Shown here: positions 1-64,000 of the stretch, in pieces | Layout: every line of letters begins with the position of its first letter | Numbering within the stretch: the first letter of the stretch is position 1 | DNA from: Candidatus Kapaibacterium sp. | Lineage (GTDB): Bacteria; Bacteroidota; Ignavibacteria; Kapaibacteriales; UBA2268 | Length of the DNA: 64,000 nucleotides | Assembly (NCBI GenBank): GCA_023957315.1 | Contig: JAMLHE010000002.1 | Coordinates: 124,001 to 188,000, forward strand | Reading direction: 5' to 3' | Notes under the pieces: generated by a model | Database searches by the model: none | What the model was told of the DNA's origin: nothing | The model's input: only the letters and a program-made list of their open reading frames with translations | Translations under genes and position numbers: made by a program

Positions 1-34
1 AAGCAAACAATTGGGACCGACAAAAAACTCAGGG

Positions 35-2125
35 ATGGAAGATTTCACTCGGAATTTTAGTCTGAGGCTATCTAAGAACAATGACGTTTTCTTGGCAGCA
101 GGAATCATGCTGATAATAGCATTGCTGATAGTTCCCTTGCCAACTTTCATGCTTGATTTGCTTTTGACCGTTAATATTGCAGTAGCCATTTTGATTTTGC
201 TCGTGTCTCTCTATCTCAAGACTCCACTCGATTTAGCATCATTTCCAACGATTTTGCTTATAACTACATTATTCCGGCTTGGGCTGAACGTTGCTTCTAC
301 AAGGCTTATACTTGGTCAGGCAGAAGCAGGGCAAATAATCGATGCATTCGGACAATTTGTGATTGGTGGCAATTACGTAGTAGGTATAATTATATTCCTA
401 ATTTTAGTGCTGATTAACTTTGTTGTAATCATCAAAGGTTCGAGTAGAATTGCAGAGGTTTCGGCAAGATTTACTTTAGATGCTTTGCCGGGCAAGCAAA
501 TGTCTATAGATGCGGATATGAACGCCGGATATATTGACGAACAAACTGCTCGCAAAAGACGAGAAAGCCTGACCAAAGAGGCTGATTTCTTCGGGGCAAT
601 GGATGGTGCTGCAAAGTTTATCCGAGGTGATGCAATAGCCGGATTGGTAATCACAGCTATCAATATAATTGGCGGATTTGCTATCGGCGTACTCCAACTC
701 GGGATGCCAATCGCCGAAGCCGCTGCAATTTATACAATTTTAACAATTGGCGATGGGCTTGTTTCCCAAATTCCGTCATTACTAATTTCCGTTTCAGGTG
801 GTTTGGTCGTGACGCGTTCAGCATCGTCAGATAATCTGGATATTGAAATCGGGAAACAGTTTGTTGGCAAACCCAAACCCCTATATATTGCTTCAATTGC
901 CTTGCTGGGTATTGGTATGTTACCGGGATTTCCACTTTTGCCATTTTTGTTATTGTCAGTCATAGCAGCGACGGCTGCTTTTTTACGCACAAAGACTATA
1001 GCACGCGAAGAACAGGCAAAATTAGATGAAGAATTGCAAGAAACCGAACAAATCCGCAAGCCCGAAGACCAACCCGTTGAAGAATTATTGAAGGTGGACC
1101 CTGTGGAGATTGAACTTGGATACAGTTTAATCATGCTGGTGGACGAATCACAAGGTGGCGACTTGTTCAAACGGATTACAAATGTCCGGCGACAACTCGC
1201 TATCGAGCTTGGGATAATTTTGCCACCTGTCAGGGTGCGAGATAATTTGCAGTTAGAGCCTGAAGAGTATGTAGTCAAAATCCGAGGGAATGAAAACGCC
1301 CGAAATATGCTTTATCCGCAAATGTTGTTGGCGATGAATCCGGGTACTGCCGAAGGCAATTTGAAAGGAATTCAAGTAACCGAACCCGTGTTTGGATTGC
1401 CGGCTACATGGATAAGTTATAATGACCGCGAAAATGCTGAATTGATGGGCTTCACAGTAGTGGAAGCTGCAACAGTTCTGACTACACATCTGACTGAATT
1501 GCTTCGCCGTAATGCCGATAAATTAATCACGCGCCAAGATATAAAGCATCTTTTGGAAAATCTGAAAGAAGATTATCCGGCATTAATCGAGGAAATATCT
1601 CCCGATACTTTGCCTGTTTCAACGATACAAAAAATCGTTCAAAAATTACTCTCCGAAGGCATCCCGATTCGTGATTTGGCAATTATAAGCGAATCTTTGC
1701 TCGAATATTACAAAGTTACGAAAAACGCGGACGTGTTGACTGAATATGTGCGTCATAGTTTGTCCGAAACGATTAAGAAATTATATCAAGACCAAAATGG
1801 TGTGATTCATGCCATTGCATTAGACCACGAAGTTGAAGAAGTTATGACGAATGCTTTGCAATCAAATAATCAAAATTCGCTTGTGCCATCTCTCGGATTA
1901 TCGCCCGAAATACTAAATGTCATCAACCAAAGTATTTCCGAAGCAATTGATGAAGTCACCATCGCAGGGTATATGCCTGTAGTTATTTGCTCTGCTCAAG
2001 TGCGTCCCTATTTTTATCGGATGATTCATTCCACATATCCAATGGTCAGTGTGATTAGTTATACCGAATTACCCGCAGAAACCGACATTGAAATATTAAG
2101 TCGCGTTCAAATGCAATTTACGTAG
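35..2125 (+). CDS. flhA: Flagellar export apparatus protein FlhA
   Basis: Inner-membrane core of the flagellar type III export gate; its C-terminal cytoplasmic ring receives chaperone-substrate complexes. About eight hydrophobic segments fill the first ~330 residues. The family signature follows the fourth segment (LDALPGKQM then IDADMNAGYID), and a soluble domain of ~370 residues completes it. About 696 residues is the normal length. The ATG at 35 sits about ten residues before the first membrane segment, as in homologues. A TTG at 11 is in frame and the frame is open to the window edge, so a slightly longer N-terminus is possible. FliPQR or FlhB would be expected to the left. No other flagellar gene is in the window. 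Confidence 0.95.
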   Translation: MEDFTRNFSLRLSKNNDVFLAAGIMLIIALLIVPLPTFMLDLLLTVNIAVAILILLVSLYLKTPLDLASFPTILLITTLFRLGLNVASTRLILGQAEAGQIIDAFGQFVIGGNYVVGIIIFLILVLINFVVIIKGSSRIAEVSARFTLDALPGKQMSIDADMNAGYIDEQTARKRRESLTKEADFFGAMDGAAKFIRGDAIAGLVITAINIIGGFAIGVLQLGMPIAEAAAIYTILTIGDGLVSQIPSLLISVSGGLVVTRSASSDNLDIEIGKQFVGKPKPLYIASIALLGIGMLPGFPLLPFLLLSVIAATAAFLRTKTIAREEQAKLDEELQETEQIRKPEDQPVEELLKVDPVEIELGYSLIMLVDESQGGDLFKRITNVRRQLAIELGIILPPVRVRDNLQLEPEEYVVKIRGNENARNMLYPQMLLAMNPGTAEGNLKGIQVTEPVFGLPATWISYNDRENAELMGFTVVEAATVLTTHLTELLRRNADKLITRQDIKHLLENLKEDYPALIEEISPDTLPVSTIQKIVQKLLSEGIPIRDLAIISESLLEYYKVTKNADVLTEYVRHSLSETIKKLYQDQNGVIHAIALDHEVEEVMTNALQSNNQNSLVPSLGLSPEILNVINQSISEAIDEVTIAGYMPVVICSAQVRPYFYRMIHSTYPMVSVISYTELPAETDIEILSRVQMQFT

Positions 2126-2196
2126 TTATACGTATTTTATATATGACTGATTAGTCTTAAATTTGCATATAACGATTAATAGCGATAACAGAGTTA

Positions 2197-2484
2197 ATGA
2201 GGTACATAGATTATTATAAAGTCCTTGGTGTCGAGCGAACTGCTTCAGGTGATGCAATTCGCAAGGCATATATTACGTTGGCATGGAAATACCACCCTGA
2301 CCTAAACTATAATAATGAAAAAGCACTCGTCAAATTCACATTAATCAACGAAGCATATCGCATTTTGGGGGACTTGGACAATAGGCTCAATTTTAAGATT
2401 AAACTTGAGCAGTACGATAAAATTAGAGAAATTGCTAAAAATCAACATAAACGCACTTCCGAAATTAAAACAAACCCACAATGA
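2197..2484 (+). CDS. Small J-domain (DnaJ-like) protein
   Basis: A 95-residue protein that is almost only a J domain. It opens with YYKVLGV, has the HPD tripeptide in KYHPDL at about residues 32-37 and ends the domain with the NEAYRILGD helix. J domains stimulate DnaK ATPase. The Gly/Phe region, zinc fingers and C-terminal peptide-binding domains of full DnaJ are absent, so it is a type III-like co-chaperone whose target must come from its short charged tail. Its stop overlaps the next ATG by 4 nt (ATGA), so it is probably translationally coupled to the PAP2 phosphatase. The partner is unknown. It is separate from the complete dnaJ at 14.8 kb. Confidence 0.85.
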   Translation: MRYIDYYKVLGVERTASGDAIRKAYITLAWKYHPDLNYNNEKALVKFTLINEAYRILGDLDNRLNFKIKLEQYDKIREIAKNQHKRTSEIKTNPQ

Positions 2485-3161
2485 AAAAACTTTATTTGTC
2501 AATTTCTGAAACTATAAATGAAAACGCTCCCTTTTTCATTTTATATACTTTGTTTCTCGCCATAGGAGCTGCTTGGCTGATTATCTACGACAAAGGTCAA
2601 TGCGTATTGATGATTAATTCTTACCATAATCACATTTACGACCAAATCTTCATCTATTTTACGGAAGCAGGCGACGGAAAGTACTTTGCAATCGTACTGC
2701 TGATAGCCGGTGTAATCGGCTTAAGGTATATGTTCTTCGGGTTAGCAGCATATTTGACCGCAGGAATTGTAGTTCAAATTCTCAAAGCATTAATTGATTC
2801 GCCACGTCCAAAAGGATTTTTTATCGGCGTGACAGAATTGTCATTAGTACCCGGAATTGACGTTCATTCTTGGAACAGTATGCCTTCGGGACATACTGCA
2901 ACGGGATTTGTAATATTTTTATTTTTTGCCTTATTAATCAAAGACAAGCGTTGGTCCGGCATTATGTTTGTTTTAGCACTTATGGTGGGCATTTCGAGAA
3001 TTTATTTAGTTCAACATTTTTTTGTTGATGTTTATTTCGGCTCCATTATAGGTGTGCTTGCTACACTATTGATTTACAGCATATTATTCAAAAATCCTGC
3101 ACTGCAAGATTCTAAATTCTTAAATTACTCAATATTTAATAAATATTTCTTAAAAGAATAA
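2481..3161 (+). CDS. PAP2-family membrane phosphatase
   Basis: Integral membrane phosphatase of the PAP2/phosphatidate phosphatase family, with about six hydrophobic segments over 226 residues. All three catalytic motifs are visible: K-x6-RP as KALIDSPRP, PSGH as MPSGHTATG, and SR-x5-H-x3-D as SRIYLVQHFFVD. The active site faces the periplasm in relatives, which act on undecaprenyl pyrophosphate, phosphatidylglycerol phosphate or lipid A. Sequence alone does not decide between them. It overlaps the upstream J-domain gene by 4 nt and ends directly against the convergent gene at 3162 with no spacer, leaving no room for a terminator. Confidence 0.88.
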   Translation: MKKLYLSISETINENAPFFILYTLFLAIGAAWLIIYDKGQCVLMINSYHNHIYDQIFIYFTEAGDGKYFAIVLLIAGVIGLRYMFFGLAAYLTAGIVVQILKALIDSPRPKGFFIGVTELSLVPGIDVHSWNSMPSGHTATGFVIFLFFALLIKDKRWSGIMFVLALMVGISRIYLVQHFFVDVYFGSIIGVLATLLIYSILFKNPALQDSKFLNYSIFNKYFLKE

Positions 3162-5702
3162 TTATTCGATTTGGCTCAATTCTTCTATTTTTTGCCTTGC
3201 TGATTCGAATTCAGGATTAAGTCGATATGCCCATTCGTACATAGTAAGCGCCTCTTCGGTTGCACCGGCACTCTCGAAGCACATTGCGGTGCCGAAACAT
3301 GCAAATGAATTTTGCGAATTTAAGGATAGTGCTACCGTATATAAATCGTGTGCCGATTGGAAATCTTCCATTGCGACAAGCAAATCTGCCGTCAAAACCA
3401 ACAAATCATCTAAGGAATAGCCCATGCTCGAATCAAATCTGCGTGATTTCCAACTGTCCATAACAACAGTTATTGATTCAAGTGCTTCTACAATCATATC
3501 TTTTGAAGCGAAATAAATTGCCTTAACATAATATAAATCATTATGTTCGGGCGAAATTCGTTCTAATTCGGAAATGAAATTGTCCGCTGTATCATTATCT
3601 CCCTTATTAATTGAAATGATAATCATTCTGCATAACGAGAGAATATAATACTCATGGCTGACGGAATCTTTGTTGGAAATCACTGAAATATAAGCACTTG
3701 CGGCATTATCGTAATCTTCGGCAATGTAGCTGCTTTCTGCGGCACCCATCATCAAAGATGCGTCACTAAAGTCTTCCAAGGCATCGTTCGCTTTGAGAGC
3801 AGTATTTGTGCCATACAAATAATCTAATCTCGTCAGAGCCTTGATACTTGCCCTTTTCCAAGTCCAATCTGTTCGTGCTGAAAACTGTGCCAAAGCACCC
3901 ATACTACGCAAATGCCCGGGATTATCGTAAACGGATTTCAAAATAGATTTCAATTCTTCAAAATCGGGTTCGAGCAGAAAAGCCTCTTTGACGAATGGCT
4001 TATCGTCAAGCGTGTTGCCAATGCTGCGTTTTGTGGATTTAATTTTCAGCGAAAAGGAACCGTGTGAGAAATCGTCAGTCGCACCATTTTCGGTGACGAT
4101 GACGGGAATTCCGCAAGCCATAGCCTCTAAAACGGGCAAAGAGAATCCTTCGCCGCGATAGGGACTGACCAAAACATTGCACGCCCTATATAGCGATGTC
4201 ATTTCTTGCTCGCTCATATCATTTTCGAGATAGATTATTTCGGGCGAATTGCTTTTAGAGCGAATTTGTTCGATATGATTTTTTGCAGTTTGCCCTTTGT
4301 AAAAGCTGCTTCCGCCCATATCTTTTATCACAAGGCAAATGTCGTCGTCTGCGGTGAAATTTTCTACGTATGCTCGGAGAAGCAAATCAATTCCTTTCCT
4401 GAAAATCGTCCCACCAACAAACAGCATTTTGAATTGCTTTTTGGTCGGCAAATCATATATATCGCCGCTTGGTTTGAATAGGACAGGGTCTATGCCATTT
4501 GGAATTACTTGCACTTTGTCGGCGTCAATTCCCGATTCGATGAAAGAATTTCGCGAAAAATTAGACGGAGTCCAAAGTTCGTCCGCTTGTTTGAATAATT
4601 CGACAAAATCCTCTCTCAGAACCGAAAATTCCCAGGGCTGCATAATAATCCATTTTGCACCGTTTGGAGCTTCGGTTTTGGGGGGCCATTGGTGGCGAAT
4701 CCAGACATAAGGCAATGCCGAAACGTCGTCGCTAACTTCGGATTTGTATCGAATGTCATTTTCAATTAGCGATTTGAATTTCTCGCTGCTTTTCGGGTCG
4801 AATGTATCTGGTTCGTATGGTATAATAGTCAGGTTTACAGCGCCCGATTTTGTCAGATTTATGCAATGTTCACGATTAATTAAGGCTAAGGAATGATAGA
4901 CAAACTGCGAACCTTCCCAAACGACATTTAATTGTTGCTCATTTTTGGGGAATAAAGATTCCTCTTTTATCGGTTCAACTTTCTTTTCAATCTCGCCCAC
5001 AAGTTCCATCAACATATCAATTTCAAATGGCTCATCGTCGGGCTGAACTTTTAAACTTTCGGAATCAACTTTGAAATCGAGCCAATCAAATCTGCTTTCG
5101 GGTTTATTCATTGTCTGAGTTACTCGTTTGGAGGCGACTACAGTCATATTCAAGTTAATCAAGCCTTTGCTCTGTGGGTAATCCTGCAAAGTAATGCTTT
5201 CAACTTTTAACTCAGCTTTTTCTAAATGTTTGGAAATAGATTTTTCGTCAAATGCGACGCAATGATAATCTCCGGGATTTGTTTGCCCGCCAAAAATCAT
5301 GTATGAGGCTATATCGGCATCCCAATCGCCACGCTGGTAGGCATTCATTTGCAATCTTAAATTCGGACAACGAATCTCGATTTTCCCTCCGGGTTTCAGC
5401 ACTCGCGCCCATTCTTTAAGCACGGCGTCTGTTTCCCTATGCGAAAAGTGCTCCAATACGTCGCTTGCCAGAATAAATTCCGCACAAGAATCCGGCAATT
5501 CAAGATTCCGAATATCCATTGAAACAACTTTTTCATTCTCGGAGTATAAATCTATGTTCAAGAAGCCTTCGCGGACATCTCTGCCACAACCCAAATTCAG
5601 CATCAGCTTATCCGGCAAAACTTCAGGCAAACGCCCTTTTGCCGACTTATTTGAAAAGCCATGCGGAATATCTTGAACAAATTGTATTCGATTCATTGCC
5701 AT
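3162..5702 (-). CDS. Methyltransferase / GT4 glycosyltransferase / TPR fusion
   Basis: An 846-residue multidomain protein. Residues ~30-190 form a class I SAM methyltransferase (LNLGCG motif I, then NIDLY, ASDVLEHF). Residues ~260-620 form a GT-B retaining glycosyltransferase of the GT4 type, with FVGGTIFRKG and the donor-binding EGFSLPVLEAMACGIPVIV stretch. Residues ~650-840 are helical TPR-like repeats. No signal peptide or membrane segment is seen, so it is probably cytoplasmic. Such fusions occur in glycan assembly, where the methyltransferase may cap or modify sugars. No O-antigen cluster is adjacent, so the substrate is unknown. Start chosen at MAMNRIQ; the second Met two codons in is an alternative. 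Confidence 0.85.
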   Translation of the reverse strand: MAMNRIQFVQDIPHGFSNKSAKGRLPEVLPDKLMLNLGCGRDVREGFLNIDLYSENEKVVSMDIRNLELPDSCAEFILASDVLEHFSHRETDAVLKEWARVLKPGGKIEIRCPNLRLQMNAYQRGDWDADIASYMIFGGQTNPGDYHCVAFDEKSISKHLEKAELKVESITLQDYPQSKGLINLNMTVVASKRVTQTMNKPESRFDWLDFKVDSESLKVQPDDEPFEIDMLMELVGEIEKKVEPIKEESLFPKNEQQLNVVWEGSQFVYHSLALINREHCINLTKSGAVNLTIIPYEPDTFDPKSSEKFKSLIENDIRYKSEVSDDVSALPYVWIRHQWPPKTEAPNGAKWIIMQPWEFSVLREDFVELFKQADELWTPSNFSRNSFIESGIDADKVQVIPNGIDPVLFKPSGDIYDLPTKKQFKMLFVGGTIFRKGIDLLLRAYVENFTADDDICLVIKDMGGSSFYKGQTAKNHIEQIRSKSNSPEIIYLENDMSEQEMTSLYRACNVLVSPYRGEGFSLPVLEAMACGIPVIVTENGATDDFSHGSFSLKIKSTKRSIGNTLDDKPFVKEAFLLEPDFEELKSILKSVYDNPGHLRSMGALAQFSARTDWTWKRASIKALTRLDYLYGTNTALKANDALEDFSDASLMMGAAESSYIAEDYDNAASAYISVISNKDSVSHEYYILSLCRMIIISINKGDNDTADNFISELERISPEHNDLYYVKAIYFASKDMIVEALESITVVMDSWKSRRFDSSMGYSLDDLLVLTADLLVAMEDFQSAHDLYTVALSLNSQNSFACFGTAMCFESAGATEEALTMYEWAYRLNPEFESARQKIEELSQIE

Positions 5703-5839
5703 AAAATATCAGTCAATATTGAAAATTACTGATAATACTATCAAAACAAGTGCCATAAGCCATGAAATCTTAATCATATACGTTTTAGCATTTTCTAAAA
5801 GTAATTACTATATTTTTTTTATTATCAAAAAAGCATAAA

Positions 5840-7177
5840 TTGAGAACAATAGCAGCAATCGCAACACCGCCGGGGATTTCCGGACTTGCCGTCGTGAGAA
5901 TTTCGGGCGACGATGCTATTGATATTATCAGCAAATGTTTTCGCGATAAATCAAAGCTTGAAAATATCCAAAGTCATACCATTATATATGGTAAAATTTA
6001 CGAAAATGACAGAATGGTGGACACCGTAACTTTGTCCTATTTCAAGTCGCCAAATTCATACACCGGTGAAAATGTTATAGAAATCGCTTGTCATGGCGGA
6101 TTGATAATTGTAAATGAAATTCTCGATTTGCTCTATGCTTTGGGAGCTGTTCCTGCTCAACCGGGCGAATTTACTAAGCGTGCTTTTTTGAACGGAAAGC
6201 TCGATTTGGCACAAGTCGAAGCTGTTGCCGATATTATTCATGCAGTTTCAGTGCCGGGAACGAGAACAGCTGCACGACAATTGAAGGGCGATTTCACGTC
6301 TCGACTTCAAAAGCTGAGGCTACAATTATTGGATATTTCGGGTTTGCTCGAATTAGAATTAGATTTTGCCGAAGAAGGGGTAGCATTTGTTGAGCGTCAC
6401 AAGATTATCGAATTGCTCGATTCGACAATAGAATTTTGCCGAAATTTGTATAATTCCTACCGTGCAAGCGAAGTGCTACGTTCGGGATTCAAAGTAGCAA
6501 TTGCGGGATTTCCAAATTCCGGGAAATCAACTCTTTTTAACTCAATTTTGGGTCGTCGCCGCGCAATAGTGAGCGAAATTGCCGGAACAACTCGCGATTA
6601 TATCGAAGAATCATTATTCTTAGACGGTTTGAAAATTATTTTCACCGATACTGCCGGTTTGCGTGAAACGGAAGATATAATTGAAATCGAAGGCATCAAA
6701 TTGGTGAACGAAATTTTAGAAAATGCCGATTTGATTCTTGTGATAAATGATTTGACAAACGGTGAAAATAATTCCGAAAATTTGGTCAAAGAAATTTCCG
6801 ATAAATATCCGAATAATGAAATATTGCTATTGCAAAACAAGATAGATTTGGCAAATATTCATCCAAACACAGGATTAGCAATTTCAGCCGAATTAGGCAC
6901 AGGAATAGATTTGCTAAAAAGAGAAATTACCGAAAAAGCTTCAAAAAGTATAGAACGAATATCTGACATATTGATAAATAGACGCCATCACGATTTACTA
7001 ATCGAAGCCGAACGCAGTCTGATTGATGCCAAATCAGGCTTGGAGCAAGGGATGGAAAATGAACTTATTGCAATTGATTTGCGAAAAGCAACTAAAATCT
7101 TAGGCGAATTGACAGGTGAATCTTGGAACGAGGAAGTCTTAGACAGAATTTTTTCTTCATTTTGCATCGGCAAATAA
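5840..7177 (+). CDS. mnmE: tRNA modification GTPase MnmE (TrmE)
   Basis: With MnmG it installs the carboxymethylaminomethyl group on U34 of tRNAs reading split codon boxes. The N-terminal formyl-THF-binding domain opens with the typical DTIAAIATP-like stretch (here RTIAAIATPPG). The G domain has the P-loop GFPNSGKS at ~223-230, the IAGTTRD switch and DTAGLR, and the protein ends in the diagnostic CIGK with the catalytic Cys. Length 445 is normal. It starts with TTG at 5840, since no ATG lies nearby in frame. Its partner mnmG follows 41 bp downstream, across a parS-like site that begins directly after this stop codon. Confidence 0.97.
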   Translation: MRTIAAIATPPGISGLAVVRISGDDAIDIISKCFRDKSKLENIQSHTIIYGKIYENDRMVDTVTLSYFKSPNSYTGENVIEIACHGGLIIVNEILDLLYALGAVPAQPGEFTKRAFLNGKLDLAQVEAVADIIHAVSVPGTRTAARQLKGDFTSRLQKLRLQLLDISGLLELELDFAEEGVAFVERHKIIELLDSTIEFCRNLYNSYRASEVLRSGFKVAIAGFPNSGKSTLFNSILGRRRAIVSEIAGTTRDYIEESLFLDGLKIIFTDTAGLRETEDIIEIEGIKLVNEILENADLILVINDLTNGENNSENLVKEISDKYPNNEILLLQNKIDLANIHPNTGLAISAELGTGIDLLKREITEKASKSIERISDILINRRHHDLLIEAERSLIDAKSGLEQGMENELIAIDLRKATKILGELTGESWNEEVLDRIFSSFCIGK

Positions 7178-7193
7178 TGTTTCACGTGAAACT
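7178..7193. other. parS-like centromere site 1
   Basis: TGTTTCACGTGAAACT matches the widely conserved 16-bp parS palindrome (TGTTNCACGTGAAACA) at all but the last base. It begins right after the mnmE stop codon and lies before mnmG. ParB binds such sites and loads SMC to organise the origin region. Two copies within 2 kb, both between genes, make a chance match unlikely. Confidence 0.85.
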
Positions 7194-7218
7194 TTTCAAA
7201 ACTACGTCTGTATAATTT

Positions 7219-9084
7219 ATGCATAATAATAAATTTGATATAATAGTCATCGGCGCAGGACACGCAGGCATTGAAGCCTCAGTGGTAGGTGCTCGTATGG
7301 GTATGAACGTTGCCTTATTGACTATGGATTTGGATACGATGGGTCGCCCGTCGTGCAATCCAAGCATTGGCGGTTCGGCAAAGGGACATCTTGTTAAAGA
7401 AATTGATGCTCTCGGTGGTGTCATGGGTGGTCTGGCGGATAAAGGCGGCATACATTTCAAAATGCTGAACCGCTCTAAAGGTCCTGCAGTTTGGTCTCCA
7501 CGATGCCAGATTGACAAAGATTTGTACCCGAAATATGTACGGTCGCTTTTGTCAAATGAAAACAATGTGCACCTGATAAAAGGAACTGCAAACGAAGTTC
7601 TGATTGAGAATGACAAAGTTATCGGAATCATCACAGATAATAATGAGACAATTTATGCCAAAGCTGTAATATTATGCGCCGGAACTTTCCTAAACGGCTT
7701 ATTATACACGGGCAAGGAAATCACAGCCGGTGGAAGAGTAGGCGAGAAGCCCTCGCATAAGATTTCAGACTTGCTATCTTCATACGGCTTGGTACGTGGC
7801 AGACTGAAAACAGGAACGCCGCCGAGAATCGCAAAAGAATCTATAGATTTTTCAAAAGTTGAAATTGAAAGCGGCGACGATGAACCGAAAGCATTTTCAT
7901 TTCGTAGTGCAAGCGTTAAAAATAGATTAGTCTGTTACGGAACGGAGACAAATCTCGCAACTCACGATATTTTGCGAACAGGATTTGAAGATTCGCCGAT
8001 GTTCACGGGACGAATCAAAGGTGCCGGTCCAAGATATTGCCCATCGATTGAAGACAAGATTAATCGCTTCTCCGAACGCGATTCTCATAAAATATTGCTC
8101 GAACCCGAAGGTTTGAACACAAATTCCATTTATGTCAACGGTTTTTCAACATCTTTACCACAAGATATTCAGCTTCAGGGCTTGCATACAATTCCGGGAT
8201 TGGAACATGCAGTCATGACAAAAGCAGGATATGCAGTCGAGTATGATTTCTTTTTTCCCTATCAATTGCGTTTCACAATGGAAACAAAAGCTATTGCGGG
8301 TTTATATTTTGCAGGACAAATCAACGGGACTTCGGGATATGAGGAAGCTGCCGCACAAGGACTAATAGCCGGAATAAACGCTGCACTGAAAATTCGTGAG
8401 GAAGAACCCTTTACTTTGCGACGCTCGGAAGCATATATTGGCGTTCTGATTGACGATTTGGTCAATAAAAGTACTGAAGAACCTTATCGAATTTTCACTT
8501 CATTAGCCGAGTACAGACTTTTGCTCCGACAAGATAATGCAGATTTGCGATTGTCGCATCATGGGCATCGTCTCGGATTAATAAGTGATTTGGAATTTGA
8601 ACAAATTTCACAAAAGACACGTTTAATTAATGATGGCTTTGAAAAGACAAAATCAATCAAACTCAAGCCTTATATTATCAATGAATATTTGAAAATTATC
8701 GGCGAAACGAATGTAGATATTACAACTGATGTGTATAATCTCACAAAACGTAGTAACGTCCGTTTGCATGATTTGCTCAAATTAAATGTAAATGGCGACC
8801 CTTTTGTCAGAACTTTAGTCCATAATGAAGATATTACCGAGCAAATCCAGATAAATATAAAATATGAAGGTTATATAGCACGGCAATTGAAGGACATCAC
8901 ATACTTCTTGGATAATGAATCCAAAGTTATTCCCGATTGGTTTGATTATAGTAGCATATCGTCTTTATCAAACGAAGCACGTGAAAAACTCATTCGGATT
9001 CGCCCGGCATCTTTGGGGCAAGCCTCGCGTATATCCGGTGTTTCGGCTTCTGATGTATCAATTTTATCACTATTTTTAAAGTAA
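7219..9084 (+). CDS. mnmG: tRNA U34 carboxymethylaminomethyl enzyme MnmG (GidA)
   Basis: FAD-dependent partner of MnmE in U34 tRNA modification. The dinucleotide-binding motif GAGHAGIEA is at residues ~12-20, followed by the MnmG signature blocks [22 protein letters not shown] (central part at ~50-70) and FRTGTPPR-like [10 protein letters not shown] second FAD-binding [16 protein letters not shown] block lies at ~370. Length 621 is normal. It is bracketed by two parS-like sites, one just upstream and one 2 bp past the stop. The gene often found downstream (rsmG) and parAB are absent here; an RmlD-like SDR follows. Confidence 0.97.
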
Positions 9085-9086
9085 AT

Positions 9087-9102
9087 TGTTTCACGTGAAA
9101 CA
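9087..9102. other. parS-like centromere site 2 (perfect match)
   Basis: TGTTTCACGTGAAACA is a perfect 16-bp palindrome identical to the canonical bacterial chromosomal parS. It lies in the 27-bp gap between mnmG and the next gene, 1.9 kb from site 1. See site 1 for function. Confidence 0.92.
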
Positions 9103-9111
9103 TTTTTTGAA

Positions 9112-9999
9112 ATGAATAAAATAGCAATTATAAACGGTAATAACATACTTGGTCACTTTTTGCGACGCTTTCTGACCAATCATACTACATATTCATTTGT
9201 CAATATTAATGATTCCGAGCAAATTTTTACCGACGATACGGAATCATACGAATATAAGGTGAATGATTTGAAATCTCTCCGAAAATTGATAAGCAATGTC
9301 AAACCATCGCATATTATCGCACTAAACGATTTCAACTCCGCCGATGAGGACAAACATAAATTAGAGATTTGGAATAAAAATGTACTTGTTGTCGAGCATC
9401 TTGCCAAAGCAGCTGCAATCAACGATTGCCATCTGATGCTAATTTCTAATGAATCATTATTCGATGGGACTTCAGGACCGTACAAAGAAGATGATAAGCC
9501 CAACCCTTTGAATTATTACGGCAAAGCTCGACATGCTGCAGAAAATGTAGTGCTGACGACAGTTGCAGATTTTTCAATTTTGCGAGTTCCCATGATATTT
9601 GGCTATTTGCCCGATGTGCCGAATATGGTAGAAAAAATTCTCGAAAATGAACATTTGTCGCTTCGAGATGATTATTTAACCAATCCGATTTATGCAGAAG
9701 ACGCCGCTTTGGTGATTTACAAAATTATCAGCAAGCAACGAAAAGGCTTGTATTGCTTGGGTGGTCCTGATTATTTGACTCCCTACGAATGGGGTTTGAA
9801 ACTAAATCAGTATCTTTGTAATTCGAGTGGGAACATTTCGCCTTCTTATGTGTCTATAAGTAAAGACAAAGAACAAAAATTAAAATTCGGCTTCGTAAGT
9901 TTGAAAGCCGAAACAGATTTGAACATGAAATTTATGGCTTTAAGCTCAGCTTATTCTGCCATAAGGTTTCTCATTGATAAACGTAAATATGATATTTGA
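9112..9999 (+). CDS. RmlD-like NAD(P)-dependent sugar reductase/epimerase (SDR)
   Basis: Extended short-chain dehydrogenase of 295 residues. It has an N-terminal Rossmann strand with a degenerate glycine motif (INGNNILGHFL), an LISNESLFDG segment resembling the STDYVFDG element of dTDP-4-dehydrorhamnose reductases, and the catalytic YxxxK as YYGKARHAAE. The layout NPLNYYGK is typical of RmlD relatives. It may reduce a nucleotide sugar for glycan synthesis, but rmlABC are not nearby and the glycine motif is weak. RmlD itself is therefore not claimed. It is followed 9 bp downstream by a DUF2461 gene. Confidence 0.72.
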   Translation: MNKIAIINGNNILGHFLRRFLTNHTTYSFVNINDSEQIFTDDTESYEYKVNDLKSLRKLISNVKPSHIIALNDFNSADEDKHKLEIWNKNVLVVEHLAKAAAINDCHLMLISNESLFDGTSGPYKEDDKPNPLNYYGKARHAAENVVLTTVADFSILRVPMIFGYLPDVPNMVEKILENEHLSLRDDYLTNPIYAEDAALVIYKIISKQRKGLYCLGGPDYLTPYEWGLKLNQYLCNSSGNISPSYVSISKDKEQKLKFGFVSLKAETDLNMKFMALSSAYSAIRFLIDKRKYDI

Positions 10000-10008
10000 G
10001 GAGTTACA

Positions 10009-10707
10009 ATGAAAGCGACGCCTGAATTCGACAGGTTCAATCCGGAAATAGCTAACTTTTTTGCCGAACTTAGCAAAAACAATTCTAAGGAATGGTTTGA
10101 TGCTAATCGCAAATTGTACGAAAAGGAAATAAAAGATAAATCTAAACTATTCATTGGTGAAATGGGGAAACGTTTGTCCGGCAATAACCTTCGTTATATT
10201 TCCGACCCGAAGGTTTCGATGTTTCGGATTAATCGTGACATAAGATTCAGCAAAAATAAAGACCCGTACAAAACAAATCTCGGCTTTTGGTTCCCATACG
10301 GAGATGATGTTTTGAGCTTTGCAAAGAAACCACTTCCGGGCATATATTTCCATTTCTCAAATGAGGAATCTTTCATTGCTTGCGGCATCCATACTCCCGA
10401 AAGTGGGGATTTGAAGAAAATCCGTGCTGTATTGGCAAATGATTTTGAAAGATTTGAATATATCACAGGGAACAAGAAATTCAAAGCAGCTTTCCCGAAA
10501 GAAATGACATCAGGAGCCCTAACTCGCGTTCAGGGATATTCCAACGACCATCCGGCATTCAAATATATCGCCAGAAAAGACCATACATTTTTCATAGATG
10601 CGCCCATTGACACCTTTTTCTCACCCGAATTACCTGACATTTTGGTTGAAAAAGCCAAAATTAGCGATGAATTACACAACTTTTTATATACTGCAATTAC
10701 GGACTAA
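10009..10707 (+). CDS. DUF2461 family protein
   Basis: A 232-residue conserved protein of unknown function matching the DUF2461/TIGR02453 pattern. It has an N-terminal F-x-ELSKNNSKEWFDANRK block, a central FRINRDIRFSKNKDPYK block, then the GIYFHFS and ACGIHTP strands. A good Shine-Dalgarno (GAGGAG) precedes the ATG. No catalytic role is established for the family. It sits between the SDR and the heptose-activation genes with short gaps, so it is probably co-transcribed with them. Confidence 0.85.
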   Translation: MKATPEFDRFNPEIANFFAELSKNNSKEWFDANRKLYEKEIKDKSKLFIGEMGKRLSGNNLRYISDPKVSMFRINRDIRFSKNKDPYKTNLGFWFPYGDDVLSFAKKPLPGIYFHFSNEESFIACGIHTPESGDLKKIRAVLANDFERFEYITGNKKFKAAFPKEMTSGALTRVQGYSNDHPAFKYIARKDHTFFIDAPIDTFFSPELPDILVEKAKISDELHNFLYTAITD

Positions 10708-10713
10708 TTTATA

Positions 10714-11700
10714 ATGAAGCACATTGATAAAAACAGAACTGCAACAATATTAGAAAACGCACAAGGCAAAATTGTCGCCGTGATTGGCGATGTTATGCTC
10801 GACAGATATTTTTGGGGTAGCGTGAACAGGATTTCACCCGAAGCCCCCGTACCGGTAATTGATGTCGAATCCGAAACTTTTCATCTGGGAGGCGCTGCAA
10901 ACGTAGCGAAAAATCTCCGTTCGCTCGGACTCGAACCTATGCTATGTGGCATCATTGGCGATGACAACTCGGGAGCAATGTTCAGACAAATTGCCGAATC
11001 ATCAGGAATCAATACTACGGGATTGTTTGTAGATTCAGGTCGTCCCACAACAGTGAAAACTCGAATCATTGGCAATAATCAACAGATTGCACGAATTGAC
11101 CGCGAAGTTAGAACCTCGCTATCGAATACCGGGCTTGAGTTAATCATAAATTGTTTGAGCAATCAAAATAATCTCGCAGGTGTGATACTGGAAGATTACA
11201 ACAAAGGGACTTTGACTTCGAAATTGATTGAAGAAATTATCACGTTTTGCAATGACAAAGACATCCCGGTCTTTGTTGACCCCAAAAGCGATAATTTCTT
11301 TGCATATAAAAAAGTAACTTGCTTCAAACCAAATCGTAAAGAAGCCCAACAAGCATTAGGTTATGAATTTGATACTATTGATAATGTAAAAAGTGCCGGC
11401 ACAAAATTGTTAGAACTTTTACAATGCGAAAGCGTGCTAATTACGCTCGGGGCGGCAGGAATGATGCTATTCGAATCAGATGGGACAATATCATCTGTAC
11501 CGACTAAGGCGAGACATATCTCCGATGTTTCCGGTGCAGGCGATACTGCAATAGCTGTGATAGCGGCGACATTCGCCGGTGGAGCAGATATAAAAGAAGC
11601 GGCAACGCTTTCAAACAATGCTGCCGGATTGGTTTGCGAAAAACCCGGCATAGTAACAATTACGAAAGAGGAACTCATCGCAAGCATTGGGAGCTTATAA
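10714..11700 (+). CDS. rfaE1: D-glycero-beta-D-manno-heptose-7-phosphate kinase (RfaE1/HldE N-domain type)
   Basis: Ribokinase/PfkB-fold kinase that phosphorylates heptose-7-phosphate at C1 on the way to ADP-heptose for LPS core. Visible features are the N-terminal VIGDVMLDRYFWG, the substrate-binding NRISPEAPVPV and LGGAANVA blocks, and the C-terminal PfkB signature DVSGAGDTAIAV with its catalytic Asp. At 328 residues it equals the kinase half of E. coli HldE. The nucleotidyltransferase half is encoded separately just downstream, so this is the split arrangement. GT9 heptosyltransferase-like genes at 58.8-60.9 kb would use the product. Confidence 0.93.
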   Translation: MKHIDKNRTATILENAQGKIVAVIGDVMLDRYFWGSVNRISPEAPVPVIDVESETFHLGGAANVAKNLRSLGLEPMLCGIIGDDNSGAMFRQIAESSGINTTGLFVDSGRPTTVKTRIIGNNQQIARIDREVRTSLSNTGLELIINCLSNQNNLAGVILEDYNKGTLTSKLIEEIITFCNDKDIPVFVDPKSDNFFAYKKVTCFKPNRKEAQQALGYEFDTIDNVKSAGTKLLELLQCESVLITLGAAGMMLFESDGTISSVPTKARHISDVSGAGDTAIAVIAATFAGGADIKEAATLSNNAAGLVCEKPGIVTITKEELIASIGSL

Positions 11701-11701
11701 T

Positions 11702-12172
11702 ATGTTGTATGATAGTGCAGATTTAGCAAATATATTGCAGGAAAAGTCGGAGCAAGGAAAGAAAATCGTCTTCACAAACGGTTGCTTTGATATTCTCCAT
11801 GCGGGACATGTCAAGTATCTCGAGCAATCTAAACAATTGGGCGACGTGCTTGTCATAGGGCTAAATAGCGACGATTCGGTCAGAAGATTGAAAGGTGATT
11901 CGCGTCCCGTAAATAATCAGATGGATAGAGCGATTGTTCTTTCGGCTCTTCGTGCAGTTGACTACGTTTGCTTTTTCAATGAAGATACTCCTTTGGAGCT
12001 GATTATGCAATTGAAACCACATATCATTACAAAGGGTGGTGATTATACCGTTCAGGATGTTGTCGGCGGGGAATTTGTAATCAACAATGGAGGCGATGTA
12101 GTGATTATTGAGCTTGTCGCCGGGAAATCTACTACGAGCACAATTCAACGACTAAATGCCACAAAACAATGA
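11702..12172 (+). CDS. rfaE2: D-glycero-beta-D-manno-heptose 1-phosphate adenylyltransferase (RfaE2/HldE C-domain type)
   Basis: Cytidylyltransferase-fold enzyme that adenylates heptose-1-phosphate. It has FTNGCFDILHAGHVKYL with the HxGH motif, and the later TTSTIQRL motif of the family. The ATG at 11702 is chosen because GGGAG precedes it by a few bases and it lies 1 bp after the kinase stop. An in-frame TTG at 11687 would overlap the kinase. About 156 residues, matching the C-terminal half of HldE. Its stop overlaps the ATG of the next gene (ATGA), suggesting coupled translation of the glutaminyl cyclase. Confidence 0.93.
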   Translation: MLYDSADLANILQEKSEQGKKIVFTNGCFDILHAGHVKYLEQSKQLGDVLVIGLNSDDSVRRLKGDSRPVNNQMDRAIVLSALRAVDYVCFFNEDTPLELIMQLKPHIITKGGDYTVQDVVGGEFVINNGGDVVIIELVAGKSTTSTIQRLNATKQ

Positions 12173-13005
12173 AATACACACTAATTATATTGATTTTTAC
12201 AATGATTTCTTGCTCTAAAAGCAAGGAAGCATACATTATAGAGGACGAGAACATAAAAATGGATACAAATGCAAATCAATCGGAAAGCATATTTGTTACC
12301 AAGAATGCATCAATTCCCTATGATTTTGAACTTGTTCGTGTTATTCCCAAAGAGCCGATGGCTTACACTCAAGGATTACTCTTTCATAATGGACATCTGT
12401 ACGAAAGCACAGGGCAATATGGCAGGTCATCAGTCAGGATTGTTGACCACAACACAGGGAAAGTGCTAAAGTCAAAGAAAATTAGCCCGCAACACTTTGG
12501 TGAAGGCATTGCAATCATGAACGATAAATTGTATATGCTTACGTGGACTTCGCGAACTTGCTTTGTATTTGACCCTGTCTCATTTGAACAAATCAAGTCA
12601 TTCACTTACCCTTCGGAAGGTTGGGGACTGACTGATTTCGGTGAAAAATTAATCAAAAGTGACGGCAGCTATTTCCTCAGGGTCATTGACCCCGAAACTT
12701 TTAGAGAAGAAAAAACGATAACGGTGGTTCTAAATGGCAGACCTTTGACTAACTTGAATGAGTTGGAATACGTAAACGGATTGCTTTATGCTAATATTTA
12801 TATGTCAGACAAGATTGCAGTCATAGAGCCGGAAACTGGAGAAGTACTGAGCATTATTGATTTCGGTAAATTACGTTCATTCGAAGTAAACAACAAAGAT
12901 GCCGAAGCATTTAACGGTATCGCATACAATCCGGACACAGACACTTTTTATGTTACCGGGAAAGATTGGTTGAACTACTTTGAAATAAAATTTCTGAATA
13001 ATTAA
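12169..13005 (+). CDS. Glutaminyl-peptide cyclotransferase, lipoprotein
   Basis: Plant/bacterial-type glutaminyl cyclase (glutamine cyclotransferase family), which converts N-terminal Gln of proteins to pyroglutamate. The N-terminus is a lipoprotein signal with the hydrophobic run LIILIFTMIS followed by Cys at ~residue 15. The mature part is a beta-propeller with family blocks YTQGLLF, YESTGQYG, FGEGIAI, LTWTS, GWGLT and the C-terminal FNGIAYNPDT. The Cys is probably lipidated, placing it in the periplasm or outer membrane. It overlaps rfaE2 by 4 nt. Several exported proteins in this window have predicted signal cleavage before Gln, a possible substrate class. Confidence 0.87.
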   Translation: MKYTLIILIFTMISCSKSKEAYIIEDENIKMDTNANQSESIFVTKNASIPYDFELVRVIPKEPMAYTQGLLFHNGHLYESTGQYGRSSVRIVDHNTGKVLKSKKISPQHFGEGIAIMNDKLYMLTWTSRTCFVFDPVSFEQIKSFTYPSEGWGLTDFGEKLIKSDGSYFLRVIDPETFREEKTITVVLNGRPLTNLNELEYVNGLLYANIYMSDKIAVIEPETGEVLSIIDFGKLRSFEVNNKDAEAFNGIAYNPDTDTFYVTGKDWLNYFEIKFLNN

Positions 13006-13134
13006 TTTTAATTAATTTGGAAATATAATAAGAATATCATAATTTTACATTCTATTATTTATCACTATTCGGGAGCGAATTCGTAAAATTGTTTCTATTT
13101 GTTTAGTTACGCGAGGTTTTTATAGGGCGGAGAA

Positions 13135-13158
13135 TTCTACAAACTGATTTTTGTAGAA
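13135..13158. promoter_or_regulatory. Inverted repeat upstream of sugar transferase
   Basis: Perfect 9-bp arms TTCTACAAA and TTTGTAGAA separated by 6 bp lie 21 bp before the ATG at 13179, just upstream of an AGGGG ribosome-binding site. There is no T-run, so an operator or 5'-UTR hairpin is more likely than a terminator. Function unknown. Confidence 0.45.
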
Positions 13159-13178
13159 CATGCAAATAGGGGCTAAAT

Positions 13179-13847
13179 ATGCGAGTTTACTCAGAACCGA
13201 GAAACACTCTTGTCGTTGACTTACACGCCATTCAAACCGAAAGGCAATCTTACCTTCGTATGAAACGTGCTTTAGATGTAGTCTTAGCACTCACTATGAT
13301 TGTGCTTTCATCGCCACTGTTGTTGATTACCGCACTATTAATCAAACTTACAACAAGAGGACCTGTAATATATACCCAAATTCGTCTTGGGCAATACGGT
13401 CATAAGTTCCTAATTTACAAATTCCGAACAATGTACACGTCGGCAGACTTCGACCATGAGCAATTCGGCATCGAAAAAGCCAAAGGCACTTTCATCAAAT
13501 CTCCCAAAGACCCGCGTATAACACCCATCGGACGTTACTTGCGAAACACAAGTATAGATGAACTTCCGCAGCTATTCAATGTACTCTTTGGCGATATGAG
13601 TATTGTCGGTCCGCGACCTTCGGAAGAATTCTTCTTTTTGAATAATCAGCGATTCAAAGATATTCGTTTGATTGTAAAACCCGGCATGACCGGATTATGG
13701 CAAGTAAAAAATCGGAGCAATCATTGTACGATTTTTGATATGATTGATTACGATATAGAATATATTCAAAATATGAATTTATGGAATGATATAAAAATCA
13801 TTTTCCTGACAATTCCGGCTGTTTTACAAGGGGAAGGTGCCGTTTAG
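13179..13847 (+). CDS. Undecaprenyl-phosphate sugar-1-phosphate transferase (bacterial sugar transferase)
   Basis: Monotopic phosphoglycosyl transferase that starts glycan repeat assembly by moving a sugar-1-phosphate onto undecaprenyl phosphate. It contains only the catalytic domain. One hydrophobic hairpin (VVLALTMIVLSSPLLLITALLI) is followed by KFRTM, then TPIGRYLRNTSIDELPQL with the catalytic Asp-Glu pair, VGPRP, and KPGMTGLWQV. At 222 residues it is of the short PglC type rather than the long WbaP/WcaJ type. The sugar cannot be told. It stands alone, with 173 bp upstream that hold a hairpin and a hairpin terminator downstream. Confidence 0.9.
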   Translation: MRVYSEPRNTLVVDLHAIQTERQSYLRMKRALDVVLALTMIVLSSPLLLITALLIKLTTRGPVIYTQIRLGQYGHKFLIYKFRTMYTSADFDHEQFGIEKAKGTFIKSPKDPRITPIGRYLRNTSIDELPQLFNVLFGDMSIVGPRPSEEFFFLNNQRFKDIRLIVKPGMTGLWQVKNRSNHCTIFDMIDYDIEYIQNMNLWNDIKIIFLTIPAVLQGEGAV

Positions 13848-13890
13848 TATCCGACTTCGTTTTTGGGGCTTTATTTGCTTTTTAATCATA

Positions 13891-13932
13891 TTTAGGGTGT
13901 AAGGCATATTATCACATGTTTTGCACCCTAAA
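13891..13932 (+). terminator. Hairpin after sugar transferase
   Basis: Arms TTTAGGGTGTAA and TTGCACCCTAAA can pair over 12 bp with one G-U, around an 18-nt loop, followed by the weak T-run CTTTTAATAT. It lies 44 bp past the stop at 13847. Probably a terminator, though the long loop and weak tail leave doubt. Confidence 0.5.
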
Positions 13933-14070
13933 CTTTTAATATAGCGAGAATATGAAAGCCACTTTTGTGTAGCTTCTACACACGTTATTGCACTATTTTT
14001 TTTCTATGTCATAAAATCTTCCATTATACGTTATCATATAATTAAATATAATATTAGTGGAGATTTTAAA

Positions 14071-14775
14071 ATGGATGAGCAAACAGGAAATCAAAAAAAA
14101 CCATTGCGTCCTGCTCCAAATAAAAAACAGGACATTTACAATACATATTTGAAAAATGAAAAAAGTCGTAATATACCGATTCAAGATTTGGAGGAAGAAT
14201 TAAAAATGAGTGAAAATAATAACACGAACGATGAATTTGAAAATGAAAATGTCGTTCCAGAATCAAACAACAATGAAACTGATATTTCAGAATTCGTTGA
14301 TGTGATTAGCGAATTAAACAAACAAAACGAAACACTTATGTCTGAACGTGACGATTTGAAAGAGCAACTTATTCGAAAAGCCGCCGAACTCGAAAATGTT
14401 CGTCGCCGCAGTATTCGCGAAAAGCAAGAAATGATTGATTTTGCGAACGAAAGATTACTATTCAAAATGCTCGAATTGCTTGATGACATTACTTCAGCAT
14501 CGAATGCATCTCACAATACGACTGATTTCGACAGCTTAGTCAAAGGCTTGGATATGATTCAAGCTAAAGCTATGAAGCTATTTGACGAAGCCGGTGTAAA
14601 GAAAATGGAAGAAAACGTGGGCTCACAATTCGATGTTAATTTCCACGAGGCACTGATGATGGCTCCTTCGGAATTGCCTGAAGGTGCAATCGTACAAGTG
14701 ATTCAACCCGGTTACATGATAAAAGAAAAAGTATTACGTCACGCAAAAGTCATCACATCAGCCGGAAATCAATAA
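14071..14775 (+). CDS. grpE: Nucleotide exchange factor GrpE
   Basis: Exchanges ADP for ATP on DnaK. After an acidic, Asn-rich, low-complexity N-terminus of ~75 residues comes a long coiled-coil helix (ISELNKQNETLMSERDDLK onward), the RRRSIREKQEM-type segment and the C-terminal beta domain with VGSQFDVNFHEALMMAPS and GTIVQVIQPGY-like VQVIQPGYMIKEKVLRHAKV. Length 234 is slightly long because of the N-terminal tail. GGAG lies upstream of the ATG; an internal ATG at 14206 is a less likely start. No CIRCE element is seen upstream. dnaJ follows 17 bp downstream. Confidence 0.93.
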   Translation: MDEQTGNQKKPLRPAPNKKQDIYNTYLKNEKSRNIPIQDLEEELKMSENNNTNDEFENENVVPESNNNETDISEFVDVISELNKQNETLMSERDDLKEQLIRKAAELENVRRRSIREKQEMIDFANERLLFKMLELLDDITSASNASHNTTDFDSLVKGLDMIQAKAMKLFDEAGVKKMEENVGSQFDVNFHEALMMAPSELPEGAIVQVIQPGYMIKEKVLRHAKVITSAGNQ

Positions 14776-14792
14776 AATAGGATAGGAAAAGA

Positions 14793-15953
14793 ATGGAAAA
14801 GCGCGATTATTATGAGATATTGGGTCTGGACAAAAACGCAACGCCTGATTTGGTAAAGGCAAATTACCGAAAAATGGCTATTAAGTATCATCCGGACAAA
14901 AACCCGGGCGACCCCGAATCTGAGAATATGTTTAAGGAAGCTGCCGAAGCCTACGAAGTGCTCAGCGACCCAAACAAAAAGGCTCGGTACGACCGCTATG
15001 GTCACCAAGGTTTGCGTGGTGGGCAAGATTATCACACATACCAAAACATGGAGGACATTTTCTCTTCTTTTGGTGATATTTTTGGCGGCGGCGGAAGCAT
15101 ATTCGATAGTTTTTTTGGTGGCTCAAATGCAGGTCGTGGCAAACGATACTCCGGCGAACCCGGTGCGGATATTAAGATTAAACTACCTTTAACTTTAGAA
15201 GAAATTTCCGAAGGCGTCGCAAAAACTTTGAAAGTACGCAGACTTGTGACTTGCTCCACTTGCTCAGGTACAGGTGCGAAGTCCGGTGGTAAACGCACTT
15301 GTAGCACTTGCAAAGGTCATGGTGAAGTTCGCCAAGTGTCACGCTCAGTGTTCGGTCAATTCATCAATGTTTCCGTATGCCAAACATGTAGCGGCACAGG
15401 CGAGGAAATCACCGACAGATGCACTGATTGCCGTGGTGAAGGACGGATTTTTGGCGAAGATAAAATCAAAATTGATATTCCTGCCGGAGTCGAAGAAGGA
15501 AACTACATCCCGCTTCGTGGCAAGGGACATGTCGGCAAAAATGGTGGTGCTTCGGGCGATTTGATGGTAATCATCGAAGAGAAAAAGCACGCTTATTTTG
15601 TTCGCGACCGAAATAATATCATCTTCAATCTTAATATCACATTCCCGCAAGCCGCTCTGGGCGACAGCGTAGAAGTCCCGACCTTGACCGGAACAGAGGA
15701 TATTAGAATCGAAGCCGGCACCCAAAACGGTACAAGATTGAGAATCAGAGATAAAGGGATTCCATATCTGAATTCATCGGGCAGGGGAGACCAATATGTG
15801 ATTTTGCATATTTCGATTCCCACAAAATTGACTTCGAAGGAAAAAGAATTAATTGAAACTCTCGCAGAGTTTGATAATTTTTCGCCTACACAATTAAATA
15901 ATAAAGAAAAAGATAAAAATATTTTCGAGAAAATAAAAGATGCTTTTGTATGA
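14793..15953 (+). CDS. dnaJ: Chaperone protein DnaJ
   Basis: Full type I Hsp40 of 386 residues. J domain at ~1-70 with YHPDKNP. Gly/Phe region at ~75-120. Four zinc-finger repeats at ~150-215 (CSTCSGTG, CSTCKGHG, CQTCSGTG, CTDCRGEG), all intact. C-terminal peptide-binding domains hold GDLMVII and FPQAALGDSVEVPTL. It feeds non-native polypeptides to DnaK together with the grpE product just upstream. dnaK is not in the window. A strong hairpin terminator follows. Confidence 0.97.
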   Translation: MEKRDYYEILGLDKNATPDLVKANYRKMAIKYHPDKNPGDPESENMFKEAAEAYEVLSDPNKKARYDRYGHQGLRGGQDYHTYQNMEDIFSSFGDIFGGGGSIFDSFFGGSNAGRGKRYSGEPGADIKIKLPLTLEEISEGVAKTLKVRRLVTCSTCSGTGAKSGGKRTCSTCKGHGEVRQVSRSVFGQFINVSVCQTCSGTGEEITDRCTDCRGEGRIFGEDKIKIDIPAGVEEGNYIPLRGKGHVGKNGGASGDLMVIIEEKKHAYFVRDRNNIIFNLNITFPQAALGDSVEVPTLTGTEDIRIEAGTQNGTRLRIRDKGIPYLNSSGRGDQYVILHISIPTKLTSKEKELIETLAEFDNFSPTQLNNKEKDKNIFEKIKDAFV

Positions 15954-15981
15954 TTATTTAAATAATTAAATATTTTCTATT

Positions 15982-16024
15982 AATTCCAAGTCGTTTATAT
16001 TTAATTACTTGGAATTTTTTTATT
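15982..16024 (+). terminator. Rho-independent terminator of grpE-dnaJ
   Basis: Arms AATTCCAAGT (15982-15991) and ACTTGGAATT (16007-16016) form a perfect 10-bp stem with a 15-nt loop, followed by a run of T residues. It lies 29 bp after the dnaJ stop. Confidence 0.82.
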
Positions 16025-16074
16025 TATATTATTATTATATAATTATTTTCGATTCTCTTATATTATTTTTCAGA

Positions 16075-16106
16075 TTTGGAAATTGCAATTTTCATACTTA
16101 GTTTTG
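16075..16106 (+). promoter_or_regulatory. Bacteroidota-type promoter upstream of ATPase-GNAT gene
   Basis: TTTG at 16075-16078 and TAGTTTTG at 16099-16106 match the -33 (TTTG) and -7 (TAnnTTTG) elements known from Bacteroidota, with 20 bp between them. The expected transcript would start near 16113, 28 bp before the ATG. It lies just after the dnaJ terminator. Confidence 0.55.
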
Positions 16107-16140
16107 CAAGATATATTTTTAACTAATAGCGGAAATTGTT

Positions 16141-17619
16141 ATGTCGAATGCTCCTCAAGTAGAACTTGCAAGGCTCAGATTATTGAATGAAAAACGCTTT
16201 ATCGCTGCATCACTGAAGTACATTCACGAAATGTTCTCCAACTACGGTTTCGACGATAGAGAGCTTATGCAAATCGAACTCGTTGCCGAAGAAACTTCAG
16301 TCAGCATTATCGAAAACTCCTTCGATGCGGATGAGAGCGGATATTACGACATTGCCCTAATTCGTCAGCCGAACAAAATTGTGCTTGCATTCGAAGACAA
16401 AGGTTTGCCATTCGATGTAAAGCAACTGGAAAGCAACGATGAGGGAGCGCTCCGACTGCTTCTGATGAAAAAGATAGCCGACGAACTGCACTTTATCAAT
16501 CTCGGCAAAAATGGCAAAAGAATCGAAATCCACAAAAACTTGCCTGCAAAAACTATCGCCGAATACACTGAGCAAGACCTTTCGCCGATTGACCCCGAAA
16601 TCACTCGCGCCACTGATGATGTGGAATTTATGCTGATGAGTTCCGAGCAATCGGTCGCTTTGGCGCGCTGTGTCTATCGCTCTTATGGGCTGACTTATGC
16701 GGGCGATTTCATCTACTATCCCGAGAAAATTAGCGAGTTGCTCGATTCCAAGCTGCTGCGTTCGGTAGTGGCACTCAATTCCGAAGGTGAACTCGTGGCG
16801 CATTTGGGGCTGAATTTCTTGACTGAGGGCGCTAAAGTGGGCGAAACCGGACAAGCTGTGGTTGACCCGCGGTATCGTGGGCGAGGACTTTTTGAAAGCA
16901 TGAAGAAATATTTGGCAAAGCATTCGCAATCTATCGGCGATTTCGGCTTTTATAGCGAAGCAGTCTCAATTCACCCTTACACCCAAAAAGGTAACATCGC
17001 ACTCGGTGGACACGAAACAGGCATTGTACTCGGATACGTCCCACCAAACTTGACGTTCAAGAAAATCGGCGACTTGGGCGAAGGTAAGCGTCAAACCGCA
17101 GTATTGTTCTATCTTCGGGTGAATGAGGAGCCGGTGCGACAAGTATATTTGCCTGAGAATCACAGGGGAATGCTCACAAAAATCATAAATGAAAATAACT
17201 TAAATCGCGAAATAAAAGCAGTCGGCGATGATTTCGCAGTCGAGCATGAAAAATCCGAAATTGAAGTTCGTGTCAAACCCGATTGGGGACAGGCTCATTT
17301 GTTAGTTCACCGCTTTGGTGCTGATTTCCCGGATGTAATCGCATATAATTTGCGAGACGTAATCCGCCGCAAAATCGAATATATTTATCTCGACATGCCA
17401 TTCAGCAACGCCGCTACTGCGCACTTTTGCCCGATGCTCGAATCCTTGGGCTTCTTCTTTTCCGGCATCATCCCCGAGCTTTTCAATGGCGACGCCTTCC
17501 GACTGCAATATCTCAATCATGTAGAAATCGAAGCCGACAAAATTAGCACCGCATCAGATTTCGGCAAAGAACTACTCAATTATTGCCTTGCGGAACGTGA
17601 AAGAGTAGGTGGGGTTTAG
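16141..17619 (+). CDS. RsbW-like histidine-kinase-type ATPase fused to GNAT acyltransferase
   Basis: A 492-residue fusion. Residues ~10-140 look like a serine-kinase/anti-sigma HATPase domain of the RsbW type, with the N-box-like ELVAEETSVSIIENSF and a G1-like FEDKGLPFD. Residues ~155-300 are a GNAT N-acyltransferase whose acetyl-CoA-binding loop is VVDPRYRGRGLFESM. The last ~170 residues hold a less clear alpha/beta segment. Target and acyl group are unknown; the pairing suggests a phosphorylation-gated acetyltransferase. No anti-anti-sigma (STAS) partner or PP2C phosphatase is adjacent. It is probably transcribed from its own Bacteroidota-type promoter. Confidence 0.8.
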   Translation: MSNAPQVELARLRLLNEKRFIAASLKYIHEMFSNYGFDDRELMQIELVAEETSVSIIENSFDADESGYYDIALIRQPNKIVLAFEDKGLPFDVKQLESNDEGALRLLLMKKIADELHFINLGKNGKRIEIHKNLPAKTIAEYTEQDLSPIDPEITRATDDVEFMLMSSEQSVALARCVYRSYGLTYAGDFIYYPEKISELLDSKLLRSVVALNSEGELVAHLGLNFLTEGAKVGETGQAVVDPRYRGRGLFESMKKYLAKHSQSIGDFGFYSEAVSIHPYTQKGNIALGGHETGIVLGYVPPNLTFKKIGDLGEGKRQTAVLFYLRVNEEPVRQVYLPENHRGMLTKIINENNLNREIKAVGDDFAVEHEKSEIEVRVKPDWGQAHLLVHRFGADFPDVIAYNLRDVIRRKIEYIYLDMPFSNAATAHFCPMLESLGFFFSGIIPELFNGDAFRLQYLNHVEIEADKISTASDFGKELLNYCLAERERVGGV

Positions 17620-17657
17620 GGGCGTAATTTTATTAATTAATTAAAGGAAAATATTCC

Positions 17658-18182
17658 ATGCAGAAGCCTGAATCAAACGAACATAGACCATATTTCAAAA
17701 ATTATTTAAATCTGGTCCCCGACGGTGATTTCTTCCAACTTTTCGACCAAAATACCGATGAAGTCGCAAGATTTTACTCGTCTATTGACAAATCAAAGCA
17801 CGAATATCGTTATGCGGAAAATAAATGGACTCCCAAGCAAGTACTGCTGCACGTATGCGACACAGACAGGATATTCTCATACCGTGCCTTTGTTTGCATA
17901 CGTGGCGACGGCAACACTCTGCTCAAGCCCTTGAACGAGAATGCTTACGCCGCCAACGCAGACGGCAGCAACCGCTCTATGGATAGCATAGTTGCGGAGT
18001 TCAAGGCAGTCCGCGCCGGCATGAGACACCTACTTGAAAATGCAAGCGAGGAGCAAAGCAAGTTCTTAGGCAACAACGACGGATTCAAGGTTTCCGCTCG
18101 CGCCTTGGGCTATATCACAATCGGTCACGCCATTCACCACATGAACATAATCAAAGAACGCTATTTGGGGCTTGGGGGATAG
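17658..18182 (+). CDS. DinB-superfamily protein
   Basis: A 174-residue four-helix-bundle protein of the DinB/DUF664 superfamily. It has the typical KWTPKQVLLHVCDTDRIFSYR helix and the late GHAIHHMNIIKERYL helix, whose His residues, with the earlier His, form the metal site. Relatives bind divalent metal and some act as thiol-dependent transferases; no reaction can be assigned here. An RBS (AAAGGAAAA) precedes the ATG. It lies 39 bp after the ATPase-GNAT gene and converges on the restriction-modification gene with 4 bp between stops. Confidence 0.8.
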   Translation: MQKPESNEHRPYFKNYLNLVPDGDFFQLFDQNTDEVARFYSSIDKSKHEYRYAENKWTPKQVLLHVCDTDRIFSYRAFVCIRGDGNTLLKPLNENAYAANADGSNRSMDSIVAEFKAVRAGMRHLLENASEEQSKFLGNNDGFKVSARALGYITIGHAIHHMNIIKERYLGLGG

Positions 18183-18186
18183 GGGA

Positions 18187-21100
18187 TTACTCCATCTCCC
18201 TAACTATCTTTACTGTTTCGACGCTGACGGTGGTGACTCGCATCAGCAGGTCAATGACCTTGTCCTTGTAATCGGCAAAGCGGTATGTGTTGAACTTTTC
18301 GGCGATTGTGGGGTCTTTGGGTTTCTTTTCTTTGTATTGGTCAAGTATCCATTCCAAAGCGGAGCGGTTGCCGAGTTTATATTCCCATGCTTCTTTGGGC
18401 ACTCCGGAGAGCGTCGTGATGTTGTCCAATTCGATTGTTCCGCTGTCCTTATCAGCTTTCAATTTTGGCTTATAGACTTCATTTTTCAGCTCAATTGTAG
18501 TTACTTTGAGCGGAAATTCTGTTACGGTTTCAAAGTTGATATGCAAATCCATTAGATTTTTGCCCCAATCCGCCCATTTCCAGAAGTCGTCGTAAAATGG
18601 CACGCGTGGGAACTGACGTTTCAGGTTCATTTCGTATTTCTTGCGGTATGCCGGGTTGTGTAATACTGCGTAAACGTAGTGGAAAATGTCTTCTTTTGTA
18701 ATGGTTTGGTCTGTATAATTATTGTGAAACTGCTCTAAGCCCCAATCTGTGATGTTGTCAGTTTTTTTATTATTTGAACTGAAAATATATTGTGGAATAT
18801 TTTGTCCATTAGGTGTTATCTGCAAATGTGGTAAATATTTTAAGCCTAAAATATGGAAGGGGCGATCTATTCCAACTCCTGGAACACTCAATAATTTATT
18901 TTGTAAACTGAATTCTTTACCAAATGCATCATAATGATTTTGTGTAAGTACATCATTTAATAATTTTTCAGAATATTGATACAAAATTGTAAATGGACGG
19001 TAAATTGCATTAATTACTAAATCTTTTGAAAAAATTGATTTTTTAGCTCTTTCAAATTCTTTTTTAAGATCTCTACTCCATTTAATACTTAAATTTATTT
19101 TCTTTTCTTGAATACAATTATTATAAATTTCAGAAAAATACTTCATTTTGTTTTCTAAATTTTTTCTATCAAAATCATAAACCCACTCATCTCTATTTGT
19201 GGGTACACCGGGAAAATAAGTCTTGAATATTGCTTGACTACCTTTGTTGAACTTAAAGTTTTTATCAATAATTGGTATCATCGTATCCCAATCGTTTTCA
19301 GTTAATTCAATCCAGTTGTTATTTTTATCGGGTCTTATATGGTCAAAAGTTCCATTTCTGATTAAGTCATGAATTTTTGTTTGCGATAAAAAGCTGACTT
19401 TATCTTCTGCTGTTTCCATCTCAGGACGTCTAATGTAAAATATTCTGCATCCTTTGGGGCTGATATATTTTTGCTCATCATAATAGACCGCTGGTTCTTT
19501 AGCAATCGGAGTGAGTTTTAGTGATTTTTTCAAATAGTTAAATTCTTCCTCATCGTTATTAGATAAATAAATACTGTTATCTGAGGTTTTCACTAAAAGC
19601 ATAATCGCTACTCCGGTTTGAATAGCAAAAACATTGTGTTTAGGACCGGAAAGTTTCGGATTAGCCCTTACATCGCCTCCAAGGTCAATTATGTAAATAT
19701 GGTCAAATTCTGAAGCAACTATCTTCCTAAAGCCGTCAAATGTTCTACTGTTGATGAATGAACGATTTGTGATAAAAGCAATTACACCTTCATCTCCCAA
19801 TCTATCCATAGCCCATCTGTAAAAACGGCTGTACATATCATAGACTTTAGTTTTTTGTGCGCTTGAGTGTTTGATGTATGTGTCTTTGATTCTCTTGTCT
19901 ATAATCGGATATTCGCGGTTTTTGTTGTTGTCGTTTTCGTTCATCTGATTGGCATTGTAGGGCGGATTGCCGATAATGACTGAAATTTTCCGTTCGTTTT
20001 GTTTCTTGATTCTTTCCGTATTTTCAGCGGAAACACTGAACAGTTCATTAACCTTGTTTTTGTAATCGAATCCCATGTTGTCGAGCGTATCAACAAAGCA
20101 CAGATTCTTGAACTCTGCATATTCTTCCATGCGTTGCTTGTAGGTGAATTCGATATTCAAATTTGCGATATAGTAGGGCAAAATAGCCACTTCGTTTGCA
20201 TGGATTTCGTTCTTGTATTTGTATTCGAGCTTGTCTTTGGGCAAATAATCAATCAAATCGCAAATGAAAGTACCTGTGCCTGTTGCAGGGTCGAGTATTT
20301 CCACGTTCTTATCCGACAGAAACCGTCCAAAATGCTTATGCAGAAGATAATCCGTGCTTTCAATCATAAAGCGGACTATTTCGTTTGGTGTATAGACCAC
20401 TCCGAGCCGGTCGGCAGCCTTCGGATTGTATGACTTGTAGAAATTTTCGTAAACAATTTTCAAAAATTTCTGCTTTTCGTGATGGTCTGCAATTCCGGCT
20501 GCTGCTACATTGATAGCTTGATAATAAATATTAATCTTAGAGAGCAAATTTTCTCTAATTTGCCGCGTAAAGAAAGTATTAATTACAGTTTCCAACTGCT
20601 TGGCAATGTTATTTTCACGATGGAAATATGGCTCGTCAAATATCGTATTGAAAATATCGGCAGTCAGAATATGCTGAATCATCATTTCGTTAATATCATC
20701 GAGAGTAATTTCCGGATTGATTGATTGCTTGCATATTTCGTGAAATTCTAATAGTTTTGTTATGAATTTTTGATTAACTGTGCTTTTGTTTTCAGCAACT
20801 AAACCCTGATCCCCATAACCTAATTGCTCGTTAATCATATTTCGCAATGCAGTGACGACATTCGGAATATCGCTTTTAAATAGTTCGATTGCAGCACGAA
20901 AATTGGCAACTTCCGGTCGCTGATAATTGACAAAAGATTTGATTAAACTGTCGAGTGCGAGAGCGTTTTGGACATCAGCACGAATGACTTCTCGACCACC
21001 TTGGAACAATATGGCAATTTGGCTGTCCTCGAAAAGTATGTTATCTTTAGGATAGCCTTTGGCAAATTTCTTTTTGATTTCCAAATCAATATCATCGTCC

Positions 21101-21348
21101 TCGTCTTTACTTTCCCAATAACCCCAATCGAGTCTAAGCGAATCCTTGAGTGTACCATCGGGAGTTATGGTTCTACCTGTAGAGGTTTTGATAGATAATT
21201 CAGGAATCAAAATCAGTCCATTTTGCGAAGCGTAATGATTGAGCAAATTATAAAAGGAGTTACGAATGGCAGTTTCCTTACTGCTACCACTGTAATCCTT
21301 GACTTTCTGCAGTTCATTCTGATAATGTTGTATAGCGACTAACGACAT
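18187..21348 (-). CDS. Single-chain restriction-modification enzyme (type ISP/IIG-like, no helicase)
   Basis: A 1053-residue protein combining nuclease, methyltransferase and specificity parts. Residues ~25-120 form a PD-(D/E)xK nuclease, with P63-D64 and E79-S-K81 in WGYWESKD. A helical linker at ~150-310 leads to the N6-adenine methyltransferase, with motif I LDPATGTGTF at ~352-361 and catalytic NPPY at 461-464. The C-terminal ~550 residues resemble the target-recognition region of type ISP enzymes. The SF2 helicase of ISP enzymes such as LlaGI is absent, so cleavage near the site (IIG-like) is inferred. It stands alone, with no separate S or R gene. An AT-rich gap follows upstream. Confidence 0.82.
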   Translation of the reverse strand: MSLVAIQHYQNELQKVKDYSGSSKETAIRNSFYNLLNHYASQNGLILIPELSIKTSTGRTITPDGTLKDSLRLDWGYWESKDEDDDIDLEIKKKFAKGYPKDNILFEDSQIAILFQGGREVIRADVQNALALDSLIKSFVNYQRPEVANFRAAIELFKSDIPNVVTALRNMINEQLGYGDQGLVAENKSTVNQKFITKLLEFHEICKQSINPEITLDDINEMMIQHILTADIFNTIFDEPYFHRENNIAKQLETVINTFFTRQIRENLLSKINIYYQAINVAAAGIADHHEKQKFLKIVYENFYKSYNPKAADRLGVVYTPNEIVRFMIESTDYLLHKHFGRFLSDKNVEILDPATGTGTFICDLIDYLPKDKLEYKYKNEIHANEVAILPYYIANLNIEFTYKQRMEEYAEFKNLCFVDTLDNMGFDYKNKVNELFSVSAENTERIKKQNERKISVIIGNPPYNANQMNENDNNKNREYPIIDKRIKDTYIKHSSAQKTKVYDMYSRFYRWAMDRLGDEGVIAFITNRSFINSRTFDGFRKIVASEFDHIYIIDLGGDVRANPKLSGPKHNVFAIQTGVAIMLLVKTSDNSIYLSNNDEEEFNYLKKSLKLTPIAKEPAVYYDEQKYISPKGCRIFYIRRPEMETAEDKVSFLSQTKIHDLIRNGTFDHIRPDKNNNWIELTENDWDTMIPIIDKNFKFNKGSQAIFKTYFPGVPTNRDEWVYDFDRKNLENKMKYFSEIYNNCIQEKKINLSIKWSRDLKKEFERAKKSIFSKDLVINAIYRPFTILYQYSEKLLNDVLTQNHYDAFGKEFSLQNKLLSVPGVGIDRPFHILGLKYLPHLQITPNGQNIPQYIFSSNNKKTDNITDWGLEQFHNNYTDQTITKEDIFHYVYAVLHNPAYRKKYEMNLKRQFPRVPFYDDFWKWADWGKNLMDLHINFETVTEFPLKVTTIELKNEVYKPKLKADKDSGTIELDNITTLSGVPKEAWEYKLGNRSALEWILDQYKEKKPKDPTIAEKFNTYRFADYKDKVIDLLMRVTTVSVETVKIVREME

Positions 21349-21471
21349 TTATATGCCTTCTTTTTATTATTTATTTTCCAAAACGCAAAAATGCATTCTA
21401 CAAACATAACAATTTTATAATATTCATTTCTTGCCTCATTTCAACCTTTTCATTTTGCCACCTAAGTCCAC

Positions 21472-21504
21472 AAATAAAAATCCCCCTTTTTTTCAAAAGG
21501 AGGA
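21472..21504 (-). terminator. Terminator of the first IgGFc-like gene
   Basis: On the minus strand, TCCTCCTTTT and AAAAGGGGGA form a 10-bp stem with one wobble pair closed by a GAAA tetraloop, followed by ATTTTTATTT. It is about 40 bp past the stop of the gene ending at 21544. Confidence 0.82.
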
Positions 21505-21543
21505 TATCGTATGCTTTAAAGGAGTGGAGCATTTATGAGTATC

Positions 21544-24306
21544 TTAGAGAGAGATTTTCTTGCTCATCCAAATGCCATTGATTTTGAGATGGAGCATATA
21601 AACGCCGGAAGTCAATCCGGGGACGGCTGCGCTGTAAGAGTTTACATTGTTGGTAAGCTCAGAATTGAACAGTGTTCTGCCGTTCAAATCATATACTTTC
21701 ATGCCCGAAAGTGTGGCATCGTGCTCGGAGCGGAATGTAATTGAGGCTCCGTCATAATTTACGGAGAAGGTGCCGCCAAACAGTTTGTCGTCAATGACTG
21801 ATGATGGAATCGCAACGCCTGTGATTTGGGCTTCGTCTTTTATTACATAGCCATCGCTTATGACTTTTAAAGTTGCTGCAAATTCGCCTGGCGCTGTAGG
21901 TGTGAAACTTGTTACTATATTGTACTCACGTCCCGCAGCTACTACAAGTGGTTCTTCTTCCGATACTGTCGGCAAAGCGAACGTGAATTCGGAGCTGCCG
22001 GTAACTTCAAATCCTGTGACAAACATATCTACCATGCTTGGATTTGTGATACGGACATAACGGTCTTTCACAGGTTCGCCAGCCGCTTGAGTAGCAAAGT
22101 CTGTACCTGTAACTTGTAAACGCGGGTTAGCAACTTCGGCAGTGAGATAGTCGAAATATTGAACATCGCCATCGGCTAATTTGATGCCAATCTGATTAGA
22201 AAATGCCCCTTCGATTTTTTTAATATCATCTTCATTCATATTGCGAGCGTTGAAACGAACCTGGAATTTGTGTTCTTCACCGGGTTTCAATACTGTGTTT
22301 TCTTCGATATTATTAATAATTTCAAATTGTGTGTCATTTTTCTGGAATACGATCGAATTGACAGGCACAGTGCTCATACTTTCATTATTAGTAAGTGCAA
22401 ACTCTAATTCTTCAAATTTACCTGATTTCAATTTGCCGAAATAAGTCTCAGTAGAAACAATAGTTGGAACAGGTGTTGCCTTAATACTGAATTCAACAAT
22501 TTTATCGTTGCCTCTTCTATCAGTCACAGCAAGAACTGCTTTTGATGATTTATACTTATTTACCACATTTATTTGGAAATTTGTTTCGTTATCAATTCCC
22601 GGAATAAAAGGAGTATATTCGAGTTTGTAATTATCGCTAAGTGCATTAATCAATCGTACCGAAGATAGTCCGGAAGCATTTGATGTTTGAACTTCGTCGC
22701 CGTCTTTGCTAACTTTAGAGATTGGTTGAGTAACGTCTCGGACTACACCGGTGATGTTGCCGTTTTCGTCCATTTCGTAGTCTATTTCAGGTGCGAGTGA
22801 ATCGTCAGAAGACATATCAATAAGTCTGCCTGATGCGGGGAAACCGTATGAATCATACCAATCATATCCATATGCATAAACCGCAAATGGTTCATCAGCT
22901 TTCATTCTATATACGCCATCATGATCCAGTTTTAACGTTTTGGAGTAATATTGACGCCCGTCTTTTTCCTCACCATAAAATGGGGTTCCCTGCGAAGGAC
23001 TTATATTTTTCACAGGTATCCAATTTAATTCTTCGGCTTTAGCTTCTGCAAACATTAAATCATCGGGAATAGTGCCATCTGCTTTTGCCAAATAAACTAT
23101 ATTTATGTAATTATCGTTAAACCCAAATCCACCTTTAATCCCGGGTGTATTGAATATAACATCAGTTTGGAATTGCTCAACAGGCATTATTTGCATTTGG
23201 AACGGGTCGCTTTCTACACCATCATCCATTTGTCCCGGATTGTATTGAACTACGTTGATAGCTTTGTTAGAAGATATTCTAGCAGGTTTCGGTGTATCCA
23301 TTGCAATTCTCGTTTCTATATATCCTTTGTCTTTGAAGCCGCCTGCAGTATGGATTTTTCCTGCCGGAATACCATCTATTGAAAAATTAGTATTTGCTTC
23401 AGCCGCAAAAACCTTAACAAGGGCAGGTTTTTTTCTATACGCTATTGGTGATACCAAATAACTCTTGCCCCAATTATAAATTGGCAATTCTTGTTCAATA
23501 ATATAGTCGCATGCTGCTATATGAGTTGGAATATAGGCACAGAAATTTCCTGATATTACGGCTACCGGTTTATCTGCATTTACGTTCGAACCTGTCAAAT
23601 CATTAAATTGCCCGACACCTGCTATCAACCAAACGTCGCCTTTGTGGATCATTTTGGTCATGCTCTGTCCGGCTTTGAGTTCGTCACCATTTTCTTTAAT
23701 TATTCTCATAGTCTCGAAGCCGCCAAGTTTGAAATTAACAGTAGTATTATCGTAAGCACCGACTATACTTGTATAGCTTGGTAAAAATTGCCCGGTGTTG
23801 TTAGTTGGGTCGGCATAGGATGCTACTTGATAATCAGTACCAAGTACGTTAATTGGCAATGCCATATAGCCATCTGATGTGTATTGAAAACGTGTTACGC
23901 CATAACAGATAATGGGGTCTTCCGCAGTTATTATAATAGCTCGCTTTTCCCATACTTGAGATGGCTGTGGTGCAACAAAGTCCGATTTGGAATACACCTG
24001 GGCTTCTGTCGGTTTTAGAGTAAATTCAATTACATCATTTGGTATAGTCTCTTTGACAATGGTAATAGCAAAACCGGGTATACTAAGTGTAACTTTTGTC
24101 TTGTAGAGCGAGGCTACATAAATTCGGATTGCATTGTTTGGTCCCTGCGTTTCCCAGCAAGGATGAAAAGTCATAAGGAATTCTGTACCGGCGTTTGAAG
24201 CACCAAGCAACAGCGAAAGCTTGTCAATATCGGACTCGTCAGCCCTTAGTGAGGAAAGCGGCAACAAAATAGCAATTGCCACTACAAAAAGTAGAAAATG
24301 TTTCAT
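21544..24306 (-). CDS. Secreted IgGFc-binding-like T9SS protein, paralog 1
   Basis: Large exported protein (~920 residues). The signal peptide MKHFLLFVVAIAILLPLSSLRA is predicted to be cut before DESD. The start is 24306 because GAGGTG lies 7 bases upstream. Residues ~30-480 match the IgGFc-binding N-terminal domain (FLMTFHPCW, CYGVTRFQ, GYMALPINVLG, QFLPSYTSIVG, KPVAVISGNFCAY, VVQYNPG). An ASH/CARDB-like region (~620-830) follows, and the last ~75 residues form a T9SS type A sorting domain (MKVYDLNGRTLF, GVYMLHLKING, SKKISL). Likely on the cell surface. It is the most diverged of three tandem paralogs. The ligand is unknown, and the name reflects the fold only. Confidence 0.85.
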   Translation of the reverse strand: MKHFLLFVVAIAILLPLSSLRADESDIDKLSLLLGASNAGTEFLMTFHPCWETQGPNNAIRIYVASLYKTKVTLSIPGFAITIVKETIPNDVIEFTLKPTEAQVYSKSDFVAPQPSQVWEKRAIIITAEDPIICYGVTRFQYTSDGYMALPINVLGTDYQVASYADPTNNTGQFLPSYTSIVGAYDNTTVNFKLGGFETMRIIKENGDELKAGQSMTKMIHKGDVWLIAGVGQFNDLTGSNVNADKPVAVISGNFCAYIPTHIAACDYIIEQELPIYNWGKSYLVSPIAYRKKPALVKVFAAEANTNFSIDGIPAGKIHTAGGFKDKGYIETRIAMDTPKPARISSNKAINVVQYNPGQMDDGVESDPFQMQIMPVEQFQTDVIFNTPGIKGGFGFNDNYINIVYLAKADGTIPDDLMFAEAKAEELNWIPVKNISPSQGTPFYGEEKDGRQYYSKTLKLDHDGVYRMKADEPFAVYAYGYDWYDSYGFPASGRLIDMSSDDSLAPEIDYEMDENGNITGVVRDVTQPISKVSKDGDEVQTSNASGLSSVRLINALSDNYKLEYTPFIPGIDNETNFQINVVNKYKSSKAVLAVTDRRGNDKIVEFSIKATPVPTIVSTETYFGKLKSGKFEELEFALTNNESMSTVPVNSIVFQKNDTQFEIINNIEENTVLKPGEEHKFQVRFNARNMNEDDIKKIEGAFSNQIGIKLADGDVQYFDYLTAEVANPRLQVTGTDFATQAAGEPVKDRYVRITNPSMVDMFVTGFEVTGSSEFTFALPTVSEEEPLVVAAGREYNIVTSFTPTAPGEFAATLKVISDGYVIKDEAQITGVAIPSSVIDDKLFGGTFSVNYDGASITFRSEHDATLSGMKVYDLNGRTLFNSELTNNVNSYSAAVPGLTSGVYMLHLKINGIWMSKKISL

Positions 24307-24364
24307 AATACACCTCAAAAATGTTTTAAAAATTCAATTATTATCCTTTTATTTTTCATACTCT

Positions 24365-24382
24365 TGTGGCAATTTTGCCACA
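24365..24382. promoter_or_regulatory. Perfect palindrome upstream of paralog 1
   Basis: TGTGGCAA-TT-TTGCCACA is a perfect 18-bp palindrome 59 bp upstream of the ATG at 24306 on the minus strand. The interval 24307-24613 holds no gene. The palindrome is a candidate operator. It could also serve as a terminator for the upstream paralog, but it lacks a T-run. Confidence 0.45.
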
Positions 24383-24613
24383 CTAAGAGTAAACCTGTAC
24401 ATTAAATTCCACATTCTATTTATTTTATCGTTTGCTCAGTCCGCTTTTATTTTTCTATGAGTCGCTCTGAGACAAAGTCGTAACATTTTAGAGCTAATGA
24501 TAGTGTCAATTAATAATGCAAGAAAGATGCCATACAAATATGACATCAGTCTCGTACTCGCTTCCGAGCTATTTTAAATCATTAACAATTCCGATTAAAA
24601 CATTGCTATTTGC

Positions 24614-27361
24614 TTACGAAATTATTAATTTCTTGCTCATCCAAATGCCATCTATATTAATGTGTAGCAGGTAAATGCCCGTTTTAAAACTCGGGACTGC
24701 TACACGATATTCATTTATTTTATTTGTAATGTCTGAATTGAAGATATTTCTGCCGTTCAAATCGTATATCTTTAAGCCCGAAACGATTGCATCATTTTCG
24801 GAACGGAATGTAATCGAGTTACCATCATAATTTACGGCGAATTTCCCACCATAAAGATTGTTATCAAGAACTGATGAAGGAATTGCAGAAGCTGAAATTA
24901 CAGCCACATTTTTAATAATGTACGCATCGCTTGTGATTGTCAAAGTGTCACTAAATTCGCCGGGTTCAGTCGGTATAAATTCCGTTTTTACTAAGTATTC
25001 GCCAAATGCCCCTATTTCAAAGGGATTCTCAACCGATGCTTCGGGCAAATCCAGCACAAAAGGAGATTCAGCCGGGAAATCGAACTTGGTAATTAGCAAA
25101 GGCATTTTGCCGGGATTGCTGATTTTTAGATATTGGTGCTCAATCGTTTCGTCTATCATATGTGTAGAGAAATCAACATCATCGGCAATTATTCGCGGAT
25201 TTGCGACTTCGATTTCGAATATTTTATTCAAGCTCATTGATTGGATGAATTCATCAATTTTGACATCGACATAAAAATGATTTTTGAATACTTGTTCCAG
25301 TTTTTCGATATCATCTGAATATAATTCATTGGCATGGAAACGGACTTTGAAAGGATGCTCTTCCATAGGACCGAGGACTAAATTCTCGGGAATATTTTCT
25401 ATTATTTCGAATTGGGAATCTTCGTTGCTCAATACAATTTTTTCGAGAGGAAGAGTATTCTCTTCGCGCTCGTTAGAAAGTATAATTTCAAAATCTCGGA
25501 AATGCCCGGATTTAATCATTCCCAAATCATAATTGTCGGCGTTTAAACTCAAATTGACTATTGGAGTATAATTAATTTCCTTTAAGCTCCAATTTCCACT
25601 TTTATCGGATGCTATAATAACAGCTTTAGCAGGCTTCCAATAATCAAGAGTCCTTAATTCAAATGTCGTCTTAGGGGATATTCCCGAAATAAAAGGTTCT
25701 ATATTACATTGATAATTGTAGCTGAGAGCTTCAACTAAAGATAGGGAAGCCAAGTTGGAAGGTTCAACTCCTACTTGAGCTACATCAAGCACTGTGCCGT
25801 TGTAATCTCCTTTACAACAATGTCCATCCGCAGGTTGGAATACAGGTGGCAAAGTATCGCCCTTCGTCAAATCACGTAATCGGACAGATGCCATAGTCCC
25901 AAAAGAAGAATTTGCATCATTGCCGTATTGATAAAGCCCGAAGGGGTCATTGGCTTTAATTTGGTGAATTCCTGCTTCCGTGATAGGTAAAATTTTTGAA
26001 TAATATTGGCGTCCGTCATTCTCATAACAATTGGTAGGAGTTCCGGGATTACCGGAAAATGCTTCGAGAGGAATCCAGTCTAATGGACTTTGACTAAAGA
26101 TGCCAACTTGCAAATCCTGTGGAATACCACCATCAATTGCAGCAAGATAAACTAAATTGTAATAGTTTTTCTTAAATTCCAATCCATCCGCTCCAACAGT
26201 TACGAATTTACAATCATTGCTGAATTGCTCGTTTGCGATAACTTGCATCTGAAATGGTGCACTCGCAATGCTATCATCGCTTTTACTTGGATTGTACTGC
26301 ACCACATTAATCGGGTAATCTGACGAAATAATCACAGGCCTGTTAATTCCAATATCGCCGGTACGAACTTCAATATATCCTTTCCCTATTAGTCCACCCG
26401 GTGATATAATCCGAGTAATCAGCTGCCCGTCCATAAAGACTGCGTTGTTCGGCATAGATGTGAATATTCTCGTAATGGGGGGATTCTTTCTATTGGCAAT
26501 AGGAGTAACAATATAATTTTTGCCCCAAGTGCTCACAGGTGTTTGTTGCTCAATAGTATAATCACAATTTGACAAATCGTCCATATCGCCCATGCAGTAA
26601 TTGCCCGAAATCACAGCCACAGGCTTAGTGGAGTTTATTGTTGAACCTGTTAGGTCGTTACTAAAACCGCTTCCTGCAAATAGCCAAACGTCGCCTTCGT
26701 TTAGAGTTGTTCTGGCAACTTCGTTTGGTAGTAAATTTTCTCCATTTAGCAGGCGAACTTTTGTATCGGCATTTCCACCCAATCTGAAAGTAATCTTCGT
26801 ATTATTGTAAATTCCTACTACACTTGTGTAACTGGGCATGAATTGATTTGCACTATTTGAAGGGTCAGGGAGAGTAGCGATTTGATATGTTTGTCCAACA
26901 ACATGAGCCGGTAAAGCCATGTAGCCACCTGACTTGTCTCCAAATCGAGCCACACCATAGCACATCACAGGGTCGGCAGCTTTAACAATTATAGCCATCC
27001 CTTCCCATACTTGCATAGGCTTGGGCGGAGTAGAAGCGTCCTTCGAATACATTAGAGCCTGTTCGGGAGTTAGCGTGAATTCAATTGTTTGGTTGGGAAT
27101 TGTTGACTTTTCTTCGTAATAATCAATCGCCTCAATTTTCACGCTGACTAAAGTATTAAAGAATGAAGTTACAAAGATTTTTATTTCACCTTCTCCATCG
27201 CCACCTTCGGGTCCCGGGTGGAAAGCCAAATAAAATTCAGTTCCTAAATATGATGAGTTCTTCATCCTATTAAGTAATTCATCGCCTGTCATTTGTGCTT
27301 CAAGCAAATTATGTGAAAACAGTAGCGATACCAGCGTCGAAAGTAGGATAAAATATTTCAT
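24614..27361 (-). CDS. Secreted IgGFc-binding-like T9SS protein, paralog 2
   Basis: A 915-residue exported paralog. The signal peptide (MKYFILLSTLVSLLFSHN onward) has a predicted cut LEA|QMT, leaving an N-terminal Gln. The IgGFc-binding-like domain covers ~30-480 with the same conserved blocks as paralog 1 (FYLAFHPG, CYGVARFG, GYMALPAHVVG, QFMPSYTSVVG, KPVAVISGNYC). ASH-like beta domains and a T9SS type A C-terminus (GLKIYDLNGRNIF, GIYLLHINIDGIWMSKK) follow. GAGGT precedes the ATG. The first ~20 and last ~200 residues are nearly identical to paralog 3 while the middle differs, which suggests recent duplication or gene conversion. Confidence 0.85.
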   Translation of the reverse strand: MKYFILLSTLVSLLFSHNLLEAQMTGDELLNRMKNSSYLGTEFYLAFHPGPEGGDGEGEIKIFVTSFFNTLVSVKIEAIDYYEEKSTIPNQTIEFTLTPEQALMYSKDASTPPKPMQVWEGMAIIVKAADPVMCYGVARFGDKSGGYMALPAHVVGQTYQIATLPDPSNSANQFMPSYTSVVGIYNNTKITFRLGGNADTKVRLLNGENLLPNEVARTTLNEGDVWLFAGSGFSNDLTGSTINSTKPVAVISGNYCMGDMDDLSNCDYTIEQQTPVSTWGKNYIVTPIANRKNPPITRIFTSMPNNAVFMDGQLITRIISPGGLIGKGYIEVRTGDIGINRPVIISSDYPINVVQYNPSKSDDSIASAPFQMQVIANEQFSNDCKFVTVGADGLEFKKNYYNLVYLAAIDGGIPQDLQVGIFSQSPLDWIPLEAFSGNPGTPTNCYENDGRQYYSKILPITEAGIHQIKANDPFGLYQYGNDANSSFGTMASVRLRDLTKGDTLPPVFQPADGHCCKGDYNGTVLDVAQVGVEPSNLASLSLVEALSYNYQCNIEPFISGISPKTTFELRTLDYWKPAKAVIIASDKSGNWSLKEINYTPIVNLSLNADNYDLGMIKSGHFRDFEIILSNEREENTLPLEKIVLSNEDSQFEIIENIPENLVLGPMEEHPFKVRFHANELYSDDIEKLEQVFKNHFYVDVKIDEFIQSMSLNKIFEIEVANPRIIADDVDFSTHMIDETIEHQYLKISNPGKMPLLITKFDFPAESPFVLDLPEASVENPFEIGAFGEYLVKTEFIPTEPGEFSDTLTITSDAYIIKNVAVISASAIPSSVLDNNLYGGKFAVNYDGNSITFRSENDAIVSGLKIYDLNGRNIFNSDITNKINEYRVAVPSFKTGIYLLHINIDGIWMSKKLIIS

Positions 27362-27443
27362 AGCATACCTCGAAAATATGTGTTATATATTAATTCTTTA
27401 TTTTTTTGCTTTACTCTTGCCTAAATAAAATACACACAGAGTA

Positions 27444-30176
27444 TTACGAAATTATTAATTTCTTGCTCATCCAAATGCCATCTATATTAATATGAAGCAG
27501 ATAAACGCCCGTTTTAATAGCGGGAACTGCCACACGATATTCATTTATTTTATTTGTAATGTCTGAATTGAAGATATTTCTCCCTATTAAATCGTAAATT
27601 TTTAAGCCGGATACAATTGCATCATGTTCGGCAAGGAATGTAATCGAGTTACCATCATAATTTACGGCAAATTTCCCACCATAAAGATTGTTATCAAGAA
27701 CTGATGAAGGAATTGCAGAAGCTGAAATTACAGCCACATTTTTGATGATATAAGCATCGCTTGTAATTGTCAAAGTGTCGCTAAATTCACCCGGTTCAAT
27801 TGGGATAAATTCAGTTTTTACTAAATATTCGCCAAATGGCTCAATTTCAAATGGGTTGGCTTCAGTTGCTGCGGGCAAATCAAGCACAAAAGGAGATTCA
27901 GCCGGGAAATCGAACTTGGTAATTAGCAAAGGCATTTTGCCGGGATTGCTGATTTTTAGATATTGATGCTCAATTGTTTCGTCTATCATATGTGTCGAGA
28001 AATCAACATCATCTGCAATTATTCGCGGATTTGCCACTTCGATTTCTATTTCCTTTTTCATTTCTAATTCGCGACTATGCTCCATCAGCACTATTATGAA
28101 TGACGTTTTGAATACTTGTTCCAAATTTTCGATATCATCAGAATATAAATCATGAGCGTGGAAACGGACGGTGAATTCTTGCTCTTCTAAAGAACTAAGT
28201 ACAGAACCGCTTTCGATATTTTGAATTATTTCAAATTGAGGGTCATTCGATTTGAGTTTTAAAGCTTTAAGCGGCACTGAAGTTGTGAAATCGTCATTTG
28301 CGAGAGTTAAGTTGAAATCTCGAAATTTACCTGATTTTATCATCCCCAAATTAAAATCATCTGTATTGATGCTCAAAACAACTGTTGGTTTATATTTAAT
28401 TTTGACAATTGTGTTGTTGCCACGTCTGTCAGTTGCGACTAAGACAGCTTCAGCAGCTTTCCAATAATCAATTGCTTTCAGTCCAAAAGTGGAATTTATT
28501 GTCTTGCCGGCAGTAATATATGGTGGAATTAGTTGAAAATTGTCGCTTAACATCTTAAACATAGTCAAGGATGCCAAACCTGAAGGCTCGACACCAGTTT
28601 GAGCAATATCAACTAAGGTGCCGACTACTTCACCGCTATAAGAAACATCATAAGTAACAAGCGGAGCAACAGTATCAGCAGAAACTAAGTCTAACATCTT
28701 GCTCGTTGAGGTAGTCCCAAAGGAAGTAGATTTGTCATTCCCATAACTATACACTCCAAAGGGGTCTTTTGCTTCAATTTGGTGAAGTCTTGTTTCAGTG
28801 ATAGGCAAAATTGTCGAATAATATTGGCGTCCGTCTTTCTCTTGCCCATATACAGGAATTCCCGGTTCAGCCAAACCCTTGACAGCATTCCAGAAATTTC
28901 CACTATGTTTAATTACCATATCATCAGGGATTTCACCATCAATTGTGGCAAGATAGACCAAATTGTAATAATTAGTTTCATATTCGAAATCTTCTTCAGT
29001 GCTTATAGTACTAAAAATTACATTTTTGCTGAATTGCTCTGTTGGTATAACTTGCATTTGGAAGGGCGAGCTCGCAACGTCATCATCGCTGCTGCTTGGA
29101 TTATACTGCACCACATTAATGGGATAATACGAAGAAATCCTGACAGGTGTAGGAATCCCGGTATCGCCGGTACGAACTTCAATGTAGCCGCTCCCTATTT
29201 GCCCGCCTGGTGATTTAATCTGAGCAATCTCAATTCCGTCCATTTTGATTGAGTTTTCCGGCACTGATGTGAATATTCTCGTAATTGGGAATTTCTTTCT
29301 ATTGGCAATAGGAGTAACAATATAATTTTTGCCCCAAGTGTTCTCCGGTGTTTGTTGCTCAATTGTATAATCACAATTTGACAAATCATCTTTATCGCCC
29401 ATGCAGAAATTGCCCGAAATCACAGCAACAGGTTTAGTAGCTGATACTGTCGAACCGGTTAAGTCGTTATTAGCTCCGCTTCCTGCTATCAGCCAAACGT
29501 CGCCTTTATTTAGAGTGGCTCTGGCTACATCGCCTGGTTTTAAAAGACCACCCATACCATCAACTTCCGTTGTTGAATTGCCTCCTAACCTGAACGTGAT
29601 TTTAGTATTATCATAAACTCCTACAATACTTGTGTAACTTGGCATGAACTGTGAAGTATTGTTTGAAGGGTCAGGCTGAGTAGCGATTTGATATTTTTGT
29701 CCTAAAACATGAGTCGGCATAGCCATATAGCCTTCAGATTTACCATTAGAACGAATTACACCATAGCAAATCACAGGGTCGTCAGCAGTGATAATGATTG
29801 CTCTACCACTATATACTTGTGCTTTTTCAGGCTTAATTGTTGCATTTTCGCTCGTCATTAAATACATCTGAGCTTCTTCTGGCGTAAGAGTAAACTCAAT
29901 TACATCACTATGTTTAGTTTTTTTAGTTTCGATTTTGTTAAGAGCAGGAATACTAAGAGTTACATTTGTTATAAAAATAGAAGACACGAATATCTTGATT
30001 TCGCCAATTTTGCTTGCATTCCCCCATGCAGGATGGAATGTCATATAAAATTCAGTACCTATATTTGATGAGCCGGTCATCATTTTAAGCTCTTCATCGC
30101 TATAAATTTGTGCTTCAAGCGAATTATGTGAAAACAGTAGCGATACCAGCGTCGAAAGTAGGATAAAATATTTCAT
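27444..30176 (-). CDS. Secreted IgGFc-binding-like T9SS protein, paralog 3
   Basis: A 910-residue exported paralog and the first gene of the tandem set in transcription order. The signal peptide is nearly identical to paralog 2 with predicted cut LEA|QIY. IgGFc-binding-like domain at ~30-480 (FYMTFHPAW, CYGVIRSN, GYMAMPTHVLG, QFMPSYTSIVG). T9SS type A sorting domain at the end (GVYLLHINIDGIWMSKK). GAGGTG lies upstream of the ATG. Only 82 bp separate it from paralog 2 downstream, so co-transcription is likely. An ECF sigma gene lies upstream in the same orientation but is cut off by a terminator. Confidence 0.85.
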   Translation of the reverse strand: MKYFILLSTLVSLLFSHNSLEAQIYSDEELKMMTGSSNIGTEFYMTFHPAWGNASKIGEIKIFVSSIFITNVTLSIPALNKIETKKTKHSDVIEFTLTPEEAQMYLMTSENATIKPEKAQVYSGRAIIITADDPVICYGVIRSNGKSEGYMAMPTHVLGQKYQIATQPDPSNNTSQFMPSYTSIVGVYDNTKITFRLGGNSTTEVDGMGGLLKPGDVARATLNKGDVWLIAGSGANNDLTGSTVSATKPVAVISGNFCMGDKDDLSNCDYTIEQQTPENTWGKNYIVTPIANRKKFPITRIFTSVPENSIKMDGIEIAQIKSPGGQIGSGYIEVRTGDTGIPTPVRISSYYPINVVQYNPSSSDDDVASSPFQMQVIPTEQFSKNVIFSTISTEEDFEYETNYYNLVYLATIDGEIPDDMVIKHSGNFWNAVKGLAEPGIPVYGQEKDGRQYYSTILPITETRLHQIEAKDPFGVYSYGNDKSTSFGTTSTSKMLDLVSADTVAPLVTYDVSYSGEVVGTLVDIAQTGVEPSGLASLTMFKMLSDNFQLIPPYITAGKTINSTFGLKAIDYWKAAEAVLVATDRRGNNTIVKIKYKPTVVLSINTDDFNLGMIKSGKFRDFNLTLANDDFTTSVPLKALKLKSNDPQFEIIQNIESGSVLSSLEEQEFTVRFHAHDLYSDDIENLEQVFKTSFIIVLMEHSRELEMKKEIEIEVANPRIIADDVDFSTHMIDETIEHQYLKISNPGKMPLLITKFDFPAESPFVLDLPAATEANPFEIEPFGEYLVKTEFIPIEPGEFSDTLTITSDAYIIKNVAVISASAIPSSVLDNNLYGGKFAVNYDGNSITFLAEHDAIVSGLKIYDLIGRNIFNSDITNKINEYRVAVPAIKTGVYLLHINIDGIWMSKKLIIS

Positions 30177-30320
30177 AGCACACCTCTAAATATAAAATAA
30201 AAACACAATAACCAAAAAATAAAAACTCTTTTATTAACTTCATCTTCTTCTTACTGTAAATAACAAGTGAAAGTTTGGTTTGTTACATTTTTGATGGTTA
30301 ATTTATATTAATTATAATAA

Positions 30321-30353
30321 AAAAGCCCGAAAGTCTTGACCTTCGGGCTTTTT
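30321..30353 (-). terminator. Terminator between ECF sigma gene and paralog 3
   Basis: AAAAGCCCGAA and TTCGGGCTTTT form an 11-bp stem with a 10-nt loop, with T-runs on both strands, so it may work both ways. It lies 40 bp past the sigma-factor stop. The interval 30177-30392 holds no gene. Confidence 0.88.
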
Positions 30354-30392
30354 GTTGTAGTGTAGCTTTTAATTTTACTTATCGAAACGATT

Positions 30393-30950
30393 TTAATTAT
30401 TATTAATCGAACGATAAAGGTCTTTCAGTTTTTTGCGAAGATGCAGAACAGCGTAACGCTTTCTGGCTAACAAAGTGTTGATATTCACACCTGTTTCTTC
30501 GGACATTTCACGGAACGAGATGCCTTCGAATTCGTTTTTAACAAAAACTTCGCGTTGTTCGGCAGGTAATTCGGCAAGTCCTGCTTGGACAGATTCCCAA
30601 ATTGTCTTACGAATCAAATCGCTTTCCGGGCTACTTGAGAAATCGCCCAAGAAATTTTCGAATGCGTCAACGCCGTCTTCGGCTTGACCCGGGGTCTGCA
30701 TATCAGAGAATGTCTCTGCTCTTTTCTTACGATACGAGTCAATGATTCTATTACGCACTGCGGTGAACACCCACGATGCGATATTTTCTATCGGGCGTTG
30801 AACATTTGCCGATGCAGCCAAAACATTGGTGAATACATCTTGCAAAATATCTTCTGCTTCTTCCTGACTACGTACTCGTTGACGGATAAAACCAAGGAAT
30901 TTCTTCCGGTCCGTTTTGAACAAGTTCTCTATTTGAAGAGCTAAATCCAT
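30393..30950 (-). CDS. ECF-type RNA polymerase sigma factor
   Basis: A 185-residue sigma-70 family factor with only regions 2 and 4. Region 2 includes FLGFIRQRVRSQEEAEDILQDVF and the -10-reading NIASWVFTAVRNRIIDSYRKKR. Region 4 includes LPAEQREVFVKNEFEGISFREMSEETGVNINTL (split by a turn) and the HTH-ending RKRYAVLHLRKKL. The Met at 30950 is chosen because AAAGGAG lies 9 bases upstream; the Met at 30959 abuts that site. No anti-sigma gene is adjacent. Regulatory targets are unknown; the nearest downstream genes are the T9SS paralogs, behind a terminator. Confidence 0.88.
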   Translation of the reverse strand: MDLALQIENLFKTDRKKFLGFIRQRVRSQEEAEDILQDVFTNVLAASANVQRPIENIASWVFTAVRNRIIDSYRKKRAETFSDMQTPGQAEDGVDAFENFLGDFSSSPESDLIRKTIWESVQAGLAELPAEQREVFVKNEFEGISFREMSEETGVNINTLLARKRYAVLHLRKKLKDLYRSINNN

Positions 30951-31020
30951 ATCTTTCATCTCCTTTAAGATGCTTGTGACACTTACTTACAATGTACCAA
31001 ACGCTCTATACAATCCCTTT

Positions 31021-31053
31021 ATAATTTGTAATCAAAAATAATTTGTAATCAAA
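31021..31053. promoter_or_regulatory. Tandem direct repeat in the ECF sigma leader
   Basis: Two identical 16-bp copies of ATAATTTGTAATCAAA are separated by one base (period 17) about 70 bp upstream of the sigma-factor start. This looks like a double operator or leader element and sits downstream of a minus-strand TATTTTTG (31099-31092) that may be the -7 element. Confidence 0.5.
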
Positions 31054-31091
31054 CTTAAACTAATAGACACATAAAAATGCAAAAAGTTTCA

Positions 31092-31099
31092 CAAAAATA
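31092..31099 (-). promoter_or_regulatory. Possible -7 element of ECF sigma gene
   Basis: TATTTTTG on the minus strand fits the Bacteroidota -7 consensus TAnnTTTG. The transcript would begin near 31085, giving a 5' leader of about 135 nt that includes the 17-bp-period repeat. No clear -33 TTTG at the usual distance. Confidence 0.35.
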
Positions 31100-31165
31100 C
31101 AAATATTTTCTAAATTTTCTTCATTAGTGACATATTGTCATCTATTTGGGACAATTCTCCCATGT

Positions 31166-32812
31166 CTATAACATAGGGATTCTTATGCCAAACTCTGAAG
31201 CGTTGCTACGAGCACGTTCATAGCCCGCATCGGCATGGCGTAAAATTCCCATCATCGGGTCGAAGGTCAAAACCCTCGTCAATCTCGATTCCGAATCCTT
31301 AGAACCATCTGCTACAACTACCATTCCGGCGTGTAGTGATAATCCCATTCCAACTCCACCGCCATGATGCAAGGATACCCACGTTGCACCGCCAACGGCA
31401 TTCAAGGCAAAATTGAAATAGACCCAATCTGCAATTGCATCCGAACCGTCGAGCATTTTTTCAGTCTCGCGATATGGTGATGCTACCGAGCCGCAATCAA
31501 GGTGGTCGCGTCCGATAACAATAGGAGCACTCAACTCCCCGCTTGCGACCATTTCATTAAATTTCAAGCCGGCTTTCATTCTATCGCCGTATCCAAGCCA
31601 ACAAATCCGAGCAGGCAGGGCTTGAAAGCCGATTCTGCTTTGTGCATTATGAATCCAACGGTGCAATGATTCATCTTCCGGAAATAGCTCCAAAACGGCT
31701 CTGTCAGTTTTGGCAATATCTTCAGGGTCGCCGGAAAGCGCCACCCATCTGAATGGTCCCTTGCCGTCGCAGAAAAGCGGACGAATATAATCAGGCACAA
31801 ATCCGTTAAAATCAAATGCATTGCTGACATTGCCATATTCTTTGGCAACTCCGCGAATATTATTACCGTAATCAAATACGACTGAGCCATTTTTCTGAAA
31901 TTCGAGCATTGCCGAAACGTGTGTACCGATTGACTTATACGCCTCTTCAAGGTATTTGTCGGGATTGCTACGTCTTAATTCGTCAGCTTCCGAAATCGTC
32001 ATACCGGTAGGATAGTATCCGTTCAAAGGGTCATGAGCCGCAGTTTGGTCTGTAACTACATCGGGATAAATGCCTCTACGGACAAGTTCCGGCAGTATTT
32101 CAGCTGCATTTCCTATCAAACCGATTGATATTGCTTTTCGTTCTGTGACATTTTGTCGCACAATTTCGAGAGCTGTGTCAAGATTGTCACACTTCATGTC
32201 ACAATACCCGTCATGTATTCTTTTGTCAATTCTTTTTTCGTCAATTTCGACAGTGATAGACGCTGCTCCGGCAAAAGTTGCTGCCAATGGTTGAGCTCCG
32301 CCCATACCGCCCATACCTGCCGTAAGCAAGAATCTCCCGAATAAATCGCCTCCGAAATGTTGGCGAGCACATTCGGCAAATGTTTCGTAAGTGCCTTGCA
32401 CTATGCCTTGTGTGCCGATATAAATCCAACTTCCGGCTGTCATTTGCCCGTACATAATTAATCCGAGCTTGTCCAATCTACGAAATTCATCCCAAGTAGC
32501 CCATTTCGGGACAAGGTTTGAATTTGCGATTATAACTCTCGGCGCCAATAAATGCGTTTTGACCACTCCAACGGGCTTGCCCGATTGGACGAGCAAAGTG
32601 TCATCAATGTCCATATCTTTCAATGTGCCGACAATTGCGTCGAAACATTCCCAATTACGAGCAGCCTTGCCCAATCCGCCATATACAATCAATTCTTCGG
32701 GTTTCTCAGCATTTTCAGGGTCGAGATTATGATGAATCATCCTGTATGCAGCTTCAATTTGCCAATTCTTACAAGTCAGTTCTGTACCACGTGGCACTTT
32801 AACCGTTCTCAT
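31166..32812 (-). CDS. hutU: Urocanate hydratase HutU
   Basis: Second step of histidine degradation: converts urocanate to imidazolonepropionate using tightly bound NAD+ as electrophile. Diagnostic stretches are [11 protein letters not shown] near residue 45, [12 protein letters not shown] for NAD binding near 165, [12 protein letters not shown] with the conserved Cys near 410, and [11 protein letters not shown] near 490. Length 548 is normal. No hutH, hutI, hutG or HutC repressor is in the window, so the pathway must be scattered or partial. It begins 2 bp after a DUF971 gene and is probably co-transcribed with it. Confidence 0.97.
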
Positions 32813-32814
32813 TT

Positions 32815-33201
32815 CTAATTACTCCTCACGTTCAATCCCGGTATATCGGGTTTATTTTTATTTTTTTCTTCAAATTCTAATATTTCACCTTCGCTCATTT
32901 TGTAATTTTCGAAGATGATTCTGATAAATTCCCAGGGATAGATTCCTGTGTCGTGACCATCGCCCCAAGTGGGGTTTACAGCGTAATTTCCAACGGGCTG
33001 AAGTGATTTCAAATCATTTTTGCCCATTTTGATTGTCGGCATGACAAATTTTCCGGTCTCGTTTTCCTTTTCGCGGCAATCAGCACACGGGCATTCGGAA
33101 CGCAATTTCTCAATTTTGATAGTAGCCGAAAAGCCGTCAGACCACTCGGCTTTGAGAAGTCCGGGCGACACTTTTTTAATAGATATCGGCATATTTGACA
33201 T
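32815..33201 (-). CDS. DUF971 domain protein
   Basis: A 128-residue protein of the DUF971/GBBH-like N-terminal family, with [13 protein letters not shown], then [14 protein letters not shown] holding three Cys that could bind metal, [26 protein letters not shown] and a short polar tail. Free-standing DUF971 proteins often sit near Fe-S assembly or Mrp genes, but their role is not established. Here it precedes hutU with 2 bp between the reading frames. No other function is inferred. Confidence 0.85.
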
Positions 33202-33517
33202 AATTAATACGACTAAGTTAATCTTACTTATGCAATATAATATATTTTTCTTATACTACAATAGATTTTCGTCATTTTCGTATAAAATAATTCGGACGCC
33301 GATTTCTTAACTAAAACCCCCCAATAATCAAGTACAGCGTCACAGTAAACGATATAAAAATTTTATTTCTACTCATATATCCCCCAAATTGCCGACTATT
33401 AACAGAAAATAGAAAATATGGTAAAATTGGGTGAATTTTATTATGGAAACTTAAGCGGATTTTTTCTATTTTTGCAATTAGAATCAGTTAATTTATATAA
33501 GTAAAGCAGACTAAATT
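33202..33517. other. Intergenic region between divergent DUF971-hutU and mreBCD
   Basis: This 316-bp AT-rich gap separates divergent operons, so it must hold both promoters. On the plus strand TATTTTTG at 33467-33474 fits the Bacteroidota -7 element and would start the mreB transcript near 33481. No clear minus-strand promoter, RNA gene, small ORF with a ribosome-binding site or repeat was recognised. Confidence 0.4.
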
Positions 33518-34543
33518 ATGGCATTGTTCAAAATGTTCTCAAATGATGTAGCGATAGACCTCGGGACTGCCAATACTCTTATTTGGATGAAAAATAAAGG
33601 TATCGTGCTGAACGAACCTACAATAGTAGCGTTCGACAGAACAACAAAGAATATAATCGCAATCGGACACGAAGCAAATGAAATGTTAGGCAGAACTCAC
33701 AAGGAAATCCAGATTATCAGACCCTTGCGAGATGGCGCAATAGCGGATTTTGAGATTACAGAAGGTATGTTGCGAGCTTTCATTCGCAAAGTTACTATGA
33801 GTTGGCAACCCGCAAGAAGGGTTGTGGTCTGCGTTCCATCGGGAATTACAGAAGTTGAAAAACGTGCTGTCCGCGATAGTTGCGAACATGCCGGAGCCAA
33901 AGAAGTGCATCTAATTGCAGAGCCGATGGCGTCCGCAATTGGAGTTGGGCTTAACGTTCATGACCCGGTCGGCAATATGATTGTTGACATTGGCGGAGGA
34001 ACTACCGAAATAGCTGTTATAGCTCTATCAGGTATCGTAGCCGATGAATCTATCCGAGTAGCGGGAGATGAAATGACAAATGCCATTACACAATACTTCC
34101 GTAGGCAACACAATATATTAATTGGCGACAGAACCTCCGAAACTATAAAATGTTCCGTTGGCTCAGCTTATCCGCTCGAAGAGGAAATCGAAATCGAGGT
34201 CAAAGGTCGCGATTTAGTCTCCGGAATTCCTAAAATGATTAACGTAACATCTGTAGAAATCAGAGAAGCACTCAGCGAAGCTGTCAACGAAATGATTGAT
34301 GCAGTTATGAAATTATTGGAACGCACTCCTCCGGAATTATCCGCCGATATTTTCGAGCGCGGAATAGTTTTGACAGGTGGTGGTGCTCTTTTGAAAGGCT
34401 TAGATGAAAGATTACGCAAAGAAACAAGCCTTCCCGTGCATGTTGCCGATGAGCCTTTGACGGCTGTTGTGAGAGGCACAGGTAAAGTGCTTGAAAATCT
34501 GAGTGATTACTCTTCCGTTCTTCTCAAAAGTTCCAGATACTAA
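33518..34543 (+). CDS. mreB: Rod shape-determining protein MreB
   Basis: Bacterial actin that directs elongasome movement along the inner membrane. Actin-fold motifs are phosphate 1 DLGTANTLIW at ~13-22, connect-region QIIRPLRDGAIADF, phosphate 2 DIGGGTTEIAVI at ~160 and adenosine motif GIVLTGGGALLKGL near 285. Length 341 is normal. The N-terminus starts with an amphipathic-type stretch (ALFKMFSND), a likely membrane anchor. It heads mreBCD, followed immediately by smc. A TAnnTTTG element 44 bp upstream is the likely promoter. Confidence 0.97.
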   Translation: MALFKMFSNDVAIDLGTANTLIWMKNKGIVLNEPTIVAFDRTTKNIIAIGHEANEMLGRTHKEIQIIRPLRDGAIADFEITEGMLRAFIRKVTMSWQPARRVVVCVPSGITEVEKRAVRDSCEHAGAKEVHLIAEPMASAIGVGLNVHDPVGNMIVDIGGGTTEIAVIALSGIVADESIRVAGDEMTNAITQYFRRQHNILIGDRTSETIKCSVGSAYPLEEEIEIEVKGRDLVSGIPKMINVTSVEIREALSEAVNEMIDAVMKLLERTPPELSADIFERGIVLTGGGALLKGLDERLRKETSLPVHVADEPLTAVVRGTGKVLENLSDYSSVLLKSSRY

Positions 34544-34588
34544 TAATAATGTTGCTAATAAATTTCATTAACTTTTCTCCTGCTTGAT

Positions 34589-35434
34589 ATGCAGAGCTTA
34601 ATTGACTTTGTTGCACGATTTAAAGAGTTGATAACATTTACAGCTCTCGTAATCATATGTTTGTCGCTTATTTCGATTGGAAACGTATCCCAAATCGGTG
34701 GTTTCCGCGCGATTTTAATTGGAACGGTAGGCAATTTGCAACAATTGTTCTCATGGATACCAAACCCGCAAGCACTTCGCAATGAAAACCGTGCCTTACG
34801 CGAACTCAATCTCCAACTTTCGACAGAAGTAATCAGGATGCGTGAAGCAAGTATCGAGAACAATCGCTTACGTAAGATGATTGAATTCCGCCAAATGGCA
34901 TCTCATCCTATGATTCCGGCTCAGGTAGTCGGCAAATCTGTCGTCGAAATGCGAAATTTCATGACAATAAATCGTGGACGTACTGATAGCATCGCAGTCG
35001 GTATGCCTGTCAGAACTGATGCAGGTTTAGTTGGAATGGTAGTCGGTGTATCGGCAAAATATTCAATCGTCGAATTGATTATAAATCGAAATGTTAAAAT
35101 TTCCTCTCGTATCTTGCGAACGGGCATTGCCGGGATTGCTGTATGGGACGGTGGCGAAAACTTCATGCTGAATAATATTCCCGAATCATTCGACGTTGTG
35201 AAAGGTGATTATGTAGTCACATCGGATTTCAGTAATAAATATCCAACAGACATCCCATTTGGCGAGATTATCGAAGTAGTCGAAGACCCAAGCTCGCTAT
35301 TCAAGAAAATTTATATTCAGCCGTTTGCAAATATTAATTCGCTCGAACAAGTTTTTGTAGTCAAATTTTTGCCCGACCCGGAACGAATGGAATTGATAGA
35401 AAAAATCGAAGAACAGTTGAGGCTGAGGAAATAA
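34589..35434 (+). CDS. mreC: Rod shape-determining protein MreC
   Basis: Bitopic elongasome scaffold between MreB and the periplasmic PBP2/RodA. One membrane segment at ~14-32, then a coiled coil at ~60-95 (LRNENRALRELNLQLSTEV), then a periplasmic double beta-barrel with the family blocks VVGKSV, INRGRTDSIAVGMPV and GLVGMVVGVS. Length 281 is normal. mreD follows 7 bp downstream. The ATG at 34589 has little upstream ribosome-binding signal. Confidence 0.93.
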   Translation: MQSLIDFVARFKELITFTALVIICLSLISIGNVSQIGGFRAILIGTVGNLQQLFSWIPNPQALRNENRALRELNLQLSTEVIRMREASIENNRLRKMIEFRQMASHPMIPAQVVGKSVVEMRNFMTINRGRTDSIAVGMPVRTDAGLVGMVVGVSAKYSIVELIINRNVKISSRILRTGIAGIAVWDGGENFMLNNIPESFDVVKGDYVVTSDFSNKYPTDIPFGEIIEVVEDPSSLFKKIYIQPFANINSLEQVFVVKFLPDPERMELIEKIEEQLRLRK

Positions 35435-35441
35435 AGATAAT

Positions 35442-35972
35442 ATGCAATACGGTTACGACAGGTCAAGAAAAAAAGATTTGGGAATCAAATACGTACTTTA
35501 CGCTTTAGCGGCAGTATTGATTGCCTTTTTTCATGTAGTGTTGTCCAATCTGATTGCAATCGGGGGAATTACCCCAAATTTGATGATAATATTAGTTGTA
35601 TGGATAACGCTCAAACGCGGACAATTCGTCGGATTATTTGCAGGATTTTTGGGTGGTTTGATATATGATGCCGTCACAATGGATGTAATTGGCACAAATG
35701 CCTTGTCGTTAACAATTATGGCATTCTTGACGGGCTTTTTCTATCGCGAAGGCAAAGAAGAACATACTGTTAAGAGTATGAAATTTTTGGGCATCTTGTT
35801 TTTTGCAGCGCTTGTGCACAATCTTATTTATTACTTTTTTTATATAAAATTGAGTGACTTGAGCTTTTGGAATTTCTTCTTCAAATACGGAATTGCCGGG
35901 GCGCTCTATACTACGGTTATCGGTATCTTTGCCATTTTTATTAAGATACCCGGAAGACAAATAAAAATCTAA
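35442..35972 (+). CDS. mreD: Rod shape-determining protein MreD
   Basis: Polytopic inner-membrane partner of MreC, 176 residues with five to six hydrophobic segments. MreD-like features are NLMIILVVWITLKRG followed by GLFAGFLGGLIYD and the central DVIGTNALSLTIMAFL segment. MreD sequences diverge strongly, and the call rests on size, topology and position directly after mreC. smc begins 8 bp after the stop. Confidence 0.85.
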   Translation: MQYGYDRSRKKDLGIKYVLYALAAVLIAFFHVVLSNLIAIGGITPNLMIILVVWITLKRGQFVGLFAGFLGGLIYDAVTMDVIGTNALSLTIMAFLTGFFYREGKEEHTVKSMKFLGILFFAALVHNLIYYFFYIKLSDLSFWNFFFKYGIAGALYTTVIGIFAIFIKIPGRQIKI

Positions 35973-35980
35973 GGAAAATA

Positions 35981-38900
35981 ATGTATTTAAGTGATATAGA
36001 AATAGTTGGTTTCAAATCTTTTGCCCAGAAAATTAAGCTGAAGTTCAATGGCGGTCTTTCGGCAATAGTTGGTCCTAATGGCTGCGGCAAAACCAATGTA
36101 GTAGATGCTATTCGTTGGGTGCTTGGCGAAAAGAAGGCTTCCACTTTGCGGTCCGATATAATGGAAAATGTGATTTTCAACGGCACAAGAGACCGCAAGC
36201 CACTTAGTATGGCGGAGGTAACTATCACTTTTGACAATAATAAATCAATTTTGCCTACGGACTATTCCGAAGTTTCGATTACAAGAAGGCTCTTCCGTAG
36301 TGGCGACAGCGAATACTTCATCAACAAAACTGCTTGCAGACTAAAAGATATTAGCGATTTGTTCATGGATACAGGAATCGGACCCGATTCATATTCTGTA
36401 ATCGAGTTGAAAATGATTGATGCGATACTTAGCGGCAACGTTGACGACCGCCGCTCGATGTTTGAAGAAGCCGCCGGAATCAAGAAGTATAAGCAGCGTC
36501 GCAAGGAAACTTACAAAAAATTGGAAAACGTTCAGACTGATACAGAAAGATTGAACGATATAATTCAAGAAGTCAGGAAAAACGTTAATTCGCTTTCGCG
36601 CCAAGCATCAAAAACTAAACGCTACAACCAATATTTGACGCGATTGAAAGAACTCGATATGTGCTTGCTCAAAGACGATATGGCAAATTTCTCCTCGAAA
36701 AAGGAAACTCTTCTCGCTGAGCACACAAATCTTGAAGCGGAAAGAATCAAAACCGAGCAAGCAATTGCCGATTCGGAATTGACTTTGAAAGAGCTAAAAG
36801 AGCAACTCAACCACATTGACAATAAGTACAGCAAAACCAACAATACGGTTAATGAACTATCGCAAAAAATTGCGGAAGCAAATCGCACATCTGCAGTTAA
36901 CAACGAAAAATTGAACAGTTATGCCGAAACCGAATCAAGATTGAACAAGGAAATCGAAGAAAATAAACAAGCGATTGCCAATTTGACAGCGGAATCGGAG
37001 CAAATCAAAGCAAATATTCAAGCGATTGAAGAGAAAATTAAGCAATTGCAATTAGAAAAAAATAGTGCCGAGCAAAACAAACAAAATATTCGCAATGACC
37101 ATCGCACTATTTCCGGCGAAGTTAACGCCAAGCAAAATGAATATAATTCGCAAAAAACCAAGTCGGAATCCCTAACAATATTGATTCAGCGAAATAATGA
37201 AAAAAGCAAATCGCTCCAAATCAAGTTGCAAAGCACCGAGCAAGAGCTTTTCAAATACGAAACACAGTTGAATGATTTATCTTCCGAGCTCGATAGCATA
37301 CAAAAAATCAGACCGGATTTGGAAATTGCAATTACAGAAGCAAAGGCTCACTTAGAATCTCAAAAAATCAAAAAGAGCGAAATCGAAAATGAAATCAATT
37401 CGCTAAAGCAACAAATCAACGATAGACTGAACCTAATCAGCAGCCGCAAATCATCAATCGAATTCCTGAATTCGCTTGTTGACGGCAGAGAAGTTACCAA
37501 ATTCCTGAGCTCAGGCAAAGATTGGAAATACGAAGGCGAAAAAGTTTTGCTTGGCGAGCTCGTGGGGTGCGACGAAGAAATCCGAACCGCAGTTTCAGCC
37601 GCATTGGGTGAAGCCGCTCACTTTTTCATAGTTGACGAGAAAGCCAACGCCGAAGCCGCAATAGCACTCTTACAAAAGAATAACAAAGGCAAAACAGGCT
37701 TCGTTTGTAGAGATTTGATTCCAAATGCCCCAAAAGTAGATTCAAAAATTGAGTCTGATGATGTGGTTGGATTATTGAGCGAATTAGTCCGCGTTGACGA
37801 CACGATTCGCAATCTTTTGCGCCATTTATTGGGCAATACAGTCGTCGTCCGGACTGAACAAGCCGCAATTGAACTGACAGCTAACTCTCAGGTTGATAGA
37901 GCCGTAACGCTTGATGGAACTGTGTATGAATCAGCCGGTGTGATTCGTGGCGGCTCATTTTCGCAAAAAGAGGGACTTTGGGTTGGTAAAAAAGAACGTT
38001 TGAAATCACTCGAAACTGAAATCACTTCGCTAAACAAAGAATTAGAATCTTTCAAATCTCACACGGAAAAGCTCGCGAGCGAATCAAAAGCAATTGACTT
38101 GCATTCGGCGGAACAAAATTTGGAAGCGGCGAACAGGAAATTGAAAGATAACGAGAATCAGACGCAAAGACTGATAATGCAAAAGGAATCACTGAATCGG
38201 AATATTAAGATGACTCAGGAAAATTCTTCTCGCTATTTGGGCGAAATTTCTGAAATCACAGAAGAAAGCAACAAATCTCAAATTGAATTGGAAGAATTCA
38301 ACATCAGTTTGGAAACTTTGCTCAAATCTTTAAGACAAACTCGCGATGAAATGAGCAAAATTTCGGCTAAACTTGATGAATCCGACAAAGTGCTGAAAGA
38401 ATTTGAATATAAGATTATTCAGAGCGAGGCAGAACTAAAATCAGCCCATGCAGACAAGAATAGGAATAATTCAAATCGCACATCGGCGGAAAACAAAATC
38501 TCGGAAAGAAACAAAGAACTCGCTGAATTGAACGAATTACGCGTTAAACTATCGGATTCCTCGTTGGAAATTAGCGAGATACTGGCAATTTCACAAAACG
38601 AATTGGAAAGCTCGAATGAAAAACTTCACACTTTAGCGCACGACCGCAGAGTAATAGCCGAGCAATACGACCAATATTTTTCGGAATTTGAACTTCGCCG
38701 CAAAGAGTTTGATAAATTGAAGGACAAAATCCACAAAATTGATATTGAAATGACCGAAATCGGTTCGAATATCCAGAATTTGCTCGAAAAAGCGATGGAA
38801 CAATATCAAATAGAAATTACGGAAATAAGCGTGGAAATTCCCGAAGATTTTGAGCCTGCGACTGCTCGAGCCGAAGCATTAGACCTAAGGGCAAAACTTT

Positions 38901-39511
38901 CGGAATTGGGTAATGTCAACTTTATGGCTTTGGAAGAATTTGAAACTCAGAGCGAGCGACTTGATTTTTACGAAAATCAGCTGAATGATTTGCTCGAATC
39001 GGAAAAAATCCTCAGAGAAACGATTGAGGAAATAAATTCGACTGCTGAGCATAATTTCCGCGAAACATTCGACAAAGTCAGAGCGAATTTCCAAATGCTT
39101 TTCAAAAAATTATTTGGCGAAGAAGGCGATGCAGATATTGGTCTCGAAAGCGAAGATTTGCTCGAATCCGACATTACAATCACTGCAAAGCCGCCAAACA
39201 AGCGTCCGCAATCAATAAAAATGCTTTCGGGTGGCGAGAAAACTCTCACCGCAATTGCACTTTTATTTGCAATTTATCTTGTCAAACCAAGCCCATTCTG
39301 CATACTCGACGAGGTGGATGCACCGCTTGATGATTTGAACGTGGATAAATTCGTCAATCTAATCAAAGATTTCAGCACAGAAACTCAATTTTTAATTGTC
39401 ACTCATAACAAAAAAACAATGGAAGCCGCCGAAACACTCTATGGCATTACAATGCAAGAAGACGGTATCTCGAAAGTGGTATCAGTCAAGCTAAACACGA
39501 GTGCGGCGTAA
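35981..39511 (+). CDS. smc: Chromosome segregation protein SMC
   Basis: Condensin ATPase that loads at ParB-parS and extrudes loops to align chromosome arms. The 1176 residues show Walker A GPNGCGKT at 31-38, two long coiled coils (~170-500 and ~670-1010) around the hinge, whose VVGLLSELV and GGSFSQKEG blocks lie at ~590-650, the ABC signature LSGGEKTLTAIALLFA and Walker B PFCILDEVDAPLDD near the C-terminus. Length is normal. It is co-linear with mreBCD at an 8-bp distance, linking segregation and elongation genes in one operon. ScpA and ScpB are not in the window. Confidence 0.97.
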   Translation: MYLSDIEIVGFKSFAQKIKLKFNGGLSAIVGPNGCGKTNVVDAIRWVLGEKKASTLRSDIMENVIFNGTRDRKPLSMAEVTITFDNNKSILPTDYSEVSITRRLFRSGDSEYFINKTACRLKDISDLFMDTGIGPDSYSVIELKMIDAILSGNVDDRRSMFEEAAGIKKYKQRRKETYKKLENVQTDTERLNDIIQEVRKNVNSLSRQASKTKRYNQYLTRLKELDMCLLKDDMANFSSKKETLLAEHTNLEAERIKTEQAIADSELTLKELKEQLNHIDNKYSKTNNTVNELSQKIAEANRTSAVNNEKLNSYAETESRLNKEIEENKQAIANLTAESEQIKANIQAIEEKIKQLQLEKNSAEQNKQNIRNDHRTISGEVNAKQNEYNSQKTKSESLTILIQRNNEKSKSLQIKLQSTEQELFKYETQLNDLSSELDSIQKIRPDLEIAITEAKAHLESQKIKKSEIENEINSLKQQINDRLNLISSRKSSIEFLNSLVDGREVTKFLSSGKDWKYEGEKVLLGELVGCDEEIRTAVSAALGEAAHFFIVDEKANAEAAIALLQKNNKGKTGFVCRDLIPNAPKVDSKIESDDVVGLLSELVRVDDTIRNLLRHLLGNTVVVRTEQAAIELTANSQVDRAVTLDGTVYESAGVIRGGSFSQKEGLWVGKKERLKSLETEITSLNKELESFKSHTEKLASESKAIDLHSAEQNLEAANRKLKDNENQTQRLIMQKESLNRNIKMTQENSSRYLGEISEITEESNKSQIELEEFNISLETLLKSLRQTRDEMSKISAKLDESDKVLKEFEYKIIQSEAELKSAHADKNRNNSNRTSAENKISERNKELAELNELRVKLSDSSLEISEILAISQNELESSNEKLHTLAHDRRVIAEQYDQYFSEFELRRKEFDKLKDKIHKIDIEMTEIGSNIQNLLEKAMEQYQIEITEISVEIPEDFEPATARAEALDLRAKLSELGNVNFMALEEFETQSERLDFYENQLNDLLESEKILRETIEEINSTAEHNFRETFDKVRANFQMLFKKLFGEEGDADIGLESEDLLESDITITAKPPNKRPQSIKMLSGGEKTLTAIALLFAIYLVKPSPFCILDEVDAPLDDLNVDKFVNLIKDFSTETQFLIVTHNKKTMEAAETLYGITMQEDGISKVVSVKLNTSAA

Positions 39512-39520
39512 GGAGTAAAT

Positions 39521-40726
39521 ATGTCGGGGTATGTAAGTAAAGATTTTGTTCACACAGGTTGCGGATTGGCTCTCGACCCGGATTTGGTTTGGGATACTAT
39601 TCCGTATTCAGTCCAAAAGAATATCAAAAAAGCAAGCAAAGAGGGCGTCACAGCTCGTAAAGTTGCCGGAAACGCTGATGATATAGAAATTCTCAAATCA
39701 ATGTGGTATGACCCCGAAGACCCAAACATGCCAAATCAATTGAACGAGAACGAATTCATGTTCATTGCCGAGCAAAATGGCGAGCCAATCGGAGCCGTGA
39801 TATTACTTCCGGTCGGCAATCATCTTTTTTTGAATAATTTGGCAGGAAATCCGGCGGGTAAGCTGCTTCGTGTTCAAGATTTTTTACTGTGGCATTGCGT
39901 TAACTATTTCGCCGGCAGCAAGTTCAAATATATTGATGTTGGTGTATCGTATCGCGAATCGCTTTATAATTTTTTCAAAAAATGGAAAAGTTTCGGCTAT
40001 CCGGTTATTTTCAATCCTCCAAAAATCAAATTAAATATCTCTCTCAATCCATTTAATGCCAATAATTTAGTCTCTAAAGTCTCTGAAGATGCGACTGAAA
40101 CACTTAAAGCACTCAAAAGCTCGATTGCTTCTGATGCTATTACTTTCGTTCCCTCTGCAGAACAAGCGATTAATATTTTGAACAAATTGAATTTTGAACC
40201 AATTGAACGCACTTATGAATGGAAATCTGCAAACGCAGAACCTTATTACATAGATTTGAGCAAAATTTTCGCAGTCCAATTTGGTGCTTTAATCGTGAAT
40301 CTTGAAATCGGCGACAAAGACATGTGGAACAATCATCATTGCCTCGATGTGTTCAAGCGACAATTAGTTTTCTCGTCAATCGCCAATGAATTGCTCGAGA
40401 TGGATGTGTTAATTGCATTACGTAAACGAAACAAGGGCATTTTTGAAGAACTATTCAATTTGGAAGATATAAAAGCTGAGAAAAAAAATGAATTGATTCC
40501 ATCTGCGTTTTATTTTATACATGAACATAATTATCGTTTCAACAAAAAATTGACTGAATTTGGAATTGAACACATTTATACGGAGGAAACCGGCGAAATT
40601 GGTTTGCCGATACATCAAAACTTAAACCGAAACTCAATCGAATACATTTACGCAATTTTTCGCGGAGTGCTCAACCTTTGCAGCGAATGGATACATACAG
40701 ACACATACAAAGATTTGAAAGATTAA
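39521..40726 (+). CDS. GNAT-like protein with aminotransferase-tail-like C-terminus
   Basis: A 401-residue protein not firmly recognised. Residues ~1-180 look like a GNAT/FemAB-type acyltransferase fold (FMFIAEQNGEPIGAVILLPVG, YIDVGVSYRESLYNFFKKWKSFGYP). The last ~60 residues (EIGLPIHQNLNRNSIEYIYAIFRGV) resemble the extreme C-terminus of DegT/DnrJ/EryC1 sugar aminotransferases, without their PLP-binding core. AAGGAG precedes the ATG 9 bp after smc, so it shares that operon. It may be a nucleotide-sugar-modifying relative; no substrate is supported. An alternative reading is a lineage-specific protein with chance similarity. Confidence 0.6.
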   Translation: MSGYVSKDFVHTGCGLALDPDLVWDTIPYSVQKNIKKASKEGVTARKVAGNADDIEILKSMWYDPEDPNMPNQLNENEFMFIAEQNGEPIGAVILLPVGNHLFLNNLAGNPAGKLLRVQDFLLWHCVNYFAGSKFKYIDVGVSYRESLYNFFKKWKSFGYPVIFNPPKIKLNISLNPFNANNLVSKVSEDATETLKALKSSIASDAITFVPSAEQAINILNKLNFEPIERTYEWKSANAEPYYIDLSKIFAVQFGALIVNLEIGDKDMWNNHHCLDVFKRQLVFSSIANELLEMDVLIALRKRNKGIFEELFNLEDIKAEKKNELIPSAFYFIHEHNYRFNKKLTEFGIEHIYTEETGEIGLPIHQNLNRNSIEYIYAIFRGVLNLCSEWIHTDTYKDLKD

Positions 40727-40753
40727 GTCACTATAAATAAATTTGGAAAAGCA

Positions 40754-41218
40754 ATGAACAAAATTCTTCAAAAGTATATTGATACGGCAATCAGAGCGGA
40801 AGAGCTCGCCGTAAATTTTTATTCAAAATTTTCGAGAAGATTTCACAAAGATTCCCCTTTGCAATTATTATTAGAAAGCGCCGCCAAGCAAAAAGTATTA
40901 GACAGGATTTATTTCAACGCATTAGCAGTCAAAGCAAAACTCGGGCATTACAATGTCAAAGATTCAAAAGTGGACTTTTCGGTTGCTCTCGATTTGAACC
41001 ACTTTTTCCAAGATATTGAAATCGTCGGTGACCATTCGGCTTTGAAATCTTTATTCACCCGTGCGAAGGGATTCCAAGATGCCCTCGTAGCTTATTATGA
41101 ATCAATTGCCCATATTTTCCATAATGAGCCGGAATTTCAGCGAATTTTAGATTACAACAAGAGTTTGGGTGAGGAAATCCAAAATCTCATGACAAAAGTA
41201 GCAGACGTGCCGGAGTGA
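40754..41218 (+). CDS. Hypothetical helical protein, possibly ferritin-like fold
   Basis: A 154-residue, predominantly helical, soluble protein without signal peptide. It begins with a helix IDTAIRAEELAVNFYSKFSRRF that resembles the first helix of rubrerythrin/ferritin-like domains, and a later helix QDALVAYYESIAHIFHNEPEF. The paired ExxH metal ligands of true rubrerythrins are not complete, so metal binding is doubtful. GGAAAAG precedes the ATG. It lies between the GNAT-like gene and a membrane protein in the mre-smc run. Function unknown. Confidence 0.6.
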   Translation: MNKILQKYIDTAIRAEELAVNFYSKFSRRFHKDSPLQLLLESAAKQKVLDRIYFNALAVKAKLGHYNVKDSKVDFSVALDLNHFFQDIEIVGDHSALKSLFTRAKGFQDALVAYYESIAHIFHNEPEFQRILDYNKSLGEEIQNLMTKVADVPE

Positions 41219-41219
41219 T

Positions 41220-42485
41220 ATGCTCAAAAAAGCTGATACTCATGCACTTGTAGCCTTGCTGATTTTGGCATATTTGATAGTTGGATTTACTTTCCAAAAG
41301 CAAATAAGCCACAATGAGGGCAAGGGTTTTGACGGTGTGTATTATTATCAATTAGCTACTGATTTCGTAAACGGCGAGACACCAACTGCAAAATCGCCAT
41401 TCGTTTATCGTATCGGCACTCCATATGTAGTTTCAGTCTTTTTCCCGAATGACTTGATGACGGGATTCAAATCCGTCAATCTTGTTTTTGCGGTCATATC
41501 AATATTTTTGCTTCTCCATTTCCTGCGATTATATATTGATGACGAAAGAATTATAATGCTTTTGGTGGCATTATACATTATATATTGGCAGGCACCACTG
41601 AGACTATCAATTTACTATCCCGTGCATACCGACCCGGCTTCAATCACATTCATGCTCGCATCATTGATTGCCGTGACAAATATAATCCGCGACAAATCCA
41701 AACGGGGAAATCTTATACTTCTGACACTATTAACAGGCGTTGGTGTATTATTCCGTGAAATATGCTTAGTTCCCGCAATGGCTTTGGCATTTTCGAGTTT
41801 TGTATCATTGAAAGAGCAAAAAATGGAATTTCATCTCCCACAAAAAAAGCAACTAACATATTTCATTCCCATGATTATTGGCTTGCTCGGCTATATCATG
41901 ATAATAGCATTTGTCAATAAAAGTGATGATTCGACCTTTTTTGGAGCGACTTTGGGCTGGCTTTACGAGAAATCAGCCGCGAAGTATGTTCATGCCCTTA
42001 TGATGGCTTTCGGTCCCATTTTGATTTTAGCTATCTATAATATTCGTAATGGGTTACAGTTTTTGAAAAGCGAACCGCACTTGCTATTTTTTGTTATAGC
42101 GATGTTGCTCGTCGGCTTAGTTGGCGGCTCGGATACAGAACGATTGCTCTATTGGTCAATGCCGGTTGTCTATGTTTTGATAGGCAAATTTCTTTCAGAG
42201 CGAGGTACTTTGCTGAATTGGCAAATCATTGCTCTAATTGCAATTACACAGCTAATTTCTACTCGTGCATTTCTTTTCATTCCCGATTACCCGAATGATT
42301 TCAGTTCAGTAATTCCCTTTTTAACGCCACTCACAAACGAATTTCCTCTTTTTGATTTATGGTCATGGCATGGCAAGCAAAAAATGAACATCTTCTCTTT
42401 TTTGCAATATGCGACCATTTTGGGTGCTTTATTTTGGATGCTCAAACATGCTGATATCAAGCAAATCAAGATTCTGAAAAAGTAA
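41220..42485 (+). CDS. Polytopic membrane protein, possible GT-C glycosyltransferase
   Basis: A 421-residue integral membrane protein with about ten hydrophobic segments. A first extracytoplasmic loop after membrane segment 1 carries acidic and aromatic residues (EGKGFDGVYYYQLATDF), as in GT-C type glycosyltransferases, and the fold-wide alternation of segments and short loops fits that class. No family-specific motif was recognised, so the enzyme role is tentative. Its ATG lies 1 bp after the stop of the previous gene, with GGAG upstream, so coupled translation is likely. Confidence 0.55.
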   Translation: MLKKADTHALVALLILAYLIVGFTFQKQISHNEGKGFDGVYYYQLATDFVNGETPTAKSPFVYRIGTPYVVSVFFPNDLMTGFKSVNLVFAVISIFLLLHFLRLYIDDERIIMLLVALYIIYWQAPLRLSIYYPVHTDPASITFMLASLIAVTNIIRDKSKRGNLILLTLLTGVGVLFREICLVPAMALAFSSFVSLKEQKMEFHLPQKKQLTYFIPMIIGLLGYIMIIAFVNKSDDSTFFGATLGWLYEKSAAKYVHALMMAFGPILILAIYNIRNGLQFLKSEPHLLFFVIAMLLVGLVGGSDTERLLYWSMPVVYVLIGKFLSERGTLLNWQIIALIAITQLISTRAFLFIPDYPNDFSSVIPFLTPLTNEFPLFDLWSWHGKQKMNIFSFLQYATILGALFWMLKHADIKQIKILKK

Positions 42486-42595
42486 AACATAAGCTTTTAC
42501 TTACATTTTTGTAGTATAAACATGCTGCTTCAATATATTTACATCAAAAGATGCAATTTCCCTTCTTTTATTCCTCAAATTAGCGAATTTTACTT

Positions 42596-42603
42596 TACTT
42601 TTG
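42596..42603 (+). promoter_or_regulatory. -7 element upstream of S41 protease gene
   Basis: TACTTTTG fits the Bacteroidota -7 consensus TAnnTTTG and would place the start of transcription near 42610, 87 bp before the chosen ATG. It overlaps a DnaA-box-like sequence. Confidence 0.45.
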
Positions 42604-42621
42604 TGGAAAATGTGTGGATAA
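42602..42621 (-). promoter_or_regulatory. Pair of DnaA-box-like sequences at the ctpA promoter
   Basis: TGTGGAAAA (42602-42610) and TGTGGATAA (42613-42621) are the reverse complements of TTTTCCACA and of the consensus DnaA box TTATCCACA. They sit side by side at the predicted transcription start, where bound DnaA could repress the gene. Binding is inferred from sequence only. Confidence 0.45.
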
Positions 42622-42696
42622 TCCATAAAATTGTTAAATGAAAATGTTTTAATTTCGTTATTACTTAATAAGCTTAAATTAGGGGCGATTACGGTT

Positions 42697-44298
42697 ATGT
42701 ATTCAAAATCATTCATGGTGTCAATTATTGTGCTGATGTTTATCGGCACTGTAAGCCATTCCAATGATAAGGTCCAACAACAATTACAGAAGCTGAATCA
42801 GGTAATCAAAACAGCCCAAGACAATCACTTAAACCAAAATGAAACAAGTATTCTGGTGGATGCTGCCATTCGTGGAATACTCAAAGAGTTAGACCCACAC
42901 TCATACTACTTCACTAAAGATGAAATAAAAGACATCGAAGCCCGCCGTTCCGGGAACTTTTTCGGAGTAGGGATTACTTTTACCATAATCAATGATACAA
43001 TCAATATACTCAACGTAATGAAACAAGGTCCTGCTTCATCTGCAGGCTTAGACGTTGCCGATAAAATTCTGAAAATTGACGGAGAAAGTGCTATCGGCAT
43101 TACGATGAGTGAAGTTGACCATAAGCTACGCGGTGAACGCAATACTTATGTAACATTGGACATACTTAAAGCAAACGGTAAATTACAAAAAGATGTAAAC
43201 ATCGTTCGGTCGAGAATTCCCGTTTATAGTATCAATTCATCATATTTGATTGATGATACGCACATTGGATATATAAAAATCAGCCGCTTTAATGCCACTA
43301 CTCATATCGAATTGACAGATACATTAAGCATTTTATCCCAAATGGGAATGAAAGGCTTGATTATAGATTTGCGTGGAAATCCCGGTGGAATCGTAGAGCA
43401 GGTATATCTCGTTGCTGATGAATTTATTGACGAAAACGAGAATGTTCTCATTACAAAAGGTCGTGACCCGGAATATAATGAAACTTATAAATCCACGAAG
43501 AGTGGAGATTATAAAGAGCTGCCTTTGATACTTTTGATTGACGGCGAAACAGCTTCGGCACCGGAAATTTTAGCAGGTGCTTTTCAAGATTTAGACAGAA
43601 GCCTTGTTCTTGGTCAAACTTCATTCGGCAAAGGATTAGTCCAAAAACCTTACCGTTTGGCTGATGGTTCGGAATTTTGGCTTACGGTTGCCAAATATTA
43701 TACTCCTTCCGGTCGCAGCATCCAAAAAGATTATTCTAACAAGGAAACTTACGGTACGCTCACAGACCGTATCGTACTGAAAGACGGTATGAATTTGGGT
43801 CATACTACTGAACTTACTCCCGAACATGGCTTTACCGAGACTACACCTATATTTCGTACTAAGTCAGGTCGCCCGGTGTTAGCAAGTGGCGGTATTGTGC
43901 CTGACTACGTTATTAATGATGATTCCACTACGTATTTGACTAAATCTATGACTACAGAGAATATTTTCAACAAGTATTGCCTATCGTATTACATCAAGAA
44001 CCGTAAAAATATCGAAACACTTTATCGTGAAAATTTCCGGTATTATTTCGAATCTTTCCAAGTTGATAGCGTAATGATTTATGATTTCATAGACGTTAGC
44101 ATTGCTTCCGGAATAGTTTGGAACCAAGATGAATTTAAAAGAGATGAACATTTCATTATGCTCAATATCAAGGCTGCTTTGGCAGGAATAATTTGGGATG
44201 AAAACAAACGTAATGAAGTTATGATGACAAATTCAAAACATATCAAAAAAGCCGTCGAGTTAATGCCGATGGCAGAACGAATTATCCGCAAGAATTAG
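42697..44298 (+). CDS. S41 family C-terminal processing peptidase (CtpA-like)
   Basis: Periplasmic serine protease, ~533 residues. The ATG at 42697 is chosen because it directly begins a signal peptide (YSKSFMVSIIVLMFIGTVSHS) and GGGGCG lies upstream; a TTG at 42631 would add 22 residues ahead of it. A PDZ domain at ~70-170 holds FFGVGITF and AGLDVADKILKIDGE. The S41 domain has the Ser in GETASAPEILAGAFQD and the Lys in GQTSFGKGLVQ, the Ser-Lys dyad. The C-terminal extension of ~150 residues is typical of FCB homologues. Targets unknown. DnaA-box-like sites lie at its promoter. Confidence 0.9.
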   Translation: MYSKSFMVSIIVLMFIGTVSHSNDKVQQQLQKLNQVIKTAQDNHLNQNETSILVDAAIRGILKELDPHSYYFTKDEIKDIEARRSGNFFGVGITFTIINDTINILNVMKQGPASSAGLDVADKILKIDGESAIGITMSEVDHKLRGERNTYVTLDILKANGKLQKDVNIVRSRIPVYSINSSYLIDDTHIGYIKISRFNATTHIELTDTLSILSQMGMKGLIIDLRGNPGGIVEQVYLVADEFIDENENVLITKGRDPEYNETYKSTKSGDYKELPLILLIDGETASAPEILAGAFQDLDRSLVLGQTSFGKGLVQKPYRLADGSEFWLTVAKYYTPSGRSIQKDYSNKETYGTLTDRIVLKDGMNLGHTTELTPEHGFTETTPIFRTKSGRPVLASGGIVPDYVINDDSTTYLTKSMTTENIFNKYCLSYYIKNRKNIETLYRENFRYYFESFQVDSVMIYDFIDVSIASGIVWNQDEFKRDEHFIMLNIKAALAGIIWDENKRNEVMMTNSKHIKKAVELMPMAERIIRKN

Positions 44299-44342
44299 CT
44301 CAATTCACACCTCTACAGTATAAATATCTCCTTTTAATTTGC

Positions 44343-44350
44343 TACTTTTG
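44343..44350 (+). promoter_or_regulatory. -7 element upstream of serS
   Basis: TACTTTTG matches TAnnTTTG and lies 36 bp before the serS ATG. No -33 TTTG is seen at the usual distance. Confidence 0.4.
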
Positions 44351-44386
44351 TATTCAATTATGTAACAATATGAAAAATGGTGGATT

Positions 44387-45661
44387 ATGCTTGATTTGAA
44401 ATTTATCAGGGACAACATTGATGCCGTTCGGCTCAACATTAAAAATAAGAACGAATCTGCGGATGTGGACCAAATACCTCAGCTCGATGAAAAAAGACGC
44501 TCGATTATACAAGAAGTCGAAAAACTGAAAAATTTGCGAAATGTTGTGTCGAAAGAGATTGCTCAATCTAAAAAAGACGGGCAAAATGCAGATGACAAAA
44601 TTGCATCAATGAAAGATGTTTCCGATAACATCAAAAAATTGGACGACGAGCTTAGAATAATAGAAGAGCAAATCTACCAAGTCCAACTTTACATACCAAA
44701 TATGACAGGACCTGATGTTGTTGCGGGCAAATCTGCCGCTGACAACCAAATTGTCCGTACATGGGGTGCAGAGTACAAAAAAGAAGTAGAACGTAACCAC
44801 ATAGACATAGCGACTGATTTAGCTATCATCGATTTTGAGCGCGGTGCAAAGGTTTCAGGTTCGGGATTTGCTTTTTATCGTGGCAAAGGTGCAAAATTGG
44901 AACGGGCGCTAATCAACTTTATGCTTGATTATCACTTAGAAAATCATGGCTACACAGAATTGATGTCTCCATATCTGGTAAACGAAAAATCAATGTACGG
45001 CACGGGACAATTGCCAAAAATGGCTGAAGATATGTACCACGCTCAAGAAGATAATGTTTATTTGATACCTACTGCAGAAGTTCCAATCACAAATTATCAT
45101 TATGACGAAATGCTGCCGAATGAAAAATTACCAATTAAATACTGCGGCTTTTCACCATGTTGGCGACGCGAAGCCGGAAGTTACGGCAAAGAAGTTCGTG
45201 GATTTTTGCGAGTGCACCAATTTAACAAAGTGGAGATGGTGAATTTCTCACGTCCCGATAAATCTTGGGAACAACTCGAAATCTTGCTTACAGAAGCTGA
45301 AGATATCGTCAAAGCTCTAAAACTTCACTATCGCGTTCTTAGACTTTGCAGCGGCGATACAAGCTTTGCAGCGTCTATGACATACGACATCGAAGTTTGG
45401 TCGCCCGGTGAAAAGAATTGGCTCGAAGTATCAAGCTGCTCTAACTTTACGGATTTTCAGGGACGCCGTGCAAATATTCGTTTCAGACCCGAACCCAATG
45501 CTAAACCCGAATTCATCCATACTTTGAATGGCAGTGGATTGGCTACCTCTCGTATTATGGTTGCTATGCTTGAGCAATACACCGATTCGGACAATTGCTT
45601 CCACGTACCGGAAGCACTCCGCAAATATACGGGTTTTGAAACAATCAGCAAAAACGATTAG
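44387..45661 (+). CDS. serS: Seryl-tRNA synthetase
   Basis: Class II aminoacyl-tRNA synthetase that charges tRNA-Ser (and Sec). The N-terminal antiparallel coiled coil at ~25-105 recognises the long variable arm. The catalytic core has motif 1 near MSPYLVNEKSMYGTGQLPK, TAEVP for serine binding, motif 2 FSPCWRREAGSYGKEVRGFLRVHQF (in part) and motif 3 GSGLATSRIMVAMLEQY. Length 424 is normal. Its own promoter-like element lies just upstream. Confidence 0.97.
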   Translation: MLDLKFIRDNIDAVRLNIKNKNESADVDQIPQLDEKRRSIIQEVEKLKNLRNVVSKEIAQSKKDGQNADDKIASMKDVSDNIKKLDDELRIIEEQIYQVQLYIPNMTGPDVVAGKSAADNQIVRTWGAEYKKEVERNHIDIATDLAIIDFERGAKVSGSGFAFYRGKGAKLERALINFMLDYHLENHGYTELMSPYLVNEKSMYGTGQLPKMAEDMYHAQEDNVYLIPTAEVPITNYHYDEMLPNEKLPIKYCGFSPCWRREAGSYGKEVRGFLRVHQFNKVEMVNFSRPDKSWEQLEILLTEAEDIVKALKLHYRVLRLCSGDTSFAASMTYDIEVWSPGEKNWLEVSSCSNFTDFQGRRANIRFRPEPNAKPEFIHTLNGSGLATSRIMVAMLEQYTDSDNCFHVPEALRKYTGFETISKND

Positions 45662-46008
45662 TGCCTCTTTTCTTATTATCATTATCAACATAATATTTTA
45701 TTTACCTTCTTGTTTTTATAATAATAAGAACCGTTGAAAAGTTGATAATTAGAATTTGGAAATTTATAAGTTCGTTTATTTTTGAATATTTACAAAAGCG
45801 ATTTAGGGAACTTTTGATGTTGACAATTTTGTGGAAAGTTTAGTATTATTAACACTTTTGTTAGAAAGTATAATTATCCACAGTGAAACTCGATTTTCCA
45901 CATTGTAGAATTGAAAAATTTGGGATAAAATAAAGCCGACTTTAGACAGTTTGTTAATTTATAGTATTGAGATGTTGAAAAATTTTGTAAAAATAAACTG
46001 ATAAAAAG
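45662..46008. other. AT-rich intergenic region with DnaA-box-like cluster
   Basis: This 347-bp gap between serS and rpiB has no ORF with coding character. It holds TTATCAACA (45682-45690), TGTGGAAAG (45830-45838, reverse of CTTTCCACA), the consensus DnaA box TTATCCACA (45874-45882) and TTTTCCACA (45894-45902). A promoter-like TTTG-N18-TATTTTTG lies at 45755-45784. An origin or a DnaA-regulated leader is possible; gene orientation around it (plus on the left, mostly minus on the right) argues against a bidirectional origin. Confidence 0.4.
45755..45784 (+). promoter_or_regulatory. Bacteroidota-type promoter upstream of rpiB
   Basis: TTTG at 45755-45758 and TATTTTTG at 45777-45784 with 18 bp between them fit the -33/-7 pattern. 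The transcript would carry a ~220-nt leader crossing the DnaA-box-like cluster before rpiB. Confidence 0.45.
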
Positions 46009-46449
46009 ATGAAATTATCAATCGGTTCCGACCACGCAGGATATGATTTAAAAAAAGAAATTATATCATTTTTGCAATCAAAAGGTCACGAAGTTATAGA
46101 TTATGGAGTGAAATCTCCCGATAGCGTTGATTATCCGGATTTCGCTATCGCAGTATCCGATTCGGTTGCAACGAAGAATTCAGAATTTGGGATTTTGATT
46201 TGCGGCACAGGCACAGGAATGGCTATTACTGCCAATAAAGTTAGGGGAATCAGAGCAGCGAATTGTTTGACACCGGAAATGGCAGAACTCGCCCGACAAC
46301 ATAATAATGCGAATGTATTATGTATGGGTGCGAGATTAATAAATTCGGAAAACGCAATGGAAATCACGGAGAAATTTATAGCGACTAATTTTGAAGCCGG
46401 CAGACATGAGCTGAGAGTTTTAAAGATTCATTCTCTTACAGGGCTGTAA
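46009..46449 (+). CDS. rpiB: Ribose-5-phosphate isomerase B
   Basis: Interconverts ribulose-5-phosphate and ribose-5-phosphate. The RpiB/LacAB fold is marked by IGSDHAGYDLKKEI at the N-terminus, YPDFAIAV, the anion-hole and catalytic loop LICGTGTGMAITANKV around residue 65-80 with Cys, and RAANCLTPEMAELARQHNNANVLCMGARLI. Length 146 is normal. The 3' end overlaps the convergent flavodoxin-like gene by 14 bp. Confidence 0.95.
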   Translation: MKLSIGSDHAGYDLKKEIISFLQSKGHEVIDYGVKSPDSVDYPDFAIAVSDSVATKNSEFGILICGTGTGMAITANKVRGIRAANCLTPEMAELARQHNNANVLCMGARLINSENAMEITEKFIATNFEAGRHELRVLKIHSLTGL

Positions 46450-47023
46450 TTTCTTCGCTTAGTTTGTCGAGCATGTCGTCAATTCGTTCCGAAATATAAG
46501 TATCATCGGCGTTAGAATCAATCAATTCAACGCTCGAAAATTTCTTGTCGAATAAAATGCTGACTGATTCGAGATGCTCGGCAACTTTTTCGGCTGAATC
46601 TTTGAAATTTGCATCATAAAGGACTATTCCGGCAATCTTGCCGTTAAGTTTGAAATCAGGTGCGGAGCTGAAATCCATACCATTATCTAAGAAATAGATT
46701 GGCTGGAACAAAGGTTCCATTCTATCCAAAAGATTTCGGAGATAAGTCAAGGATTCAATATCTTCCACTTTGAGTGCAAAAAACCAAATGTCACTTTCCT
46801 TGAAAAAGGGATACATTTTGTTCATATCGTCATCGCATCTGCATTTATCGTCATATTGGTAGGAATACTGTGCAGTGCAACTGTAGCAGGGTTTGATATC
46901 CAAATCGCGAATTGTAAATTTGTTAATTTCAGCTGTTGGTCCCAACTTTTCTATCATCAAATCGAAAGCCTTGTCTAAACGCACATCCCCTGCACTACTA
47001 CAATTCAGAGCTAAAAAATTCAT
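46436..47023 (-). CDS. Flavodoxin-fold NADPH-dependent FMN reductase-like protein
   Basis: A 195-residue protein of the flavodoxin-like iron-sulfur/NADPH-FMN reductase class. An N-terminal strand FLALNCSSAG opens the FMN phosphate loop. The stretch DIKPCYSCTAQYSYQYDDKCRCDDDM carries a CxxC plus CxC pattern as in multimeric flavodoxin (WrbA-like or iron-sulfur flavoprotein) relatives. WFFALKVEDIESL sits where the family has the isoalloxazine-contacting loop. Substrate unknown. The stop overlaps rpiB at the 3' end. Confidence 0.75.
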   Translation of the reverse strand: MNFLALNCSSAGDVRLDKAFDLMIEKLGPTAEINKFTIRDLDIKPCYSCTAQYSYQYDDKCRCDDDMNKMYPFFKESDIWFFALKVEDIESLTYLRNLLDRMEPLFQPIYFLDNGMDFSSAPDFKLNGKIAGIVLYDANFKDSAEKVAEHLESVSILFDKKFSSVELIDSNADDTYISERIDDMLDKLSEEITAL

Positions 47024-47122
47024 CTATCTGACCCAATGCGAAATTAACAAAATATAGATTATTAACTGCTATTCGGGGATTTTATTGCATGGATGAGAGA
47101 GGATTTATCCCCCTTCAGATTT

Positions 47123-47177
47123 TGTAGGGATAGAACATCGTTCTGTCCAAAACATAGCCCATGAATTTATTCTTGGG
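47123..47177 (+). repeat. Dispersed 55-bp repeat, copy A
   Basis: Begins TGTAGGGATAGAAC and ends near TTTATTCTTGGG; it shares all but about six of 55 positions with copy B at 47301. It has an inner palindrome (AGAAC-atc-GTTCT) followed by the hairpin-forming ACATAGCCCA element also found at 49418 and 49533. Confidence 0.8.
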
Positions 47178-47300
47178 GAATGAAAAATGACTTTATAAAT
47201 TAATTCATCCGATGACTCCAAGTTCACAAGTGCGGCACATTTGTTAAAGAGATAATTCATCTGTTGAATTCAAGTCATCGGATGAATATTGAGCCTGAAA

Positions 47301-47355
47301 TGTAGGGACAGAACAGCGTACTGTCCAAAACATAGCCCACGAATTTATTCTAGGG
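47301..47355 (+). repeat. Dispersed 55-bp repeat, copy B
   Basis: Begins TGTAGGGACAGAAC and ends TTTATTCTAGGG; same layout as copy A, 178 bp further on. The inner palindrome here is GGACAG-N9-CTGTCC. Confidence 0.8.
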
Positions 47356-47379
47356 TGCGAGGAAACGTTTATCCGTGTT

Positions 47380-47467
47380 AATCTCGAAGAGATTGAATGT
47401 AAATAGCCCCGTATGAAATGCGGGGAAAGAAATCGCGACATATTCAACAATCCTGAAGGGATTGAAT
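47380..47467. repeat. Cluster of three GAA-triloop hairpins
   Basis: Three short hairpins follow one another: AATCTC-gaa-GAGATT (47380-47394), CCCCGTAT-gaa-ATGCGGGG (47407-47425, one G-U) and AATCCT-gaa-GGGATT (47449-47463, one G-U), the last nested inside ATTCAA/TTGAAT arms. All have the same GAA loop. A fourth weak pair AGTAT/ATACT follows at 47480-47496. It resembles a REP-like or structured non-coding element. Confidence 0.6.
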
Positions 47468-47733
47468 AGCTATAACAAAAGTATACCGGAGATACTCGTC
47501 CTGTCTGTTGTTACAATTGACAGCTGAAAAAAACATGTTTCCCTTCATTGTAACATAAAGAATGAAAATATTTTAAATTTTTTGAAAATATTTTCATTTT
47601 TTTTGTTGGAAATAAGAAAATTATTTTTTAAGTTAGCATTGTACAAATATACAAAATGAAAATTTGATGTTGAAAATGTATGACATAGGGATTTATACAG
47701 AGCTACAGCGGAGTAACAAGAATTTATATTTTG

Positions 47734-47741
47734 TATTTTTG
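47734..47741 (+). promoter_or_regulatory. -7 element upstream of octaheme cytochrome
   Basis: TATTTTTG fits TAnnTTTG and would start transcription near 47748, about 93 bp before the chosen ATG at 47841. No good -33 TTTG is seen. Confidence 0.4.
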
Positions 47742-47840
47742 TAAGGTTTAGAAATGATTATATAATTGGGTTCTATAATCATTTTAAAATATACATTATA
47801 GTTAAATATTAATTTAATGAACCCTAAATTTGGAGTTGTT

Positions 47841-49337
47841 ATGTTAAAAAGATTACTTCTCTCTTTTGCTATATTTTCTTTAGGCTATACTTTTATGTTA
47901 GCCCAAGAATTTGCCGGCAGTGAATCCTGTAAAAACTGCCACCCTAATGCATATACTCATTGGAAACAATCTGGACATCCATATAAAATTCAAAAATTGG
48001 ATGGGACAAATGGGCCAACTTACCCGGTCCTATCTGCTGAAAAGAAAATAGGAAGCCAGATTAACTATGTCCTGGAAAGTGGTGTCCCACATCCACCAGA
48101 AGGATTAAATTGGAGTGATATTGGTTTTGTCCTTGGTGGGTATTGGTCAAACGCTCGCTTCTTAGATTTGGAAGGATACTTAATTTGGGGTCCAAAACGC
48201 CAATATAACCTTGCTACTAAAAGATGGGTACAATACACTCAAGCCGAACCCGGTAAGACTACATATTCTTACAATTGCTACCGCTGCCATACAACCGGAC
48301 CAAGCAGAGATAAAACACCTGAATTTGAGGCTTATCCGGGAATCCAAGGTAGCTGGGCTGAAGCTGGAATAGGATGTGAAGGATGTCATGGACCATCGAA
48401 ATCTCATGTATCAAGTCCAAGCTCAAAACCAACTACAAACCGCGATTGTCTCCCTTGTCATGCCCGTGACAGAGACTTTGAAACAACTACTTACACATGG
48501 AATAAAAGAGTTGAATGGCAACCTAGAACTGTTAATGAGGTGCCAACCGGATTTGTCCGTCATCGCGAACAAGGTGATATGCTACTCGCTTCTAAACACG
48601 GTGCTATGGGCTTCGACTGTGCTACGTGCCATGATGCACATAAAGGCGTATATTTTAATATAGGTGGAATTAAACCAAGTGCAAGCTGTGAAAATTGTCA
48701 TACTAATAAACATATTACAGGACATGAATTTTCAAAAACAAATGCGTCTTGTATAGATTGCCACATGCCAAAAGGCGCAAGAAATGGTGATCAGTTGGGT
48801 CCTTATGTGTCAGAACAAAGTTTGCATTTCTTTAAAATACTGACAGATCCTATCACAATGTTTGATAACCTGGAAGATATTTCAAATACAGCGACTCCGC
48901 CGAAAACTTATAAATTCATAAAAGTTGATGACAAGGGCATGTCCGGTTCAACTCTTGAATATTCATGCTTGCAATGCCACACAACAAAAGATGTGCAATG
49001 GGCTTCAACTCATGCTAAGGGCATTCATACAAATGGTATCACTCATGTTAATAATGCAAGTGGAATACCATCTGCTTATACCATGAGTCAGAACTATCCA
49101 AATCCTTTCACATCATCAACAACGATTAAATTTGCTTTACCAAGTGCTTCAAATGTTACTTTAAATGTTTATAATGCACAAGGTTCTTTAGTATCAGTTA
49201 TAGTCAATAATGTTTGGATGAATAGTGGATACCATGAAGTTACCTATAATGCAAAGGGCTTACCAAGCGGCGTCTATATTTATAGTATCCAAGCCGAAAA
49301 CTTTGGATTTTCAAGAAAAATGATTCTAAATTTATAA
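47841..49337 (+). CDS. Octaheme cytochrome c with T9SS sorting domain
   Basis: Exported multiheme cytochrome c of ~498 residues. The start is the ATG at 47841, preceded by GGAG; an upstream ATG at 47817 lacks one. The signal peptide is followed by predicted cut MLA|QEF, leaving Gln. Eight CxxCH motifs can be counted: CKNCH, CYRCH, CEGCH, CLPCH, CATCH, CENCH, CIDCH, CLQCH. The first part fits the cytochrome c554-like pattern. The last ~80 residues are a T9SS type A domain (SQNYPNPFTSSTTIKF, LPSGVYIYSI, SRKMILNL). Secretion to the surface would place hemes outside the outer membrane, suggesting extracellular electron transfer or an oxidoreductase. Hairpin repeats flank it. Confidence 0.88.
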   Translation: MLKRLLLSFAIFSLGYTFMLAQEFAGSESCKNCHPNAYTHWKQSGHPYKIQKLDGTNGPTYPVLSAEKKIGSQINYVLESGVPHPPEGLNWSDIGFVLGGYWSNARFLDLEGYLIWGPKRQYNLATKRWVQYTQAEPGKTTYSYNCYRCHTTGPSRDKTPEFEAYPGIQGSWAEAGIGCEGCHGPSKSHVSSPSSKPTTNRDCLPCHARDRDFETTTYTWNKRVEWQPRTVNEVPTGFVRHREQGDMLLASKHGAMGFDCATCHDAHKGVYFNIGGIKPSASCENCHTNKHITGHEFSKTNASCIDCHMPKGARNGDQLGPYVSEQSLHFFKILTDPITMFDNLEDISNTATPPKTYKFIKVDDKGMSGSTLEYSCLQCHTTKDVQWASTHAKGIHTNGITHVNNASGIPSAYTMSQNYPNPFTSSTTIKFALPSASNVTLNVYNAQGSLVSVIVNNVWMNSGYHEVTYNAKGLPSGVYIYSIQAENFGFSRKMILNL

Positions 49338-49354
49338 CTTAGAAATTAATGATT

Positions 49355-49390
49355 AAAAGGGGGACGCAAATTATTGCTTCTCCCTTTTTT
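49355..49390 (+). terminator. Terminator of the octaheme cytochrome gene
   Basis: AAAAGGG (49355-49361) pairs with CCCTTTT in 49382-49388, followed by more T residues, 18 bp past the cytochrome stop. The loop is about 20 nt. Confidence 0.65.
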
Positions 49391-49417
49391 GTTTGTGTCT
49401 CGTCTTGAATTTACAAC

Positions 49418-49442
49418 CATAGCCCACGGTTTCAACCGTGGG
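49418..49442 (+). repeat. CATAGCCCACG hairpin repeat, copy C
   Basis: CATAGC precedes a perfect stem CCCACGGTT-tc-AACCGTGGG (49423-49442). It shares its start with the 3' part of the 55-bp repeats at 47123 and 47301. Confidence 0.7.
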
Positions 49443-49486
49443 AAAAGAAAAGTCAATCCGCCCCGCCCGATTCGCACCCCATCGCA

Positions 49487-49505
49487 CCCTTCGACAAGCT
49501 CAGGG
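49487..49505. repeat. Short dispersed element CCCTTCGACAAGCTCAGGG
   Basis: A 19-base word common as a dispersed intergenic element in many bacterial genomes and known from FCB genomes. It sits between two hairpin repeats of the CATAGCCCACG family. Confidence 0.5.
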
Positions 49506-49532
49506 AGTGATTGTCGCGTTATAAAAAAAATA

Positions 49533-49600
49533 CCCACGAATAAATTCGTGGGCTATGTTTGGCAATGTTTTTTGGGACGAGCCAGTATATCGTCCTAAAA
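49533..49600 (-). repeat. CATAGCCCACG hairpin repeat, copy D (inverted)
   Basis: CCCACGAAT-aa-ATTCGTGGG (49533-49552) is a perfect 9-bp stem. Read on the minus strand, the element continues the same pattern as copies A and B (CGTCCC-N15-AAACATAGCCCACGAATTTATT), with a degenerate inner part. Orientation is opposite to copies A-C. Confidence 0.65.
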
Positions 49601-49662
49601 TAAATTGTAGTTATGGCGGATACCTTGATGAGGCGTACAGATTACATGTCATAGAATAAAGT

Positions 49663-49974
49663 TTAACTTATAACAATAGCACTTTTTTCAATCTCATCGA
49701 TAAATGGGTCGCCTTCCTGATAATCTTCATATGAGTATGTTCTCACATGTATCTTATCGTAGTCAATCAACTCTTGAGCAAATAATTTGTAGTCAACAAA
49801 GCCTGCACCCTTAAAATTGGCTGAGACCAATAGCAAATCAATGTCAGAAAATTCATTTGCAGACCCTTTGGAGTAAGAGCCGAAGATTTTAGCAATTTTA
49901 ATATCTATGCCTTTGCTCTTTAGTTTGGCTACGAATTCAGAAGCATATTTTATGCAAAACTCGCGAGTAAACAT
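49663..49974 (-). CDS. MNT-type nucleotidyltransferase (antitoxin-like)
   Basis: Minimal nucleotidyltransferase of 103 residues. The family motif is plain: IFGSYSKGSANEFSDIDLLLVS, with the GS-x2-G turn and the catalytic Asp pair of SDIDL. In HEPN-MNT modules such proteins neutralise the HEPN partner, in characterised cases by adding AMP units. The upstream HEPN gene overlaps it by 25 bp, so the two are one operon. The dispensable, repeat-rich setting next to an IS remnant fits a mobile toxin-antitoxin pair. Confidence 0.85.
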   Translation of the reverse strand: MFTREFCIKYASEFVAKLKSKGIDIKIAKIFGSYSKGSANEFSDIDLLLVSANFKGAGFVDYKLFAQELIDYDKIHVRTYSYEDYQEGDPFIDEIEKSAIVIS

Positions 49975-50342
49975 GCTCTCACCTCTTTAAATCTTTCCAT
50001 TAGTTCATCAACATATTCATTGGCTAATAGCTTATGAACTTTTAATTTATAGTCCGGGTATCTCCCTTGAATCTGAAAATCATTCATAATAGTCAGAAAA
50101 ACAAGCTGGTCATCACTAAGTTCTGTTTCTGTCTGTTTAATTAGTGAAACCAAGTTGTGAATTTTCGGTGGAACAGAATTCTCATTATATCCCACCCAAT
50201 GAGCTTTTACTAATTTTTCAAGAGATAGATGAGCCAAGAACAAAGCGTGTAAATATTTCTTTGACTCAATCAAAAGCAAACAAACTTCATAATCTTCATT
50301 TGAAGCTTTTATCCAATACTCAATATGTTCCTTGATTTCCAT
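49950..50342 (-). CDS. HEPN-domain protein (toxin-like partner of MNT)
   Basis: A 130-residue all-helical HEPN protein. The first helix DYEVCLLLIESKKYLHALFLAHLSLEKLVKAHW is typical (only the family pattern is used here), followed by PPKIHNLVSL and the QGRYPDYKL motif of the PF05168-type HEPN group. The RNase-type R-x4-6-H motif of HepT-like toxins is not visible, so RNase activity is doubtful. It overlaps the MNT gene by 25 bp and precedes it in transcription. It may be a TA pair or another HEPN-MNT module with an unrelated substrate. Confidence 0.8.
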   Translation of the reverse strand: MEIKEHIEYWIKASNEDYEVCLLLIESKKYLHALFLAHLSLEKLVKAHWVGYNENSVPPKIHNLVSLIKQTETELSDDQLVFLTIMNDFQIQGRYPDYKLKVHKLLANEYVDELMERFKEVRACLLASFA

Positions 50343-50449
50343 TTGTTCAGAAACGATTTTATTCTAAATTATTATTTGTTTTTATGTACATCTTTAAAAA
50401 TGTGCAACAGCTTACCTCAACCCGACCAAAGAAAATCACCTCACCCAGA

Positions 50450-50472
50450 GAGGCTGTCTCACAAGGGCAGCC
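50450..50472 (+). repeat. IS left terminal inverted repeat
   Basis: Perfect 23-bp inverted match to the right end; starts GAGGCTGTCTC. Confidence 0.85.
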
Positions 50473-50639
50473 TCTTTGGCTTTCAATAAGGTGATAAAAT
50501 GGGACTAATTGTTATAATAAAGTATTCTAAATTTAATAATTGACTAGAAATGAGTATTATTCCATTTTTTGGTATGTTTTGATGCTAATTTGAGGCAATT
50601 TTGATGGGAAAGTGAGATATTTTGCTATTTTAAGCTACA

Positions 50640-52143
50640 AATTTGCTCAGATTGTGGGCTAGAGCCAATAGTCCAACTTCGATTTCTACTTTTCTTTGCC
50701 TTCAGTAAAAAAATCTTCTAAATTGTTTGTTGTGTTTGATATTGCCAAAAACCGCTTCCGGTTCAATTGGTCGTCGTTTTCGTTTTTTCACACCTTCATG
50801 ACTCATCAGTCGGGATTTTGCTTGCTCTCTTTAGTCGTTTTGCTTCTTGTTTATTTCTATCGTTCGATTGTCAGCTCCTACGTGACAAGCCGCTCGCAGC
50901 GAGCAAACTCGACGGTTTTGGCTCTATATCGGCTAACTATTTGTTTGTATCCGTTCAAAGTTATTTTCTTTCTCTCCGATATTTTCCATCACTTGACCCA
51001 TTGGGCAATAGTAACAGTCCTGTTCTTCGTTGTAATATAGATTGTCGGACTTGCTGATGTCTTTCTGCCACTTGCTTTTCTGCTCTTTATGAAAATAATT
51101 GTATTTGATATAGCTTTGATATTATTGTCTTCTGCATATTTAATTCTCATGACTCCCATAACCTGCATCAGCTGTGATTGAATTAGGATATTCACGATAT
51201 TGGCGTTTATATGATTCTATATGTTCAACAAATGTTGAAGTGTCTCCGGGTGTTTGATGAATGCTGTAATTGACCACTATTTGATTGTTTGTACTTATTT
51301 GCCAGTTGTAAGCAGCTTTTAGTTGTCCGTTTTGGTATGCGGTCTTCTTTCATTCGCATAAATACTGCATCAGGGTCGGTTTTTGAACAACTGTTGCGAC
51401 CGTTCATTTGCTTTTCGTATGTCATATTTCCTTAATTGTTCATGACCAAGTTTTCTTCACTCTTGTCAGTTTAGCGCGTACATTTTTATCAATCTTTTTT
51501 ACCAATACTTTATTTATTTCTTCTATTGTTTCAGTTATACTCTCGGGATTTATCTCTTCATAGCTCTGTGGTCGGACGCCCCGCATTTCTTCTGCGCTTA
51601 CCTGAAGTGCGTATTTCCACAATTCATTGACTTGTTGTAATATTTTTTCTTTACGGGTTCGGATATTTTTACCCCAAACAAAACTTATTGTTTGGCATTT
51701 GCTTCTATTTTTCGTGCCGTCTGTATATATATCTTTAATATCCAAAATTCCGGCTTCATGAAATAGCATTACTACTTTAGAGAATACTTCTTTCAAGCCG
51801 CTTGCCAAGCGTTTACTGCGGAAGCGATTGATTGTATTGTGATCCGGCTTTTGCATACCGCTTAGCCACATATAATGAATATTTTCTTGCACTAAATTTT
51901 CTATTCTTCGGCTTGAATAGACATTATTCATATAAGCATATACGAGTATTTTCAGAAGCATTCTCGGGCTGTAGCTGGTAGCTCCGCCACCGATGTAATT
52001 GTTTTCTTTATATCGCTTATATCAATTTCATCAATAATTTTATTTATTGTCCTAACAGGATGAGTTTCTTTAATCATTTCATCAAGAGATGGAGGTAGTA
52101 GAAACGCTTGTGATTGATTATAGTATTTAAACTTTGGTCTCAT
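50640..52143 (-). pseudogene. IS1182-family transposase, frameshifted
   Basis: Fragments in different minus-strand frames line up with one transposase. The N-terminus is at 52143 (FKYYNQSQAFLLPPSLDEMI). The frame changes near 52000, after which SPRMLLKILVYAYMNN is read, then KPDHNTINRFRSKRL and DIYTDGTKNRSK with the first catalytic Asp region. Frames change again near 51430 and 51340, where NGQLKAAYNWQISTNN and ITADAGYGS-like sequence follow in another frame. The C-terminus reads VGLLALAHNLSK near 50650. At least three shifts, so no active enzyme. No frameshift is evident in any other gene of the window, so real decay is more likely than assembly error. Confidence 0.82.
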
Positions 52144-52233
52144 TGCATCGCTAACTTATTGTTGATTACAACCGTTATGACGCCGATTTGTACCTAGTAT
52201 TTTCTCTTTTTTTTCCACAAAAATATAAAAAAT

Positions 52234-52256
52234 GGCTGCCCTTGTGAGACAGCCTC
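52234..52256 (-). repeat. IS right terminal inverted repeat
   Basis: Perfect inverted copy of 50450-50472, ending AGACAGCCTC. It lies 22 bp from the paaA stop. Confidence 0.85.
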
Positions 52257-52277
52257 AGAAAGACAGTTAAAATTCCC

Positions 52278-53216
52278 CTACTGCATATGCTTTTGGGCGT
52301 ATGCTTCGGCGGCTTGACGCACCCAATGACCTCGGTCGTGGGCTTCGTTTCGGGTTTTGAGGCGTTGCTTATTCAAAAAGCCGTTGCCTTTGATTACATT
52401 GAAAAATTCGTCCCAATTGATTGGTCCGTAGCTGTAAGTCTTGGTTTCGGGATGGAAAACGAGTTCCGGGTCGGGAATTGTCAAGCCGCGAGCTTCGGCT
52501 TGAGGCACAGTCATATTTATGAATTTTTGACGCAGCGATTCATTGCTTTCGGCTTTGATTTTCCATCGCAATGATTGCTCGCTATGGACAGAGTGCTTGT
52601 CGTCGGGTCCGAACATCTGAAGTGAGGGTCCCCACCAACGATTGAGTGCATCTTGAGCCATTTGCTTTTGCTCCGGCGTTCCGGCACATAATTCGGCGAT
52701 TAGCTCATAGCCTTGGCGATTATGGAAAGCCTCTTCCTTGCAAATTCGCACCATTGCCCGAGCGTACGGTCCGTACGAAGTCCGCATCAAGCTGACTTGG
52801 TTGACCATTGCCGCGCCGTCCACCAACCATCCGATGGCGCCAATGTCTGCCCAAGTGTGCGTCGGGTAATTAAAAATGCTGGAATATTTGGCTTTGCCGG
52901 TATGCAAATTATCGAGCAATTCCTCACGCGAGATGCCGAGAGTTTCGGCAGCGTTATAAAGGTAGAGCCCGTGTCCGGCTTCATCCTGGATTTTGGCAAG
53001 CAACACAAGTTTTCGGCGCAAACTGGGAGCACGAGTCAGCCAATTTCCTTCGGGAAGCATCCCCACAATTTCGCTGTGTGCGTGTTGGGAAATCATCCGT
53101 ATCAGATTTTTGCGGTATTCTTCCGGCATCCAATCTTTGGGTTCGATTTTTTCGCCTGCATTAATTCGAGCTTCAAATTCCTCGAGTTTTGCTTTGTCAT
53201 CCATAATTTTTTCCAT
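52278..53216 (-). CDS. paaA: 1,2-phenylacetyl-CoA epoxidase, catalytic subunit A
   Basis: Diiron oxygenase subunit that epoxidises the ring of phenylacetyl-CoA. The 312-residue ferritin-like protein shows metal-ligand helices with [32 protein letters not shown] and an earlier [38 protein letters not shown] and [11 protein letters not shown] are typical PaaA blocks. It is transcribed away from paaBCD, a divergent arrangement across 149 bp, unlike the usual paaABCDE operon. The Met at 53216 is used; a Met four codons later (53204) is an alternative. The IS remnant begins 22 bp downstream. Confidence 0.95.
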
Positions 53217-53365
53217 TATTTTTTTAATTAGTCCATCATTACAATTAATTACGTCGAATCAAATATGTTAGTGTTGTATTAATTCGATATTTCACAAAGT
53301 AATAAATCCGACTATGACACGTAAAAGAAACTATCGAGTAAAAAATAATTAAAAACAGGTGAAAA

Positions 53366-53662
53366 ATGAGCAACGACACACAATGGAAACTTTGGGAAGT
53401 TTTCATACAACTGAAGACAGGCAAACCACACGAGCACGTAGGCAACGTACATGCGCCAGATGCCGAATTGGCAATCCAAAATGCGCGCGACGTTTACGCA
53501 CGTCGGGACAAACCCGTCAGCATTTGGGTAACTCCATCGGAATTGATTACGGCAACCGCTCCGCAGGACAATGAAGCCTTTTTCGATTCGATTGATGACA
53601 AGGTTTATCGCCACCCACAATTCTACAAAATCCCCAAAGGAGTAAACGTTGATGTCCACTGA
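53366..53662 (+). CDS. paaB: 1,2-phenylacetyl-CoA epoxidase subunit B
   Basis: Small 98-residue subunit of the PaaABC(E) complex, needed for assembly or activity but without catalytic metal. WKLWEVFIQLKTGKPHEHVGNVHAPDAELAIQNARDVYARR is the family pattern (used here in part), followed by SIWVTPSELITA. AGGTG lies upstream of the ATG. Its stop overlaps paaC by 11 bp. Confidence 0.95.
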   Translation: MSNDTQWKLWEVFIQLKTGKPHEHVGNVHAPDAELAIQNARDVYARRDKPVSIWVTPSELITATAPQDNEAFFDSIDDKVYRHPQFYKIPKGVNVDVH

Positions 53663-54422
53663 TGCTACGAAAAAAGCCTTGTTCAATTTTGCGATAAAAC
53701 ACGCTGACGATAGACTGATTCTCGGGCATCGCCTTGCCGAATGGTGTAGCGCCGCTCCTATACTCGAGGAAGATATTGCGATGTCGAATATTGCACTCGA
53801 TTTGCTTGGTCAATCCGTTTTGTTTTTGAAATATGCAGCCGAATTGGAAAATTCCAACCACACAGAAGATGATTTGGCATATTTGCGAACCGAAAAAGAA
53901 TTCCGAAACGCACTGCTGTGCGAGCAAAACACCGATGATTTTGCCTATGCAATTGCCCGTCAATTTTTCTTCGATGTTTATGATTATTATTTGATGGAAG
54001 CATTATCGAAAAGTACCGATGAGCAAATCAGAGGCATCGCCGAAAAATCTGTCAAAGAAGCCAAATATCATTTGCGCCACTCGTCGGAATGGATGCTAAG
54101 GCTCGGCGACGGAACAGAAGAAAGCCATAAGCGAATAGCCGAAGCGGTCGAATTTTTGTGGATGTACACAGGCGAATTATTCGAAACTGACGGTGATGAC
54201 GATTTGCTCAAATCGGAAGGAATTATTCCTGATTTAAGCGGATTGAAAGCAAAATGGTATGAATCTGTTTCGCAATTGCTCACGAAGGCAACGCTCGATG
54301 TGCCGTCAATTGATTTGTTTATGCAATCCGGCGGCAGAAAAGGCTATCACACCGAAAATTTGGGACATATTTTGTCGGATATGCAGTACCTGCGCCGGCT
54401 CTATCCCGATGCTAAATGGTAA
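53652..54422 (+). CDS. paaC: 1,2-phenylacetyl-CoA epoxidase subunit C
   Basis: Structural ferritin-like partner of PaaA, about 256 residues. HRLAEWCSAAPILEEDIAMSNIALDLLGQ at ~26-54 and EAKYHLRHSSEWMLRLGDGTEES at ~137-159 are the conserved helices (both quoted only in part by their motifs). AAAGGAG precedes the ATG at 53652; the TTG at 53649 is not used. paaD follows 4 bp downstream. Relatives lack a full diiron site, consistent with a scaffold role. Confidence 0.94.
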   Translation: MSTDATKKALFNFAIKHADDRLILGHRLAEWCSAAPILEEDIAMSNIALDLLGQSVLFLKYAAELENSNHTEDDLAYLRTEKEFRNALLCEQNTDDFAYAIARQFFFDVYDYYLMEALSKSTDEQIRGIAEKSVKEAKYHLRHSSEWMLRLGDGTEESHKRIAEAVEFLWMYTGELFETDGDDDLLKSEGIIPDLSGLKAKWYESVSQLLTKATLDVPSIDLFMQSGGRKGYHTENLGHILSDMQYLRRLYPDAKW

Positions 54423-54426
54423 GAAT

Positions 54427-54939
54427 ATGAGTGTAGCTGCAATAACAAAAGACGAAATTTTGGAGATTCTCCAAGAGGTCAAAGACCCCGAAATTCCTGC
54501 CGTTAGCGTAATCGAAATGGGAATGGTTCGGGAAGTTATTGTTAGCGATAATCAAGTGAAAATCGTTATTACGCCCACTTATTCCGGATGTCCGGCAATG
54601 GGTTGGATTCATAATGAAATCAAAAAAGTGCTCGAAACGGTAGGAATTAGCAATTTAATTATCGAAACGAGACTTTCGCCCGCTTGGACAACTGATTGGA
54701 TGAGCGATGAAACGAAGCTGAAATTGAAAGAATCGGGAATTGCTCCGCCACAAAATAAAACTTATGAATTGGAAAGCTCCGATTTGTTTAATATTATCAA
54801 AGTTCCGGCGGCGATAATTTGCCCATTTTGCGATTCGGACGATACGAAAATCATAAGCGAATTTGGTTCGACCGCTTGCAAATCACTCCATTATTGCAAT
54901 TCATGTTTGCAAGGATTCGACCATTTCAAATGTCATTGA
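54427..54939 (+). CDS. paaD: PaaD, MIP18-type maturation factor for the epoxidase
   Basis: About 170 residues with an MIP18/DUF59 domain (VKDPEIPAVSVIEMGMV, then TPTYSGCPAM) and a C-terminal Cys-rich tail CPFCDSDDTK ... CKSLHYCNSCLQGFDHFKC, as in PaaD proteins that mature Fe-S or diiron centres. The ATG at 54427 follows paaC closely; a longer reading frame starting inside paaC is spurious. paaE, the ferredoxin-type reductase, does not follow. The 3' end overlaps the convergent glycosyltransferase by 7 bp. Confidence 0.93.
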   Translation: MSVAAITKDEILEILQEVKDPEIPAVSVIEMGMVREVIVSDNQVKIVITPTYSGCPAMGWIHNEIKKVLETVGISNLIIETRLSPAWTTDWMSDETKLKLKESGIAPPQNKTYELESSDLFNIIKVPAAIICPFCDSDDTKIISEFGSTACKSLHYCNSCLQGFDHFKCH

Positions 54940-56612
54940 ATTCGCTCTCGTTTGAAGAATACGAAGCCGTTTTTGCGATATAACTCGATTAATTCGTGGT
55001 ATTGATTTGCAAAATTGTCGGCAGCTGTCATCTTTGCCGAGAAATATGCGTCGCTATCGATATCGCCTTCGAGCAGAAATTGTTCATATTCCCTGCCTGA
55101 CATCCCCAAATAATAGCGTGAGCGCTCGTATTTCTTTGCGCCATAATAAAATGGCACGTATGACTTATATCCCAGAGTATGCAAGTAAACATCATCTTGG
55201 GCAAGGTAGCCAAAAAATTCAATCGGAGCAGCTTGTGTGTATTGTTCAATTTTGGGCGCTACGAGTGGCAAAAATAGTGTTATGGTTACTGCAATAGTCG
55301 CTGTCAGGGCGACAAATGAGGGCAAATATTTTCGCAGAAAGACTAATACAAGCGAAATGCAAAGCCCCACGAAAAATATGATTCCTACAATATACTCAAA
55401 ACCTCCCCAATGTACGCGCGAACTCAGCACTTCGTATGTCATTTCGTCTGTTATTTTTGGCAAAATCATTTCTACATTGATTAATGCAAGTGGGAAAAGT
55501 ATAAAAAGTGCCGAATATACAATGCCAATCAAAGCTAACATTGCGGTCGTTGTCCATTTCCAGCCGATTTCACGATAAACTATTGAATACACTGAATATG
55601 CTGCTAAAAATGTAATCGGGAAATACGCCAACGATGAATAATGAACTATTTTGGTTTTAACGATTGAAAAAATAATTAGGACAACAGCAAGCAGAACAAA
55701 ATTCCATATTTTGAATAAATTTTGCGATTGCGAATCATCGGCTTGTTTGCGGAAAGACCTGAAAATCAGCACTGAAGCCGGAAAGCATCCCAACAACAAA
55801 ATCACAAAATGATAATAAATCGGTCCCGAATGCCCCGCATCTCCCGTAGTTAGCAAACGGATGTGGTACATTATGAAATCTTCCACCAATCCACTGCCTG
55901 ATTGCATAATCAGCAAGGAATACCAAATTAAGGGCAAAATTGAGGCATAAAGCGTGAATAGCAACAATTTTTTTATTGGAAATTTTGCTTGTTTGCGATA
56001 AATGAAAAAGACGCCTGCCCAAGTCAGTACTATCAGCAAATAAGCCACCGGACCTTTAGTCAACATCCCCAATGAGCAGAACAATCCTGCATAAAACAAA
56101 TCCATTGCTTTGAATTCACTCTTCTCCAATTCATTTTTACTAAGTTTGAAAAGGTAGTAGATGGAGAGATATATCAGCAAATTGAACGTCGGGTCTATGA
56201 TTGCAGTTTTGAAATAAAAATGTGGCAGCAGAGAGCCTACAAAAGCCATAACCCAAATCAAGCCAAATTTGACATCAAATAATTTTCTGCCTGTGTGGAA
56301 CAGCACTTGAATCGTGATGATGCCAATCAATGCGTTCGGCAATCGAGCAGCAAATTCGTTAATGCCGAAGATGTGCATCGAAAGCGCCTGCATCCATATA
56401 AAAAGCGGGGGCTTTTCGTGGAATGGCTCAAAATCTATGCGGACGTTTAGATAATCGCCCGTTACAAGCATTTCGCGAGCCGCTTCAGCAAAGTTGATTT
56501 CGTCCCAATCAAATAAATGCACCAAACCTAAGTTTGGGATGAATAAAATTACGCCGAGAATGGCAAGCAAAAATGAAATTCTCAATATGCTCTTCGTATC
56601 CATTTCAGGCAA
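54933..56612 (-). CDS. GT39/ArnT-like membrane glycosyltransferase
   Basis: A 559-residue integral membrane protein of the PMT/ArnT class, which moves a lipid-linked sugar to an extracytoplasmic acceptor. The first periplasmic loop has the catalytic acidic pair context DWDEINFAEAAREMLVTGDYL, followed by FHEKPPLFIWM, both hallmarks of the class. About twelve hydrophobic segments follow, with a soluble C-terminal tail. ArnT itself uses aminoarabinose; the sugar here is not known. It overlaps thpR by 8 bp and is co-transcribed with it. Confidence 0.85.
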   Translation of the reverse strand: MPEMDTKSILRISFLLAILGVILFIPNLGLVHLFDWDEINFAEAAREMLVTGDYLNVRIDFEPFHEKPPLFIWMQALSMHIFGINEFAARLPNALIGIITIQVLFHTGRKLFDVKFGLIWVMAFVGSLLPHFYFKTAIIDPTFNLLIYLSIYYLFKLSKNELEKSEFKAMDLFYAGLFCSLGMLTKGPVAYLLIVLTWAGVFFIYRKQAKFPIKKLLLFTLYASILPLIWYSLLIMQSGSGLVEDFIMYHIRLLTTGDAGHSGPIYYHFVILLLGCFPASVLIFRSFRKQADDSQSQNLFKIWNFVLLAVVLIIFSIVKTKIVHYSSLAYFPITFLAAYSVYSIVYREIGWKWTTTAMLALIGIVYSALFILFPLALINVEMILPKITDEMTYEVLSSRVHWGGFEYIVGIIFFVGLCISLVLVFLRKYLPSFVALTATIAVTITLFLPLVAPKIEQYTQAAPIEFFGYLAQDDVYLHTLGYKSYVPFYYGAKKYERSRYYLGMSGREYEQFLLEGDIDSDAYFSAKMTAADNFANQYHELIELYRKNGFVFFKRERIQ

Positions 56613-57147
56613 TTATATTGTAAATTGGTCCTTGGTTTGTTAGAGAGCTTTCAACTAAACTTATCTTATACGACGGCATCAGACCAATCGGCATATTGTT
56701 ATAGGTCTTCAATTTATCGGCAAATCCGGTCAGAGAAGATTTGACACGCATCAAAGTCACATGTGGAACGAAAAATTTGACCTCGGGCGGAAATCCGAGA
56801 GCCGTCATTTTCTTTTCGATGATGTCATAATTTTTCTTAATGCTATTATCGGGATTGAAAACACGTGCATAGACGATTCGCGGTTTGTTGGGAGTCGGGA
56901 AGCAACCCAATCCGCGAATTTTCAAGGGAGATTCCTTCAATCCTAAGGAATCGCCGAGTGATTCGATTAGAGAATCAATTTTATCTAATTCGATATTTCC
57001 CAAAAATTTGTAAGTGAAATGCAAGTTGTTGATTTCAGTCCATTTTCCGAAGACAACTTCGCCTAACTCATCTACAATTTCATCGTATATAGGTTCGAAT
57101 AATGTATAGTCAACAAAAGTTCCAATAAAAAGTCGCTTTACTGCCAT
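56605..57147 (-). CDS. thpR: RNA 2',3'-cyclic phosphodiesterase ThpR (LigT)
   Basis: 2H-family phosphoesterase of 180 residues. Both catalytic HxTx motifs are present: LHFTYKFLG near residue 43 and PHVTLMRVK near 130. It opens with KRLFIGTFV, the family N-terminus. It hydrolyses 2',3'-cyclic ends to 2'-phosphates in relatives. It lies at the head of a two-gene unit with the downstream GT39 gene, overlapping by 8 bp. Confidence 0.9.
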   Translation of the reverse strand: MAVKRLFIGTFVDYTLFEPIYDEIVDELGEVVFGKWTEINNLHFTYKFLGNIELDKIDSLIESLGDSLGLKESPLKIRGLGCFPTPNKPRIVYARVFNPDNSIKKNYDIIEKKMTALGFPPEVKFFVPHVTLMRVKSSLTGFADKLKTYNNMPIGLMPSYKISLVESSLTNQGPIYNIIA

Positions 57148-57352
57148 TATAATTTTTCTCTATTACTAAACAAAAGTTAATGCAAAAAAATTCTACCTCG
57201 AATGCAAACAAAATCAATCTTTTACAAGAAAATATCAATAAAAATAACAAAAAGTAATGAAATAATAGTCAATTTTTTTAAAAGCATAGTGATTATTTTT
57301 TTAGTTTGCCGTATTTTTAGATTATTATAAAAATGGAAAATGAAAAAACTTT

Positions 57353-58153
57353 ATGACAGAATCGCCTTATAATGCAACAGTAATCGGGAAAATACTTCTG
57401 ACACCCGATTTGTTAGTCTTGCGATTGAGCACTGATAAGCCTCGAACGCAATTTAAAGCAGGTCAATACACACAAATAGGGCTTTTGTCCCAAGAGCAAC
57501 GTTCGCCAAATTCGGTAATGCCACTCGAATCTATGGCTCCGGATATTTTGATTAAGCGCCCCTATTCGATTGCATCAGCTAATTTTGAAACAACCGAATT
57601 TGAGTTTTATGTTAGTCAAGTGAAATCGGGGCAACTAACCCCAAGACTTTTCAATCTGACTTTGGGCAGAAGAATGTGGATTGATGATAAAATTCTCGGT
57701 GTGTTTACGCTCGACAACGTCCCCGAAAATTGCAACATCGTTATGATTGCAACAGGCACAGGGCTTGCTCCGTATATGAGTTTTCTCCGTTCGCATCTGG
57801 CAACTCACCTAAATACTAAGTTGGCTATTATTCATGGAGCAGGTTACCCTTGGGATTTGGGCTATTTCAGCGAACTAACGCTGATTCAAAATACTTTCAA
57901 AAATTTCTATTATTTCCCAACTTTACTAAGAGCTGACCAAAATTGGGCAGGATTGACCGGATATATTGAAAAACATCTCGAAGATGGAATATTACCCAAT
58001 AAAGCCGGAATCGAAATTGACCCAAAGAAAACTCATTTCTTCTTGTGTGGCAATCCCAAAATGGTCGAATCTGTTTCTTCTTATTTATATAAGAATAATT
58101 ATATCAAACATTGCAAAGAAACTAAAGGTTCATTGCATATTGAAGAATATTAA
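57353..58153 (+). CDS. Ferredoxin/flavodoxin-NADP reductase-like FAD oxidoreductase
   Basis: FNR-fold protein of 266 residues. The FAD-binding motif RPYSIAS is at ~70 and the NAD(P)-binding GTGLAPYMSFLR at ~140. FFLCGNPKMVE and the C-terminal GSLHIEEY complete the Fpr-type pattern. It lacks the C-terminal 2Fe-2S domain of PaaE, yet it is the nearest reductase to the paa genes and may supply electrons through a separate ferredoxin. A lipoprotein gene follows 1 bp after its stop. Confidence 0.88.
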   Translation: MTESPYNATVIGKILLTPDLLVLRLSTDKPRTQFKAGQYTQIGLLSQEQRSPNSVMPLESMAPDILIKRPYSIASANFETTEFEFYVSQVKSGQLTPRLFNLTLGRRMWIDDKILGVFTLDNVPENCNIVMIATGTGLAPYMSFLRSHLATHLNTKLAIIHGAGYPWDLGYFSELTLIQNTFKNFYYFPTLLRADQNWAGLTGYIEKHLEDGILPNKAGIEIDPKKTHFFLCGNPKMVESVSSYLYKNNYIKHCKETKGSLHIEEY

Positions 58154-58154
58154 A

Positions 58155-58793
58155 ATGATAAAATTTCAAATGTCTTATTTTAGATTAATAGCAATTGCAT
58201 TACTGATTTTGACGACTGTCTCGAGTTGTATTATCGTCAAACATGATGACGAATATATACAAATTGAGCCGGAAATTGCCATTAGCCCCAAACCGATTAT
58301 TCCATTATCTGAAAACATGATTCGCTCTGTCAAAGGCGATATGATTGCATTTCTGCCGCAAGGGTGGTTTGTGATTGACCCGAAGGACAAAGTTTCGCCG
58401 GATATAATCGCTATCGCTATCAACCCTGAATACAATCTCAGTGCAGTGTTTTCTGTGATTCGACATTCGGCGACTGTCCAAGAGGCATTCGAAGGCGAAG
58501 GCTTGTATGGCGTTGCTCGGATGAGTCTCGGCAAAAGAGAGCGAAAAACTTCGAGTGTGGTGCGTCAAGTGGGCAAATATCAAAAACTTAATATTGGTTT
58601 GCAAGAATTTGTCAAATACGAATATTCCACCACTGGAGGTGCTGTCAAAGCCAAATCGGTGGTTTTCATCTCCACTGCAAACGAATTTTACGAGTTTTCG
58701 CTCGTCCCGATGATTGTAGATGACAATCCGCTTCCGAGTTTTTCAGAAGCCGATGACATTTTTACATCTATATTGACCGGAATTAAATACTAG
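58155..58793 (+). CDS. Predicted lipoprotein of unknown function
   Basis: About 212 residues. The start at 58155 lies 1 bp after the reductase stop; a longer open frame runs into that gene and is not used. The signal peptide LIAIALLILTTVSSC has a lipobox Cys at ~25 and the mature protein lacks membrane segments. Domain family not recognised; the later part (AFLPQGWFVIDPKDK, VKYEYSTTGGAVKAKSVVFI, FTSILTGIKY) resembles small PsbP/DUF1795-type beta folds, tentatively. Probably exported and lipidated. It is probably co-transcribed with the reductase. Confidence 0.65.
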   Translation: MIKFQMSYFRLIAIALLILTTVSSCIIVKHDDEYIQIEPEIAISPKPIIPLSENMIRSVKGDMIAFLPQGWFVIDPKDKVSPDIIAIAINPEYNLSAVFSVIRHSATVQEAFEGEGLYGVARMSLGKRERKTSSVVRQVGKYQKLNIGLQEFVKYEYSTTGGAVKAKSVVFISTANEFYEFSLVPMIVDDNPLPSFSEADDIFTSILTGIKY

Positions 58794-58798
58794 CAATA

Positions 58799-59767
58799 TT
58801 ACTTTTTTTGCAAAAGTTGCTTTCCTATTTCTGTATAAGATTCAATCATACTATCTAATGTTATGGATTTTATTCCCGTATCGCCTTTATCGGCGCGTAC
58901 AGAGATTTCAATTTCTGAAAGCGGGCGGAATTTGACGTAAAATTCATCTAATCCACTATAAAGTGCAAGAACAGGAATATTGAATGCCGCAGCAATATGC
59001 ACAAGTGAAGTATCCGGACCAATCAATAGACTTGCTCGGCTGATTAGCGAGACAATATCCGATATTTCCGGCGAAGAAAATACTTTTATTTCCCTATCAA
59101 GTTTGAAAATGATTGAATTTGCCACACCTTTGTGGTTGGGGGCATGGCACAATATAAGTTCTCCAAGCAGATTCGATTGCGATCTGATGAACCTGACCCA
59201 CAAGTCTTCGTGCCACATCTTGTCGTCCTTGCTTGCCGAAATATTCAAAAGTGTGAATTGATTTGCATGAGAGCCAATGAATTCGTCAATTTTTTTCTCG
59301 GAATTGGGATTCAATGGCAACGTTGGGCGGGGGATTTCATTGCTTAGCTCATATCCCAATGGTCTCAGCGCATTCAAGCCGATTTGGACTTGGTGCAAAT
59401 TATGATTTTCGTTGCTGATGCCATGCGTGAAAACTGCCTTTTTCGCTTCGGAATTGAAACCGATTTTCATTTTTGCTCTGCCAATTCGAGCCAATAATCT
59501 TCCTTCGGTGGAATGATGGTCTCGCGGGTCAATCCAAACGTCAAATCGTTTAATCAGCAACTTTAGCAATGTGAGCAACAGCTTGTGAGGCGCTTTGTTC
59601 AGGACAATGATTCGGTCAATTGCCGGATGCCCTTTGATAATGCTGTAATTGCTCGGACCAACAAGCAAAGTAACTTGTGCCGAATATTTATTTTTCAGTT
59701 CTTCAAGCATCGGTGTTAATAAAATCAAATCGCCGATTCTGCCGAGTTGCACTACCATTGCTTTCAT
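58799..59767 (-). CDS. GT9 family glycosyltransferase (heptosyltransferase-like)
   Basis: A 322-residue GT-B enzyme of family 9, which includes ADP-heptose:LPS heptosyltransferases. It has the N-terminal VVQLGRIGDLILLTPML, ISASKDDKMWHEDLWVRFI and the C-terminal LIGPDTSLVHIAAAFNIPVLALYSG. It overlaps the upstream GT9 gene by 4 bp (ATGA) and lies at the end of a three-gene run. ADP-heptose made by the split hldE products at 10.7-12.2 kb is the likely donor, although GT9 members can use other sugars. Confidence 0.9.
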   Translation of the reverse strand: MKAMVVQLGRIGDLILLTPMLEELKNKYSAQVTLLVGPSNYSIIKGHPAIDRIIVLNKAPHKLLLTLLKLLIKRFDVWIDPRDHHSTEGRLLARIGRAKMKIGFNSEAKKAVFTHGISNENHNLHQVQIGLNALRPLGYELSNEIPRPTLPLNPNSEKKIDEFIGSHANQFTLLNISASKDDKMWHEDLWVRFIRSQSNLLGELILCHAPNHKGVANSIIFKLDREIKVFSSPEISDIVSLISRASLLIGPDTSLVHIAAAFNIPVLALYSGLDEFYVKFRPLSEIEISVRADKGDTGIKSITLDSMIESYTEIGKQLLQKK

Positions 59768-60873
59768 TGTGTATCGCCCAATTTGTGTTCCATAACGATT
59801 TCATCAGTTTCTTTGATAACGTCCTCCACTGCGATATTCACTAATTCACCGGTTGAAGTTTTAAGGCATCGGTAAGGAGAATTGTACGAAAACCATGGCA
59901 ATCCTGTTTCCTTTGAACCTGTCCATAGGAATAACCCAATGCACGGAATCGCAAACGCCGCGGCTATGTGGACTGCTGCTGTATCGGGCGTCAAAATTAC
60001 GTTGCATAGCGACAGCATCGCAGTGTATTCGTCAAAACTTTTGCCGGTGGGAGCTTTGAAACATTTGCAATTTGCAATAATTTCGTTGGAATCCGCTTCA
60101 TAATCTTGAGTAAAAAATAGGACTACATCGAAATGTGGATATTTATTATTTACATATTTAATAAATTCAATATAATTTTCCGTGCCCCAGTATTTGCTTC
60201 TATTCGAGCCTGATAAATTAATTCCTATTTTAAATTTTGATTTGCAATTATTCAAATAAATTTTAGCTTTTTTAATTAATTCATCAGTCAGCGGGTAAGA
60301 AAGCTTTAAATCTTGTGATGAAGGATTTATTCCAAAAGGTAAAATTAATTGGGCAATTCGCTCTACAATGTGATGTTTATTTTTATTTAATAGAGGTACA
60401 ACATGACTATAGGTATAATAATTATTTTTATTTATTCCCAGAGAATATAATGGATTTGCGAATTTAATTACCATTGATGACGTTGTAGAAGAATTATCGA
60501 ATAAATCAATAATCATATCATATTTTGATTTATTTAATTGTCGTAATAATTTAATAATGCTAATAAAATCCTTTTTATAAACATAAATATTATTTACAAA
60601 TGGCTTAACTGCGGCGGCGGCGGCGGAATTATTCTCTGACAATAATATATCTAATTCAACAATGGGGAAAACCTCTCGCAAAAGTTTGATAAATGGCACC
60701 GAAACCATCACATCGCCAATGCGGTCGTGGCGAAGAAGCAGAATACGGCTACCTTCGACAAAAAAGAATTTATTCATGGGCTTTTCGATTAAAATCGGCT
60801 GACGGTCCATTTTCAAAAAAGAATTAATTTTCTTTTTGAACCATAGTTCTATTTTTTTTAAATTTATCTCCAT
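59764..60873 (-). CDS. GT9 family glycosyltransferase
   Basis: A 369-residue GT9 enzyme. The family opening LLLRHDRIGDVMVSVPF lies ~45 residues in, after a basic N-terminal extension. The donor site is INLSGSNRSKYWGTENY and the C-terminal block LTPDTAAVHIAAAFAIPCIGLF. A run of five Ala codes (NNSAAAAAVKP) sits in a loop. It follows the GT4 gene with no gap and overlaps the next GT9 by 4 bp, so the three are one operon for LPS core assembly. Confidence 0.88.
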   Translation of the reverse strand: MEINLKKIELWFKKKINSFLKMDRQPILIEKPMNKFFFVEGSRILLLRHDRIGDVMVSVPFIKLLREVFPIVELDILLSENNSAAAAAVKPFVNNIYVYKKDFISIIKLLRQLNKSKYDMIIDLFDNSSTTSSMVIKFANPLYSLGINKNNYYTYSHVVPLLNKNKHHIVERIAQLILPFGINPSSQDLKLSYPLTDELIKKAKIYLNNCKSKFKIGINLSGSNRSKYWGTENYIEFIKYVNNKYPHFDVVLFFTQDYEADSNEIIANCKCFKAPTGKSFDEYTAMLSLCNVILTPDTAAVHIAAAFAIPCIGLFLWTGSKETGLPWFSYNSPYRCLKTSTGELVNIAVEDVIKETDEIVMEHKLGDTQ

Positions 60874-61995
60874 CTATTTTTGCACACTTATTAATTGCTC
60901 ATAAATTTTTTCAACATTTTTCGCATGATTTTTAATATCGAAAAATTCTAATGCTCTTTGCCGTCCATTGTGTTCCATGCTGTGCCTCATAACCTTATCC
61001 GCCATAAGCTTAGTTATTGCCTCTGCCAAACTTTGCGGCGATTTTTCAGCTACCAACAAACCTGTCTCCTGTGAAATCGCTTGGCGAACGCCGGAAATAT
61101 TCGTCCCGATTACAGCCGTGCCACAAGCCATAGCTTCGAACAGCACTCTGCCCATTCCTTCGGTGCCTTCATGTGATGGCAAAACTACGATGTCCGATGC
61201 CGCAAACCAATTTTGGATATCGCTTTGGAATTCCATAATTTTAACTCTACTTTCCAAGTTTGCTGCCGATATTGCATCTTTCATTTCAGCGAGAAAATTT
61301 TCGCTTTCGGGCTTGCCGATTAGCATAAATTGATGATTATCATTATCAATAAGCGTTGCTGCAGCGATTAAATCCATAAGTCCTTTGCCACGCTTGAATT
61401 GCCCGGCAAAAGTGATGATAAATTTATTCGGTTCAAGCCCCAATTTTGCCTTGATGGTAGTTTTATCAATCGGTTTGAACTCGTCGCAATCTACACCATT
61501 ATATATTGTAATGTACTTCCGGTCGAGCGACGCCATCCCCTCAAAGCGATTGCGAACATCTTCCGCTATGCCAATCACTTTATCTGCCAGCGAAAAAGTT
61601 AATTTGTCGGTACCTACTTTACGCGTCAATCGTACATGCCACAGCATTTTCGCATTCGTGAATTTGCAGGCAAGCCCCGCTATCAAAGCATCACGCTCGT
61701 GGTCTGGGTGAACGATTGAGATACATTGAGTGCGAATAATCCGAGAGAGCGAGGCAATGTTGCTGATTTGCTGGAAATAGAATTTTGGTTTGAGCGGCAA
61801 CAAAGGCATAGTGAAGACTTTGCAACCGGCTGAAGCCAAATTTTTGGAGAGTTCCCCTTCGTATGGCACGATGGCGAGCGGTTCAAAGCGGCTTTTGTCC
61901 AAATTCCGAATCAGAGCAAACATACTTTTTTGTCCGCCCATCGAAAGGTCACCGAAATGACTCATATATAATATTTTTATTCTTTCATCTCTCAC
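60874..61995 (-). CDS. GT4 family glycosyltransferase
   Basis: A retaining GT-B transferase of ~374 residues, first gene of the three-gene LPS operon. KILYMSHFGDLSMGGQKSM at the N-terminus, FAGQFKRGKGLMDLIAA and the donor-binding EGMGRVLFEAMACGTAVIGT near the end mark the family. The start is uncertain: the open frame reaches 62031 (GTG), but a GTG at 61995 places the first beta strand at the usual distance. That start lies in a 30-bp inverted repeat. The sugar donor is not known. Confidence 0.85.
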   Translation of the reverse strand: MRDERIKILYMSHFGDLSMGGQKSMFALIRNLDKSRFEPLAIVPYEGELSKNLASAGCKVFTMPLLPLKPKFYFQQISNIASLSRIIRTQCISIVHPDHERDALIAGLACKFTNAKMLWHVRLTRKVGTDKLTFSLADKVIGIAEDVRNRFEGMASLDRKYITIYNGVDCDEFKPIDKTTIKAKLGLEPNKFIITFAGQFKRGKGLMDLIAAATLIDNDNHQFMLIGKPESENFLAEMKDAISAANLESRVKIMEFQSDIQNWFAASDIVVLPSHEGTEGMGRVLFEAMACGTAVIGTNISGVRQAISQETGLLVAEKSPQSLAEAITKLMADKVMRHSMEHNGRQRALEFFDIKNHAKNVEKIYEQLISVQK

Positions 61996-62020
61996 AATTA
62001 CTAAAATAGTAAATTGTGAG
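61991..62020. promoter_or_regulatory. Inverted repeat at the start of the LPS glycosyltransferase operon
   Basis: CTCACAATT (61991-61999) and AATTGTGAG (62012-62020) are perfect 9-bp arms around 12 bp. They overlap the proposed GTG start, so they could form an operator or an RNA hairpin that hides the ribosome site. Confidence 0.45.
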
Positions 62021-62074
62021 GAAAAAATCACAAAAGCTGCAAATGAGAGCGAAGGAATTTATTTGGGGGTATCG

Positions 62075-62101
62075 TCCCGCCAGGTGTAATACCTGACGGG
62101 A
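62075..62101. repeat. Palindromic element TCCCG-CCAGGT...ACCTGACGGGA
   Basis: TCCCGCCAGGT and ACCTGACGGGA form an 11-bp stem with one mismatch and a GTAAT loop. It lies between the LPS operon and the T9SS gene; the form and setting resemble the dispersed palindromes at 47.1-49.6 kb but the sequence differs. It has no T-run in either direction. Confidence 0.5.
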
Positions 62102-62178
62102 TAAAGTTGTCTGAACTATGATTTGTATGATGATTGTCAGTAATTTGACAAAAGGTGAGCTTGTCGGTGTGACAGAAT

Positions 62179-63489
62179 TCACATCTTCACAAACTTCTCT
62201 ACACTATTGCCAATTATCACAAAATACAAGCCGGCAGATAATTTTGAGACATCAATATAATGTTTTCCATTAGAAGTTGGAATTGATTGATTAACCATAC
62301 ATTCACCTAGAATATTATATATTTTAAAATTTTCTAAATTTTTGCTGGTTCTAATGTCAATCTCATTAAAATTAATTTCTAAATAATCTGACTGAGTCAA
62401 ATAGTTTATAAATATCTCTTCTTGGTGTAAATAATTTATACTCATCTCGTTCAATTCATACTTGTAAATATGACCTTTTTCGGAAAATACTACAGCTTTA
62501 TCTTGGGAAATCCTCAGGCAGGCGAATAAATTTTCATTCAAATAATACTGTCTATGGAAGCTTTGTTGCCAAGTTTTCCCACCATCGAATGTCATGTATA
62601 TTAATCCATACCAACCGGTAGCAATGCCATTAAACTCATCATAAAAATTTAAAGAGGTTATAAAACCATCATTATCTTTTTGGTTAGAATACTGTAAAAT
62701 CCAAGTATTTCCATGGTCATTCGAATAATATATAAAGTCTTCTGTTGTTTTTTTCCCTTGTGAATATATTGAAATAGGTGCAGCGAGCCAAATATGCTCC
62801 AACCCAATATTAAATAATCTACCGGTTTCAATTTTGCCGAATGAAATCATCTCCCAAGTGGAACCTTGATTAGAAGACTTAATAAGTACGTTAGACTTCA
62901 AACTGTATGATTCTGCTATTATAAAAATATGGTTCTCATCAAGAATTTTTATGTTCCAAATTCTCGAGATTATGGCATTCTCGATATTTATGGGAATTTC
63001 TATGAATGTAGAGCAACCGTCTTCTGAAATGAATAATGTATGTTCGGTTGCAGCTATTCCTATTTTACTGTCATACATATCAAAAAATTTAAAATTACTG
63101 TCAATGCCTGATTTAAATCGTTGCCAAGTAGAACAACTATCAGTAGAATAAATAAAATAACCTGTATCGCAAGCAATATAAACAAAACCATCAATAGTTT
63201 TAGAAATATCAATAGGATAAAGATTTCCTCTTCTAATTTCGGGTTCTAAGAAACAAATGTCATCCGTTAATGTTTGTTGCCAATTAATACCACCATCCGA
63301 TGTAAGATAAAATTTGGTTACACCATTAATAGCGAGCCCTAAAGCACCGTAATTCAAGGAGTCAAAACATATAGCTTTTTGAAAATTCTTATAAAAAGTG
63401 TCCTTAATATGCAACCAATTATTATCTGCATAAAGAGGAAGGGAGAAATATGTAGTTAAAATCAATATTAATAAAATGAGATTTTTCAT
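62179..63489 (-). CDS. Secreted YCF48/BNR-repeat protein with T9SS sorting domain
   Basis: A 436-residue exported protein. The signal peptide is MKNLILLILILTTYFSLPLYA, cut before DNN. The mature part is made of repeated FxTSDGGINWQ, YSTDSCSTWQ, SEDGCSTF, SSNQGSTWE, SNDHGNTWI and TFDGGKTWQ units, the Asp-box/YCF48-like beta-propeller repeat. The last ~70 residues are a T9SS type A domain (FKIYNILGECMV, LSAGLYFVIIGNSVEKFVKM). Likely cell surface. It sits 7 bp after a similar gene that continues beyond the window edge, so they form a tandem family. Confidence 0.82.
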   Translation of the reverse strand: MKNLILLILILTTYFSLPLYADNNWLHIKDTFYKNFQKAICFDSLNYGALGLAINGVTKFYLTSDGGINWQQTLTDDICFLEPEIRRGNLYPIDISKTIDGFVYIACDTGYFIYSTDSCSTWQRFKSGIDSNFKFFDMYDSKIGIAATEHTLFISEDGCSTFIEIPINIENAIISRIWNIKILDENHIFIIAESYSLKSNVLIKSSNQGSTWEMISFGKIETGRLFNIGLEHIWLAAPISIYSQGKKTTEDFIYYSNDHGNTWILQYSNQKDNDGFITSLNFYDEFNGIATGWYGLIYMTFDGGKTWQQSFHRQYYLNENLFACLRISQDKAVVFSEKGHIYKYELNEMSINYLHQEEIFINYLTQSDYLEINFNEIDIRTSKNLENFKIYNILGECMVNQSIPTSNGKHYIDVSKLSAGLYFVIIGNSVEKFVKM

Positions 63490-63496
63490 AAATTTT

Positions 63497-64000
63497 TCAT
63501 ATAATTAATAATTTTAATAATTTGTTTTTCGAGGCACAATCAACTCTAATCAAATAAAAACCGCTTGTAAAGTTTGAGAAGTTTAAAATAACCCCTTTAT
63601 CAAAGTGAGAATATCGAAATTTATCGTTAGAAATTAATTTTCCGGTACTATTATAAATGGTTATAAATATTTGACTCTTTTCGGCACAATCATTCAAGAT
63701 TTCTAAATCAACTTCTTTATTTACAATAATTGACTCAAAGTCTATTGAATTTTGATTAATAAGTGGAAAATTAGCAATTGATGTAGGCCTGTCGGTTAAT
63801 TTAATAATATGTCGTGATGTGGATAAAAATGCGCTTTTACTTTCAATCATGTTGATATTTCTTAGATTACGCATTTGTCTTGGCGGTATACCATGAACTG
63901 TATCTTTGTGCCAAGAATAACCTCCATCTGTTGTACGAATGATTAAATCCGTAGTTGAGCCCGCAACAATACCGTTTAATGAATCAGAGAAGGACAATCT
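63497..64000 (-). CDS. C-terminal part of a second BNR-type T9SS protein (cut by window edge)
   Basis: The C-terminal 166 or more residues of a protein like its downstream neighbour: FSDSLNGIVAGSTTDLIIRTTDGGYSWHKDT is one YCF48/Asp-box unit (only part is quoted by motif), and the end (IFITIYNSTGKLIS, NFTSGFYLIRVDCASKNKLLKLLI) is a T9SS type A sorting domain. The start lies beyond 64000. The gap to the neighbour is 7 bp, suggesting a shared transcript. Confidence 0.75.
   Translation of the reverse strand, partial: RLSFSDSLNGIVAGSTTDLIIRTTDGGYSWHKDTVHGIPPRQMRNLRNINMIESKSAFLSTSRHIIKLTDRPTSIANFPLINQNSIDFESIIVNKEVDLEILNDCAEKSQIFITIYNSTGKLISNDKFRYSHFDKGVILNFSNFTSGFYLIRVDCASKNKLLKLLII

Follow-up and report, generated by a model that had tools for sequence, protein, structure and literature searches.

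Array genes and their products

The window analysed here is a stretch of 64,000 nucleotides within a 3.55-Mb draft genome (28 contigs, 98% complete) of an uncultured Ignavibacteriae bacterium. It carries a tandem array of three genes with the following spacer and motif.

27444..30176, minus strand: P3, array gene 1, 910 aa
27362..27443, minus strand: P3-P2 spacer, 82 nt
24614..27361, minus strand: P2, array gene 2, 915 aa, architecture as in P3
24365..24382, minus strand: near-perfect palindrome TGTGGCAAAATTGCCACA, upstream of P1
21544..24306, minus strand: P1, array gene 3, 920 aa counted from the ATG

The open reading frame of P1 spans 21544-24318, and the ATG giving the conserved MKHF start lies at 24306. 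All three genes are full length, with intact frames and their own starts; at only 910-920 aa, their products do not merit the label "giants" used in the first-pass annotation. The identity proposed there, IgGFc-binding-like T9SS proteins, was borne out by matches above the cut-offs in P1, P2 and P3, both to Pfam IgGFc_binding (PF17517; 155-188 bits, cut-off 25.6, covering profile positions 1/2-297 of 297) and to the T9SS type A sorting tail (NCBIfam TIGR04183; 25.7-29.7 bits, cut-off 23). The three proteins share a layout consisting of a signal peptide-like start, the IgGFc_binding domain, weak Ig/ASH-like matches and a T9SS type A CTD. The genome additionally encodes the SprA translocon (960.7 bits, cut-off 200) and has at least 150 T9SS CTD matches. 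Because of the signal peptide-like starts, the T9SS tails, SprA and the many CTD proteins, P1, P2 and P3 are likely secreted to the cell surface.

The IgGFc_binding family takes its name from an animal protein, and IgG binding by P1, P2 and P3 should not be assumed from that name; an adhesin-like binding role would be a guess from domain architecture. An AlphaFold model built with eight sequences had a mean pLDDT of 59 and an unusable head, and a fold search with it returned Ig/ASH-type stacks (ciliary central-apparatus proteins, CEP192) at low TM-scores; therefore, no fold is claimed for the head. Sequence searches of solved structures with the array proteins gave only noise, and viral contigs yielded no relatives of them.

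Corresponding arrays were found in two other species of the same genus, namely on JAGXRP010000022 (G001), which is labelled Desulfobulbaceae but is plainly a close relative of the present genome, and on PGYU01000002 (G002), from Ignavibacteriae bacterium HGW-Ignavibacteriae-1 of the phylum Ignavibacteriota. The array order is P3-P2-P1 in the present genome, A-B in G001 and A-B-C in G002. P2 is the ortholog of the first array gene (A) in both relatives, and P1, an older paralog, is the ortholog of the last (B in G001, C in G002). Gene B of G002 is an old P1-type gene with a dS near 1 to gene C, and P3 occurs only in the present genome among the three. With one genome per species, recombination between strains is not caught by this sample, and since all three genomes are drafts and at least two are labelled MAGs, local assembly error is conceivable.

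The DNA upstream of the first array gene is alike in the three genomes, though that gene is P3-type here and P2-type in G001 and G002. By eye, the 82-nt P3-P2 spacer resembles in kind the 91-nt spacer of G002 genes B/C, and also the start-codon-side part of the 307-nt P2-P1 spacer; the distal part of that P2-P1 spacer resembles the spacer ahead of G002 B, and its proximal part the one ahead of G002 C. These likenesses would fit unequal exchange at repeated starts and spacers; the order of events given below is inferred. The palindrome upstream of P1, possibly a regulator site, is also found upstream of G002 gene C; the genome contains the pattern TGTGGC-N6-GCCACA twice only.

Gene A of G001 (L059 1165-3912) has one in-frame TAG, at codon 19 in the signal peptide, where TTG or TCG stands elsewhere; the codon may reflect a genuine loss of export or a mistake in the assembly. 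The glycosyltransferase region at 55126-62024 of the window lies directly after P1 in the G001 contig (L066 7096-14000) with a dS near 1, and therefore reflects either a rearrangement or a contig join.

Block structure of P2 and P3

Identity between P2 and P3 is 66% at the protein level and 72% at the DNA level, and P1 is only 44-45% identical to either in protein, as expected from its earlier description as the more distant paralog. Sliding-window identity along P2 and P3 was blocky, not uniform. The ends had been described as nearly identical and the centres as diverged, which holds: codons 1-22 differ in one residue and at 0 of 17 synonymous sites, DNA identity is ~90% over the last ~195 codons, starting at column ~741, and the centre is mostly at 50-60%, down to 46% in places. 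The two-ended mosaic stands for the shared start and tail, but it overlooked a third shared patch in columns 181-300, where identity climbs to 0.81-0.91 around columns 221-280 before dropping again. The blocks are given below on P3 with P3-unique sites per codon, meaning positions where P3 departs from P2 as well as from both P2 orthologs.

30111..30176, minus strand: shared block 1, codons 1-22, near-identical to P2 27296-27361 (0/22)
29646..30110, minus strand: diverged block 1, columns 23-180, 0.77 P3-unique sites per codon (122/158)
29289..29645, minus strand: shared block 2, columns 181-300, within the IgGFc_binding domain, 0.09 (11/120)
28029..29288, minus strand: diverged block 2, columns 301-740, 0.78 (342/440)
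27447..28028, minus strand: shared block 3, columns 741-934, last Ig-like domain and T9SS CTD, ~90% DNA identity to P2 24617-25198, 0.05 (10/194)

The boundary at column ~741 roughly coincides with the beginning of the final Ig-like domain.

Synonymous divergence (dS) between P2 and P3 was low in codons 1-22 (0), columns 216-290 (0.40) and columns 741-934 (0.36), intermediate in columns 291-480 (0.62), and high in the diverged columns 23-145 (2.37) and 481-720 (2.23). Genes flanking the array have a dS of about 0.13-0.35 between the present genome and G002, and P2 behaves as an ordinary ortholog because its dS to its G002 counterpart is 0.17-0.54. Private synonymous P3 codons numbered 70/268 in diverged and 7/249 in shared blocks (Fisher P 5e-15, a descriptive value, as the block boundaries were picked after viewing the profile). 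In the permutation tests, which allow for the search over segments, none of 200 permutations gave a segmental synonymous heterogeneity between P2 and P3 as strong as that observed. At synonymous sites, neither chance nor plain constraint can account for the pattern, and because synonymous divergence is blocky, protein-level selection alone is ruled out.

The trees gave conflicting topologies, with the head data rejecting the tail tree (AU test, 4e-80) and the tail data rejecting the head tree (0.014). Three trees (FastTree, 71-sequence set) placed the head and stalk of P3 as sister to, or inside, the genus's P2 clade. Since the synonymous sites follow the same blocks and the head and tail trees reject each other, the P2/P3 mosaic points to recombination and not to mere constraint on the ends. 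At columns 195-252, gene A of G001 sides with P3 and not with P2 (0/2000 permutations), and therefore exchange reached the G001 lineage too. Along the tail, sites that unite P3 with P2 alternate in short blocks with sites that unite P3 with G001 A (10 runs over 31 sites, P 0.016). The extra gene of G002 similarly approaches its neighbour in sequence over columns 863-930 alone (synonymous-codon identity 0.89 vs 0.63), a suggestive result (12/200 permutations). Combined with gene content that differs among the three congeneric genomes, the blocky synonymous divergence and the head/tail conflict support the first-pass proposal of gene conversion or domain shuffling.

History of the array and alternative readings

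We consider it likely that the locus is a birth-and-death tandem array of T9SS-exported IgGFc_binding surface proteins with recurrent homologous recombination between copies. P3 would be an old, genus-level paralog of P2, because the dS of about 2 in its diverged blocks is near saturation compared with about 0.3 for flanking genes between species. Tracts of the P2 lineage may then have overwritten the first 22 codons of P3, its IgGFc_binding patch, and its last Ig-like domain and sorting tail, or the conversion may have run in reverse. Unequal exchange between homogenised starts, spacers and tails would add or drop whole genes, perhaps starting from an ancestral four-gene array, and would have produced the different arrays of the three species. 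With a dS of 0.36, the P2/P3 tails date back about as far as the species split, and the tail homogenisation is therefore not recent.

Recombination could also have had the opposite history, in which P2 was recently duplicated and the centre of P3 was then replaced by an imported divergent segment. The closeness of the tail dS to the flanking-gene divergence would suit this order of events, as would its need for one gain rather than two losses. However, the diverged blocks of P3 still group with P2 within the genus, no donor was found elsewhere in the genome, the G001 patch shows that another species had access to a P3-like gene, and a single import does not yield three separate shared blocks; we therefore regard this history as unlikely.

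A further reading is programmed antigenic or phase variation, with an expression locus that draws on silent copies or is turned on and off. The constant-variable-constant layout recalls vlsE, msp2 and bab (PMC4534519, PMC4552749), and the TAG in the signal peptide of G001 gene A could switch that gene off. The vlsE/msp2 cassettes likewise have conserved ends around variable regions and undergo segmental gene conversion, but they rely on many silent donors and a single expression site (PMC4534519), neither of which was found here. Within the 98% complete genome, no silent donor of the P3 head was detected outside the array (best DNA match about 70% over 215 bases), and the P3 tail DNA matched P2 and P1 only, other CTDs being dissimilar. 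Searches for simple or tandem repeats in P1, P2 and P3 and for long inverted repeats at the locus found none (best distant arms 21 nt at 81%). P1, P2 and P3 are all full length with their own starts, and the P2 head has conserved orthologs in G001 and G002 (83-86% aa, columns 23-480). Programmed variation is accordingly very unlikely.

Positive selection on the heads was unsupported on average, with dN/dS below 1 in heads and tails, mostly 0.03-0.5 and reaching a maximum of 0.75 in one 20-codon stretch. Judging by these comparisons, the heads are old, stable lineages within the genus and not hypervariable. With a conserved P2 head, dN/dS below 1 and no silent donors, simple repeats or long inverted repeats, the term "surface-variation system" in the first-pass annotation would serve as an analogy only. 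Its formula of constant ends and a varied head is partly right, in that P2 and P3 share their tail; the head segment 181-300 is shared too. Among the P1 orthologs, divergence is greatest not in the head but in the final Ig-like domain (columns 741-825, 59-67% aa), so a constant tail fails for the family as a whole.

Chimeric genes assembled from a strain mixture or by repeat collapse are a highly improbable source of the mosaic; the draft status of the genomes, at least two of them labelled MAGs, and the G001 contig that joins, after P1, sequence 30-40 kb off in the present window would allow for such an artefact, but the mosaic gene is embedded in a long contig and has conserved flanks, orthologs of P2 and P1 were recovered in two independent assemblies, and the frames of all three window genes are intact. 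Functional constraint acts on T9SS CTDs and signal peptides, and tail dN is low; yet ends kept alike by strong purifying selection on export signal and sorting tail, with no recombination at all, are barely credible given the same blocks at synonymous sites, the conflict of head and tail trees, the saturated or nearly saturated synonymous sites between the tails of P1 and P2/P3 despite the same kind of CTD, and the dissimilarity in DNA between the array tail and other genomic CTDs.

Comparison with known systems and neighbouring genes

For the recombining tandem array favoured above, our best reading is that it would represent a further case of a known type of recombining surface paralogs, resembling the bab genes of H. 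pylori. The babA, babB and babC genes similarly have near-identical N- and C-terminal regions and a divergent middle whose type is kept per paralog, form chimeras through gene conversion close to the 5' end and within the 3' part, and vary in content between genomes; for babA/babB, the middle region is conserved per paralog (PMC4552749). Unlike the present tandem array, the bab genes are scattered over different loci, and babB is switched through CT repeats of a kind not seen here; they encode outer-membrane adhesins where the array encodes T9SS cargo, and the array is known from one genome per species. The Giant1-5 genes of Apilactobacillus kunkeei are also consecutive large surface-protein genes with short intragenic recombination and lineage-specific gene gain, but they belong to a Gram-positive bacterium, encode 3,000-8,000 aa and differ in domains and anchoring (PMC12863079). 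It is doubtful, though conceivable, that recombining tandem IgGFc_binding genes in free-living Ignavibacteriae reshuffle the exposed binder while keeping export and anchoring modules; the pressure would then possibly come from phages or biofilm partners and not from an immune system.

Relatives of the array proteins abound in T9SS bacteria, with 2 to 23 matches per genome in 40 related genomes, yet almost nothing on the bacterial ones was found in the literature searched. The mapped mosaic supplies domain boundaries for expression and binding tests, and paralog conversion can mislead ortholog calls and trees in the IgGFc_binding family. Mosaic synonymous patterns recur in other arrays (L091, L094, L095). 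Among other tandem arrays of the order, L091 shows the constant-tail form clearly, and one L089 pair shows it by identity; as only a minority show it, the homogenised-tail pattern is not universal. Identical last ~30 codons in L087 were discounted as a probable assembly overlap, since they lie at both ends of one contig. Three dispersed relatives that share one genome (L061 2742-7274, L062 2895-7424 and L063 1-1572; two proteins of about 1,510 aa and one cut by a contig end) are mutually mosaic at synonymous sites.

The type ISP restriction-modification gene adjoining the array (18187-21348) is also constant-variable-constant. Compared with G002, its first ~590 aa are 93% identical and its last ~195 codons 94.7% identical in DNA, and the specificity region between them has been replaced and is split into more than one ORF in G002; the gene is absent from G001, where at most a 32-aa match lies on another contig. 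Elsewhere in the window, 47817-49337 encodes a multihaem cytochrome with MtrC/MtrF-like and cytochrome c554/c7 matches and a T9SS sorting tail, making it a candidate surface-exported electron-transfer protein.
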